A stretch of 64,000 nt of DNA, from NCBI RefSeq assembly GCF_010093595.1, contig NW_022985474.1:5371-69370 (forward strand), read 5' to 3'. The notes beneath the pieces were generated by a model. That model was not told the origin of the DNA and made no database searches. It saw only the letters and a program-made list of their open reading frames with translations. Below, one piece after another: positions 1 through 64,000 of the stretch. Both the position numbers and the translations under genes were made by a program. Each line of letters starts with the position of its first letter. The first letter of the stretch is position 1. The DNA is from Mytilinidion resinicola. Taxonomy: Eukaryota > Ascomycota > Dothideomycetes > Mytilinidiales > Mytilinidiaceae.

Positions 1-364
1 TACGCCTGCCTTCTATAGGTATTAGTTTAGTGCTGCTGCTAATATTTGTATAGTGTATATAGCCACGGCTAGTAGTGTTCTGCTGTGCGCTTAGTTGCAG
101 TTGCAGCGGTTCTGCGAACACTATAACTTCCACCTAACCCTAACTAACTACACGGGTTAACCTAATGCAAATCGGCTGGGGGGTGCAACTAAATACGCTG
201 AATAATATACTAAAATTTAGTGCAATTCCGGCTGCGGGATATAAATAGAACCTGCCTCTAAAAAATAAATAGAATAAGCCCTGTGCCTAAATCTACGCCC
301 TGGTCTGGTATTTTCTATCCTTAATAAATAAATAGAACAAGGGCTGGTTCTATTTACCGCTATA
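1..364. other. AT-rich, RIP-like flank without a gene
   Basis: No open reading frame or recognisable domain is visible. The sequence is rich in TpA like the repeats next to it. Around 134-152 it contains two imperfect CCCTAA-like units, which resemble the ascomycete telomere repeat, but two units are too few to call a telomere. It precedes the minisatellite and may belong to the same subtelomeric block. Confidence 0.4.
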
Positions 365-1372
365 GGATAGGCTTTCTAGAATCCTATATAGATACCTACC
401 TACCCCCTTTTTAAACTCTAACTCTATACTTAACCCTTACTTTCTAACCCTACTTTAAATACTTACTGCCGCCGCCTTTCTAGAATCCTATATAGGCACC
501 TACCTACCTTTCCCCCTTTTAAAAATAAACTCTTTTAAACTCCGACTCTATATTTAATACTTACTTTCTTGCTCTACTCTAAATATCCGCTACTGCAGGC
601 TTTTCTTAACCCTATATAGGCACCTACCTACTCTTTTTTTAAAAACAACCTTTTTTAAACTCTAACTCTATACTTAATACCTGCTTTCTTATCCTACTTT
701 AAATATTCGCTGCCGCCGCCTTTTCTTAACCCTATACGGGCACCTACCTACCCCTTTTTTTTAAAAAACACCTTTTTTAAACTTTAACTCTATATTTCCT
801 TTTTACTTCTATACTCTACTCTAAATATCTACTACTGCAGCCTTTCCCTAATCCTATACAGGCACCTACCTACCTTTTCTTTTTAAAAATAAACTTTTTT
901 AAACTTTTATTCTATACTTAACACTTACTTTTTTATCCTACTTTAAATATTTACTGCCGCCGCCTTCCCTTAACCCTACACGGGTACCTACCTACCCCTT
1001 TTTTAAAAATAACCCCTTTTAAACTTTTACTTTATACTTAACACCTGCTTTCTTATCCTATTTTAAATATTTACTGCTGCGGCCTTTCCTTAACCCTATA
1101 CAGGCACCTACTTACCCCCTCTTTTTAAAAAACACCTTTTTTAAACTTTAACTCTATATTTCCTTTTTACTTCTATACTCTACTCTAAATATCCGCTGCT
1201 ACGGCCTTTTCCTAATCCTATACGGGCACCTACCTACCTTTCCCTTTTAAAAATAAACTTTTTTAAACTTTTACTCTATATTTAATACTTGCTTTCTTAT
1301 TCTACTTTAAATATTTGCTGCCGCCGCCTTCCCTTAACCCTATACAGGCACCCACCTACCCCTTTTTTAAAA
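365..1372. repeat. Minisatellite, about 121-bp unit, nine copies
   Basis: A core close to GGCACCTACCTAC recurs at 391, 495, 619, 739, 861, 982, 1103, 1225 and 1347. The first interval is 104 bp and the others are 120-124 bp. Each unit continues with a T-run, a TTTTAAAC stretch, a CTTTCTT block, a run like CTCTAAATATCCGCTGC, and a CTAACCCTATA-like lead into the next core. Units differ mostly by C/T changes, as expected from RIP acting on a tandem array. It lies just beyond the 3' end of a dead telomere-linked helicase gene, where arrays of this kind would be expected in a subtelomere. Confidence 0.85.
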
Positions 1373-1499
1373 CTCTAATAATCCTAAACTTTCTATTTCC
1401 TAACCTGCTTTATAAATCTAATAAATCCCTAATATATTTAATTTAACTCTAATCTACCCTATTAAACCTTCCCGCTAAACTATTATAATATGCTCCCCT

Positions 1500-4400
1500 A
1501 ATTCCTATTACTGCCTTTTTTCTACCCCTTTTTTTATATCTTCTTTTTAATAAAATCTCTAAACTTCTTAGAATACTGCACCTATACTATATATACCGCT
1601 GCTGCTAATACTTTTTTATACTAACACTTTTTTCCCCTTTACTTCTGCTACCCTCCCCGCGTTATATTTTTTTTATAACTTACGCAAACTCTTTATAGTA
1701 ATCCGCACTTCTAATACCCTAAAAATAGTGCCTATAACGTTTTCGCCCCCTTTCCTTACGCCTTTTTTATCGGGTTTATCTTTTCTTAAAATATTTTAAT
1801 TGCTACCCGAATATTCTCCGCTTCCGGCTTATTATAATACTAAATATTATACCCCTTACTCTTTTCCTTCTATACCTAATATTACTAGCAACCTATTTTC
1901 TACTGCTCTATTAATTTAACTAATCTATCTACCTCTAATACTTCTATCGACTATAAACTTACCTTTCTAATTACTTATACCTTTTAAACTAACAACTACT
2001 GCTTAAATTCCACTTTTTCTATAACCGCCTTTTTTTCTATCTAGAATATTGCTAGTAGTACCCCTAATATACTATCTGCTGTAGTAACGCCCTATATATT
2101 ATTATCGGGCTTATCGGCGTTTTTAATTATAACTATTATGCTGGCGCATATATTCTAATTAATCGAAATAATTTTATCTATATCCCTGTTAGCGACTACT
2201 ATATTAGTTATTACCTTAGCTTTTATAACTGCCTTCTTTTTATTAACCGCTACCCCTAAACGCGCTTAATATTGCTAATATTTCTATTCCCCCTCTTTAT
2301 ATTTTACTCGCTCTTAGTTCCTATTTATTACACCGTTAATTATCTTTTTTATACAACCTTTACCTATAATAAATCCCTATATTTCCTTTTTAATATCTTC
2401 CCTAAAATCCTACTTATAAACAACGCCTTTTTTATCTATTTAGAATCCGTGTATAATTATTGCTTTACTCTTCCGCCTATTACACCCTGCCCTTCCGCTC
2501 TCCTGCGCGTAATACCGCATTTTTCGAATTGTTCTAACGTGCACTACTACTCGAATTATTAGCGTATTAATACCTAACCCTAATACGTTTATAGCTGTAA
2601 ACACCTGCTATTGCCTTTTAGTTAACTGCTTTACTAACTTGCTTTTTTTTTTACTACTTCCTATATTTTAGTGGAAATAAACGCACTCTAAAACTTTTGC
2701 TAATCGAATTGTTTTTTTTACTATATCGCAATATATAATTACCTGCCCCCCTATATACTTTTACTTTAAACTCTTTACTAACTTAATAACTGCGTTTTTT
2801 TCCTTTTATATATTATATTATTAAATGCGGTATATAATATTTTTCCGCGTTATTAGCCCCTAAAACCACTGGTATTCTTCCCTAGCTAGTAACCCTATTA
2901 ATCGAATAAATTCCTTTTTTTCTTAGGGCTAGATTATTACTATTAAATATACTAACTACGTTTCTATTATAACTAAATTCCTTAACGCTAATATCCTGCT
3001 CCTCTACCCGCCTACTAAATCCAAAATTACATAGTATTCGTTAATTATAATCCGGTTTAACCGTTCTATTAACCGCTGTTAGTTAATAAAATTGCTAAAT
3101 ACCTTTTTAACCGCCGACTCCGGCGTAACTAATACAACCTGCGCCTATTTTTACGGACTTTAACTATTCTATTTAACGCAACTAATACCGGCTTTATTAT
3201 AATAGCTTTTTATATCCTTCCGCAATAATACTAATAGTATAACTACTACTATTACGCCTGTTAAATATAATACTAGCAATATAAATAATATGCTCTTGCC
3301 TCTACCTATGCCTATAATAGTAACTACCGGGCTCTTATAGTATATAATAGCCTTTAATACTGGTCTCTGCACGCCCTAAAATTCGGCCTTTTCGCCTACT
3401 AACGCTTTTAACTGCTGCTCTATATCCACTAATTTTATTATCTTCTACCGTTAATATTCCTTTTTAATAGCCTTCTTTCTATCGGCTACTGCGCAGGTTC
3501 CTTTCTTTAGCTTAGTTTATATCGCGCATAGGAACTGTAAAAACCGATACTACTTTATACTAACCCTCCGCAACTATACCCTTCTTACCTTAGTACTAAA
3601 TATTAACTCTGTAATTAACCGACTATATATTCCCCCTTTAATCCTAGATCTATAGCCGGTCTAGATATTAAATACTTTATCTTTATTATCCGAATTATTC
3701 TTATTACCCTATACTACCGCCTTTATAACCGCCTTGGAATTAATATATTAATAGTATATAGCCTTAGTACCGTGTTTCTATACTATAATATTTAACTTAA
3801 CCCTTATCTATTACAATAATACTTCTTATAATACTATTTTTAAACGGTTAGAATTCCATTTCTTAGGTAACAGGACTATATTCTTTCCCCTTTTATTCTT
3901 AGCAATATTTTCGGTTTCTTCTATTACTTTGTATTTTTCTTCTCCTTACTCTTTATTCTTCTCTTTATCCTCCTCTTCTTTATTCTTTTTTTCGTCCTTT
4001 TTATCTTCTGCGCTTACTATATTATTAATTTAAACCCGCCTCTGTTTCCTCTATAGTATTATCTAACCCTTTTCGGGCTTAGGCTCCTATATAAATAGAC
4101 TAATTTCTGCTGGTTAACCGCCCTATATACTTTCTAACCTCTGCTAAAATAGCAATACTAACTATAAATAATACACTACTAATTCGCCTACTGCGCGTAG
4201 TAAATATTAGTGGATAACCTTAGCCTTTTTACTAACTTCTATACCTTTATAGTATGCTGTTATATATACTACTAACCCGTTTTTAATAAAAATCCCCCTA
4301 CTATTACTATTTAGGCTGTTTTAATACTATACTATTATTAACTCTATTCTACGCGCTGGCAACCTACTTATTATATGCACCAACGCTGCTAAATACTGCC

Positions 4401-6490
4401 GGAATACTTACATCGCTTATATATACTTCTTAATCTTCTTCCCCTTCTATACTAACCCTTGCTTACCTTTTACTACTATAGCGGCTGCTGGGTTACTAGC
4501 TCTAATATTAATAAACCTTTCCCTAATCTTCTGCTCCTAGCTAACCCGATTACTTAACCACCTCTTTCTATATACGCCCCTAAATCCTAACTCTTAATTT
4601 TACGGGTTTTTAATAAAACTCTATCCTAACTATTACTTAGCTGGGTTATCTACTAAATGCGCCCAATTAATAGCTGGCAATGCAACAGGTTTCTGTCCAC
4701 TTAATAGCTCCCGTATAACTTAATTAACCTCTTCTAATAATAATAAATCCCGGTGCAACTTAACCCGGGCTATTTCTACTAACCTATAGACTATTAAACA
4801 TAACTAGGGTATACTAAATTAAATATTACTATATAATAACGTATCGTCCATCTACTTAATTACGCCCTTAGTATTAGTAGTATACCGGATCTTTATTCTA
4901 TACGCCTTTAACCGCTGCAACTAATCTATAGGGTGTAGTATTCCGCTATATTAAACTAATATTATAAACCGGTCTGCTATCTTTTATATAAATTTAAAAT
5001 GCGCCGGCGCTATTTCCTCGGCGTTTTTCTAGCTGAAATGCTCCTTCTATTATATATCCGCCGCGCGCTTTTTACGTATTTTTATAGCCTGATATAAAAC
5101 TAATATATAGGATATATTAACAATAGCTGCAATTTTAGGCGTGTACGTTAACGCGCTTTCCTAACCGTATTGCTAGCTAATACCTAAAACGGCTATACCG
5201 CTAATTAATACGCTGGTGTACTTATTATCCGTGAACAGGTGGTCTAATAACGCTAATATAAATGCTAAAACGGCCTTCTCTAACCTTTCTTGCTCCTCCT
5301 CGTTAATTATATAACTGTTGTTGCTATTACTGCTATTATTGCTAATATTACTATTATTGCTATCCTTCTTTTTATCCTGCCCTACTATTATCTTAATCTT
5401 TGCTAATACTAACCCCTATTTACCTGTTAACCTAAATACTAGCCTCTAGTTTTAGATATTGCCCTTACTCTCCAACTTTTCTATTTCCTTACTATAAATC
5501 GGCTCTATTCTGCGGGTTTTCTAAATATAATAGATAATAGCTAACTAATACGCGCTGTATTTAACTATTATCTTGCCCGTCTAGCATATACTAAACGGCT
5601 TTTCGTTTATTTTATTGCCGGTTTCACGTTAATTAATATAATTTATAGCTGCTAATCTAACTACGCTAGCTTTAGATACTTACTGCGCCTTCTAAATTAC
5701 TATTTTAACTGTAAAACACAAATTAGCTAACGCTCCCTTTCTCTTCTCGGGCTTACGCATTAATAACTCTAACTACTCGCTATCTAATTTTTTTAAATAC
5801 TTTACCTATCCGGCGCGGTTTAACTATATATTAACCTTAAATTAGTTATTATCGGCCTAGATCTAACTGCTCGCTTCCTTATTAGCTCTTTTAATATTAA
5901 TTGTTGCCTATATAAATACGGCCTCTAATACCTCCTAGATAGGATCCTTTTATTCTTCTTTCTCTGCGGCTAGGTTATGCGCATTTACCTAGAATAATCG
6001 GGCCAACAACGCCTTACTGCTAAATTTCTAGTAATACACGCTAACTTCCTATATTTTCGCCCGCTGTATAATACTCTGCTGCCTTTAGTAATAATATCCT
6101 CGCTTTTACAGATTCTTCCACCTATACTCCTTTTTATAATAGGTCTATATATTCTGTAAACCGCGCACTATAACTTTATATAGCTAGTCGTTTTTATAGG
6201 TTCCTAAATATTTTAATTCGTTATCCTAAATAGGTAAATATAGTATAGGTTTAGCAGTAAGTGCTAGGAAAACAACCTGCCTATTATTCTAGGCCTAATC
6301 TTCTATATCTGCTACAGCCTTTTATATAGATTTTCGTGTTGCTAATATTAATTCCTAGTAGTGCTTAGTTAAATGCATTTATAACTGCGTTTTAGTAATG
6401 CTATAGCTATAAACTCGGTAAACTATAATATAGTACTATAGGATATACTCGAAAATTCGGGTAAATTATTCTATAGCGTTTAATACGATT
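1500..6490 (-). pseudogene. RIP-killed telomere-linked RecQ-type helicase gene
   Basis: Read on the minus strand, one long frame peppered with TAG stops aligns in order with the subtelomeric RecQ-like helicases of Pezizomycotina. I see an N-terminal zinc-finger-like region (about 6480-6150), a segment reading VNI*LNRAG near 5830, LPAINWAHLVDNPA near 4670, and HIISRLPARRIELI near 4350 (family form: ITAGQPARxxELL). Next comes a block with VGELVVYYL near 4160. The helicase core has a Walker A GIGRGKS at about 3290-3310 and VTPESAV near 3110. Motif II reads NEYY near 3020 where DECH is expected, and CDIVKKTIRLAK near 2720 belongs to the second RecA-like domain. Stops fall where Trp or Gln is expected and D, C and H have become N, Y and Y, all C-to-T or G-to-A changes. 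About 5 kb fits the usual family size. Exact ends are uncertain; identification rests on remembered family motifs. Confidence 0.82.
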
Positions 6491-7114
6491 GCTATAATAA
6501 TTGCTGTAACGGATTTACGGTTTAATATAATAATAGGATAATAGAATATTAGATAATAGATAATTAATAAACGTGTTAATCGCCGTGTTAATAGCGGCCG
6601 GACGTGCTTTTAACTATTTTTACCGCTACTTAGACCCTTCCTAACGCCTCCTGCTCTTAGCTACCTAGATTATTACACCTATTACTTAACTATATATCTA
6701 GGGGATCTATCTATAACCTTGCGTGCCTAGGTGCAACTAGTAGTATAGTAGGTCCTAATTTCCAAGTACCTAGGGCTTGCAAATAGCTTATAATAACTAT
6801 ATCTATTACGAACTTTAGGTACTTAACTACTCTTCTACGTTCGCGCCTTAACTGCGATTGCTGCGCACGGCCACAAATATTATTACAACCCTAACTACCC
6901 TAACGCAACGACGATAATATAATCTAACGGTTGTATTATTAATCCGAATAGTGCATTTAATGCGCAATAGTCGATAACTTACCCGCAGCGTTAGAACTAG
7001 TAAATTTGGTTGGGGTTTGCCACAGTATAATTTAATTTTCGTTTCTAAATTATATTGTTGCAGCGCACAGTTTAGTTTTAAATTATAATATAGCATATAC
7101 TATAATATATTTTA
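6491..7114. other. AT-rich spacer between the dead helicase and gypsy copy 1
   Basis: RIP-like sequence with no convincing coding signal. The 82-codon minus-strand ORF at 6848-7096 has no recognisable domain. The stretch would hold the promoter of the dead helicase gene and the breakpoint of the truncated retrotransposon. Confidence 0.4.
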
Positions 7115-7119
7115 CCTAT

Positions 7120-10100
7120 AGGTTAATAGGTCGGCTGTAGCCTTAGCCGTAATTGTTCTATAGGGAATTATATATTAGTACTTATTTAAGCGGTCTACTA
7201 TAACTATAATATTAGTATAGCCTTTGGATTTAGGTAGTTTAATAATAAAGTTAATAGAAATATCTCGCCAGCAACGCTGCAGGATAGGTAGGGGTTTTAG
7301 GAAGCTATTATACTTCTCTTTTAAAGCCTTTATATAGCAACAGGTGTAATAGTATACTATAAATCCGCGGATTATTTTAAATATATGCGGCTAGTAGTAT
7401 TTTTTTTAGAGGATTTCTAAAGTTTTTCTATATCTAGGGTAGCCGCCAACAGGGGAATTATGCACGTAACGAAGCAGTTTAATTTTTAGTTTATTATTAT
7501 TAGGAATTGCTATTTAGTTGCGGAAGTAGAGCTTGCTATCTCGCTTTTTATATTTGCTTAGGGTAATTTTCTTAAAGCGGTGTACTCCGGAGCGTAATAT
7601 TTCTAGAACTTTCTAGATAAACTTATTATTTAGGTATTTATCCTTAATAATCTCCTAAATTATTCGGTTAGTTTCTATTAGATTTAACTGCGTAAATAGG
7701 TTAGAACGGAGCAGTATTTAATTTTAGGCTGCTTAAGCTTTTTTTTACGCAGGCGTATTTTACGTACAACGTGTTAAGGCGTTAGGCTTTTTACTATACT
7801 TACTAGGTTAGTAGGTAATTAAGAAGTTAAATTAGGATAGGTATTCGGACTAATAAGCCTATTAGTGGCTTAACTGCTTTATAGTTATAAAGTACTGCAG
7901 GTTTTTATAGTTGCTAAAAACCTAAATTAGGAATACTGCGCCTTTTAGTTTAGGCCGCTACTATTTAAAGCATTAGATAATTGCTAGGAGTTCCTTATTA
8001 TAGATTTTATAGTTATATTTAGCAGAACTTAATTATTTTAAGAAGTAGGCTATAAGTCGGAGTATTCTTTATTTATCTATTTATAAGAGTACTCCAGCGT
8101 TTATATAGTTGGATAAATTGGCCTTAATAATAATTAGCAGTTTAGGGTCGAAATAATAGAGAATTAGGGCGGTAGTAAACGCTGTCTTAAGTTATTTAAA
8201 TGCCGTACAGCAGGACTTATTAAACCGGAACGGAACGTTTTTCTTTATAAGTATAATTAGGGGAGCGGCCAGGCTAAAGAAATTGTCGATAAATTGTTAG
8301 TAGAAGTTTATAAATCTAATAAAGGCTTATACGTCCTTAATATTATAGGGAACTTCCTAGTTATAGATATCTTTAATTTTATTCGGGTTTATACTAATTC
8401 TGCCGGTTAATATTATATACCCTAGGTAGATAACCTTATCCTAATAGAATTTGCACTTATTAATATCTAGTTATAGGCCGGCGGCTTTTATTACTTCTAG
8501 AACTAGCTTTATATAACGCTAGTAGTTTTTAAAGTTTTCGCTATATATTAGAATATTATTAATATATATAGTATAGAATACGTCTAGGTATAGGCGGAGT
8601 ATATTATTTACGTAGTATTAGAACGTGCTAGGAGCGTTAGCTAATCTAAATAGCATTACTAGGTATTTAAACAGGCCGTATTGCGTCCGGAAAGCAGTTA
8701 GCTATTTATCTTCTTTCGCGATTTATAAGCGATTAAATACAGAAATAATATTAAGCTTTATATAGTATTTCGCCTTATTTAATTATACTAGGGTCTCCTA
8801 AATTAAGGGGATTAGGTATCGGTTCTTAATAGTTATAGTATTTAGCGCGCGGTAGTTAATATAGAATTATAGGCCTTCTTTAGGCTTTTTAATAAAGATA
8901 ACCGGAGAGGTAATAGGTAATAAACTAGCACGGATAAATCCTTTCGCAAGGTTGTTATTAAGGTACTTCCTTAGCACCTTTAATTTGTTTTATAATATTC
9001 TGTATAATAGGCTAAATCTATATAGTTTACCGTTTTTAAGCATAATTTTATAATTATATATTTAGTATTTAGGTAACTTATTAGCTTTCTATTAGAAGAA
9101 GGTTTTTAGCAAATAGTAATATTATACTAGGACTTTTATAGCTAGGTTAGTTCGGGTTTTTAGAGCTAAGGCCTTATTAATATTGGTAATAGTAATAGCG
9201 AAGATTTTATAATCGGGTTATTAGGCTAATTAGGTTATAGACGCCGCGTTTAGTATACGGATATTTATCCGGGTATTAGGTTTAAATTTAGAATTAGATT
9301 TAGTTTTAGGTTTAGTTTCTAGCTTAGGTTTAGGGTTAGGTATATTTATCTAGCGTACTATTTTAGGAAGCTAGTAATTATATCGGTGTTATATAGATAG
9401 GCTCGATTACTGTAAGTAAAAGTATTAGGTTAGAAGTATTAGGTACTGCTTAATAAAAGGCGCTTTAGGAAGCTATTCTATATAAGTTTTTATTATAGAG
9501 GTTTAGGAGTTGCGCAGGTATTACGCCTGGTATTAGAATAATTAAAATAATAGTTATTAGTTATTATAGTTAAATCTAATATAGTGCTTATATAGCTAGG
9601 GCTATTTTAGTAGTAGCTTATATTTACTAAGTTCTAGTATATAGAGACGGATCTATTTTATATAGTTTAGGTAGTAAAGGGTTACTTACGCAGAGTGCGT
9701 AATCTATTTTTCTTTAAGCGTTTTTCTATTAAATCTAGTTAGGCGTAAAATATAAGAAAGCGGGTTAAGGCGAAGGTTCTATGCGCGCGCCAGATTCCTG
9801 TAAATATAACCTATACCTATAGCTCTACTATTAATTAAAGCTATAGCGTCTATATAGGTAGGGCCTTATTATATAGAAATAGGGATAAAAATCTATTATT
9901 TCTAGAAGTTAGGTTTAGGTTCTTTAAACAGGTTTATAGAAATCCGGGGTTAAAATAGTTCTAGGGGGCAACTTAGCCCCGGAATAGGGCTTTTAACAAC
10001 TTCTTTATATAGGATAAGCGGCTACCTCTAAATTAATTAGAGCTAGAGGATAAAGCAGTAGATATAGAGGAACAGCGGGCAGATAAAAATTAGGTAGAAT

Positions 10101-11604
10101 TAGTTAATTGCGCGTATATGCGCGGTTAGGGGCTTAAAAGCTTATCTACGCTAGATAATTAGACTTAGGGTAAGGGGATAAAGCAATTGCGGGAGATATA
10201 GCTATGCTTTCCGTATTTAAAGCAGAGGCCCTTTCGACGATATTTATCTTATTTAGCTAAGCCGGCTAGAGTATATTTAGATATATTAATTTCTATTATA
10301 TCTAGGTCCTTTTATAACGGAGGGGAATATTAAAAAGGTTAGCCGGGCAGAAATTATAGATTATTATTATACTTTGCAATTAAGTTAGCATAGTTATTTA
10401 GATTATCCGGGGTAGTAGCGCTAACTATTACACGGCGGAGTTTATTAAAAAGGGAGTATTAGAGCTAAATTATTAGGCCAGCTTTATTTAGATTTATATT
10501 AGCGGTAAGTTATTAAAATTTAGTAAAGTGCGATATAAAGGCACGCCTTCCTTACTTTAGTATATAGAGTTAATTTAAGGATATAAGTTTCTAGTTTAGA
10601 TTGCTGTATATAGCTTGCAGGAATTAGATAAGTTAATTAATAGTGCAGATATCTTAGTCTATTAAGGGGTTAATAAGCATTAATAGGTTAGATTCTAATC
10701 GAGAGTAAGCGTATAGCAGGTAAGCATGTTTAGTTAGGTATCGATTAGCATTTCTTTCTAGTTTATACTATAGTCGTCGGATAAAGATTAGAAGTTCCTT
10801 TTAACTCCTCTTAAATATTAAAGGGTTAATTAAATATTCGGTTTTTAGGGTCGGCGGGGCAGCAGCTATTAAAAAGAAGTCTATTAAAGTTAGCGGAGTA
10901 ACTTTAATAGTTAGGGTCTATATATAGTTTATATTATTAGCAGGTATTAAGCTATTATTTAATTTATAAACAGGAGGCCCTGTAAATTATTAGTCGGGCG
11001 CTAGTAGTAGAGTAGAGGTAGATTTAGACCGAATTGCGGCTACTTCCTCCTGCAAAGCAGTAATTTCCTATTTCTAGGCGGATAGAACTTCTATTACAAC
11101 AGCCTGCTATTTTTTTATAGAGCTAACAAGCTCTAGAAGTATTATAGTCGGGTTAGTAAAGGTGTTTATAGTAGTAAAAGTAGATATAATATAATATTAC
11201 GATAGCGCTATATATAAGAGGTTAAGGGCTTAAAGAGAAGCGTTAATTAGGTGCTATATATAATACTACGTAGAGAATTAAAACGTTGTATAAGAAATAG
11301 GAAAACAGGAGACAGGCCACTAGATATAAAAGCGTGGCCGAGCGCGTGGCGTACGGCCTCTATACTATTTCGGCGCGTAGCACGTATATACGCAAGGTTT
11401 TTACTAGATTAGGTAATAGGAAAAGGGGGCAGCCGGTAGGTGGCTAAAGCAGGATAAAATAGAAAGCGGAAGCGAAATAGAAGCAGAGCAGAGTAGGCAG
11501 GGCAGGAGGCTGGCTAATAGTAGTAGGCCGGTGTAAATTGCTAGAGTTATAGCAATCTACGGCAGAATTTCGGTAGGTAGGGTGTTGCGGTCGATACTAT
11601 AATA
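7120..11604 (-). mobile_element. 3'-truncated Ty3/gypsy chromovirus, copy 1, RIP-degraded
   Basis: This segment matches the complete element at 14,020-18,500 base by base apart from C/T and G/A changes, and runs in the same orientation. Its 5' LTR is 11,195-11,604, followed downstream on the minus strand by gag and then pol. The reverse transcriptase active site reads YINN (expected YIDD) at about 8553-8575. Similarity stops near 7120, so the end of integrase, the chromodomain and the 3' LTR are missing. The loss could be a deletion or replacement next to the helicase pseudogene. In-frame TAG codons throughout mean no protein can be made. Confidence 0.85.
11195..11604 (-). repeat. 5' LTR of gypsy copy 1 (410 bp)
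   Basis: Exactly 410 bp, aligned without gaps at both ends to the LTRs at 12,531-12,940 and 18,091-18,500. It begins TATTACGATAGCGC on the plus strand and ends TACTATAATA. It is heavily RIP-mutated compared with the copy at 18,091-18,500. Confidence 0.88.
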
Positions 11605-12525
11605 CTATTTCTTACTTTTTCCTATAAACTGCGGGATATAGTATACTACTATATATTTTTTAAGTACTCTACTATTATCTATATATATCTAAGGGCCTAA
11701 ACCTAGTATAAAACTACTATTCCTGCAACTATATAACACGAGTTACTAGCTATAAAAAAAGCTATTACCTTACTTATTTTAGGAGAAAACCCTAAAATTA
11801 ACGCCTAAAAAACTAAAAAAAATAGAACGCTAGCTATTAGCTATAAAGTTAAGCAACGTCGGCTTTAAGAATATCTACTATTTTTAACCTAATAATATTA
11901 GCTATCTCCCTAAGTACGTTCTAAGCACTAGCTTTAGAAAAAGTAGGGTTACCTATACTAGCTAATAGGATAATAAGATCGGTAATAATAAAGATATCGA
12001 GTTTATAAAGAAATGCCTAAATTTTACAACTATTAAGCTTACTATTCCTCCTCGCCTTAACTAAAGCTTTAAATTCCTTAATTAAGTATTAGAAAATTTC
12101 ACCTTTCTATACTACTTTAAGGGGATTTTCGAGTCTAAAAAGTTAAAAAATATTATAATTTAAAGTCGCTATATAAGCAACTTACCTATATTACTTAGCG
12201 AATAGATTTATAGAAGGTTTAAAAAACGCGGTAGAAAGGTATCTATAATTACCTGCCTATTTAGTTCTATTAAAAGCGCTATTTTCTACTTTTAAAGAAT
12301 CTAAAATAAGATAAAGCCTATATATAACCTAATATAGCTTAGTAAAAGGGTTCTATATATTATTTAAGTATAAAGTTTTAGTACTTAGTATTCTATAAAG
12401 TTTAAAACTATACACTTTTAATATAACGGATTCTATAGTTTAATATAGAAAATAATAGGCGTTTAGTATAAAAATTAGAGTATAAACGTTTAATAGTTAG
12501 CAGGTAGCTAAAGAGCGGGTTTAGA
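11605..12525. other. AT-rich degenerate spacer between the two gypsy copies
   Basis: About 920 bp of TpA-rich sequence without similarity to the gypsy internal region. No domain could be read in the frames I checked. It may be an older RIP-degraded repeat into which copy 2 inserted. Confidence 0.4.
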
Positions 12526-12530
12526 CTAGC
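12526..12530. repeat. Target-site duplication CTAGC (left)
   Basis: The five bases immediately left of the LTR at 12,531 are CTAGC, identical to the five bases immediately right of the LTR end at 18,500. Five-base duplications are usual for Ty3/gypsy integrases. Confidence 0.9.
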
Positions 12531-12940
12531 TATTATAATAGCGCTATATATAAAAGGTTAAAAGCTTAAAAAAAAGCGTTAATTAAGTGCTATATATAAT
12601 ACTATATAGAGAATTAAAACGTTGTATAAGGAATAGAAAAACGGGAGACAGGCCACTAGATATAAGGGCGTGGCCGAGCGCGTAGCGTACGGCCTCTATA
12701 CTATTTCGGCGCGTAGCATGTGTATATGCAAGGTTTTTACTAAATTAGGTAATAGGAAAAGGGGGCAGCCGGTAGGTAGCTAGAGCGGGATAGAATAGGA
12801 AGCGGAAGTAAAATAGGAGTAGAGTAGGGTAGGCAGAATAGAAGGCCGGCTAATAGTAGTAGGCCGGTGCAGATTGCTAGAGTTATAGCAATCTGCGGCA
12901 GAATTTCGGTAGGTAGGGTATTGCGGTTAATACTGTAATA
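12531..12940 (-). repeat. 3' LTR of the full-length gypsy element (410 bp)
   Basis: Starts TATTATAATAGCGC immediately after CTAGC and ends TACTGTAATA. It has the same length as the 5' LTR, and the differences are C/T and G/A. The terminal TG/CA dinucleotides appear RIP-mutated to TA. Confidence 0.9.
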
Positions 12941-12949
12941 GTACCCCCC

Positions 12950-15900
12950 TTTTAAACCTAAGTTTTTTAGCGAGTAGAAGGCGCTATTTATAATATATAC
13001 AGCTATTTATCGGGAGTAGAGCTGTAAATTAAATCTTAATTAAGGTTTTAGAGTTTAGTAGAATAGGGCTTATTAGACGCAGGATTATAAGCTTTAGGGT
13101 AGTAGTAATAATAATTAGCTGCAGTAGTAGTATTTTTTAGGTTGTTAATAGGTTGCTAGAATAGGTTGTTATATCTAGTCTATTAAACTAAGTACTTATA
13201 TTGCTTTCGGCGCCGGTTCAGGCGCATGCCTTTAATACGGTCGATATACTATTTAGTCTCTTTTTTAACTTAAATAGGTTTAGGTGGGGGCAACTCCTAG
13301 CCAGGCAGGTAGTTAGCTTATAGAGCAGTAGAACGGAGTAATAAAATATAGAAGATAGGATATATTTTTATAAATTTAGGTAGGCCTAGTTAATAGGCGT
13401 ACGGAGAAATAATCTATATAATCGGGAACTTCTCTAGGTTTTTCTAATTAAGCTTCTTAGTAGGTCGATTTATACGGATATTCCGTGTATTTAACTAGAC
13501 TTTATTACCTACTTTATAGGCCGGTGCGCCTATATATTTTCGGTTAGCGTATTCTTCTTATATTGCTTAGGCCTAAGTTATCTCTTTGCGGATAAACTGC
13601 TTAATATCCGATATTTTATTAACTATCTAATTAGCCTTAAGTGCTTATAGTACTTAATAGGCAGGGCGTAGAGTTCCTAATAGCGGTTTAAAGCCTATTC
13701 TTAGGTATTATCCTAAGATAGCGATAAATAGTATTACTATTATTAATTTAGATTAGGTGTTATTCGCCTTAAACTAAGCGAACGGAAGCTAGGTAACCTA
13801 GTTATTTTACTTATAGTTTATATAGGCGCGGAGGACTTATTCTAGTATTAAATTAGCCTTCTCTATTTAGCTATTAGTTTCCGGGTAGAAGGCCGATAAT
13901 AATTAGGCTTTAATATATAGTTGCTTATAGAGTTTATTCTAAAATACGGAGATAAACTGCAATCCTTAATCGGATACGCATATATTAGGCAATCTATAAT
14001 ATACCTAAATATATTAGTAGAATAGGTCGGCTATAGCCTTAGCTATAATTATTCTATAGGGAATTATATATTAGTACTTGCTTAGGCGGTCTACTATAAC
14101 TATAATATTAGTACAGCCTTTAGATTTAGGTAGTTTAATAATAAAGTTAACAGAAATATCTTGCTAGTAACGCTGCGGGATAGGCAGGGGTTTTAGAAAG
14201 CTATTATACTTCTCTTTTAAAGCCTTTATACGGCGATAGGTATAATAGCATACTATAAATTAGCGGATTATTTTAAATATATGCGGCTAGTAGTATTTTC
14301 TTTAGAGGATTTCTAGAGTCTTTCTATATTTAGGGTGGCCGCTAATAGGGGAATTATGTATATAATAAAGCAGTTTAATCTTTAGTTTATTATTATTAGG
14401 AATTACTATTTAGTTGCGGAAGTAGAGCTTACTATTTCGCTCTTTATATTTGCTTAGGGTAATCTTCTTAAAGCGGCGTACTCCGGAGCGTAATATTTCT
14501 AGGACTTCCTGGATAAACTTATTATTTAGGTATTTATCCTTAATAATCTCCTAAATTATTTTGTTAGTTTCTATTAGATTTAACTGCGTAAATAGGTTAG
14601 GATAGAGCAGTGTCTAATTTCGGGCTGCTCGAGCTTTTTTTTGCGCAGGCGTATTTTGCGTATAACGCGTTAAAGCGTTAGGCTTCTTACTGTACTTACT
14701 AGGTTAGTAGGTAATTAAAAAGTTGAATTAGAATAGGTATTCGGACTAATAAGCCTATTAGTAGCTTAACTGCTTTATAGTTATAAAGTACTGCAGGTTT
14801 TTATAGTTACTAAGAACCTAAATCGGGAATACTGCGCTTTTTAGTTTAGGCCGCCACTGTTTAAAGTATCGGATAATTGCTAGGAGTTCCTTATTATAGA
14901 TCTTATAGTTGTATTTAGCAGAACTTAACTATTTTAAGAAGTAGGCTACAGGTTAGAGTATTCCTTATTTATCTATTTGCGAGAGCACTCCAGCGTTTAT
15001 ATAGTCGGATAAATCGGCCTTAATAATAATCGGCAGTTTAGGGTCGAAATAACGGAGGATTAGGGCGGTGGTGAACGCTGTTTTAAGTTGTTTAAATACC
15101 GCACGGCAGGACTTATTAAACCGGAACAGAATATTCTTCTTTATAAGTATAATTAGGGGAGCAGCCAGGCCAGAGAAATTATTAATAAATTATTGGTAGA
15201 AGTTTATAAATCTAATAAAGGCTTGTATATTCTTAATATTATAGGGGACTTCCCAGTTATAGATATTTTTAATCTTATTCGGGTCTATACTAATTCCGCC
15301 GGTTAATATTATATACCCTAGGTAGGTAACCTTATCCTAATAGAATTCGCACTTATTAATATCTAGTTATAGGCCGGCGGCTTCTATTACTTCTAGAACC
15401 AGCTTTATATAATACTAGTAGTCTTCGAAGTTTTCGCTGTATATTAGAATATTATTAATATATATAGTATAGAATACGTCTAGGTATAGGCGGAGTATAT
15501 TATTTATATAGTATTAGAACGTGCTAAAAGCGTTAGCTAATCTAAATAGTATTACCAGGTATTTAAACAGGCTGTATCGCGTCCGGAAAGCAGTTAGCTA
15601 TTTATCTCCTTTCGCGATTTATAAGCGATTAAATATAGAGATAATATTAAGCTTTATATAGTATTTCGCCTTATTTAATTATACTAGGGTCTCCTAAATT
15701 AAGGGGATTAGGTATTGGTTTTTAATAGTTATAGTATTTAGCGCGCGGTAGTTAATATAGAATTATAGGCCTCCTCCGGGCTTTTTAACAAAAATAACCG
15801 GAGAGGCGACAGGTAATAAACTAGCACGGATAAATCCTTTCGCGAGGTTATTATTAAGGTACTTCCTTAGCACCTTTAATTTGTTTTATAATATTCTATA

Positions 15901-18083
15901 TAACAGGCTAAATCCGTGCAGTTTGCCGTTTTTAAGCATAATCTTATAATTATATATTTAGTGTTTAGGTAACTTATTAGCTTCCTATTAGGAGAAGGTT
16001 TTTAGTAAATAGTAATATTATACTAGGACTTTTATAGCTAGGTTGGTTTAAGTCTTTAAAGCTAAGGCCTTATTAATATTAGTAATAGTAATAGCAAAGA
16101 TTTTATAATCGGGTTATTAGGCTAATTAGGTTATAAACGCCGTGTTTAGCATGCGGATATCCGTCCGGGTATTAGGTTTAAATTTAGAATTAGATTTAGT
16201 TTCGGGTTCGGTTTCTAGCTTAGGTTTAGGGTTAGGTATATTTATTTGGCGTACTATTTTAGGAAGCTAGTAATTATATCGGTGTTGTATAGACAGGCTT
16301 AATTACTGTAAGTAAGAGCGTTAGGTTAAAGGTATTAGGCACTACTTAATAAGAGGCGCTTTAGGAAGCTATTTTATATAAGTTCTTATTATAGAGGTTT
16401 AGAAGTTGCGCAGGTATTACGCCTGGTATTAGGACAATTAAAATAACAGTTATTAGTTATTATAGTTAAATCTAATATAGTGCTTATACAGCTAGGGCTA
16501 TCCTAGTAGCAGCTTATATTTACCGAGTTTTAGTATATAGAAACGGATCTATTCTATATAGTTTAGGTGGCGGAGGGTTACTTATATAGAGTGCGTAATC
16601 TATTCTTTTTTAAGCGTTTTTCTATTAAATCTAGTTAGGCGTAAAACGTAAAAAAGCGGGTTAAGGCGGAGGTTCTATACGCGCGCCAGATTCCTGTAAA
16701 TATAACCTATACCTATAGCTCTACTATTAATTAGAGCTACAGCGTTTATACAGGTAGGGCCTTATTATACAGAAATAGGGATAAAAATCTATTATTTCTA
16801 GAAGTTAGGTTTAGGTTCTTTAAATAGGTTTATAGAAATCCGGGGTTAGAATAGTCCCGGGGGGCGACTTAGCCCCGGAATAGGGCTTTTAACAACTTCT
16901 TTATATAGGATAAGCGGCTACCTCTAGATTAATTAGAGCTAGAAAATAAAGCGGTGGATATAGAGGAACAGCGGGTAGATAAAAATTAGGTGGAATTAGT
17001 TAATTGCGTGTATATACGCGGTCGGGGGCTTAAAGGCTTATCTACGCTAGATAATTAGACTTAGGGTAAAAGGATAGAGTAATCGCAGGAGATATAGCTA
17101 TACTTTCCGCATTTAAAGCAGAGGCCCTTTTAATAATATTTATCTTATTCGGCTGAGCCGGCTAGAGTATATTTAGATATATTAATTTCTATTATATCTA
17201 GGTTCTTTTATAATAGAGGGGAATATTAAAAAGGTTAGCCAGGCAGGAATTATAGATTGTTATTATACTTCGCGATTAAGTTAGCATAGTCGTTTAGATT
17301 ATCCGGGGTAGTAGCGCTAACTATTACACGGCGGAGTTTATTAAAAAGGGAGTATTAAAGCTAAGTTATTAGGCCAGCTTTATTTAGATCTATATTAGCG
17401 GTAAGTTATTAGAATTTAGTAAAGTATAATATAAAGGCACGCCTTTCTTACTTTAGTATATAGAGTTAATTTAAGAATATAAGTTTCTAGTTTAGATTGC
17501 TATATATAGCCTGTAGGAATTAGATAAGTTAATTAATAGTATAGATATCTTAGTCTATTAAGGGGTCGATAAGCGTTAATAGGTTAGATTCTAATTAAGA
17601 GTAAGCGTATAGCAGGCGAGCACGTTTAGTTAGGTATCGATTAGCATTTCCTTCTAGTTTATACTATAGTTGTCGGACAAAAATTAGGAGTTCCTTTTAA
17701 CTCCCCTTAAATATTAGAGGGTTAATTAGATATTCGGTCTTTAGGGTCGGCGGGGCAGCGGCTGTTAGGAAGAAGTCTATTAAAGTTAGCGGAGTAACTT
17801 TAATAGTTAGGGTCCGTATATAGTTTATATTATTAGCAGGTATTAAGCTATTATTTAATTTATAAATAGAAGGCCCTGTAAATTATTAGTCGGGCGCCAG
17901 TAGTGGAGTAGGGGTAGATTTAGACTGAATTGCGGCTACTTCCTCCCGCAGAGCAGCAATTTCCTGTTTCTGGGCGGACAGGACTTCTATTACAGCAGCC
18001 TGCTGTTCCTTTATAGAGCTGACGAGCTTTAGAAGTATTATAGTCGGGTCGGCAGGGGTGTCTATAGTAGTAAAAGTAGATAT
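12950..18083 (-). pseudogene. gag-pol of the gypsy chromovirus (inactive)
   Basis: The start codon position reads ATA at about 18,083 and is followed by STFTTIDTPADP and a coiled-coil stretch rich in K, E and Q, typical of gag. A zinc knuckle near 17,085-17,130 has the CX2CX4HX4C spacing, but the His and last Cys are Tyr, both RIP-type changes. The reverse transcriptase active site reads YINN at 15,450-15,470 (YIDD expected). RNase H-like residues FKQLKTAFTTALIL and LPIIIKADLSDY lie near 15,060-15,130. The integrase C-terminal region is at about 13,330-13,600 (APAYKVGNKV, LNTRNIR). A chromodomain with IDRIKGMRLNRRRKQYKYLV lies at about 13,170-13,270. Multiple in-frame TAG codons abolish translation. 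Confidence 0.88.
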
Positions 18084-18090
18084 AATATAA

Positions 18091-18500
18091 TATTACAATA
18101 GCGCTACACGCGAGAGGTCGAGGGCTTAAAGAGGAGCGTTAATTAGGTGCTATATACAATGCTACGTGGAGAATCAAGACGTTGTGTAAGGAACAGGAAG
18201 ACGGGAGACGGGCCACCGGATATAAGGGCGTGGCCGAGCGCGTGGCGTACGGCCTCTATGCCGTTTCGGCGCGTGGCACGCGTGTACGCGAGGTCCTTAC
18301 CAGATCAGGTGATAGGAAAAGGGGGCAGCCGGTAGGTGGCTGGAGCGGGACAGGATAGGAAGCGGAAGCGAGACGGGAGCGGAGCAGGGTAGGCAGGGCA
18401 GGAGGCCGGCCAACGGTAGTAGGCCGGTGCAGATTGCTGGAGTTGTAGCAATCTGCGGCAGAATTTCGGTAGGTAGGGTGTCGCGGTCGATACCGTGACA
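18091..18500 (-). repeat. 5' LTR of the full-length gypsy element, nearly RIP-free
   Basis: 410 bp. In element orientation it starts TGTCACGG at 18,500. It keeps many CpG and CpA sites that are mutated in the other two LTR copies. Short ORFs inside it on both strands are LTR sequence, not genes. Confidence 0.93.
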
Positions 18501-18505
18501 CTAGC
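18501..18505. repeat. Target-site duplication CTAGC (right)
   Basis: Matches 12,526-12,530 exactly. This is also the sharp boundary between RIP-affected repeats and normal-composition unique DNA. Confidence 0.9.
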
Positions 18506-19319
18506 CCGATTAAATGTCGACTTGCCTACGGGCTTCGGGTCTGTTTCCAAGGATTGTTTCTCTGCTGGATGCTTATAATTAGATCAGAAGTTTATACATG
18601 CCATGCAGACATACCAGAGTCAAGCCAAAGGCGGAAGTCCGAACACAATTCGTCCACAACAATGCACGTGACAACAGACTGGGTCGAGGTCCAGAAACAG
18701 CAACATGAAGGTATATGAGTGCGGAACGACCGAGGGTTCGAGTGAGGCACAAATGTGATCATGTGGGGCTCGTTTCTGGGAGCTTATCTGTGAATTCGGG
18801 GAGTTAGCTGTGTCTGTCGTCTTAGAGCTACGATCCAGGCCATCGTTAAGACAACAGTCGATATCTTTGGCTTGATTGAGAAGTTCGCGCACGCTCACCT
18901 TGCTTGTTACTTTCCTGTAAACTCTCCGTCAGTCGTCAAGGATGGCAATTTCCATACTGCAGAGCATCGTGAAACCCCCATGAAGAAGTTGCAGACCGTA
19001 CATCCAGATTTCGAGGGTCCCACAACTTCAGAAAAACGCGTGGCGATGCAAAGGGAAGCTATCGAGAAGATTACTACCCAGGATAGTAGTAGATTCCTGT
19101 CAATTAGAAGCGCTTGTTCTACTACGCGAAGAACAACAAGATAGGTAGATGTCTTACCCTCAAAACAAACAACAAACTAATTCTCAAATGCAATATCACC
19201 ACGACAGTTCAAAGTCGGTACGTAATCTCAGGCTCAAGCTGCAGATCAAACTCCAAAACGCCCCCTTCCCCACTGCGTCTCCCAACAACTGCACCTCTCA
19301 TCCTTCCTTGTCCCGAAAC
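18506..19319. other. Intergenic, unique sequence
   Basis: Base composition returns to about half G+C. Small ORFs (for example 18,620-18,898 minus and 18,872-19,144 plus) show no domain, start context or splice structure I can support. Confidence 0.5.
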
Positions 19320-20567
19320 TTAATCTCTCCTTTCGTGTCCTAAGTACTCGGGCTCGGCTGTCGGTAGTTCATGCATTGAATGGTATTCCTCAGGATGCGT
19401 AGAGATCTCACTGGGATGCGTGAAGATCTCATGCACAGGTGCCGATGCTAACTGGGGCATCTTTCCGGCATTGTTTGCGTTCGTTCCCATCGTGAGAGCG
19501 TAACTAGCATTTCGAACGTGCCTCCGGCGGCGGGAGCGGAAGAAGAAGAAGATTATTGCAATGGCGGCGCAGGTGACGAGCGGGATCCCCACGCCCATGC
19601 CCACTTTTGTGCCGGTGGAGAGGCTAGGCTTTGAAGGAATAGAAGCTATGGGTGTCATGGTTGGGGGTATCGTGGATGATACAGTTGGGCGTGGCGTGGA
19701 TGACTTGCTTGGTGGTGTCATGGTTGGTATGGCCGTGAGCACCGCGGCGTCTGAACCTTGATACCAAACGGGAACCCCATTTCCCCATACGTATGACGCC
19801 GCCGGATACGTGCTGAACGACACTGGCCCCGGAACCCAACCCTTTGGGCCGTCGACTCTGGGAGATATGTAGGCGATGATCTGGTTTGCAGTGATGGTGG
19901 AGCTGCACCAGTGATTGAAAGCCTGGTAGTCGTATCCGCTGGTTTCGGATGAGCTATAAGCAATTGCTAGTGGTGACCCAAGGGAGAGCTCACCTAGGGC
20001 AGCATAACGCTGCGGTAGTCTCGGAGCCAATAGCTATTACATTGGAGCCGGGGGGGTCGTACGGATCGTCAATGGTGGTGGAGAATGTTTTCGCTGTGTA
20101 ATACCCGTATGGACATATTGCTGGAGAATCTTTAAATGTTTAGTATGATCGCAAGGTAGGTATACAAGAGTATAAAGTCTCTTACAATAGTAGGAGGCCC
20201 AATCTGCGCTCGTGCCCGTGAAATAAGAGGTCAAATCTACACTCGTCCCTAGTTCTTTGGCTAGTGATGATGCAGAGGGGTAGCAGGCTAAGTCTATGTA
20301 ACTTCTCCCTCCGTAGCCATATTGCATTCCATAATCCCCATTTGGATATGCCAGGGTGAGCGTCTGGACGCAGGAGGCTGGGGGTACAAATAGTGTGGTA
20401 ATAGGTCCGCGATTGTGCTGGGAAATGATGCTTGAGTCTGTCACTAACACCAAGGTGTCGGTGGTCGTCGCCGCCGGCTGAGTCGTGATGGCCGCCATTT
20501 CAGTCGAGAGCAACCCTGAAGTCTTGAGAAGGAGGAAAGAAGAGTGGAGGTGACTCTGATCATACAA
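19320..20567 (-). CDS. Membrane-anchored surface glycoprotein-like protein, unknown function
   Basis: Three exons fit one frame: 20,567-20,186, 20,120-19,994 and 19,953-19,320, about 380 residues. The first intron (65 bp) has GTAAGA and a TACTAAAC branch-like site; the second is only 40 bp and less sure. A downstream in-frame Met at 20,498 is an alternative start. The ectodomain carries CPYGYYTAKTF and a paired Cys (ALCCPS), features of a family of fungal surface proteins without assigned function. A Ser/Thr/Pro-rich stalk follows, then one membrane span (VGMGVGIPLVTCAAIAIIFF) ending in an RSRRRR stop-transfer, and a cytosolic tail of about 65 residues. No clear signal peptide is seen from the chosen start. 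The likely topology is outside-in, with a role at the wall-membrane interface. Confidence 0.72.
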
Positions 20568-21844
20568 AAGCTATCAGCCGCGGAAAGAGGTGGGGAGGGC
20601 CGAATGCCACATATACACAGCCCTACCGACACTCGGGTACCGGGCCTAAACGGGCAAGCCTCCTCCTGGCCACAAGATGTCAGCATGTAAAGGGTGCCTA
20701 ATATGTTGGATGTGCTTTTGGCCCCCTAAGCCTTGTCTACGAACGACCTCCCATGTCGCTTAAGACTGCGGCCCCTCAGCCTTACCCGCTAAGAACCTAA
20801 TCCGGTCTCCTATAGAATCGGGACTCGGGCTGCAGTAATCCGTCCCTGTACCATAGGTCAAATGCTGCACAGGTGGGAGCGGTGAAAGGCTGTAGAATTT
20901 GCTGCATGGCTGCACGACATTGATGTTATTGGGTTGGGGCTAATTGGAGTGGAGTGGTTGGAGGCCTGATTTTAATTTCAGGGGCCGGGAACAAAGCCCA
21001 TGTGAGTAATCACGTGATCGGGGAAATATCCGCCGTGATGTTCAGATGCGCTGATGGCTTGACATGTTAACGATGATCTTGATGTCTGCGTTGGAACTCT
21101 TGGTGATAGAAACTTGAGATCTTCTCTGACTGACAGACACCAATCGTTGAGCACGTTCTAGCCTTGCCGAATCATATGCGCCATGTGGAAGTCTAAACAC
21201 TTGATGCGCCAGAGGGAGTTTTGGCTCCTCGGCCAGCATCGAAACATGACCGTATAACGTACAGGAGGTAGAGATCTTGGCGAGGACGTACGTACAGGTT
21301 GTATTAGCAAAGGAGAGAAAGATGTATAAGCAGGAAGAAGTGGCAAAGGGCGGGGTATATCAGAATCTGGGTGAGAAGCAGAGGGAGTTGAAGTTGCGAG
21401 AAGAGAGTGTGTAGGAGCTGCGAGAGGAGAAAGACCGGGATATGGCGGAAACAATAGCCCGGGTGAAGATGATCTACGGCGAGTAAAAGGAAGAGGTCAT
21501 GCGACGCGTCATCCGCGTCAAGACTTGGACGAAGAGCCTCTACGACCGGCAGCCCGTTGGCCGAACAGCGCGCCCGGGTGCAGGCAAGCGCCGGGTAGGA
21601 AGCTAGGTTGTTGGAAGGGCCTTTTAGAAGGTGACGTTTCGCGCGATTCTGAACATCGACCGCAACTGATACCAACCACTTGCCATGAATGCATACATCG
21701 AGGCATACTTACGCAGCTTCAAGACTTCAGAGCCAAGCTAGAGATGATGACTGATAGTTCAAGCACCAGCCTCGCTAGGAACAACGTGTTGATGACGAAA
21801 GCGAAAGACCTTGCCCATCTTCTTGAAGGAGTCGTGTGAGGAGA
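20568..21844. other. Intergenic; possible decayed coiled-coil coding sequence at 21,240-21,500
   Basis: Mostly no coding signal. On the plus strand at about 21,240-21,500 one frame reads a charged, heptad-like stretch with pieces such as GEKQRELKLREESV and ELREEKDRDMAE, interrupted by TAG and TAA. It may be the remnant of a coiled-coil gene. I recognise no family. Confidence 0.35.
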
Positions 21845-22447
21845 TCAAGGGCGGGTACTGGCTCGAAGAACCATGATGGTCGTGTGCAGTCGTGGAGGCG
21901 TGGGAATGCTGCTGGTTTCACGTGACTCCGGGACGGCGGAGCTGATAGGAGAGCACTTCGCAGGGACTTCATCCGCGAAGGCCCAAGCAATTGCAGAGCG
22001 ATGGGAAGCGGTATTAGAGATGCTAGACGCGTTGAGGGAGATGGTGCTGTAGTGCTCATGGTAGCGTTGGTATGTAGTTGACTTCCAAAGGTTGGAGCGC
22101 GGCGGAGGTCCCTTCGGTACTTCGAAACCGAAAATCTGGCCGACGTTTGCTTGCCGAGTTCTCGTCTTTTCTTCCGCTTCTCTCTCCCAAGTGTCCCATA
22201 TTTTCATGATGCATAGCGAGGAGCATTCTTTGGTGTTGGGTGTCTCGCTTTCCAATCGCAGTCCGAAGTATTGGCTTGTGACGGGAACCTCGTCAATTAC
22301 CAAACACGTCTTTTTCGCTGCCGACGGTGCCGTTCCACTTGGTACTCCAATCATGACAGTGTCGGACATGGCATCGCAGTCGACGTTAAGCAAGTAGTCT
22401 CGCCACCTGCCCGCGAGTTCGAGATTAGTCGCCGGAATTTGTTCCAC
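21845..22447 (-). CDS. Hypothetical protein, 200 residues (doubtful)
   Basis: A single uninterrupted frame from ATG at 22,447. The predicted protein is soluble, with no signal peptide, membrane segment or domain I recognise. It contains CLVIDEVPVTSQYF and DTWEREAEEK. Overlapping plus-strand ORFs of about 100 residues exist, so the coding strand is not certain. There is no splice or family evidence; it is listed because it is the longest frame in the stretch. Confidence 0.28.
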   Translation of the reverse strand: MEQIPATNLELAGRWRDYLLNVDCDAMSDTVMIGVPSGTAPSAAKKTCLVIDEVPVTSQYFGLRLESETPNTKECSSLCIMKIWDTWEREAEEKTRTRQANVGQIFGFEVPKGPPPRSNLWKSTTYQRYHEHYSTISLNASSISNTASHRSAIAWAFADEVPAKCSPISSAVPESRETSSIPTPPRLHTTIMVLRASTRP

Positions 22448-23311
22448 ATAGATGAAGACGTTTTATGGCAACACCACCAAACATAACATATAGAGTAGAA
22501 TGGATATATATAAAAGGTCTGTGTGCTGCGCATCCAACCTCAAATTCCAGTTCTTCGTTACAAGTTCTTCGTTACAAGTTCTCTATTCATTTTCCTGGCA
22601 TTTAAGCCGCTTCTGTAACTTCCTAGCCTCCCCCTTTTCGCTTAGAATAACCTAGATGCCTTCGCTGAGTGCGATGGTTATTCTGGTACCGCGTTGGTAA
22701 GTATCTTATCCTGAGGGGATGGGTCTGTCGAATCCCAAATATTCGAACCGTGCACCAAGTACTGCAATTTTCGAGACATCTTCAGCTTCAATTGAATGTT
22801 TTAGTGCATGCTTCAACTTCCATTTCTGTAGTAGAGCTATTGACTCCCTTTTGCTTGCTTCAGAAGCTTTCAAATGAGGAATACCGATAAACGCAATGCC
22901 AGCACCTGCCCTGGGCATCCAGGATCATTGCTCACCGCTTGTCAAAGGACAGTCCCGGGGCTGGTGAAGCACCACAAGATGGCGGTGCGCAACAGTACCG
23001 TGCGGCGAAGTGAGACGACCCCGATCGCGGTTGATTTTGGTCATGCAAGTCTGTCCGCGTGGTTCTGGAGTATGCTTGTCTTCCTCTCCTGCCAGAGAAC
23101 GACCCAGATCCCGCGTTTGCATTTGCACAGACACTCGTGGATAGTGACTTCTACTTCATCACGCTACGCCTCTTGCGTGGTGACACGACCGGCAAGGCAG
23201 ACACTCGCAGATATCCACTTTCAAACGTCACAAAATAAGATACAAAGCGGGCCCAGCTGCTCTGTAAAATCGACCAAGGCTCTTCTACTGAACGCTTTTG
23301 TCCCCACCGCC
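22448..23311. other. Intergenic upstream of the amidase pseudogene
   Basis: Contains a direct repeat of AAGTTCTTCGTTAC (about 22,549 and 22,562), a T/C-rich tract near 22,620-22,640 and several short ORFs without recognisable content. The amidase promoter should be in the last few hundred bases. Confidence 0.4.
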
Positions 23312-24654
23312 ATGGCTCCCTCCGACGATGCCAGCAGCCCGACCATTCGTCGGGTTGACAATAGCGTCTTCTTTGAGCTCAGAAACAACAGATATGTGGC
23401 ATGGCCAACCGCAGAAATACCTGTACGAAAGAAAGTCCACGGAGCGCTTTGAGTGACATACTTACAACTCGACAGTCGGGTTTTTCCGACGCAGATGGGT
23501 CACTCGTAACGGTGACCTCGTGCAGTCATTCCCAAACGATCGACGCAGCCTGGCTACGGAAGCCGATTTCGCAATGGTCCGAGAAAGATGACGTTTTCAC
23601 GCTCGATTTTCTTCAGAATATCGTTTTCGTATTCAAAGGCGCTCCCCTTCAGGATACTGCATTCGATGTCACTACGCTCGACGCGAAAGAGCTGCTCAAG
23701 TCGTGGGGCAACCAGGTACACAATTATCATTCAGTTCTATTACTCTCCCAGGGCCTTACGTTTACACAGACGGATCGTTGTGGCAAGCGCGCAGACTTTA
23801 TGATGACGTCCAGAAATCTTTTTTGGTCGCCGTCCAGGAGTCCCCAACCCAAGGGTCAGTCCTTGAGTATCCTTAATGTCTCTTTGACGCGACTGAAAAG
23901 CCAAAACTGACCTGTAGCAGAGGAAGTACAAGCTCCTGAATGACGGAAGGCACGGCTGGGACTGCGTGTCTGTGGCAGTACCCTCGCGCCTTTGCGTACA
24001 TGACCCTCCTCGAAGTCCCTTTGAGGGCGCCCGAGTGGCTCTCAAAGATGCATTCGATGTGGGCGGTATCTGGATGTCTTTGTGCAATAAGGCGTACCTG
24101 GAGCTCTACCCCCCAGCCGAGTCTACTGCTCCGTCACTGAGAAACATCATCCAAGGCGGTGCAAGCATACTAGGGAAAAGTAGACTTAGCTCTTTCCTTT
24201 GTCGGGAAGAACCATCAGAGTCCGTCGACTACCAGACTGCCTGGAATCCCCGAGGCGATGGATATCAAGGCCCTGGGGGAAGTAGCAGTGGTAGCGCGTC
24301 GGCAGTGGGAGCTTATGACTGGCTGGACATTGGCATCGGAACTGATACTAACGGAAGCATCAGAAAACCTGCCCAGTGCAGTGGTTGCTTCGGGCTGAGA
24401 ATTAGCCAGGGAGCCGTTTCATCGTAGGGAATGTTCTCTGCCTTCAAGTAAGCATTGATTCTTTTCTGGATGGTTTTTCGGATACTCTAACCTAATGTCT
24501 GTGATAGACGTTTCGACGTTCCGGGGATATTCTCTCTTGACCTTACAAAATTGTCCACATTTGCAACCTCTTGGTATGGAGAAAAAATACCTGCACTCAA
24601 TCTAGAGGTAAATCACGTGGCATTCTCTACCATGTTCTGTTCCTAATAATCATG

Positions 24655-24656
24655 TA
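24655..24656. repeat. TA target duplication, left
   Basis: TA precedes the inverted repeat ACGTGCAACACAAG and is mirrored by TA at 26,510-26,511, as for Tc1/mariner-superfamily insertions. Confidence 0.85.
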
Positions 24657-26509
24657 ACGTGCAACACAAGGGAGCCGGCCACCCAAGCGAGCCGGCCACC
24701 TCATCAACTCTCAACAGCTTTGAACGTAGATTGCTCCACAACGCTAATAGATATTAACTTAATTCAACTTGCAGTCTATTCTATAATAACTTCCTCATCT
24801 TTTTAACACGTACGAGCATTATGTCCTGTCTCGCCGCAGCGCCTACAGCGCGCTTGCTGCCGTGCACTTCCACCCGGGCGCCTCCTATTTTAACGCATTT
24901 CGCCCTCAATTTGTTTATTAGCTTCCTTTTAAGCGATTATATCAGACCCCTGTGCCTTTATTAGGACTCCTTGCCTCTAAATTCGCTTTCTTTTGCGTTC
25001 TCTACGCTTTATGGCGGCCTTATTCGCCTTTTAAAGGCTTGTGACCTGATCGCGCAATAATACTGCCCTATGCATCTGCATCTCAGCGCCTCTAATAAGC
25101 AAATTAAGCGACTTAAGAATTGCAGTAGAAGAGCTATTTTAATACATTTAAATGCGATTATAAATCAAAGCTAATTAAGAGCCTAGCTTAAGAGCATTGC
25201 TTGGTGTTTTTAATTCCTATTAAGCCTCCACCACGGCGAGAGGCAACGGCATATAAAGCATAATATTAAGCTTTAAAAGCACTGCCTCTAGATTAAGCGG
25301 CATAAGGCCGGCGCCTTAAAAGCTTGCACAAATATTGCTTTTTATAAATAAGTTGTTAAATACTGCTTTAAAAGCTAGTAGGAACTTAAGCTTTATAATA
25401 TAGTTAATATGGTTGCGCGCTAGATCCTTAATTTAGCGACCGTACGCTTTTTTCAACGGCGTAAAACAGCCTATATTAAGCGGCTGCAATAGATGCGAGG
25501 CGTGCGGCGGCATATATAGTGTAATAATATTGTTCTCCTTGCAAAGCTCTTTAAATTCGAGCGAGTTATAGCTCTTATAACCGTCCAAAATAAGCAAGCA
25601 ATATGCACCTACGGTGCAGTCCTTTGTATGCGTATTGAAATATTGCAGCTATATAACACTAAGCTTATTTATCGTCCAGCTATTATTGCTTACTGCTATA
25701 GCCCAGTCTAGCGGTATATTACTGCCCTCGTACTATGCAGAAAGGTGGTACTTGCCCGCAAGGATAATAAACGGCGGGATTGCCTATCTATATGCGTTAA
25801 TAGCCTTAATTACAGTAGCCTACTCGCGATTACCTGGTTATATAGCTTTTAGTTAATTTTATCTCTCGGAGCCTGTAACAACTACTCCTGTTAAGATAAC
25901 ACCTATCTAGAAGCCGGTTTTATTAAAGTTGTAGGAGTTGTTATCCGTAATACTATACTTCGCCTTTATATTACGCACAAGCTTAAACCACAGCGCAATA
26001 ATCCTTAGATCTTTGCATAGAGCTCTCTGGCAATTGTACTTTCGATTAAACCGTGTTTAAAGCTCATCGGTCCGCTTAACAAAGTTGCATGGCCAGTTCT
26101 TGCCAACCTGGCCGGCACTGCGCTCTCTAAGTAACTTATTGGCCATATCTCTTACAGCGTTTAAGCTAGGCGCAAACCCTCGCGAATCCAGATCGAGTAC
26201 ATGTTCAATAATAACTGATTCCTCTAGCTTTGCAAGCTTTTTTGAATTGGGCTCACAATCGCGTCGAGCGGTGGTTCCGGCGCGTTGGTCTTGGAGCGTG
26301 CTTCTAGGGACGTTGTACGTTGCAACAGCGCGTCGTTCGCTTTGAAGTTGATTCTTATCAATTGCTAAGATAGCTAGGCAGATTCGGCCTTCTTTTTGGA
26401 TTGATTGTACATTGCGTTGTTGAGACATGGTGGTTGAAAGCTAACGGAGCGCGTTTTGGTGATGAGGTGGCCGGCTCGCTTGGGTGGCCGGCTCGCTTGT
26501 GTTACACGT
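24657..26509 (-). mobile_element. Fot1/pogo-like DNA transposon inserted in the amidase gene
   Basis: A 1,853-bp element. Its inverted terminal repeats of about 50 bp run ACGTG, then AACACAAG, then two near-identical copies of a 16-base CAAGCGAGCCGGCCAC motif. The left end has one mismatch in the first motif. It is flanked by TA on both sides. The body carries a degraded transposase on the minus strand. Because the repeated motif sits inside both termini, it is a reasonable candidate for paired transposase binding sites. RIP has hit the 3' half hardest. Confidence 0.92.
25150..26428 (-). pseudogene. Fot1/pogo-type transposase, degraded
   Basis: ATG at 26,428 opens a 123-residue N-terminal helix-turn-helix region (YNVPRSTLQDQRAG, and a CENP-B-like segment RDCEPNSKKLAKLEES). 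A DDE_1 catalytic core follows in the same frame but with several TAG stops. The first catalytic Asp region reads NFNKTGF (NFDE expected). The second reads LLILDGYKSY. Later sequence includes YMPPHASHLLQPLNIGCF. The Asp-to-Asn change and the stops make it inactive. Confidence 0.82.
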
Positions 26510-26511
26510 TA
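26510..26511. repeat. TA target duplication, right
   Basis: TA directly follows the right inverted repeat, which ends GTTACACGT. Confidence 0.85.
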
Positions 26512-27576
26512 GAGTCTATCCAAACATGTAGTCTATTTGACCGACAATATGCCCGAAGGTAGCACTCCACAGAAAGAAGTGATGCGGCTGGTCAATGGCC
26601 TTGCTAGCTATCTTGGAGTAACGGCAAATGGGATTAGTATCAGTACACTATGGGACGCGAAACCACCAGATGCAGCACTGGGGGAACCTCTTCATGAGTT
26701 TCTCAAAGAAGTATGTGTCGCGTGCAATTTCCCAATAGTCATAATTTGTTGCTGATAGGAGTGTATTCTCTTTAGGTAGGAGCTAGCACGTTCCTCTATG
26801 AGAACTACCAAAGCGCAGCCGACTTCCGAGACGATTATCGCGAAAAGCTCAACAAGAATCCGTTTGTCAGTCACTTTGTGCAATGCCGATAGTACGTTGT
26901 TTTGGTATTGCAATCCTCGTCACGGGTTTCACGCTAATTGACGCACGGTGTAGGAGCATTGGAAAAACATTCACACAAGCGCAATTCGACGAAAGCGTAC
27001 GTCGTATGGATGTTTACAAGGCATGGCTCCTTGATGCAGTCCTCGAAATGGGAAAAAAGCACACAGTAGTAGTCACACAGAGCGAAGACGTAAAGTCAAA
27101 CTATCGAGATGACCCACCACCGTAAGGCTCATTCTTTCTGGCAATTCGAGGTCCAGATGATAATATTCCAACCTTACAGCGCATACTATATTCAACCAGC
27201 TTGGCACCAGTGGTGGGGTTCGTCCGTTCTTGGGGCGCCAGAGGTTGTCATTCCAGGTGAGTATCTTCACTTTGAACCATTTGCGCCATGTCTAATCCTA
27301 CCAGCCGGCCAAATGCCTTACAAGTCTCGAATTACCGGAGTGACTGAACACTTGCCAGTCATGGCTTCACTCCTTACGCAGCCTGGTACGTTAGGATCTC
27401 GTGAATAACACAATTTTTGACTTACTGACACCCAAGAAGGCAGCGACACGCAACTACTTGAACTTACGCATGCTTTCTTGGAAGGCGTCGGACGTCCGAC
27501 AGTAGTGAAGAGTGGAAGTACCATGTTCAAGATCGAGGGCAAGGCGGAGGAGGTACCCGCAAATCCATGGCTGTAA

Positions 27577-28620
27577 TTCGAGTACCTCTAACTTGCGTCA
27601 TCTGTCCTTAATGAGTATAGAAAATAGAAATGAACCTCCCGTTTCAGGAGCCGGTGACACTATCATATCAATGCATATACAAGTTTGAGGATATTACTTA
27701 ATGTACACCCGTCCGGCGCCGTTTCTAGGCTTTTAAGAATGTGATAAAGTACTATATAGCAGTAAGATAAGTCGTTTCAAACCTTTGGCACTTCTCTAAT
27801 TTTTGTATTCACAGACTTTACATCCTGCCCAGGTCTTGAACCATGCACTAAGGTGCCGCATACTGCCTTTGCCTCCGATCTCGAGAGAAAATTAGAATCA
27901 GCTGCTACCCATTATCTAACGCGATCTTGCGGATCCCATCGTCTGGGTTCACAGTCCACTAAATGAATGTCTGGTGCACTCAAAGCTATTTCTCTAAACG
28001 ACAACACAAAGCCATGTCCCGATCGCTACCCTAAACGCCATTCACTCCATATCCACTAGCTAACAAAGTCGCTAGAACCTGCACGTCCTCCAACGGAACC
28101 ACCGTCGCCACCGACATATGTGACTAGCTCAAACCGTTGAAGTTTAGCAACACAGTCTAGCTCTACGGATCTGCACCGCTGCCCCCGCCACCGTCTGTGC
28201 CTTGATCGGCTTGTCCGCCAGGAACGCAAACTTCGGCACAGTTAATGAAGCAAGCTCCAGGGGAGTTATTCACATCACGTCCACCTTCATGTCCAGAATC
28301 CCGTTCGCGTTCGCATTGGTCTTCGGCGGCCAATCGGTCCGAGGTTGTAGCTTTTAGTTGACGATACTAACCCAGAATGTGGCCGCTACCTTTGCCACCG
28401 AGACGATCTGGTCACCAGTAGAACCGTGGAGAAAAGCTATGTTGGTCGTGTTGGTGGCTTCCTAGAGCTTGATGGCTACCTTGAGGAGCTAGACTCAAAG
28501 ATGGCTTCTCATCAACTTCACTGCAGAGGAAATCAATGACTAGAACTATATGGAAAGCTGCGATATATTCTAGATCTTGAAAAGTATACTTTAAGATCTT
28601 GAGAGGCACGGAATACTTCA
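27577..28620. other. Intergenic with an unrecognised coding remnant (about 28,080-28,500, plus)
   Basis: Frames on the plus strand read as a protein-like stretch broken by stops and a frameshift: CTSSNGTTVATDICD and LKPLKFSNTV, then after a frameshift FGTVNEASSRGVIHITS and IPFAFALVFGGQSVRG. Stops fall at positions that could have been Trp or Tyr. The composition looks like a former exon, but I do not recognise the family. Confidence 0.4.
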
Positions 28621-30388
28621 TTAACCATTCACGTTGGCTATTTCAACTTCTCCTCTCCACGTCTGTCCAAAAAAGTAGAATGGAACGGCCAAGAGCATGC
28701 CTAACGAAACCAGCATGAACATGATCATGTATACTTGAATCCAACCGCTTGACGCAACCCAATCCACGGCAGTATACAGAAACAGGAACGCGACAAGATT
28801 CTTAAAGACATTTATGGCGACTAGACACTCTGCAACAACTCTAGGATAGCACTCAACGACGTAGGTAACGGCAATGTTGGGCGCGTATATCGTCCCGAAT
28901 GATACTGCAACCAATCAGCACAGTCAAAACGACTAGATGGATACTTACCCATGCCAAATCCGAACGCGATTGCAACCCAGTGCAGCTTTTCAGAGCAGGC
29001 GAACGCAATAAGGATGCATCCGGCAGGGGCGATTAGACAACCAGGGATGAGCGCCACTAGCCGTTGCTCCGGATACACAGCGCCTTTCTGCTTCCTGATA
29101 ACAACCGCGGTGATAATATCAGCAAAATAGCCGCCGGAAAAGCAGCCGATCAAGAAACCAATAATCGCCGCAATCTGCATGAGTCCGACTTCACTACCAG
29201 AAAAGAGATAAGGCGGCGCAAGGAGCAAACTTGGAAACGCGAATCTGCAGCCGTCAGCGTCAGTCTTACCGATTCAGGTCAGCTTACATGAGAATGATCT
29301 GAGATGCAAGACTAGTTCCATAGATAAAAGTAGCTAAGAGAACACTTGGCCGAAGAAGCATCTTGAGTGGACGAAAGGCCACCTTCAAAATATTAATCTC
29401 AGGGTCGATGGTGAATACGCTCGTCCAGATACTCAACCAAGGCTTGGGTACAACGCTGACACGATGGCGGGAGATGGTTTCCGTTCTCACAACCTGAACT
29501 TTCTCGTCATCTCCACTTGTCACCGAAACATGATGTAGCGACTCTTCCGGTCTGTTGAAGTTGGACTCTGGATATAAGAAGTAAATTCCCACAGTGTTCA
29601 CACCAGCGAGTGCGGCACAAACCCATACATAGTCAACCCATCCACCGCGGCTATATTGTACGATGAACGATGCTATGAGCGGGCCAATTGCCGTGGAACT
29701 GGAGACGAGGATTGTATACCTTCAGTGTCGATTAGCATTTATCGCGTTAAGTTAAAGTTACTGAACTTACCCAGACATCATAGCGGCATGTTCGTGAAGA
29801 AAGAAGATGTCAGAGACAATGCTGGGGACAATACTCTGCGATGGGGTTAGCTTTGCAGCATGTTCATGTCGGAAACTCTCACTTCTCCTGCCGCTGATAC
29901 AAAACCTGACAAACATCTCGCCGCTAAAAGGCCAGTAAATGCTGTTTCCTTCGCGGTCCAAATGAGCACAGCGAAGAGCATCAAGGTCGAGATGAGAAGC
30001 GATGCTCGTTTGCCGAACTTGACGCCGAGCGGTACCCAGAAGAGATTTCCAATTCCGAGAAGTAAAAAGTTGAACTAGACGAGTAGTCAGAGCTAAACCA
30101 CATTCCATGCGCTGAAGCAAAACTCACAGTTAGCAGTCCGTTGACCTGATTTGGCGTTTTGTGGAATTGCGCTTGTAACACTGGAGTTGCAACGGAGAGG
30201 CCTGCACCAGCAAAATTTGCCGTAAAGTTGGCAAAGGCTGTGGCACCAAGTGCAGCTAGCTTTAGACTTCGAGGCCATCGCAGTGGGTCTCTCTCGTCAT
30301 CGGTGGGATGTGGAATGAGAGGTAAGCCGTGGTGTTTGGCGGCGGCCTGGTGTATTTCGTTGGTCTTGTTGGAGTCAGTTGTCGACAT
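28621..30388 (-). CDS. MFS transporter, DHA1-like drug/aromatic anion porter
   Basis: Six exons splice into one uninterrupted frame of 509 residues: 30,388-30,128; 30,074-29,883; 29,835-29,771; 29,719-29,288; 29,244-28,949; 28,904-28,621. All introns are 43-53 bp with GT-AG ends. The cytosolic N-terminus carries ERDPLRWP, the usual lead-in of fungal DHA1 transporters, followed by about twelve hydrophobic segments. The first loop has PLGVKFGKR, matching MFS motif A. A long central loop (about residues 220-290) separates the two halves. It would work in the plasma membrane as a proton antiporter or substrate importer. It diverges from the DUF3237 gene, and its position in the cluster suggests uptake of aromatic acids or export of toxic intermediates. 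No lesion was found. Confidence 0.85.
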
Positions 30389-31025
30389 CTTCGAGGAAAT
30401 GATGGATCTAGCAGGAACTCAAAGAAGGATTGTAAATCAGCAGAGATCCAAATAGCGACGGCAAACCTTTATAGACACAAGGGGTTGAGATCTCGATTTG
30501 CCGTTGAAGTTTCCCGCTCGGATATGCTCGCTCGAAAACGCGTTATGTTTAGCCTTTTTCTCCACATACCCCAACTTTTCATGCGGAGAACTCCAGTGTG
30601 GCTTTCGACTATTCTAGGGGATATTGACGCTAGGATGCGGTTATTGGAGCTCGAGGACTAATACTCGCTTGGGCCGCCCCGAGTTTCGGGGAGATGGGAG
30701 GGGTCGGGGAGTTAGGAATCATAAGAAGAATCGACACTTTGTGCAAGCCAATTACGGCATGTCGAAACAAAGATTAGACCAGCTACATTGCTGGCCTAGA
30801 CTGTAGACTGAGTCGAAATTTACTATCTAACATTTCTATCCGACGCACGCAGGTCAACACTAATGGCGAGCAAGCCAGGCCGCGGGAGTACAATACTGAC
30901 CATTGTACCACACAATATCACTCACTGGCTATCCTTACTATATTTTCGAACATCATAAGAAAGACCCTCACTTTCACCGTTATCTCCTCATCTACGCTTT
31001 CTGCGCCGAGAAACCACCAGCAATC
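30389..31025. promoter_or_regulatory. Divergent promoter region between MFS and DUF3237 genes, with inverted repeat
   Basis: The MFS gene reads left and the DUF3237 gene reads right from this 637-bp interval. At 30,677-30,691 lies CCCCGAGTTTCGGGG, a 6-base inverted repeat with a 3-base spacer that also contains CCG-N5-CGG. The core GAGTTTCGG recurs on the opposite strand at 36,554-36,562, in the divergent promoter of the regulator and gentisate dioxygenase genes. It is a plausible binding site for the cluster regulator; this is inference. Confidence 0.4.
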
Positions 31026-31506
31026 ATGACCCCGAAGCTCGATTACGCTTTCACTTTACACGTCGATCTTGCTCCTCCCCATGACTTTGGCAAAACCGCT
31101 GGAGGTGAAAAAAGATTTGTTCCCATCACTAGAGGGTGATTTCGTAGGGCCTAAACTCGAAGGAAGAATTCTTCCAGGTGGCGGGGATTGGAACGCTGCT
31201 AGGCCAGACGGTGTGGTACATGTCTTTGCCAAGTACACAATCCAAGCCGAGGATGGAACTCTTCTCAACGTGACCAACGAAGGATACGGCCGAGCAAGTC
31301 AGGAGACCATTAAGGCAGTTTTCGGAGACGAGCCATCGAAGGCGTCAATGGCAGAGGGAGGGGCGGCGTGGTATACAAAGACATTTCCGAGATTCGAAGT
31401 AGCCCTTGGACCACTTGGATGGCTGAACAGTGCTTGCTTTGTTGGAGATCTTCTCCCCCCGAAGGTTCTAAATCATGTTAAAATCGACGTCTATGAGATT
31501 TTGTAG
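31026..31506 (+). pseudogene. DUF3237-family protein with a frameshift
   Basis: The first frame from ATG 31,026 reads MTPKLDYAFTLHVDLAPPHD up to FVPIT, then runs into TGA. The continuation DFVGPKLEGRILPGGGDW and RPDGVVHVFAKY is in the next frame. Together they give the whole DUF3237 beta-barrel of about 155 residues, so one extra base near 31,126-31,137 splits the gene. A Met at 31,069 could start a shortened 145-residue protein lacking the first strands. The family has no firmly assigned reaction but often lies beside aromatic-degradation genes, as here. A sequencing error cannot be excluded because only one base is involved. Confidence 0.75.
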
Positions 31507-31931
31507 CTGATACATACTTCATGACCATTTTAATATCAGAATAGAAATCAGATTTGACATGGACTTTTACTTCGACTGAGCGATATGATATTACGAATTG
31601 CTCAGCATAAGACGCAAGCCGATAGTGCATTCTGAGAAGCCGGGGAGGGTGTGTTAGCTTGATCCCAGCATTAGACGGAGAGGATGGATTCCGGCGGCTT
31701 GCTTCCGCGTCTGCGGCATCTGCGGCTCGGAGGACTAGCACGCTTTTCTTCTTCCCCGCCGGAGTAGGTGCTGGCAGAGCATCGCTAGCGACGCGTGAAC
31801 AAGCTCAAACATATATCACTAGGCCAGCCATAGACCAAAACTCTGCCATTTACGATTGTATCACGCACCTTTGCACCCGTACATACATCCCTCGAGAAAA
31901 AGATTCGACCAGTCGTCCTGTATCGAGAGTA
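31507..31931. other. Intergenic, promoter side of the monooxygenase
   Basis: 425 bp without a supported gene. The plus-strand frame upstream of ATG 31,932 is open but has no recognisable sequence. Confidence 0.4.
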
Positions 31932-33698
31932 ATGCTGGCCGATATGGTTCAAGTCGTCGAAGACTATACGCCGGTGGTCAATGGCACTGCATCTACCGTG
32001 AAAAGTCGTAAAACATATCAACAGGCTATCGTAAGCTCCCAACCAAGCCTGACAGCTTCGTATCTGTCTCAGTCGTTACGATTCCTTCAGAAACTGAGAA
32101 GCAAGGAAAACTTCACTGAAGAGCCGCGTTCCTCTAGTCATCCAACACCAGCACGCCTCAGATTAAACATCGTGGTTGTTGGAGCAGGACTTGGCGGGCT
32201 TTCTCTTGCCATTGCTCTAGCTCGAAGAGGACACTCCGTGCGAGTACTGGAGCAAGCTTCAAAGCTTGGAGAAGTGAGTACCACCTCTATCCATCCTTCA
32301 AAGCGTATCCCAATCAATCGATCCAATAGGTGGGAGCAAGTATTCAAATTCCTCCAAATTCTGGACGGTTGCTCCACCGATGGGGAGTCTTTGAATATTT
32401 GGAAAAGTGGGCAGTCAAGCCAGAAGGTATCAACTTTCGAAGATGGGAAGATGGACAAGCCATAGGCTACACTGCTCTCGGGAAGACATTTCAAGCAGAC
32501 TTCAATGTGCCTTATTATGTGGTCCATCGTGCTCACTTCCATGAAGCTCTGCACCAACGAGCGTCACAACTGGGTGTAGCGGTCGAATTGCATTCCAGGG
32601 TCGTAGGGTACAGTGAACAGAAATCTTCAGTTGTACTAGACAGTGGCACCACTATCCAAGGAGACTTGGTGATTGCCGCTGATGGTAAGTTGAAGAGTGC
32701 CTTGCAAGTTGGAATCTCCATCCCTGCGGTGGCTAACCGGGAGATTCAAGAATCAAATCAAAAGCACGGCAAGCTATTCACCCAGGCCTTTGCCAAGATC
32801 CCCAGTTCAATGGCTTCGCTGCGTATCGAGCAACAGTCGACGTCCAAAAGATGCAAAATAGTCCCGAAATTGCCTGGCTTCTAGAGAAACCTTCGTTGAA
32901 CATCCGGTTTGTCCAACTTTCACTCAACGTCGCCGTTGAGGTCTCTAGTCATGATCGAGGACTCTGACAACTGGTTGCGTAGGATTGGCGAGGACAGACA
33001 TGTCATGACATACACAATCGCCGCAGGGGAGTCATTCAACATGGTTTTATCTCACATTGACCGTTCTGAACCGGCGACCTGGACAGAGAAGTTTGCCAAA
33101 GAACACATCCAGCAAGAATTCAGTGGATGGGATCCTCAGTATGTAGCGAGCCTGAAGTTGAACTTGTTGAAGTAGCTAACCAAGCTTTTGCAGGTTGACG
33201 AAAATCATCTCCCTAATCGATGAATGCATGAAATTGCCACTGAAAGTCGGAAGACAGTTAAAGTCTTGGACTTCACCCTGAGCGAGATTGGTAATTATCG
33301 GTGATGCTGCTCATGCTATGCTGCCTTACATGTCGCAAGGTGCCGCCATGGCCGTCGAAGATGGTGCCGCCCTTGCTGTCGCCCTGAACCACATCTCCAC
33401 TATCGACGAACTCCCATTCGTGCTGCGGGCATTTGAGAAAGAACGAATCAAGAGAAGCAGCGATATGCAGAATGCCAGCACGGTAAATGGACTAATTTGG
33501 CATTTTGCGGATGGCCCAGAGCAAAGAGCGAGAGATACTTCCATGGCCGCCGAGGTTGTGGGTTCTCCGTTTACCAGCAGTGCAAATCAATGGAGCGACC
33601 CAGTCACTCAATGGTGGGCGTATGGATACGACGCTGAGAGCAAAATGGAAGAGGCCTGGGACGAAGCCGTGCGGGCTTTGATCATGCGAGCGGGTTGA
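31932..33698 (+). pseudogene. FAD-dependent aromatic-ring monooxygenase (hydroxybenzoate/salicylate hydroxylase type), one internal stop
   Basis: Five exons (31,932-32,273; 32,330-32,684; 32,744-32,906; 32,983-33,138; 33,194-33,698) join in frame to 506 codons. The FAD dinucleotide-binding motif is VVVGAGLGGLSLAIALARRG near residue 80. The second FAD motif is IIGDAAHAMLPYMSQGAAMA near residue 395. Group A flavoprotein hydroxylases use NADH or NADPH and O2 to hydroxylate benzoates; here the likely product is gentisate, given the dioxygenase nearby. A single in-frame TGA at 33,279-33,281, in a segment reading SWTSP then ARLVIIGD, lies just before the second FAD motif. Termination there would lose about 140 residues including the FAD-contact GD. 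The substrate (3-hydroxybenzoate or salicylate) cannot be decided from sequence. The gene ends 26 bp from the convergent regulator gene. Confidence 0.85.
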
Positions 33699-33724
33699 CT
33701 GAAAGGGGATCGAGTAGCCCTATG

Positions 33725-36520
33725 CTAATGTGAAGACATGAAATTGAAATCCGAAGTACCCAAGAGATCGTCCAAACTCATGCCCATGTGGGAGTCAGTT
33801 GCATCGAGAAAGTCAAACAAGTCATGCGACTGGAAATCATTTGGCGCTCGTCGCAATGAAAAGTCTCCAGGTGGGTCGGTTGAGAAGTTACCCGAGCGTA
33901 ATGCTTGCGCCCCTTCTGGTTCGTCTAGGTTGAGTGTCAAATGGTGCTCGTTGAAACGCGATGCCGACATGACTTACAGATTAGAGATAGAAGATGAGCC
34001 AGGGAAGTTGTATATCGGACGCATTTCTCCGTCATTCTATTCCCTTTGAACAACAGTTTCAAGCATTCGATTGCTTGGTGAAGAGACCCCACCGACAGGT
34101 TAATATCCTCAAGTGCTAGGGGATGGTTATAGATATTTGCTTGATGCTGTACAAGAAGTGTGGAAAATATAACGAGAGCGGCATTGAACGCTGTACTGCT
34201 ATGAGTAGAGAACAAAAGGACGGTGTCTGCAATTGATATACTTACCGTAATAAAGAGAAAACCACCAGGCACCAAGTAGATGTCGAGCAGGACTGGTAGG
34301 AATCAGCACCATTTGCATCAATTTGATAATAGTGACCGCGGAATAGGCACAAGTCCGCAGGCTATTCGTGCCCACTTGCTTCAGCAAAGGTAATTGCTGA
34401 GAGGCAGACTGCGCGCTGCGTATTGACTCGAGGTACTTTGAGAGTAACGGACGATGCGTTAGAATACGAAGATTTAGGAAGCGCAGAGTGAGGATAACTC
34501 TGAACCGAAGAGTGCCGTGTTCGTCTGCATTGGAATCGAGAGTTTCCGGCTCTACTAGCGACAAAGCTGCCGGCAAGGAGTGCTGCCAAATGAGAAACTT
34601 TTGTTCAAACTGCAGTAACTGCGAAGCAATGTCGAACACGTTGTCCGGCACACCACAGCCCAAGTTACTACCGTACAAGACGTCAACGATTTCTCCCATG
34701 ATTTTATAGAGGGTTCTGTTTTGGCGTGAGCGGCATGTCATCAGTTCTTGACGAGATATTCTTACATTGTTCCCGTATAGAACTCAACACTATGTTCGTC
34801 GGTCGAGTTCTGGTGGGAGTTCATTCCGGCAGGAAGAATGCTTTTGAACGAACACGGCAGGTCCAATTTGACAAAATTTTCAGGGATGGAAGCAGGACGG
34901 CCCATAGTCATACTCAAGGTACTATTTTCGATGAGATGACACGGCTCTGTCAGCTTGAAAGTAACTTACCGATCTAATACAACGCAGCCGAACCAGGTTC
35001 TCTTGCGAATCTCTCTTTCTAACGGCGGGTATTGGTTGAGTGCATCTCGTGAGTGGAGGCCGAGCTGATATGCAGCTTTGACGGTGAGTCCATGCACATT
35101 CCAAGTCTCGATGGAGCGTTCAGTGCCTTGCAAATACTGACTCATCAACAACAGAAACTGGACTTATGGAAACATCAGCGACGCCGACGTTATAGGGCTA
35201 ATGCACCTTTACTTACCAACTTCCAAGCTTGTGCCATGGCGGATTTGTTTCTCACAGAGTGCCAAAGCTCGACGGAAGAAAACGTCGGAGTTGGCAGATC
35301 GCTCAGACGCCGTCAGTCCGTTACCGTGACTAGCACTCGTAGACATGGCAAGCACCAAATTCAGCAGACCAAGCCATGACCTCCGTACTGTCCGAATGTT
35401 TGCAGATGTAAGTTCGTGATACGTGTTCAAGAACGCCTCCTCGTCGATGTATGGAAATAAAACGCCCGTGGTGCTAAAGAATCGCTCTATCATCTTCACT
35501 GTTTCATTTTCTTGTGGGAGAACAGAGGGTTCTGTACCAATGGCGATGCTGTATGAGTCCTTGGACGGATCTGATACAGGAGAGAGTGGCCGGGAAACAT
35601 GAAGAAGTTGACTCTGAAGGGCGGCATTGCTTGGCGAAGCCGGACTTCCATCCGATGCGGCACTTTTGAGGACTGCGGTTGTTGTGCGAACAATGAGGCG
35701 GGTAAATGATATGTTGGACGATGGCCCTGGACCCGTTAGTTGCCAGTACTCATGGAGCTCTGTGAAAGTATTCCAACCAAAGAAGCCAGACTCCTCTTCT
35801 TTAGTGAACGAGACAGAGCCCATTCCATCCGTAGGATCTTGAGTCTCAACGATCGTTCCCTCATCATCCTGAAGACTAAGAAGATCAGGAGTATGAGTCG
35901 GTGGTGATTGGCTAGAACTTGCATTTGCGTCTACAATATCGGCTCTGGAACCTTCAATACGGGTCACTCTACTAGATATTCCACCAACGGAGCTTTCAAG
36001 TGCGGCTAAGCGAGACTCAAGTGCTTCCAAATACCTGCGACGGGTAAGCTATAAGAGTAAGAGGGTACCAGTTCCGATTGAAGAACCGACTCTTTGGACG
36101 CAGAGGTTTTGGTTAAGGGTGTTAAATTCAAATATGTGCATTCATATCCGTGATCGGTGCAGGTAGAACACTTTGGTCTTGCTCCGTCACACTATGAAAA
36201 GTCGTGAAACGTCAGTAATTAAAGTGAAACAGGAAGCGCATAGTGGACACGCCAGCACGTGAATTTGATGAGAGTTGCGCCTCATGCAGCATCGGTGTTT
36301 CCAACCCCAAAGCATCGTGCTTGAAGAGCAAACTGACAACTGGAGCGCAATCCCTAGGCTGCTAGAGGGCCGGGAAGGACAACAGACTTACGCGGGACTT
36401 GCGCTGCCTGCACCACGTACAAGCTATCGTGATCCTGTTCCGTTTTGCTGGTCTTGCATCCGCGCCGTGATTGGTGGAGATGCTGGCGTGCGTTCTGGTC
36501 GCTGCATCGGTCGACGCCAT
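33725..36520 (-). CDS. Zn2Cys6 transcription factor, probable cluster regulator
   Basis: ATG at 36,520 opens exon 1, which ends at 36,392 with the first half of the zinc cluster (ACTWCRQRKSR). A 200-bp intron (36,192-36,391) splits it from CDGARPKCSTCTDHGYEC, giving C-x2-C-x6-C-x6-C-x2-C-x6-C. A short coiled-coil linker follows (YLEALESRLAALESSV), then the fungal-specific transcription factor domain (LFPYIDEEAF, LSMTMGRPASIPE). Further introns lie near 36,055, 35,180, 34,950, 34,740, 34,210 and 33,990. I found no disabling lesion; the acidic C-terminus (DLFDFLDATDS) may activate transcription. The gene is divergent from the gentisate dioxygenase and convergent with the monooxygenase, typical for a pathway-specific regulator. 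Confidence 0.84.
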
Positions 36521-36785
36521 GCCTAGGGTACAGGGAACCGAGTCAACGTAAGTCCGAAACTCCCTTTCCGAGTCCTTCGGGGACTTAGAGTCTGGTGTAG
36601 CCGGAGAAAATGGTGGAGGAGCAGGGCTGAGCGGGGAGCGGGGAAGTAAAGACCCCTTTCCACCTTACCCGACCCGACCCGTCTCCACTCTCCCCGCAGC
36701 TCTCAGCCTTCCTAACTCCCCGGCAAATGGTCCAGCCATCGATCACAATTGCCATAGTTGATTATGCAATTATTGAAATCGTCTT
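36521..36785. promoter_or_regulatory. Divergent promoter between regulator and gentisate dioxygenase genes
   Basis: 265 bp shared by two divergent genes. It contains CCGAAACTC at 36,554-36,562, the reverse complement of the core in the MFS/DUF3237 promoter. It also contains CCGAGTCCTTCGG at 36,568-36,580, an everted CCG-N7-CGG pair of the kind bound by Zn2Cys6 proteins. Confidence 0.4.
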
Positions 36786-37896
36786 AGAGCTCCCGCTTCT
36801 ACAACTATTACCAGCCAGAATGGCGTTTCAACGCGGCTTGACCAGCAGCAACTGACGGAAACCCTGCTAAAGACGGCTGAAGACTATCACACAAAGCCAC
36901 TATGGGCACAGATGGCACACCTCAATCCCCCTTTACCTAATCCAAAATGTCAACCTCACGTTTGGGAATACGAGAAGATCCAACCGAGTGTGCTACAAGC
37001 TGGTGAGCTCATTACTGAGAAACAAGCGGAACGACGTGTATTAATGCTCGTAAATCCCTCTCGAGGTAAGAAACCCCCTCATGAATATTAGAAGGCTCAC
37101 GCGTATGCAGAGGCGCCTTACACGACTGATACCATTTACGCTGGGCTTCAGCTGGTTATGCCCAACGAGACCGCGCCAGCTCATCGCCACACTGCCTTTG
37201 CCTGTCACTTTATCATCGAGGGTAATGGTGGCTTCACTGCTGTGCATGATTGACGCATCCAGATGCAACGCGGCGACGTTATCTTGACCCCGACCTGGAA
37301 CTGGCACGATCACGGCAAAGATGGCTCCGGACCGATGATTTGGCTGGATGGCCTTGATCTCCCAAGCTTTGTACACTTCCCTGTTCATTGTGTAGAGCAT
37401 TATGCCGACCCACGCTATCCGGCCAAGGACGTAGATACTTCCGCTTCTACCATTGTCTTCCCATAGACCCGTATGAAGGCCCAACTAGACGCAGGCAGCG
37501 GGGAGAGCACGACGAGGGGCTACTTGAAAGCCGATGGATCTGAAAGCACGTCATGGCGGCCTTGCTTTGATTGAAAACTAATAAAGTCCAGTAAGCTGCA
37601 CGCTAGGTGCTGCCGCCACTCGCATCTCTCCAGGAACATCTACTCCAAAGATTCAGGAGACGGCTTCGTCAATCTTCCATGTTATTGAGGCCTGCGGAAC
37701 TTCCACGATTGACGGAAAAGAGTTCAGTTGGAAAAAGTGCGATGCGTTCTGCATTCCTTCGTGGCATGAGTACCAACACCATGCGGGCGATGGAGAGACG
37801 GTGTACTTGTACAGAGTGCATGATAAGCCCATGCTACAACCACTCGGGTTTTATCGATACAATGGGCAAGATGTGGAATCGTTAGTGTCTGAGTAA
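36786..37896 (+). pseudogene. Gentisate 1,2-dioxygenase, start lost and two in-frame stops
   Basis: A cupin dioxygenase that opens the gentisate ring with Fe(II) and O2 to maleylpyruvate. Exon 1 (to 37,065) reads LTETLLKTAEDYHTKPLW and ends ERRVLMLVNPSR; a 45-bp intron follows. Exon 2 has the first cupin with APAHRHTAF and FIIEGNGG and then [13 protein letters not shown], which carry the His metal ligands. The C-terminal cupin reads IFHVIEACGTSTIDGKEF, CIPSWHEYQHHAGDGE and LYRVHDKPMLQPLGFYRYNG, ending TAA at 37,894. Lesions: no ATG in frame (AGA at 36,786 sits where the start is expected), TGA at 37,251-37,253, and TAG at 37,464-37,466 where Trp is expected. The junction near 37,530-37,610 needs one more intron whose donor I could not fix. 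Very probably dead. Confidence 0.88.
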
Positions 37897-38228
37897 ACTG
37901 TTAGGGAATATCTGCTCTGTTGATATCGGAAGGCTGTTTTACTTCAATAGCTTTTGCAGATATTTTCTCCCATGATCTTATTTGATGATGTACATTTGCT
38001 GTGACTCCCCCTCAAAGAATTGAAAGCAGTGTTTCCGATCGACTGTGTAAGCTAGGTAAGCATGTAATCCTTCTTTTGATCAGACATTTATTTTAACGAC
38101 AAAGACGTAGAGTTGCTGTCAACAGCCACGATTCATTCTTCTTGCACGAGGAGACGAAACCATTGCGCAGGATTCGCGATGATGAAGCTCTCCTGAATTA
38201 TTCATTGTGATCTCATGATAAAACGCCG
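37897..38228. other. Intergenic between convergent genes
   Basis: 332 bp between the dioxygenase and the FAH-family gene, which converge here. No coding signal. It should contain both polyadenylation regions. Confidence 0.5.
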
Positions 38229-39159
38229 CTATGCGAATTTGACCCCGTTCCTAAGAGTGCCAATCTTGCTTATTGAAATTTCCATGACCGTTCCCGGCAC
38301 AAGATATTTCGGTGGCTGCAGCCCAGCTCCAACGCCGCCCGGAGTTCCCGTCATGACCACTGATCCCTTGCGCAACGTTGTACCCTGAGATAGATAATAC
38401 ACAAGATATGCACAATCAAAGAGCAAATCGCTGATGTACTCTTTCTGCCTCACTTCCCCATCCACAATCGTCTGCAACAACAGTTCTTTAGGATCTCCAA
38501 TCAACTCAGAAGCAATGAGCGCAGGACCGAGCGGAGCAAACGTGTTGAAGCCTTTGGAGAAACCCCATTGCGGAACTCGGCCTGCCAGATTCGGGTCGCG
38601 CTGCATTTTGCGCGATGATACGTCGTTGCTGGCCGTGTACGCAGCAATATAGTCCATTGCACTTTCGAGTGGAACGTCCTTCGCATCTTTTCCAATCGCC
38701 AAGACCAACTCGCCCTCATAGTCTGCTTGGTCATTTTGAGCAATCTGAGGAATGATAACATCTTCATCATGATCGTGGACGCAGGTAGAAAATGAATGGA
38801 AAAGGCGGTGGAGTTCGACCGGCTTCTCTGACTTCAAAACATCAGCAGCGCGTAACGGGCAGTATTGGAGGCCATTAATTACTATGTTTGGCATAATTGA
38901 GCCCTACGCAGCGCAGAATGTCTAGGTTATTTGGTGCGAGTGGTCCCAATAGCTTCTTGACGGTGACAATCTCATTAGAAACTCTGGTCACTCCTGAGAT
39001 GTCGTATGGGTCTTCTCCGATGATGACTTTTGCCTGTAGCTTGGCGTCTTCAGTAGTCCTGCTCAAGTCGAAGTCTGGATCCGGGAGAATTGGCCCTCCG
39101 CGAAGAAGACGACCATCTGTGGCGACAAAGCGAATCAATCTGGGCCACGTGACTCGCAT
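38229..39159 (-). pseudogene. Fumarylacetoacetate hydrolase-family enzyme (fumaryl/maleylpyruvate hydrolase type), frameshifted
   Basis: Exon 1 (39,159-38,883) reads LLGPLAPNNLDILRCVGLNY. A 51-bp intron (38,832-38,882) follows. Exon 2 reads REAGRTPPPFPFIFY and then must change frame near 38,785 to continue STCVHDHDEDVIIPQIAQND. The rest is the FAH core: DYEGELVLAIGKDAKDV, with acidic metal ligands, AYTASNDVSSR, GFNTFAPLGPALI and GTPGGVGAGL. The missing bases look like a slipped deletion between two TCTAC copies. The enzyme would hydrolyse the ring-opened product of gentisate to pyruvate plus fumarate or maleate, finishing the pathway. It diverges from the aldehyde dehydrogenase gene across 321 bp. 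Confidence 0.84.
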
Positions 39160-39480
39160 CTTCGGAGGCTGTATGGGAACTGGATATCTGCATTAAAATC
39201 CGGCAGATTTCGGTTTTAGAGTCCCTCGAATAGCTTCAAGGCAGTTTAGTAGCCAGCGGGACGCCGGGCCCGGTATGTATATCCTACATCGGATGTCGGC
39301 TTCCCGCCCGTGAAAGCCGCAACCCAATCAAGGACCTCCCCACAGAATTTACTCCTAAAGGTAAAGTGTCTGCCAGCAGACCCCTCAAGCATAAAATATT
39401 CCACAGGCTGCAGGAAACTGGTCGTCCACCCAACAAATAAAGAACCCCCGATTCGATCAGTCTCCAAATCACAACAAGTC
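39160..39480. promoter_or_regulatory. Divergent promoter between FAH-family and aldehyde dehydrogenase genes
   Basis: 321 bp. It contains a CCG/CGG pair (CCGGCAGATTTCGG, near 39,200) loosely similar to the motifs in the other two divergent promoters. An 88-codon minus-strand ORF here shows no domain. Confidence 0.3.
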
Positions 39481-41070
39481 ATGACAAATTCCACAACCGT
39501 TCCACTCATCATTCATGGTGTTGACGTCTTGAACGGATCCGCCAACGAGCCTGCTTCGTTATTCAGGCCCAACCCAGACAACGATAGCAATCGTGGTGTC
39601 TATGCCGCCGGGGCGACACCAGCATTATGCGTACAAGCAGTCGAATCGTGCGCCGATGCATTCGCAACTTGGAGAGATTCGCAGCCGTATGAACGGCGGA
39701 GGCTATTCAACAACCTTGCAAAGGTAACCATGAGCACATCAAATACTATGAAGGTAGATTCTGATAATTTGACAGCTTCTTCGGGCTAAAGAAGGCGAAA
39801 TACAGACGCTTATAGAGCAAGAGATTTTGTGCTCGGCCTTATGGGCAAAGATAAATGTCAACGATTCGATTGCACTAGCCGAAGAGGTCGCCGCCACAGT
39901 AACTTCCGGGGTCTTATCCGGTCTGGCTCCCATTATAAGGGATCCAGAGGCACATGCAGTAGTTTTTAAAGAGCCATTTGGTGTGGTGCTTGGTATCGCC
40001 CCATGGAATGCACCACTGATCCTCGGACTTCGAGCTGTTGCCGCAGCAGTAGCCGCGGGAAATACTGTCTTGCTCAAAGTGGGTTACCAACTTGCTGATG
40101 TTTGGCTGAAGCAATGATAACTGACGCGACGTAGGGGTCTGAAATCAGTCCTAGAACCCACTATTCGCTCGCGAAGCTCTTTCAGGATGCTGGCTTCCCT
40201 CCAGGAGTGGTCAACTACATCCAACACTCCCCGGAGGATGCGGTGAGCTGCTTCGAAGCCCTAATATCTCACGGCGCTGTGCAAAAGTGTAACTTTACTG
40301 GTTCTACGGCAGTTGGTCGGCATGTTGCGCAGCGAGCCGCATTCTATCTCAAACCCGTGGTCCTGGAGCTAGGAGGCAAAAACTGCGCCATCGTGCTTGA
40401 GGATGCGGATCTCACAAAAGCGGTGGACCAGGTACTACTCGGAGCGTTTCTCAATGTAAGTCGATGAACTCTTCAAAAAGATGGGCTTTCTGACTGTCTG
40501 GAATAATAGTCTGGCCAAATCTGCATGTCCACGGACCTGGTATTAGTGGCACAATTAGTGGAGCAGCAGTTCCGAAGACTTCTACATCAGAAGCTGTCAG
40601 ATGGTTCACAACAGGTTACGGAGGTCATCAGTCAGAAAAGCCGGTCAAGAATCGATGCACTCGTCAGTAACGCAGTACAAAAAGGGGCAAGCACAACGAC
40701 GGCAGAAACGGGGACTCGTGCCTCGTCAATCATCATCGGAGATGTCACTCCACACATGGAATTTTGGGAGCAAGAGTCATTTGGACCATTGCTGGGCTTA
40801 CGGGTGTTCGATGAAGAGGAGGCAGCTATCCAGATGGTGAACGATTCTCCGTACGGATTATCGGGCGCGATCTTCAGTCGCAACTACCTCAAGGCTTTGA
40901 AGCTCGCGAAAAGGCTTAACATGGGCGCTGTCCATATTAACTCAGCCACTGTGCACGATGAAGCTTGTTTGCCGCACGGGGGCAGGAAGGAGAGTGGATG
41001 GGGACGGTTTGGGGCGCACTGGGGCTTCGAGGAATTCCTACAAACGAAAACCATCATCCTGCATCCTTGA
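39481..41070 (+). CDS. Aldehyde dehydrogenase, salicylaldehyde/vanillin dehydrogenase type
   Basis: Four exons (39,481-39,723; 39,776-40,078; 40,135-40,455; 40,510-41,070) splice into 475 residues without lesions. The cofactor region includes FGVVLGIAPWNAPLILGLRA and AGNTVLLK. NFTGSTAVGR is the NAD-binding glycine turn. LELGGKN carries the general-base Glu and GQICMST the nucleophile Cys. ESFGPLLGLRVF and NDSPYGLSGAIFS match the C-terminal signature. The family oxidises aromatic aldehydes to acids with NAD(P)+ in the cytosol. Here it fits between the oxygenase, which would release aldehydes, and the monooxygenase, which needs benzoates. ATG 39,481 is chosen because the family N-terminus begins directly there; an upstream ATG at 39,310 adds unrelated sequence. 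Confidence 0.88.
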
Positions 41071-41779
41071 CTGGAGTCGAGATAATCAGCGTTTTCCTAA
41101 CCCTCTTACTGCTGGAGAAGAAATGCAAATGTCTGAAGTATAGCAGGTTGTCAAGCTTGTGACCCTTTGCAACGCGGTGAGCCTCGATCGGGACACAACG
41201 CATGCGGCTAGGGACACTTACTAGGTAGCAAAACGGAAATCAATACTCAAACACCCGCTTTGCATACACTTACAAGTATCTCCAGTGTTGCTATGCTACC
41301 CGTAGACCATGCAATTTGCCAAGCCTTCGAGTCCGTTTGACGCGTTGCCTGTGTTGCCTGTGTTGCCTGTGTTGCATGTGTCGCCTGTGCTGCCTGTGTG
41401 CCTCCATCGCCATTGCAACTCTTCTCTTCTCCTCAAAGTCTTTTCCGGTGATAGTGCTTCTCGGCCGCGTTCCGGCTTCCGGTCCCCTCTTCCTCTTCTA
41501 TAACCCGCCGGCCATTGGGATGTGACGCTCAAAAGATGGATTCTGCCGCCCAATCGGACGGACGCAAAGCCATCGGGGAGTTAAGCTTCTCATATCCGGG
41601 CGTGCCTGCTCCGCTCGCGGCGCGCGGCATCGCGTTGCAAGGAGCAGTATTCTAGGGGCTATTTAGCGGCGCAGAAGCCCATGCCGCTAAAGTTAAACCA
41701 TCTCAATTCGGTTCGACCTCACCAAATCCCTCTGCGAAGGAGTTCTTAGCAACGGAAGTCGAGCTTCAACAATATCAGT
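41071..41779. other. Intergenic upstream of the carotenoid-oxygenase gene
   Basis: 709 bp with no supported gene apart from a short 9-bp tandem repeat. The oxygenase promoter should lie in the right part. Confidence 0.5.
41343..41402. repeat. Short tandem repeat, 9-bp unit TGTTGCCTG
   Basis: About six to seven copies, the first three perfect and the later ones with single changes (TGTTGCATG, TGTCGCCTG, TGCTGCCTG). The overlapping short ORFs in both directions are repeat-derived. Confidence 0.8.
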
Positions 41780-43431
41780 ATGGCCGGCCACTTCAGATCA
41801 ACACACCCAAGGAGCGCGTTTCCCGATCTCCCGCAGTTCTCGGGCTTCATGAAGCCATGTCGTTTCGAGGGAGAGGTCCAGAATCTCGAAATCCGTGGCG
41901 AAATACCCTCCGAAGTCGACGGCACATTCTATAGAGTCATGCCAGATCCGCAACTGTCCCCACTCATCGAAAATGACCCGGTACGCGAACCCTCCCTGCT
42001 GCGACTTCACCGCGATGACCACCATTGGCTGATTCGGTAAATGTAGTGGTTCAATGGAGACGGCAACATCAGCGCGTTTCGAATAAAGGACGGGCACTGT
42101 CATTTCAAGCAGAAATACGTCAGAACCGAAAAGTTCGTGAAAGAGAGAGAGGCGAAACGAGCCTTGCTTGGTAAGATGCTCCCATGTTTACCTTCTTGAA
42201 GATTTTCTTACTATTCCCTTAAAGGCAAGTACCGCAATAAGTTTACCGACGCTGTGGAATTCAAGGTTCGAAGCACCGCAAATACCAACGTCCTGTTCTT
42301 CAATGGCCGTCTGCTTGCCTGCAAAGAAGATTCTCCGCCATATTCTCTCGACCCGGAAACGCTCGAAACAATTGGTCTGGAAGGTTTCGATGGCCAACTG
42401 CCCTGTTTGACTTTTACAGCTCACCCAAAACTCGATGGCGACGAGCTTCTTTGCTTCGGCTACGAAGCTAAGGGTGATGGCACTCCCGACGTGTGCTACT
42501 TTACTATTGATTCTACTGGAAAATTCACTGAAACTGTATGGCTTGTTGCACCTATCGTGGCGATGATTCATGATTTCGCCATCACAAAGAATTGGGTAAG
42601 ATGACGCGTCCTGCTAAATACTTCTGAGACCGATGATTAACGGACTTAGGTATTGTTTCCAATTATTCCACAAATATGCGATTTTGAACGTATGAAAAAA
42701 GGAGGCGAGTACTGGTAATGGGACTCAAACGTCCCATTCTATCTCGGAGTCCTCCCACGCCATGGTGCATCTGGTTCCGACGTCAAATGGTTTCGCGCGC
42801 TAAATGCTTTCCCAGTTATACCGTTAATGCTTATGAAGACGATTCGGGCAATTTGGTGTTTGATCTGCCACTCACAGATAAGAACGTGTTCTTCTAGTAG
42901 CCAGATGCCGACAGCAATGCGCCCAAACCCGAGACAATTGCAGCAAAACTCCTCCGATTCACTTTCGATCCTCACTCTACCGATCTCGACCTCCCAGAGT
43001 CTCAAATCATTGGCAGCGAGGACTGTGAGTTCCCTCGCATTGACGAAAGATTCTCAGGAAAAAGGCATGTGCATGCATTCTTTGATTTGATGGATCCGCG
43101 GTTGGGAACTGACTTTGGAACAATTGCACCTAGAATGGGCGGTGGACACCCGCTATACAATGCATTGGGCCATCTTGACTACAAGTCTATGAAGATTCAA
43201 AAGTACTTCCCAGGTCGAACACATCTAGTGCAGGAACCGGTCTTTATTCCAAGGAAAGGTGCAGATACGGCCGAAGGCGACGGTTGGGTTGTGGCTCTCG
43301 TCAATAACTATGCTACCATGGGCAGTGAGTTGCATATCGTGGATACTAGAGACTTTGAAAAATCGCAAGCAGTCATTGATTTGCCGGTACGACTAAGGGC
43401 TGGCCTGCACGGTAATTGGGTTGACGCATAG
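41780..43431 (+). pseudogene. Carotenoid cleavage oxygenase-family enzyme (lignostilbene/resveratrol-cleaving type), broken
   Basis: Exons 41,780-41,980, 42,047-42,170, 42,225-42,595 and 42,650-43,431 rebuild a seven-bladed propeller oxygenase. It would use Fe(II) and O2 to split a carbon-carbon double bond into two aldehydes. All four iron-ligand His regions are present: FTAHPKLDGD, MIHDFAITKN, KRHVHAFFD and GLHGNWVDA. The N-terminus has EIPSEVDGTFYRVMPDP and WFNGDGNISAFRI. The propeller ending and length fit the fungal CAO-1-like branch that cleaves stilbenes. Lesions: TAA at 42,716-42,718, a one-base frameshift near 42,810, and tandem TAG TAG at 42,895-42,900 where the family has two Trp. 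All three stops are compatible with C-to-T change at CpA. Substrate class is inferred from family resemblance and neighbours. Confidence 0.86.
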
Positions 43432-44456
43432 GAATTTGGACTTTTATCGGTGGTCTGACGACTGTGCGGTAGATTCTTGCTTCAGCGCGGTGAGAGATGG
43501 ATTCTAACCCATCGTAAAAAGTTTTATGAGAATGAAGAATTGGATACTTTTAGAGAGTTCAGCTAGACGCTGGCGGCCCGTAACGTGAAGATGATAGCGG
43601 GGGATGTCTATTCCTGGCGCCACTATCTGTCAATTCAACTCATATGCCAGCTCCTCAAACTGGCTTGATAGCAGCATATCATAATGACAATCCAAGAGTA
43701 AGTAGAGCTCAACGACACCCCAAACACCCGCGCGTGATAGCTTCACGGCTTGGAATAGAGTGTCACTCATCCTATCTTATGAACGATAGACTGTGTGCGA
43801 GTTAGATTCCGTCGCATGATAACTCGAGCAACACGGTTACAAAGAGGCGTGAACCCATGGCGTCAATAAGTGAGAAGGCTAGGGAAACCCAGGCGGCTGC
43901 GAGGTGGACCACGTGACATGGCTGCCGCCGAATCTCACGTAGGTAGAAAGAGACATTGTTTTGGATCTGCTTAGGAACAAACACCATCAGCAATGAAGCG
44001 AACGGAGAGCTTAAGATAGGAATACTAAATCTCTGTGCATGCGAGGATAGCGAGCACAGGCGAAAGAAGGAAAGGAGTCGAACGCTAAGCCGAGCAGTCT
44101 CGCTGAACAGTCCAGTAAAAATGGCGGCATGCAAGCTGTAGGCTAACCGCTTTTTTGAAGTGAAACTTAACTTAGTTAGTTTGATTACGTGCAGATTACT
44201 AAGTCGGACTTCCCAGCATGTCCGACTTTGATGCCCGATTCGTCCGACTGGACGCAAGCAGCCGCGAACATACATATAGAGCTTTAATGAAGCATCTCGT
44301 CACAACCACAACTCGAAGCCGACGACATAGTTCCATACTACCCAGATACGCCTCCGATATCACATCGCCACTGGCCGCCGAACATCATTCTGAATTCGCA
44401 AGGACGCATTGCCATAGAATCCCCAAGCCCCTAGCCCAGACAGTCTCCCATCCACA
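43432..44456. other. Intergenic
   Basis: About 1 kb with no supported gene. The 157-codon minus-strand ORF at 43,802-44,275 has no recognisable domain, and its N-terminal half overlaps the leader of the isochorismatase-like gene. Confidence 0.45.
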
Positions 44457-45344
44457 ATGTCCAAATCCATCCAAACCCCATACTACGTCCCCGTTTCCCT
44501 CGCACATACCGCCCTTCTCCTCTCCGATGTGCAAACTCAAATCCTGGCCCGTTTCTCCAAAGAGGTCCAACAATCCTACCTCACCGAAATCCAAAAGCTT
44601 CTGGATTTTTTCAGGTCCCAGATCGCCCTTGCAGAATCCGCGGGACAACCCGGGAGCGAGAATGCATTCAGCGGCGTGCCGTTGATCGTGCACCACACGC
44701 TCCCCTTCAATCTGAACAACAACGCCTTTGTGAGCCCGTACAATAAGCTAGCGCATTGGGTAAAGGGTTTGGAAGAAAAGGGGTTCTTTAAGGTAAACAT
44801 GATATTCCAAGCAAAATCGGGCGTCTGAGAAGATCTTCTTGAATCAATGCTGACGGCTTGAGATGCTGTGCAGACAGTGAACGCGAATCCGCACACGCCC
44901 AACTTCTCCATCCCGTCTTCCCTAACCCCACCAGGCGGCTGGGGCGCGTCGAAAGACGAGATCGTACTTGGAAAGCTTCAACCAAACTGCTTTGCGTCTT
45001 CGGATCTGCTAAAGTACCTTCACGCGCGGGGAATCCGGCACGTGATTCTCGTTGGGTTGACGACTATGGGGTCAATTCTTGGTTCGGCGAGGTGAGTTGA
45101 TGATGTCTTTTACGCCACTTATCGGTGTAGGCAAGTTGTAGTAGTTGATCTGGGAGCTAACGATGGCGATTTGACGAATAGGGGCGGCGCGGATCTCGAC
45201 TTTCATATCATCTGCCCGCGTGAAGCGATTATCGATGACGATGCCGAGGTTGACGAGTTTCTCATGACGAAGGTGCTTCCGAAGTTTATCGATGTCGTCC
45301 AGATGGAGGATGTGCTTGCGCTCGGGAGGGAAGCGGGTTCGTAG
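44457..45344 (+). CDS. Isochorismatase-family hydrolase
   Basis: Three exons (44,457-44,792; 44,874-45,091; 45,182-45,344) give an intact 238-residue protein. The family fold is seen in ALLLSDVQTQ (catalytic Asp), VLGKLQPNCFASSDL (catalytic Lys), HVILVGLTTMGSILGSAR and GADLDFHIICPRE. At the position of the usual nucleophilic Cys the sequence has Gly (TTMGS). As I recall the family, Gly replaces this Cys in true isochorismatases such as PhzD, which hydrolyse a vinyl ether without a thiol; cysteine amidohydrolases keep it. A cytosolic role on isochorismate, the precursor of salicylate, would suit an aromatic-acid cluster or a plant-interacting fungus. The substrate is not proven. Confidence 0.8.
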
Positions 45345-45509
45345 GGTACGGCCGTCTTTCCGGATTGTAGATCATCATAGACGATCGACGAAAAGCATTT
45401 AGACGGCATGTGCTAATTTCAGCACCAATGAAAAGCCGGGATCTGAAATTTTGATTTAATTTCCAATCAAGATTTAACCTCTTCTTATAGCATAGAGTTG
45501 CATCTTACG

Positions 45510-45860
45510 CTATTGCAAGATGATTGTCTCCGTCTTTGGCGTCACAATCATGCCTCTGATATTCTCTAGCTTGAGCAACTTCCAGCCAGAGTCTGGGAAT
45601 GCCGACCATGTCCGCTTCGTGAGAGGACCGGGGAGGACGTCGAGACTACCGATGCGCACAGAGAACATGCGCCTAGCCGTTCCATCTGGAACAGATATAG
45701 CGATGGCATAGCCTCCATCTTTGAAGTAGGCGTTGACATCCGACTGGACATCGCGGGGCAACTCTTGGTAAAATATTGCGGGATTTCGGGGCTGGTAGTT
45801 GGCGAAGAGTACGTCAATTTCCAGTAATGAGATGCCGGCTGTAAAACATCTAACCTTAGT
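45510..45860 (-). CDS. Small hypothetical protein, about 105-115 residues
   Basis: The frame ending at 45,510 extends upstream of its first Met (45,761) into GISLLEIDVLFANYQPRNPA, preceded by a TTTTACAG acceptor-like site. A short first exon therefore probably lies near 45,870-45,920. The protein contains AYFKDGGYAIAISVPDGTA and DVLPGPLTKRTWSAF. I recognise no family. It converges on the isochorismatase-like gene. Confidence 0.45.
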   Translation of the reverse strand, partial: TKVRCFTAGISLLEIDVLFANYQPRNPAIFYQELPRDVQSDVNAYFKDGGYAIAISVPDGTARRMFSVRIGSLDVLPGPLTKRTWSAFPDSGWKLLKLENIRGMIVTPKTETIILQ

Positions 45861-45914
45861 AGTTGGGTGTCGTTTGCTACTAGAATTACTTCGCTATTGG
45901 TGCTCTTCGTCGTT

Positions 45915-46428
45915 CATTGTACTCTAAGACGTAAAGCAAGCCGCCTATGCAAGGCCTGCAGTATGCTCGCAAATACTTCAAATGAGCAACTTACGACGCT
46001 TAGTGATTCATAGTAACATCTAGCATCTCAGTCGATTCGCCGAGCCCTTGATCAGGATTAGGATACTGGAGAAGAAAGCAATATCGCTGGATGGAAGCAC
46101 TCGACAAGATGGAGTTAGTTTTCCGTACGTGAAGATGACCTGGCTTTAGCCTGGTTCGCCTTGCAGTGAATTGATTGTCTGCTCAATAACTTCGTGACCC
46201 AATGAAGGGTTTATGGCTGCTGACTATAGACTAGTTGTTGGAAGGAGTAAGTTGGTGTTGAGTCAACAAGGTGGATGAAATCGGCGTGGGGAAGATGTCG
46301 AGTGCGCTCAGTGGCTCCAGCTTTCGGGGCCCTGCCGCTCACCCAATCTCTCCCCTCAACCACCCCCCTCCTTCTCCACCTATCACCGCAGCGACATCTG
46401 CAGCTACTAGATATTTTCGGGGGAACAC
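45915..46428. other. Intergenic upstream of the second Zn2Cys6 gene
   Basis: No supported gene. A 123-codon minus-strand ORF (46,211-46,582) overlaps the start of the regulator and is probably a shadow. Confidence 0.4.
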
Positions 46429-48251
46429 ATGATGGTAAACTTTGGGGCCTCCCGAGCATGCCAAACGTGTAAGCAGAGGCGGAAGAAGGTAGAGAACTCC
46501 ACACCATAGCCAATGACTTGTGCTGAAAGTATTCTACCTGCACAGTGCGATGAAAGCCGCCCAGTGAGTACAGTTGCCTCATTCTTTCCCAACTGGAGTC
46601 AAATGTACCATCTTCTCATCGGCTGTAGAACTGCCAGCGATGCATTAAAGCTGGCCGCGTCTGCCTGGGCTACCAGGAGAATTCTAGCGTTTTATTTCGC
46701 CATTACGGCCCTCCAACGCTAAATGAACCACCATCTGCTGTAATGCAGACGCCGACTTCACCGTCTGGAGTAGTGATTCCTGAGCCTGACGACGAGCAAC
46801 TAGAAAGAGACGCGCTGGCGATCTTCTTTGACGATTACTGTGTTGAATCGGCGGATAGAACCATCTCACGTGGGTTCCTTGACGGCCTCAAGCCCTTGAT
46901 TGACCATGCAGGGGAGTCTTCGGATATCGCCCAAGCAGCTAAGATTGTCGCTCTTGCAACGACTGGAAATAGGCTACGCAGGCTGAATATTCTGTGCAAG
47001 ACTAAGCAGCAATACGGAGGCCTGCTTCACTCGTTTCGTTCGACGCTTATGCGTGCCACGGAGTCTGACATGGTAGAGACCTTGATGATTGCAGTACTAT
47101 TAGGTCTCTATGAGGTACGTCCTTTATCGCACTGCGGTCGTCAATTCTGTCATTGACTTAGACTGTTAAGATCGTGAGCAGCACCGAATCAGACCCCGGC
47201 CAGCGCAATGCTCACGTCTCAGGTGTTGGCGCCATTCTCTCCAACAAAGACTCACCATTCGACCTCACCACGGGCACTCGTTTGTTTCAGCTCGGCAATG
47301 CCTTTCTGCTTCCGGAATCTCTACCAGTACGTGCGTGCGCTCTGCACCTTTGTACTACGGCTGATATCAACCAAGCAACCCGAAAATGTCGGCCTGCTCT
47401 GTGCACCGAGTCGCAACGGCTCAGTCTTGGCTCTAGACGGCATTCTCATCAATGTCAACCCTATTTTCAATCTAGCTAACGATTTGTTCGTTGCCCCATC
47501 TTGTCAACTAGAAGATGTGCGGACGCTGCGACAGGAGGCAATAGCTCTGGAGCGACACATATCCACATGGCCCACCAGATTGACAGGAGAATGGGCACCT
47601 CACGTAGTCGGAAACGTTAGCGAGGCTCAACTGAGATCTTCCCACTCCCCAGGCTGGCCAGGAACGGTTGACAGCTACTTCGACCGTGAGTCGTGCTATT
47701 CCCAATTCACGTTAACGACCTAACTGATGCAGTATATGTTGCTGCAGTTTGGAACACATATCGAAAGACGCATCTGATGATTTTGGACATCATCGTCAAG
47801 TGCTCGAACTACCTCGAGCCAAGCGACGTCTGCTTCGAACTACACCCCAAAGCTCGACAGCTTGCCAACGACATTGCTGCCTCAATTCCTTATCACCTGA
47901 CAAATGACGCCGCTAAGTATCTTCAACACGTCCAGCACGGCGTGGAAGCACAATATGACGGGCGGCCGGTGGGCGGCTTGCTGGTACTACATCCACTTTG
48001 GGTCGTTGCCAATGCTTCGGTCGTTTCCCATGAGTTGAGCACCCATATGCGCAACGAACTTTCGTGGATTGGGCACGTAATGGGGATTGGGCAGGCTAAC
48101 CAGCTTGCTAGCGTGAGTTCCTGCACCAGCGATAGCCGGCGAGAGAACGAAGGCGACTAATTCTTTCTAGTCACGTGCCCTGCTCTCGTCGCAGCATATC
48201 GCTCAAGGGCACGTTCTTATTTGGGCGGGGATGCTGACACAGCCAATTTGA
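46429..48251 (+). CDS. Zn2Cys6 transcription factor
   Basis: Two ATGs (46,429 and 46,432) open exon 1, which ends RACQTCKQRRKK. After an intron a tiny exon encodes CDESRP, and after a second intron the cluster finishes with NCQRCIKAGRVCLGY, giving C-x2-C-x6-C-x6-C-x2-C-x6-C. The rest is a fungal transcription-factor domain (FFDDYCVESADRTISRGFLDG, LMIAVLLGLYE, LVLHPLWVVANASVV, WIGHVMGIGQANQL). The last intron removes 48,113-48,170 and the protein ends AGMLTQPI with TGA at 48,249-48,251. This C-terminal layout is common in regulators next to transporter genes. It lies 370 bp upstream of an MFS transporter on the same strand and may control it. No lesion seen. Confidence 0.78.
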
Positions 48252-48621
48252 GATCTGAGCGACCATTGGGAGCGACCTTCATGGTCAATTACGTGCTCCT
48301 GGAATACCCAGCCCGAGACGCATGGGGATATATCGGCGGACGTGGGTGGTGTTCTCTTCACAAGCGCGCGCAAAGCTAACCCGTTGAAGCAGACGAGCTT
48401 CTGCGCCACGACCTCCCATCCCTGCATTCTCCCAGATTCGATTAGCTTTGCGCGCCGACACGGACCTTGATAGAGAAATAACTGCAGCAAGTATCCGACT
48501 GCGAATTTTGGACAGGTATAAGGCGAAATGCTTCTGCTCCTTCCCAGATAAAGTTCCGATTTCAGACACTCGATTGACTTTCTTTTCTTCAAGAAACCTG
48601 TCAACCTCCTAGTAGTTTGGC
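48252..48621. other. Intergenic, promoter of the second MFS gene
   Basis: 370 bp. The 133-codon minus-strand ORF at 48,203-48,604 has no domain and is not supported as a gene. Confidence 0.45.
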
Positions 48622-50515
48622 ATGCGCGACCTGCTCAGAGATGCTGCCGTAGGGCAGGTCCTTCGTTTTCTTACGCGTGGAAAAGTCGCTACCTACCCCG
48701 AAGACGCCATAGACTTCAAACTCCCCGCGCTACAGACTCAATCAAATCTATCTGTCGACACATCGGGCTACAACGCAAACTCGGAACAGGACGTAAATCA
48801 TCGAACACTGCATTCCGGCAACGCAGACAATGTTTCAGAGGGCCAGGAAAGTGGCAGCGCGACTTGCGATCATCAAGCCTCCAACACCATCACTCTTGTA
48901 ACATGGTACACCGACAACGACCCTGCGAACCCACACAACTGGTCCTCTCCTAAAAAGCTTTGGATCTCGTTTTTAATTCTTACCTACACACTATCGGTCT
49001 ACATTGGCTCTTCTCTCTACACGGCCAGCGAATCAGCCATTGTCTCCCTCTACGGCGTCAGCGAAGTCGTCGCTGCGTTAGGCCTCTCCCTCTATGTGAT
49101 CGGATACGGTGTTGGGCCAATGCTATTTTCACCACTCTCAGAGATCCCGGCGATTGGGCGAAATCCACCTTACGTTATCACGTACGCTTTATTCGTGGTG
49201 TTGTGCGTCCCGACGAGCTTGGTAGATAACTTAAGCGGGCTGCTGGTGCTGCGGTTCCTTCTTGGCTTCTTCGGGTCGCCATGCTTAGCCACTGGAGGGG
49301 CTAGTTATGGAGACTTCTATGGTGGGCGAGAAATGCCGTATGTGATTGCGTTGTGGGGTGGGGGGGCGACACTGGCACCGGTAAGTCTCGCAATTGCGAA
49401 GAGATGCCGATCTGCAACACTGCTTTCATCTTCTATGTTAGAACCTGTGGACTGACCAACTTGACACATCCCTGCTTTCATCTTCTATGTTAGAACCTGT
49501 GGACTGACCAACTTGACACATCCAGGCCCTCGGTCCTCTCGTAGGTGGCTTCGCAGTCCAATATGAAAACTGGCGCTGGAGCTCCTGGGAACTTCTCTGG
49601 TTCACTGGCCCCGTCTTCATCCTCATGTTCCTCGCCCTTCCAGAAACATCCTCAGACAAGATCCTCCTCCAACGCGCTCGGCGCCTACGCACCCTCACTG
49701 GCCGTACCGACCTCCGTGCTTCGTCCGAAATACGTCAAGAAAAAATGGCGACGGGTCAGATAGTGTTTCAGGCGCTGATCAAGCCGTGGGAGATCAACAT
49801 CAAAGACCCGGCTATGCTCTTCACAACTTTCTATACAGCGTTGACCTACGCGATATACTACTCCTTTTTTGAGTCGTTCCCACTCGTGTACCAAGAGATC
49901 TACGGTTTCAATCTCAGTGAACTTGGCCTTGCGTTCCTCGCTGTGCTCGTGGGGCTTTGCGTTGCAGTCGCGGCATACTGTGCATACTTCTACTGGATCA
50001 GCGACCCTATTTTCGCCAAAGCAGAACAAGAAGGCCATGCCATTCCACCAGAAGCGAGACTCCGCCCTGGGCTAGTCGCGACCTTCTTCATTCCTGCCGG
50101 CCTCTTCATCTACGGTGCGTCAACTACCCCCTCCATCCTATTCAACCTGCAATCAGCTAATCTCTAGCAACCCACCACAGCATGGACATCCCGCCCCTCC
50201 CTCCACTACCTTATCTCCCTCGTCGGCGTCGCGATTAGTATGTTCGGCGTGTTCATCATCTCGCAGTGCATGTTCATCTACCTGCCCTTCACCTACCCGC
50301 GCTACGCCGGGTCGCTGTTCGCCGCGAACGGCTTCGCGAGGAGCGTATTTGCGGCGGGTGCGATTCTGTATGCGCGCCCAATGTTTCTGGGAATGGGGGT
50401 TGCTGGTGGGGTTAGTCTTTTGGGGGGGCTGTGTGCGGGTTGCTGTGCGGGGATTTATGCGATTTTCTTTTTTGGGGAGAGGTTGAGGTTGAGCAGTCGG
50501 TTCGCGGTGACTTGA
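48622..50515 (+). CDS. MFS multidrug transporter, DHA1 (FLR1/caflatoxin-like) type
   Basis: Three exons (48,622-49,380; 49,526-50,114; 50,181-50,515) splice in frame to 560 residues. A cytosolic N-terminus of about 100 residues ends with DNDPANPHNWS, the usual lead-in of this group. About twelve membrane segments follow, with SEIPAIGRNPPY in the motif A loop and APALGPLVGGF as the antiporter motif C, spliced across intron 1. It would export drugs or secondary metabolites by proton antiport at the plasma membrane. Intron 1 is enlarged to 145 bp by a perfect 52-bp tandem duplication. A Zn2Cys6 gene immediately upstream is a likely regulator. Confidence 0.86.
49420..49523 (+). repeat. Perfect 52-bp tandem duplication within an MFS intron
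   Basis: Bases 49,420-49,471 and 49,472-49,523 are identical and directly adjacent, starting CTGCTTTCATCTTC and ending TTGACACATCC. The acceptor AG follows the second copy. Absence of any difference implies a recent event or an assembly duplication. Confidence 0.93.
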
Positions 50516-50966
50516 GGTGAGGGTGGAGGGGGAGACTGGCCTTCTTGCTGCGTTGATCTTTACGCACGAGCGTCGAGGCTGGCAAGGGCTTGAAAAGTGT
50601 TTACTTTGAAACCTGTTTACTTTGAAACCTGTTTACTTCAATTTGGATCTTGTTGATGGGATAGGATGCGGCGCGATGCGTATTGGACAGTTAGCGCCTA
50701 TCATTAGATGCAGTTGAACGCTGCGTAGACTATTAGTCTTTAGGTTCCGCGATTGTGGGATTTCACAAGAGAAGGCATTTTCGAAGACTCAACCGAGCGT
50801 CAATGGTCAGATTTGGATCATATTATAAGTGATCGCTTTTTTCAAATATTATGCACAAAGAATGTAAGCTCGCTTCGTCTCCTCCAAGGCCTGCCCAGAT
50901 TTAATCAAATGGTCCCTTCATCGTCCAACTCAACATTTTAGAGCGCCGCTCAACCCAAAAGATCAT
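50516..50966. other. Intergenic between convergent genes
   Basis: 451 bp, no supported gene. It contains a direct repeat of TGTTTACTTTGAAACC (about 50,598 and 50,615), with a third partial copy directly after. Confidence 0.5.
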
Positions 50967-52125
50967 TTAGCAAGACGCGCCGGATGGGACGTGCTCGCAA
51001 GCAGAGCTCTTCTTGCCACCAGTAACGCTGACACCGGACCAGGTCCAGTCAGAGCAAGCACCAGAAGCGCAGAGGACGTAGATATCAGTAGCGCTGCTAG
51101 AGACCGTACCCTTGACGTCGCTGAGAGTAAGACCGGTAATGGGGACCCCGCCGGTTGGGGTGCCAGTCGGGCTGCCGTTCTCATAGTCTTGCTCAATAAC
51201 GATACCGTACTTGGTGATTCCAGAGAGCGTGATGCCCGAGTACGTGACGTCGGAGACAGAACCCGTGTCGCCAGAGATAGTCTTGATACGGACGCCGTTC
51301 TGGGAGTTCTTGATGCTGGAGTCCTTGATTGTGACACCCTTGACAGTGTTGTCGGAGCGGCCACCGACGGATCCGATGGAGAGGCCGTGGCCACCGGAGC
51401 AGGACCCGTTCTCGAAGATGATATTGGTGCCAGAGTTAATGGCGAGGCAGTCGTCTTGGTTCTTGACGACAGCGCCGGTGATGGTCACAGTGTCTGAATC
51501 GCCGACATCGAAGGCGTCGGTATTGTGGCCTTCAGAGTCCCCAGCAGAGTTATCGACGGTGATGGATGAGAGCGTGAGGTTGGATGCTCCGTCAATGCTG
51601 AACCCTTGGACCGGAGTGTTCAAGACATTCAAGCCGCTGATGACGGAGTTGGTGAGGGAATGGGCGTAGAAGAACTTGGGCTTCGTTTTCCCGCCGTTGC
51701 TTCCTTTACCATCCCACCACTTGGCACCATTGCCGTTAATGACGTGGCCGGAGGCGCCTTTGACAGTAATGTCGGTACCAGAAACGCTGATCAAAGGCCC
51801 CGTCCATTCCTTGTAACCAAAAATGGTGGTTCCTTTGAATGTGACCTATATACGTTAGTCATGCCTCTTGCCTCATGAATCCAGTTCGACATACGGTGGT
51901 GCCCGTCTTAAGGCCAGTGAGATCCAATGTTTTGCCAGCTGGTACGGTAATGCCGCTGAGGATGATGTTGGAGCAAGACTTCTTACTAGCAGAAGCGGAA
52001 GCAGCTGAGGTGAAAGTACAAGTGGTCGCTCGCTCCTCGACGGAAGCGGGGGTTGGGACTGGGGCAGCGCCAACCAGGGCGCCGCAGATGCTCAGCAGGA
52101 CGCTGGCTGTAGCAAAGGAGTGCAT
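50967..52125 (-). CDS. Endopolygalacturonase, glycoside hydrolase family 28, secreted
   Basis: Two exons, 52,125-51,895 and 51,845-50,967 (49-bp intron), give 369 residues. [20 protein letters not shown] is a clear signal peptide, followed by a short propeptide ([12 protein letters not shown]) and the mature start ATTCTF. The right-handed beta-helix carries all GH28 signatures: NTD in [12 protein letters not shown] in [12 protein letters not shown] in [12 protein letters not shown] and RIK in NGVRIKT. It hydrolyses alpha-1,4 bonds in homogalacturonan outside the cell. The shortened internal loops and C-terminal Cys pairs fit endo- rather than exo-acting enzymes. ATG 52,125 is chosen because it begins the signal peptide; an upstream in-frame ATG at 52,167 would mask it. 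No lesion. It marks a plant-tissue-degrading lifestyle. Confidence 0.94.
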
Positions 52126-54077
52126 AATGAAGATTTCTTTTGATGAAATGAGAGACAGAGAGAACAAAAAGGATAGTGAATGGAGTGTGAATTGAATCCG
52201 TTGGAAGAGAAGTGAATGAATTTTGAGCGGGTGGGACTATTCCAGAGTCGGAGCGAAGAAGATGCATCTTATGTATTGTATTGCTGTGATACTGCCGTGA
52301 CTTTTGCCATTAGCGACAGGGCATAAAAATTCCGAGGCCACGCCATGGGAGGGAGCACCAGGGCTTATAGGGAGCTTTGGCACTTGTTTTCGGACAGCAA
52401 AACGAAACGGGCCTGGCCTCTCGAGCTACACTTGGCTGTTGCGTGCTTTGAAACAGCAGATGGGGTGGGAGCCTGCCGGAGCCGCGTAGGCGGATTGGAA
52501 GCGAGATTCGCAAGGAGGAAGAATGGTGAGAAATATGGGAGCGGAGGAAATATGGCGGCGGAATTCTTCTGCACTATACAATCTCATCTAAGTTGTACCC
52601 TCCAACCGCCAAGCCTCGAATTCCATCACGCGATGCCGTGGAACTACTTCGAGGAACTTGATGCATCTTGGCTGTGCAGATCTGAATGCTTCGTTTGACA
52701 GAAACCAAAGGCCACAATCTTCAAACCCTTATCACACGTCTTCATCTCCGGTGCAGGATGTCCTAGCGAGGGACCAGACAGGCCCCAGGCCCCCTATTGC
52801 CGAATCTCTGTCAATTCTCCTCGGCGAGATGTCATGAACTAAAGCAAGTTTCCGAGCAAATGCGTCCGCCCGAACATCCGCCGTGGCCGCTTCATGCTCG
52901 TTTTCTACCCGGCAAACGAAGGTGGCACCGTTTGAAGTTGAACGTGGGCGACGGGGGTGTTGCCGGGCCATAGAATTTCTACAAATCGGCCCTGAGCGTT
53001 TCACCCCGAAACAGGGCCCTTCAATCATCTTCTCGACTTCAGCTTTATCATTACCAAGTGTAATTTTTGGCGCCTAGTAGAGTGTTATTCCCCGTGGCAG
53101 AGCAAGGAATGGGGAAGATATCCCGCTGGTCCTCCCCTGCATGAAGGGTCGGGTCTCGCACTGTGTACTCGGGTTTCGAACGGGCCCAATAGCTTGATCT
53201 GCACCTTTTGATTGGTTGAAATGGTCGTGATAGACCTTGTATAGCTAGGTATACTAGAACATCGATAACAGAGGAAGTAGAGCTTTGGTTTCTTTTGGAG
53301 CCTATGCAAGTACATCCGATCTATCAGATGCATTTTACTGGCCTTTTTGGGCGAAGATCCAGAGCGAAATCTTCTAACAATAAGAGATGGGGAAAAGCAG
53401 GCGTGTTTGCTGTGAAATGGAATGAATTTTCTATATGCGCTCGCTTTCAAAATGTCGGATATTCTGAAGGGGGTTAGAATAGAGGAGGCATGTCGCTTTG
53501 TATCGAGGCGTCGTTCTATCACCGTTCATCTTGTGCCTTTTTAAGAGAGCTTCATTGGTCAAACCCTTCTTCTTGCTGGAGAAAAACATAAGCCTGTACG
53601 TAATGTAAACGTTCTTCCCACTCAAGTACCATACAGTCTTTCTATTGCCAGCTCCGGTCTTTCGACTCGCAATGGCACACTGCAGCAAATGCATTAGGAA
53701 CGATGAAAGCGCTCAAAACTTTCGCCGCTCAAGATGTCATTTTCCGAGCACTAGTCCCAGATTAGAAGTTGACGGTCCGAGCCGATCGGCAAGGCTGATT
53801 GTAGGTTTCCCAGGCGTGGCGACGACATCTATCTTCCTACGACCCGAGCATCTATCTCCGTATGTGTACTATCTCAAATAGCCACCTACGTGCGCCATGT
53901 CCATCTTGCATCTGCGGTAGCTGTTCGCCGTTCAACGCGAGCATGGCTGACTCGCTTGCATTCGACCCTCTTTCATAAGTAGCAAGCCATCTTAGACCTC
54001 TCTACATCTTGGAGGAATAACTAGTATATCAAATTGCTTCGATTCGTGTTTCTTTCCGGCACCATATATCTCGTACC
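52126..54077. other. Long intergenic stretch, no supported gene
   Basis: About 1.95 kb. A T/C-rich tract near 52,140-52,190 (minus-strand sense) is probably the polygalacturonase promoter. Several ORFs of 60-145 codons occur on both strands (for example 53,085-53,522 minus), none with a domain, splice structure or signal peptide I trust. Confidence 0.45.
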
Positions 54078-54470
54078 ATGTCCCGATCATTACACGAGGC
54101 AGACAAAACCGTGGACGAGCGTCGAGTCGATTATCAGGGAGTAAATGAGGCCGCTCAAAAGGGGCATTCGCTGAAAGGGAAGCAAGGGATCGATGTACGA
54201 CGCACTCAACTTTGTTGCCGCTCATGGTATTTCGGAAGTCTCCCCGGAAGAAAGCAAACGCATCCGCCGCAAGGTCGACATGATTCTGATGCCAATGGTG
54301 AGCTTCCACGCCACCGGTCGAGAGTATACTCTGACGTCGATGACTAGCTGTTCGTTACTTACACACTCAACTTCATGGATAGACAGGCAGTATCTTATTC
54401 AGCCAACTTTGGGTTGAAGAAAGATAACGTAGGCGCTAGCTGCTTTCCCTCTTTACTCGGTCATATCCAC
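54078..54470 (+). pseudogene. 5' fragment of an allantoate-permease-like MFS transporter
   Basis: ATG 54,078 opens MSRSLHEADKTVDERRVDYQ. The frame must shift by one base near 54,190 to continue YDALNFVAAHGISEVSPEES and then KRIRRKVDMILMPM. After a 50-bp intron the first membrane segment begins: LFVTYTLNFMDRQAVSYSANF, then GLKKDN and a possible donor. This is the canonical N-terminus of Dal5-type anion:cation symporters of about 500 residues. The gene then stops at a transposon insertion at 54,474. No later part is found in the window, so about 85 percent is missing. Confidence 0.75.
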
Positions 54471-54471
54471 T

Positions 54472-54473
54472 AA
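54472..54473. repeat. TA target duplication, left of second Fot1-like element
   Basis: TA before ACGTACTTCACAAGCG and again at 56,588-56,589 after the right inverted repeat. Confidence 0.85.
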
Positions 54474-54553
54474 CGTACTTCACAAGCGAGTCGGCCACAC
54501 AAGCGAGTCGGCCACCTCATCACGAAAACGCGACGCGTCAACCAACAACCAAT

Positions 54554-55804
54554 ATGCGTCGACAACACAACGCGCAATCAATCCAAAAAGAAGGCAGGCT
54601 AGCCTTAGCTCTCCTAGCTATCCGACGAAATCAAATTCCAAGCGAACGACGCGCTGCAGGCATATACAATGTCCCCAAAAGCACGCTCCAAGACCGACGC
54701 GGCGGAATGACTGCACGACGCGATTGTGAGCCTAATTCAAAGAAGCTTACAAAGCTTGAAGAATCAGCCATTGTTCAACATATACTCGACCTGGATTCGC
54801 GAGGGTTTTCGCCTAGCTTAACTGCTGTACGAGAGATGGCCAACAAGCTACTCGCCGAGCGCGGTGCTGGCCAAGTGGGCATTAACTAGCCAAACAACTT
54901 TATCAAGCAAACGGACAAGCTTAAAATAAAGTTTAATCGAAAGTACAACTATCAAAGAGCTCTATGCGAAGATCCAGAGGTTATTAGCGATTGGTTTAAG
55001 CTTGTATACAATATAAAAGCAAAGTACGGCATTATTAATAACAATACATACAACTTTAATAAAGCTGGCTTCCAAATAGGCGTCATCTCATCAAGCATGG
55101 TTGTAACAGGCTCCGAGCGGCGCAATCGACCAAAAGCTGTACAGCCAGGCAATCGCGAATGGACAATAATAATCCAAGGAATCAATGCCTGTGGATGGGC
55201 CATCCCGCCATTCATTATCTTTGCAGGCAAGTAGCATCTCTCTGCATAGTACGAGGGCGACAACATACCACCGGACTAGGTTATGGCAGTAAGCAATAAT
55301 GGCTGGACAACGAATAAGCTTAGTGTTGCCTGGCTGCAGCATTTTAATATGCATACAAAAGATCGCACCGTAGGCACGCATCGGCTGCTGATTATTAATG
55401 GCCATAAGAGCCATATCTCGCTCGAATTCCAACAAATTTGCAAGGAGAACAACATCATCGCTCTCTGTATGCCGCCGCATTCGTCGCACCTGCTGCAGCC
55501 GCTTGATATTGGCTGCTTTTCGCCATTAAAAAAGGCATACGGGCGCCAAATTGAGGACCTAGTACGCCACTACATCAATCACATCACAAAGCTAGAGTTC
55601 CTGCCGGCATTTAAAGCAGCATTCTACAACTCAATTACAAAGAGCAATATTTGCGCAAGCTTTCGAGGCGCAGGCCTTGTGCCGCTTGATCCAGAGTCAG
55701 TGCTCTTAAAGCTTGATGTTGTGCTTCGTACGCCGTCGCCTCCCGCCGTGGAGGCTCAATGGGAATCAAAAACACCAAGCAACGCTCTCGAGCTAGACTC
55801 ATAA
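54554..55804 (+). pseudogene. Fot1/pogo-type transposase of the second element, RIP-inactivated
   Basis: ATG 54,554 opens an N-terminal helix-turn-helix part (YNVPKSTLQDRRGG, CEPNSKKLTKLEES) that stops at TAG 54,887-54,889 where Trp is expected. The DDE_1 domain continues in frame with TAG codons near 55,232, 55,247 and 55,277. Catalytic Asp positions read NFNKAGF and LLIINGHKSH, so both Asp residues are Asn. The remainder, from HRLLIINGH through PPHSSHLLQPLDIGCF to ALELDS at 55,804, is intact. Every lesion is a G-to-A change. Confidence 0.88.
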
Positions 55805-55959
55805 TCAGCCTTAATTTGTAATCGCATTCAAATGCATCAAAATAGCTCGCCTACAGCTATTCTTAACTCGCTTAATAGCCTCTCTAAAGGTGCTGCAATT
55901 ATAATGCATAAAGCCACGCTGCTGCGCGATACAACTCGGGTTGCAGCACTACAACCTAG

Positions 55960-56215
55960 GGTCAGCAACTCATATGCAGTAACGTATCAGGATAGCATGC
56001 TGATACAGGAGGAAGTAACAGGTAGTGCAACAGCAGTGCTGCAGCACGGTATCAGTACTGTATCAGGAAACAGGATGAATCAAGTAACGCGTCAGGAAGA
56101 GATACCACGTTATGCCCCCGGGGCTGGCCCCCCCTCCTTCCCCTAGTATATAAACAACGAGCTAGACACCCATAGAAATCAGAGTTCACATCAATTTCAA
56201 CCTGAGTATACAGTT
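55960..56215. mobile_element. About 255-bp insertion inside the second Fot1-like element, possible solo LTR
   Basis: The first element reads RD and then VTSLQKAN-type sequence continuously at this point, whereas here the sequence is interrupted. The insert contains GTATATAAAC, a TATA-box-like site, a C-rich block before it, and GTTGC near both borders, which could be a 5-bp target duplication. These features fit a solo LTR, but terminal TG and CA are not cleanly visible. Confidence 0.45.
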
Positions 56216-56587
56216 GCCAGCCTTCAAAAGGCAAATAAAGCTGCCACAAAGCGCAAGGCGCGCAAAAAAAAGCGGATTCAGAGGGAAGAACTCTAACAAA
56301 GGAAGCAGGCTCTCAAATAGCTGCTCAAAGAATCGAGGAGGCAGCTTAAAGCAAAAGGCAGCAAGCCGGAGCGCGCTCCGGCGGCGGCGTGCAGCGCTGT
56401 AGGCGCTGCGGCGAACCAGGGCACAACGCTCGTACGTGCAAAAAAGATGCAGAGGTTGCTGCAGATTAGGCTACAACTTGTATCTAGTTGATATCTATTG
56501 GCGTTGTGGAGCAATCAACGTTTAAGGCAGCTAAATATAATGAGGTGGCCGACTCGCTTGTGTGGCCGACTCGCTTGTGAAGTACGT

Positions 56588-57939
56588 TACTTAGACTTTA
56601 GTCTAATCCGACGAACCGTGCGCAACCCCACCAAAATCGCGTCGCGTATGAACGCGTCCTATTCACCTCAACACCACACCACAATAACACGCTCTTTTGG
56701 CGATCCGATTGATAGGAATGCAAGAGGGAATGGCGAGCTTTCAACTGAGCAGCGCATAGCCATTATTGCAAAGCACCAGGCCTGTGTATCCAACAAGGAA
56801 TTGGCAGCAGAATTCGGCTGCAATCCACGCACCATCTACACCACAATCAAACGCTTCAAAGAACACAACACCACCAAGTTCTTACCTCGCTCTGGCCAGC
56901 CAGAGGTTCTTACACGTCATGAGAAGCGCGATATCATTCAAATTGTGCGAAAATCCCCAAAACTGGAGTACTCCCAGATTATCAAGGAGGCCGGCCTGGA
57001 TGGACGCCCGAATCGGAAGCACCCCATTTCCAAGAAGACTATCCAACGCCACCTTGGAGTAAATGGCCTACACAAGCGCAGGTGCGCCAAGAGGCCAAAA
57101 TTAAAGCCTGAGCATGTTGTTATACGCCGCAAATTCGCTCAGGACTATAAGAATTTCAACTGGGAGGGGACAACTGTTAAGTTCACGGATAAGTGCTCCG
57201 TGCAGAGGGGTTCCGGGCAGCAGGCAGAGTGGTGCTTCCGCTATTCTAATAAGAAATATCACCTAGATATAATTACAGAGAAAGACAAGTCCAACAAGAT
57301 GTTACAGATAGTATAGGCAGCTATTTGGATCACCCCAGAGGGCCATACTGGCCGGTCGCCATTAATTATCATGGAGCGTGATTGGGAGGCCAAGAAGATA
57401 GGCTACTCGGGCAGAAGCTACACCAAGATATTAGAGGATAGCCTCTTGGAACAATACCAACCAGGGGAGATATTTATGCACGATAATGCGGCCATACACA
57501 ACTCCAAATGGACCAAGGAGTTCCTGGAAACCCATGGTATTTAGACCATGGAATGGCCCCCCTATTCACCAGACCTCAACCCCATTGAACATATGTGGTG
57601 GGCGCTGAAGAAGATGGTTCATAAGCTGCATCCAGAGCTAGCCATAATAGGCAAGGCAGAGGCTGATTAGACAGCTTTACAGGAGGCAATCAAGGAGGCA
57701 TAGTTGAAGCTGCCTGATTCACTGATTTTATCGCTTGTACGGAGTATGCCAGATCGTATAGAGGCCCTACGGGTGGCCAAGGGCTGGCAAACGAAATATT
57801 AGCATATAGCGATCAAAACACCAAGAAATTATATCACTAGGCCTCACAGCTGCGTTGTATTGTAGAAGTGACAACATCAAGATTCGTTGATTTTCGTGGC
57901 CGTGCGGGGTAGCCGGATCAAACTAAAGTCCACCGACTG
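56588..57939 (+). mobile_element. Tc1-like DNA transposon, RIP-inactivated
   Basis: About 1.35 kb. The right end, read inward, is CAGTCGGTGGACTTTAGTTT and is followed outside by TA at 57,940-57,941. The left end has TAGACTTTAGTCTAATCC directly after the Fot1-like element, which aligns with the right end from GACTTTAGT onward; its outermost bases are altered or displaced. The interior carries a complete but stop-ridden transposase frame. Confidence 0.82.
56648..57802 (+). pseudogene. Tc1-family transposase, four TAG stops
   Basis: A 385-codon frame from ATG 56,648 to TAG 57,800-57,802 without frameshifts. The helix-turn-helix reads VSNKELAAEFGCNPRTIYTT, followed by a second DNA-binding segment. 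The catalytic triad regions are KFTDKCSV (expected DE), FMHDNAAIH, and WPPYSPDLNPIEHMWWALK with the final Glu, as in a DD34E Tc1 transposase. Premature TAG codons at 57,314, 57,542, 57,668 and 57,701 all stand where Trp is expected. Confidence 0.9.
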
Positions 57940-57941
57940 TA

Positions 57942-58124
57942 TATTGCTCTAAACTTTCTCTTAGCTATTAGGAAAAGCTAGATAGTATATAGAACCTTAA
58001 AACTGTACTTTATATTTTATGGTTGTTGAGATTGCTAGGGTTCTAAAACGTCCAAATTGTACCAATGATGGGGTGGGCAGCTCGCTTGCATGGGCAGCTC
58101 GCATACAGACTACGTTAGGTTGCC
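57942..58124. mobile_element. Right-end remnant of a third, divergent Fot1-like element
   Basis: The right part (about 58,074-58,122) has the same architecture as the Fot1-like termini: two copies of GGGCAGCTCGC separated by a few bases, then ACTACGT and TA. The internal motif differs from that of the other two elements. No matching left end or transposase is seen, so only a stub remains. Confidence 0.6.
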
Positions 58125-58248
58125 ACGTATTACGTTACCTACGCTACAGTAGCTACTGTAGGCACCGCTAATAGCACCTATTGTTTATTTTTAGATAAGA
58201 AGTCAAATTGCTTTTAAAGCAAAGAACATTCCGGAAACCTATCAAAGT

Positions 58249-60671
58249 CTATATAAGAGAAGTCGGGTGATTAGGAGGTGAGTGGGGAGGTGGTGAAGAG
58301 TGTAAAGAAGCTGTAGACTTTAGCAGCTTAACAACCGCTTCGTGCCCGTTCTCGGCGGCCCACGACAGCGGCGTCCGACCGAGGCTATCCTTCGAGTCGA
58401 AGTCGACCTTGCCCGTGTCGAGCAGCAGCTTGACGACCGCTTCGTGCCCGTTATCGGCGGCCCACGACAGCGGTGTCTGACCCCAGCTGTCCTTCGAGTC
58501 AACGTCGACCTCAGTAATTTGAAGAACTGCCGCAACTGATACTGTAATTCCAAAGTACGCTGCTAAATGTAGCCCTGTTATTCGCCTCGGAACTCGTTGA
58601 CAGCGGTTGGAATTCCCAGCATACTTGGGGGCTAGCATTGCTTGAGCTGCTGCTTCTACCTTGATCTTGCATTGCAAAAATTCAAGGACTTTCGGATGTA
58701 GTCTCGACGCTTGGTGGGCATGCTGTCCCCAGTGGTGTACAGTGTAGTCGTACAGCGGGTTCAGTAATAGCCGCTCCTCAAAGCTAGAGCCTGTATGGCA
58801 AAATCCGCTTTCAAATACAGTAAATGAGAGATAGGTTAAACATGTTTCCGTGATGTCGAATTCTGCATTTGGATGCCACCGACTCAGCGTTACTTCGAGA
58901 TATTTTTGTGTTGTGTAGTGGACCAGGCCGATCATATTGCTCTGTTCGTCAACCGTGACTAGTCCGGCGCATACCGGAACTATCTCCTCAATCTCTATGA
59001 TGTAGCTCTCATCGAGTTCTGGTGTGTCGACTCGTACGGCAAGAGCATGCTGAAGCTCTATTATGCTCAGAGCTCTTTTTGCACAAGTAAGTCATGATAG
59101 AACTTCCTTTGCCAGCTTTATTTGCCCATCCCCCTGCTTTTCTATTCGCTCCATTGTGTCATCATACGCACGGTTGTATGCATCCTCACCGTTGGGTAAG
59201 TTTTGTAAAGCAGCTCGAAATTGTCCCGGAGCTTTCTTTTCAATCAAAGAATTGAGATGAAGCGTTGCAAGTAGAAACCTAGTGAAGTTGGGACCTCTGT
59301 TCTGAAATAAGATGCCAGGATATTGCCATTCTTCGGTTGAACATAGTTCTCTATTAAAGAAAAGTTGGAAGTTTAGGGATTCAAAAAACCTAGGGCTAAT
59401 TTAATAAAAAACTTTACCCAGCGACGCTGTATTTGATCATACAAAGGGAGAACGGACTTACACGCCAGTGACAGCCTTGACGACCTCTGTTTTGACTTCT
59501 TTCTGCAGATCAGAATCGCGTCGGACGAACGCCGGTAGGTCAGATATTCGACTCTCCACATATCTCCGCAAATCCTGTTCATCGGCACGGATTTCCAATG
59601 ATGGGCTCCGTTTCAACAGTTCTGTAATCTCTGGCTCGTTGCGCGATGTTGCGAAAAAGTTTGCTCCATATTTCTGAAGGTCAAAAGTTGTGGTGAGTAA
59701 TTTCTCTCGGCCGCCACCGAGCGCTCGGCATTCATCAAGAGCGTCGACGAGGATGAAAACTCGCGCATATTTGGCAACAACTAACCGAAGTGCCTTTGAG
59801 ATGTCATCTATTGAAGGTCGAGTTTTGTTGGCTTTCCATTTGTCATAGAAGGATTGAACACTCTCTGGCAGAAGGGATTTGCCTTCGGCCAGCTGTTTGA
59901 GCAAGTTTGCGAGTAGGCCTTCAGCTTCCTGCTCATCTTGCTTCAAAGTCGCAGTAGAGATATACAACGACAATATTGCTATCATCTTGGAAGCGAGTAA
60001 AAAGGTCATTGACTACAATAGAGGTGAGGATTGTTTTCCCGCCCCCGGAATGCCCCAACAGAACAGCGTCTGTTTGCTGGTCTGAACCCAGGTTCTAAAT
60101 TTGTCTGAATTTAGAAGCCACTGGCCAGTTCCCTCTTGCATGCGTTTGAAGACAGCATGCTGTTCAGAAGCAGAGTCGATTGGTGTTAGCCAGTCCAGAA
60201 CATCCCGCCGATATTTGTCTTCTCTGATAACACTTTCAGTAAAGTTCTTTAGCAGGTTGATGTTGACGTTGATACGAGCGCGGAGGTCGCGGATGTCATG
60301 TGGTCTCCAGTTGAGCTGCTTCCAAAGCTTTCTTATGCTAAAGCTCTTTTGTTGTGGCTTTAACTCCGAATTGGCGTTGAAAACGTGCTCCAGCTCGGTA
60401 AGAACCTTCCGGCAGCCGCTAGTGATATGCTCCAGGTCTGCTTTCTCTTGTTTATCTAGTTTTCGTCCCAATCGGATATTCCAAGCACGATTGAGGGTGA
60501 TGGATAGGTTTTTGACTCTGTTGCTTGTTAGCTTCACTTTTATTTCTGCCAGTGCTGCATACAGATCGGATACTCGGCAAACTGGCTTGGAGCACTGGCA
60601 AAGTCGTTCCTGATCTTGTTGGCTAATTGGATGACCGCAATGAAGTCGCCAACACTGAATCCGAAACTCAT
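58249..60671 (-). pseudogene. NACHT-ankyrin NLR-like (STAND) protein, broken
   Basis: The start [20 protein letters not shown] (ATG 60,671) is the conserved fungal N-terminal STAND domain. The NACHT core has Walker A WGIPGAGK (about 60,040) and Walker B RVFILVDALDEC (about 59,755). A winged-helix-like linker follows (MIGLVHYTTQKYLEV). The C-terminus has ankyrin repeats, two of which are nearly identical (RTPLSWAAENGHEAVVKLL and QTPLSWAADNGHEAVVKLL). Such proteins sense ligands and trigger incompatibility or immune-like cell death in fungi. Lesions: a frameshift near 60,570, a compensating pair near 60,035 (within Walker A) and 59,945, and TGA at 59,092-59,094 in place of Trp. A roughly 190-bp intron lies at about 59,270-59,460. 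Very probably non-functional in this assembly. Confidence 0.85.
58320..58530 (-). repeat. Near-identical ankyrin repeat units, about 102 bp each
   Basis: Two adjacent units encode DSKDxxGxTPLSWAAxNGHEAVVKLL with almost identical DNA. Such high internal conservation is typical of fungal NLR sensor repeats that change copy number by recombination. Confidence 0.8.
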
Positions 60672-62497
60672 GGTGGATTTGATCTGCTACTATCGGTGAT
60701 AGACAGAGATCTTTAGAGATTTCTCATTAACGCTGTGTTGACACTTTCTTTTTCAGCAGCGGAAGAGAGGGAGCTGAGAGCGGGGTAGTTCAACACTGGT
60801 GCCTTCAGCACCGCCGCGTTGGTCGTCGCATCTAATGGCAATTCCCAGCAAGCTTCACGCCATTCTGCGTTTAGCCTGATTTAGGTGAAGCATCTGCCTG
60901 GAATTAAAATATCGTGAGATGTGAGGCGTAGCAAGCAGTTGCACTTGAACGGACTATGGATTGAGAGGAGCTTCTCTTGGATCGCTGGACGCATTAGAAT
61001 AGTCCTATTTAGTTATTGCTCACCCCAGCGCTGCAGGGCTTGTGCAGCTTCAAACTGTTCGTGCACGCAAAAAGCGGACGCTGAATTTTGCAAGCTTCTA
61101 TGACACGGAACACATCGAGCAGGCTGCAAGCCAGCGCTCGATGGACGCGCTTGGGGCTGTGTGGTCGAGTGCGTCCATTTTGAGAGGGGTACCAGAAACC
61201 TGCGTCAAAGATCATGGCACGATGGTTTTGGAGTGGACGGAACTTGCCGGACACGTTCCACATTCTACCCAGCCTATTCTGAAAAGTACCCACCACCGGC
61301 ACCAGCCACTCCAAACGAAGAACGTCGCTCAATCGCCCTAAAAACACCCGTGGATCAATGAGACCGTCACGATCATCTCCACTCTAGCACGAGCATTCCT
61401 GGATGTCCTGCATGAGCTAGACATGCGGCTTCGCCCTGTAGCAGCCAATTCCTGGCAACATCGACGAGGTGCGGGATAACCCAAGCCTTATGAGCGCTGG
61501 GACATCTCTAAAATATCTGTACGACTCTCTGGTCGAAGAAGATTCTATCATGAAATGACTCGCCTATGAAGGACGCTTTCGCAGCGGTTTATTCATCCTC
61601 AACGACGTCAAAATCATGCCACCGCAACGTGCCCCCCACAAAACCCGTGGAACGCTGAGCAATCCCATGCTCAGTCGTCTGGTGAAGTGGCTCCCTTGAT
61701 ATCGGATCGTACACTCGAAGCTCGATACCGGTTTTAGGCTTCGAGTAATCCGTTATCAAAGCAGTCGACAGGAGTATCGTCCCTTTCTCACATTGTTTCC
61801 TATGAACACTCTGCTAGTGTTAGTGATTTTGTCAATATCGCACGCATATTCAGTTTCTTCGTAGGAGTCCTAAGTACACACCGGTGCACTAAAGGAACCA
61901 AGTCTTAGATCGAGATGTATCTCTCGTCATACTTGTGAAGTATCCACAATACATGAGGATATCGGGAGATCTAGACTTCCATTCCCCACCAATAGACGAC
62001 GCGGATGCAGACTAAGAGCCTTCAACCTTCACATACTCCGACCTTTTCCACGTCACCAAAGAATCATGTGCGACTTGAGATGCCTCTTTGTCAGGTGCAA
62101 CATGCAGCTACAATTCGACACTGAGAAGTTATAGAAGGGGACGATCAGCAGCGGTCGCGATGGGAGCATGTCGTTCCCCGCTCAATCCCCATTTTCAGAG
62201 TGGAAACCAACCCCAAAGCCCGAAGTCTAGGCCCATAGTTCAGATGCCACTGTCCAAAGCCGGCATCAGTAACTTCTAGATCGATGGAGTTTAGGTTTGA
62301 TCAAGCAGGCCCACCAAGGGACAAAGGCACGAGTTCCAGCGATGCCCTGACAGCTCTACCCACTCCTTCTAGAATATGATACTTCTAATCTCTTCAGCTA
62401 TCTATTCTGTGTGTATGGGTTTACCAGGACTTAGACAGCGATAGAGTCGTAACGCGACAAGAGCCGTAGCCATCTTTTGTCTTTCTTATCAGATGAA
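60672..62497. other. Long stretch without a supported gene
   Basis: About 1.8 kb. ORFs of 60-112 codons occur on both strands at 60,921-61,361; one plus-strand frame reads PAYSEKYPPPAPATPNEERR and IALKTP, which could be a decayed exon. I recognise no family, and the remaining sequence shows no coding signal. Confidence 0.45.
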
Positions 62498-63899
62498 ATG
62501 CGCCCACCAGGATCGGTGATATTCGCTGCCTCCGCTCCGTTCAGCTTAAAATGGCAAGTCATCGGCCCTGTCATCGCACTTACGGCACTGGCTACCATCT
62601 TCGTCGCATTGAGATGGTATAGTCGTGTTTCTTTGACTCGGAAAGTGGGATGGGATGACTATCTTATCACGTTTGCGTTGGTAAGTTGACCCCCAGAGTT
62701 TGTGCAAGCGTAGACTAATTGGTCAAGGCATTGTCAATGTCAATGATGGCACTCATCGTAGCTGGTTCGTTTTTTACCCATCTCGGTTTTCTATTGAATT
62801 CTAACATGACATACAGCGCTGTGTTTTGATTATGGCGACATAGACTGGCATGTGGACTGGCACGCCCTCGAAGATATAACCATTGTAAGTTCCCAATGAG
62901 CCTTTTGGTAGTTCTCTCATCTCCTAACCTACCCTTAAGCTCTTCTACACCAACAACGCCCTCTACCAAACCGCCATCAACCTCGTCAAATCCTCCATTG
63001 TCGTCCAATTCCTGCGAATTTTCACCGGACCGGTACCCACTCGCATCTGCCACGGAATTCTCCTCCTCCTCCTCATTGCTGCCTGCTGGGGCATATTCGG
63101 CGGCATCTTCCTCTGCATCCCGATCCGCAAACACTGGCACCCCGACTTTAAGGGCCACTGCATTAACTCCCGCGGATACTGGTACTCAGCCGCGGGGCTG
63201 AACGTCATGAACGATTTCATCGTATGGCTGTTTCCAATGCCGTTCATAAAGCAACTACGGCTGCCCACGAGACAGAGGATAGGACTACCTGTTGTTTTTA
63301 GCCTGGGCGGATTGTGAGTGCCCGCTATACCCATTGTCTTAACCCTTCATCTAATACCTCTAGCGTCTGCATCATCAGCGTCCTCCGCATGCTCCTCGTC
63401 CGCATCGCCGTTATCAACGGTGATCACACAAGTACGTCCTCCTCCCCCCTCCCCTCCACTCCCCATCCCTACTCAACTCCTTCTAACCCCACCCCCAGAA
63501 TCCGGCAAAGAAGCCCTCCTCTGGTCCGCGCTCGAAGTCAACATCGCCATCATCTGTGCGTGCATGATGGCGCTGAAACCGCTGCTGGTGCATCTCTTCC
63601 CGCGCCTCATGGGGCCCAAGAAACCAGCGCTGCATAACATGAGGCTGCCGATACTGGATACAAGTTTCTGGGGCACGACGGTCACGACGTCGGCGCGGAG
63701 GAGCAGTACGTGTGTGGAGACGCCAGAGGGGCCGTGGATTAAGGTGGATACGGAGACGGTGGTCGGGGAGGAGAGGGTGGGGCTGGGTGCGGGGGATGCG
63801 TCCAGATCTTACGGATCTAGGTCTCGAGAGGGGGGTTCGTTCAAGGAAGTGGAAGGTGATGGGGATGAGAGGCTTTATCATCCAGAGGATAGACATTGA
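62498..63899 (+). CDS. Fungal rhodopsin-domain (PTH11-related) seven-helix membrane protein
   Basis: In-frame ATG at 62,498 starts MRPPGSVIFAAS. Exons joined by four or five short introns (near 62,681, 62,765, 62,888, 63,315, 63,432) give about 370 residues without lesions. Seven hydrophobic segments are seen. The family hallmarks are present: VALRWYSR, WDDYLITFAL after helix 1, LFYTNNALYQTAINLVKSSI, FLRIF, CIPIRKHW, and DFIVWLFPMPFIKQL, followed by a helix ending ALLWSALEVNIAIICACMMAL. The cytosolic tail of about 100 residues is Gly/Ser/Glu-rich. The family is large in plant-associated fungi and is thought to include surface-sensing receptors; ligand and signalling are unknown. Confidence 0.85.
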
Positions 63900-64000
63900 A
63901 TCAAAGAAGTGCAAAGAGGAGATCGAAGCCGGCTTAGTGGTGCTGGATACCGCAATGCTTTTGTTCATCGTTGAAACTGTACCATATCTTCGCAGCGTGT
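63900..64000. other. Window end, 3' flank of the rhodopsin-domain gene
   Basis: 101 bp, no gene seen. Confidence 0.5.

What the first reader, a model, noticed from the sequence alone, without database searches (positions are those of the whole stretch)
28621..45344. A possible stilbene-to-gentisate catabolic gene cluster
Seen: neighbouring genes for a carotenoid-oxygenase-family enzyme with all four His ligand regions, an aromatic aldehyde dehydrogenase, a group A FAD hydroxylase, gentisate 1,2-dioxygenase, an FAH-family hydrolase, an MFS porter, a Zn2Cys6 regulator and an isochorismatase-like enzyme. Known: these families perform double-bond cleavage to aldehydes, oxidation to benzoates, hydroxylation to gentisate, ring cleavage and final hydrolysis. 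Inference: together they form a continuous route from plant stilbenes such as resveratrol to central metabolism. I do not know of a described fungal cluster that joins stilbene cleavage to the gentisate route.
Basis: partly seen in the sequence, partly recalled or inferred. Interest (0 to 1): 0.82.

Follow-up and report, generated by a model that had tools for sequence, protein, structure and literature searches.

The report
Decaying fungal stilbene-gentisate gene cluster
This stretch of a bark-dwelling fungus's genome holds a known kind of gene cluster for breaking down plant phenolics, but five of the nine genes in the stretch are broken, while a second copy of the core genes, with enzymes that read intact, lies elsewhere in the genome.

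Summary
The gene families are really at 28621-45344, but the novelty and the working route are not upheld. Greene et al. 2014 (PMC3914699) described this gentisate catabolism (GC) cluster with the same seven genes, including a stilbene dioxygenase, and proposed the stilbene route. In this genome (taken as Mytilinidion resinicola: identical 475-aa aldehyde dehydrogenase) the cluster is decaying. Five genes are broken: carotenoid oxygenase (four stops, one frameshift, third iron-ligand His reads Tyr), gentisate dioxygenase (two stops), FAD hydroxylase (one stop), FAH hydrolase (frameshift) and an unreported DUF3237 gene (frameshift). Transporter, regulator, aldehyde dehydrogenase and isochorismatase-like genes read through. 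A second core (FAH, gentisate dioxygenase, FAD hydroxylase, regulator) lies on contig C42; its three enzymes read intact, and Pfam scans of 30 kb there found no stilbene oxygenase, aldehyde dehydrogenase or MFS. The two other RPE65-family genes found are far from the stilbene-cleaving group, so canonical stilbene cleavage is probably lost here. Ordinary in kind; mildly interesting as a cluster caught during loss.

The parts
28621..30388 (-). MFS transporter (mfsG-like), 6 exons, 509 aa, reads intact
   Evidence: GT-AG model without internal stops; PF07690 E 1.5e-29 over profile 2-345/347. The homologue search failed because I gave the wrong frame.
31026..31506 (+). DUF3237 gene, frameshifted at about 31138
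Evidence: PF11578 profile 1-38 matched in one frame and 26-149 in another; the two frames overlap at 31138-31139, leaving no room for an intron.
31932..33698 (+). FAD aromatic hydroxylase (sahG-like), nonsense codon at 33279-33281 just before the GDAAHAM motif
   Evidence: tblastn with the C42 paralogue; stop located. The start codon is a candidate only and the introns were judged by eye.
33937..36520 (-). Zn2Cys6 regulator (ctfG-like), 8-exon model of 695 aa, reads intact
   Evidence: one 38-nt intron is unusually short; Zn_clus and Fungal_trans
36777..37896 (+). Gentisate 1,2-dioxygenase (gdoG), nonsense codons at 37251-37253 and 37464-37466; no in-frame ATG upstream of the conserved N-terminus; second intron shows no GT donor at the position where its paralogue has one
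   Evidence: start and donor judged by eye. The residue aligned with position 127 (Arg) of the solved enzyme 4fag reads His here and Arg in the C42 copy.
38229..39159 (-). FAH-family hydrolase (fphG-like), frameshift at about 38788, convergent with gdoG
   Evidence: tblastn with the C42 paralogue gives two frames that overlap by 2 nt, so no intron fits
39481..41070 (+). Aldehyde dehydrogenase (adhG-like), 4 exons, 475 aa, intact
   Evidence: identical to M. resinicola P0121; 0 of 112 conserved columns violated; best solved relatives salicylaldehyde dehydrogenase 6qhn and vanillin dehydrogenase 9ihb
41780..43431 (+). Carotenoid oxygenase of the lignostilbene/CAO1 group (sdoG): stops at 42716, 42895, 42898 and 43429; frameshift at about 42814; third iron-ligand position reads Tyr
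   Evidence: The last stop lies only a few codons before the usual C-terminus.
44457..45344 (+). Isochorismatase-like hydrolase, 3 exons, 255 aa, reads intact; probably a neighbour rather than a pathway gene
   Evidence: PF00857 40 bits over profile 86-134 of 175 only; Ser where the family's nucleophile Cys is expected (motif recalled, judged by eye)

Best explanation
This is a degenerating copy of the known gentisate catabolism (GC, 'gentisate-like') cluster of the type that carries a stilbene dioxygenase. In its intact relatives the inferred scheme is: uptake by the MFS porter; cleavage of a hydroxystilbene by the CAO1-like oxygenase to two aromatic aldehydes; oxidation by the adjacent aldehyde dehydrogenase to benzoates; hydroxylation by the FAD enzyme; ring cleavage by the gentisate-type dioxygenase; and hydrolysis by the FAH protein to TCA-cycle acids, under the Zn2Cys6 regulator. 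Shown here: gene content, order, lesions, the C42 paralogue, and oxygenase-ALDH linkage by locus tag in some other fungi. Inferred: substrates, regulation, and that the C42 core now carries any gentisate-type ring cleavage while canonical stilbene cleavage is lost.
For: The content matches Greene et al.'s adhG-sahG-gdoG-ctfG-sdoG-fphG-mfsG, and gdoG and fphG are convergent, as they report for GC-MC. There are seven nonsense codons and three frameshifts across five genes. The NCBI protein P0001 (442 aa) consists of six exact blocks of the window's gene plus one joining residue, and leaves out the stretches with the first three oxygenase stops and the frameshift. In the oxygenase, 0 of 98 conserved columns are violated in exons 1-3; the departures (1 of 21 and 4 of 57 columns) all lie in exon 4, which carries every lesion of that gene, which suggests recent decay. 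On C42 the three enzymes read intact (FAH 297 aa, GDO 328 aa, FAD 491 aa). Oxygenase and ALDH carry neighbouring locus tags in Neocucurbitaria cava, Kalmusia and Paraconiothyrium, and tags five apart in Fusarium irregulare.
Against: No raw reads or RNA were available, so assembly error is not formally excluded; P0001 may come from the same assembly and is then no independent support. Regulator, ALDH and MFS still read intact, which a wholly dead cluster need not show. The C42 FAD model needs a GC donor and the C42 regulator was not modelled. 24 of 114 homologues depart as much as the window in the first part of exon 4. I could not test gentisate-gene adjacency in other genomes myself; that rests on the paper. 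In 2 of 6 species with comparable tags the oxygenase and ALDH are not linked.
Confidence: 0.85

Rival explanations
1. The cluster is functional, and the apparent lesions are sequencing or assembly errors.
For: The lesions are known from one assembly here; NCBI gene models of the same species exist for the oxygenase and ALDH.
Against: Ten lesions fall in five genes, while four neighbours with about 5.8 kb of coding (509 + 475 + 255 + 695 aa) read through. A metal-ligand His and a dioxygenase position matching Arg127 of a solved enzyme are also replaced. The P0001 model leaves out the same stretches, though perhaps from the same assembly.
Confidence: 0.08
2. Two unrelated modules sit side by side: the oxygenase and aldehyde dehydrogenase feed the protocatechuate route from 4-hydroxystilbenes, whereas the gentisate genes serve salicylate or 3-hydroxybenzoate. 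(This is about substrates and is compatible with decay, so its odds do not sum with the others.)
For: 4-hydroxystilbene cleavage does not give a gentisate precursor directly (recalled chemistry). A gentisate core exists in the same genome with no oxygenase or ALDH found in the 30 kb scanned around it. sdoG and adhG are only variably present in published GC clusters. The gentisate-like pathway's role is called unclear in print (PMC13094099).
Against: Greene et al. [quoted passage not shown] Here oxygenase and gentisate genes are all broken, while the ALDH is not.
Confidence: 0.35
3. Expression is rescued by A-to-I RNA editing of UAG codons, as known in sexual tissue of some Sordariomycetes (recalled), so the oxygenase is still made.
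For: Four of the seven stops are TAG.
Against: Three frameshifts could not be restored by that editing; one TAA and two TGA codons are further obstacles.
Confidence: 0.02

Closest known systems
Gentisate catabolism (GC) gene cluster of Aspergillus fumigatus, one of 23 GC clusters in 214 genomes (Greene et al. 2014, PMC3914699; abstract, first part of Results and passages seen)
   Same: All seven named genes occur: adhG, sahG, gdoG, ctfG, sdoG, fphG, mfsG. gdoG and fphG are convergent as in GC-MC.
   Different: Four of those seven are broken here (sahG, gdoG, sdoG, fphG), and a broken DUF3237 gene sits inside (not among their named genes). adhG is present beside sdoG, whereas their GC-MC clusters in Pleosporaceae and Sordariomycetidae lack it.
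Gentisate-like cluster (PMC7842363, PMC13094099; passages seen)
   Same: Gentisate dioxygenase, FAD monooxygenase, FAH and regulator; no maleylpyruvate isomerase found in the frames scanned.
   Different: Here there are two copies: one decayed with sdoG, one with enzymes that read intact and no sdoG found.
Gentisate pathway cluster of Candida parapsilosis (PMC8929692, passages seen)
   Same: Six clustered genes for the pathway (MNX2, HBT1, GDX1, FPH1, GFA1, GTF1); the authors call it similar to the stilbene-dioxygenase cluster of Pezizomycotina.
   Different: Lacks the stilbene dioxygenase; encodes 3-hydroxybenzoate 6-hydroxylase instead of salicylate hydroxylase, per the authors.
CAO1 of Neurospora crassa (PDB 5u8x; PMC12051055, passages seen)
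   Same: Same subfamily: homologue P0004 matches 5u8x at 6.2e-199, and the window's pieces match P0004.
   Different: The window gene lacks one of four Fe-binding His and its frame is broken.

Membership tests
GC / gentisate-like cluster | Core fphG, ctfG, gdoG, sahG together | tested here: met
   All four recognisable within 31.9-39.2 kb
GC / gentisate-like cluster | Core enzymes able to function | tested here: not met
   sahG, gdoG and fphG carry stops or a frameshift
GC / gentisate-like cluster | sdoG, adhG and mfsG (variable members) | tested here: met
   Present; adhG and mfsG read intact, sdoG broken
GC-MC type | Convergent gdoG and fphG | tested here: met
   Window 36777-37896 (+) versus 38229-39159 (-); also on C42
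GC-MC type | No adhG in the cluster | tested here: not met
   adhG at 39481-41070
Gentisate-like (no maleylpyruvate isomerase) | Isomerase absent | tested here: inconclusive
   No GST-type Pfam hit in the frames scanned; the minus strand of 38.5-46 kb was not scanned with Pfam
Lignostilbene/stilbene dioxygenase | Membership by sequence | tested here: met
   Window pieces 68% (introns included in the alignment) and 80% identical to P0004, which matches CAO1 5u8x at 6.2e-199
Lignostilbene/stilbene dioxygenase | Four Fe-ligand His and an open frame | tested here: not met
   Three of four His; frame broken
Lignostilbene/stilbene dioxygenase | Cleavage of stilbenes | not testable with these tools
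   needs enzyme assay
3-hydroxybenzoate 6-hydroxylase or salicylate hydroxylase | Closest to these among characterised enzymes | tested here: inconclusive
   C42 paralogue: 350 and 345 bits to 8gsm and 8x38, 326 to 8r2t (no function in its name), 153 bits to 4bjy (PDB label 'probable salicylate monooxygenase'; 3-hydroxybenzoate 6-hydroxylase by recall), 138 bits to salicylate hydroxylase 6bz5; no entry named as fungal MNX2 is among the hits listed
Isochorismatase | Catalytic Asp-Lys-Cys (recalled) | tested here: not met
   Position of the Cys reads Ser in the spliced model (by eye)

The most novel reading that the evidence does not exclude
Two paralogous gentisate clusters in one genome are splitting one pathway between them. 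The C38 copy keeps its regulator, aldehyde dehydrogenase and transporter under constraint while its ring-processing enzymes and stilbene oxygenase die, and the C42 copy supplies the enzymes. The remnant would then still act in trans as the aldehyde-feeding, uptake and control half of the pathway, in a bark-dwelling lineage that has recently given up canonical stilbene cleavage.
Probability: 0.15. Interest if true: 0.5.

Novelty: new member of a known kind. Interest (0 to 1): 0.25.

Why it matters
Surveys tend to score metabolic gene clusters as present or absent. Here one is caught partway through loss, with enzymes broken, regulator, transporter and dehydrogenase still readable, and a paralogous core with readable enzymes elsewhere. 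That makes the order of loss testable. It is also a warning: the public gene model of this oxygenase (P0001) leaves out damaged stretches and one Fe-ligand motif, so a survey by annotation could count this species as having stilbene dioxygenase.

Tried and rejected
Functional continuous stilbene-to-gentisate route in this strain: rejected because four of the enzymes needed carry stops or frameshifts. RIP as cause of decay: the left 18 kb has a strong RIP signature, but 28-46 kb does not, so ordinary mutation is preferred. A frameshift that I first suspected in the regulator disappeared once introns were modelled; my notebook entry still lists the regulator as broken and DUF3237 as intact, and is superseded on both. 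A suspected lost splice acceptor in the FAD gene was dropped because, by eye, an alternative in-frame acceptor exists. The two other RPE65-family genes (C14, C2) as spare stilbene oxygenases: their five best BLAST targets each among the 120 fetched homologues are only 21-35% identical. The MFS homologue search gave nothing because I chose the wrong frame; its 308 candidates say nothing about the gene. The Cochliobolus ChnagG paper (PMC12130555, abstract and passages) proved irrelevant to sahG: that enzyme is a Rieske oxygenase. PMC10735191 and PMC9415585 were seen in passages only and carry no weight here beyond showing that stilbene dioxygenase is used as an anchor in published degradative-cluster surveys.
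Full report
What was checked. The window is G000:C38:5371-69370 of a 47.1 Mb genome. The aldehyde dehydrogenase read from 39481-41070 is identical over 475 aa to P0121, named Mytilinidion resinicola, and P0001, a 442-aa carotenoid oxygenase of the same species, consists of six exact blocks of the window's gene apart from one joining residue. I therefore take the organism to be M. resinicola (Dothideomycetes, Mytilinidiales). The longest-contig figures differ (351,580 for P0001 and P0121, against 340,518 here), so the assembly version or strain may differ.

Gene content. Pfam on frames with X at stops, plus spliced models, gives from left to right: MFS (-), DUF3237 (+), FAD hydroxylase (+), Zn2Cys6 regulator (-), gentisate dioxygenase (+), FAH (-), ALDH (+), carotenoid oxygenase (+), isochorismatase-like (+). 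Both strands were scanned for 28.5-38.5 kb (plus strand to 46 kb); the minus strand of 38.5-46 kb was not scanned with Pfam.

State of the genes. With relatives as yardstick (oxygenase: P0004; others: C42 paralogues), tblastn finds stop codons inside conserved coding of the oxygenase (42716, 42895, 42898, and one near the C-terminus at 43429), the gentisate dioxygenase (37251, 37464) and the FAD hydroxylase (33279), and frame changes with no room for an intron in the oxygenase (42814) and FAH gene (38788). Further stops in the tblastn rows lie in introns. The DUF3237 gene has the same kind of frame change at 31138, seen in the Pfam profile. The oxygenase's third Fe-ligand position reads Tyr. 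In the dioxygenase, the residue aligned with Arg127 of the solved enzyme 4fag (a substrate-carboxylate binder, role recalled) reads His, while the C42 copy keeps Arg. The MFS (509 aa), regulator (695 aa, with one doubtful 38-nt intron), ALDH (475 aa) and isochorismatase-like (255 aa) genes read through.

Age of the decay. Against 114 oxygenase homologues of 470-530 aa (of 119 fetched besides P0001), exons 1-3 violate 0 of 98 columns conserved at 95% or more. Exon 4 violates 1 of 21 before the frameshift (24 of 114 homologues show as many) and 4 of 57 after it, two of the latter being the tandem stops (2 of 114 homologues show as many). ALDH violates 0 of 112 conserved columns (41 reference sequences chosen by length from the 51 of P0122-P0172; their median is 1, maximum 6). 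So the oxygenase seems to have broken recently and the ALDH shows no sign of relaxation.

The second copy. The genome search with the cluster's DNA gave 9 matches: 5 on C42, 2 on C8 (isochorismatase-like gene) and 2 on C3 (FAH gene). On C42 lie FAH (21114-22230, +), gentisate dioxygenase (22958-24062, -), FAD hydroxylase (24655-26357, +) and a Zn2Cys6 regulator (about 28.9-31.3 kb, -). The three enzymes read without internal stops; the FAD model uses a GC donor, and I did not build a full model of the regulator. Pfam scans of C42:8001-38000 on both strands at E 0.01 show no MFS, Aldedh or RPE65 match; exon-by-exon scanning could miss a weak MFS. A cytochrome P450 lies next to the regulator. 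The window ALDH has no close paralogue in the genome: the next most similar gene, C2:2464252-2465843, matches in pieces at 28-63% identity.

Other oxygenases. The PF03055 search found only two further places, on C14 and C2, whose longest frames are 21-35% identical to their five best matches each among the 120 homologues. The window gene is thus the only member of the lignostilbene/CAO1 group found.

Known or new. Greene et al. 2014 (PMC3914699; abstract, first part of Results and passages seen) define the GC cluster in A. fumigatus with the same seven genes, count 23 GC clusters in 214 genomes, and propose that sdoG plus adhG may complete a path from stilbene to TCA-cycle intermediates. PMC8929692 (passages) calls the Candida parapsilosis cluster similar to the stilbene-dioxygenase cluster of Pezizomycotina. 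PMC13094099 (passages) says the role of the gentisate-like pathway is unclear and validation pending. In Scedosporium (PMC8283699, abstract and passages) a related cluster is induced by gentisate and lignin, and its monooxygenase is described as structurally related to decarboxylating 4-hydroxybenzoate 1-hydroxylases; my PDB sequence hits point the same way. Searches run. The six papers naming M. resinicola (listing only) do not look, by title and start of abstract, to concern this cluster.

Synteny elsewhere, from locus tags. Of six species in which I could see comparable tags for both proteins, the oxygenase and ALDH are adjacent in three (N. cava 010062/010063; Kalmusia 013218/013217; P. 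brasiliense 010024/010025), five apart in one (F. irregulare 000955/000960), and far apart or on different contigs in two (R. mackenziei, F. falciforme). One Pseudogymnoascus model (P0139) joins FAH and ALDH domains. These are lists limited to the best 120 hits each, with names cut short.

Verdict. A known kind of cluster, decaying in this genome.

Noticed in passing
window 1-18000: AT-rich block (GC 0.31-0.37 per kb) with a very strong RIP signature (TpA/ApT 1.4-2.2); the 5.4 kb to its left on C38 read N.
   Followed up: partly
window 25391-26224 (-): Tc5/DDE_1 (pogo-like) transposase remnant beside an AT-rich dip, about 2.4 kb outside the MFS end of the cluster.
   Followed up: no
window 24008-24439 (+): Amidase-family fragment.
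   Followed up: no
window 46629-50000 (+): Open frames resembling (by eye) a second Zn2Cys6 regulator, followed by MFS matches at about 48988-49972.
   Followed up: no
L016 (C42:28001-38000): Cytochrome P450 gene beside the C42 gentisate core's regulator; Scedosporium's gentisic acid cluster also includes a P450 (PMC8283699, passages).
   Followed up: no
window 41780-43431: The public gene model P0001 (442 aa) of this oxygenase looks like an annotation artefact: it leaves out damaged stretches and one Fe-ligand motif.
   Followed up: yes
G000:C8:1126778-1129185: Two matches to adjoining halves of the isochorismatase-like gene, in opposite orientation and about 2 kb apart.
   Followed up: no
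G000:C3:803085-803509: A further FAH-family match to the window's FAH gene.
   Followed up: no
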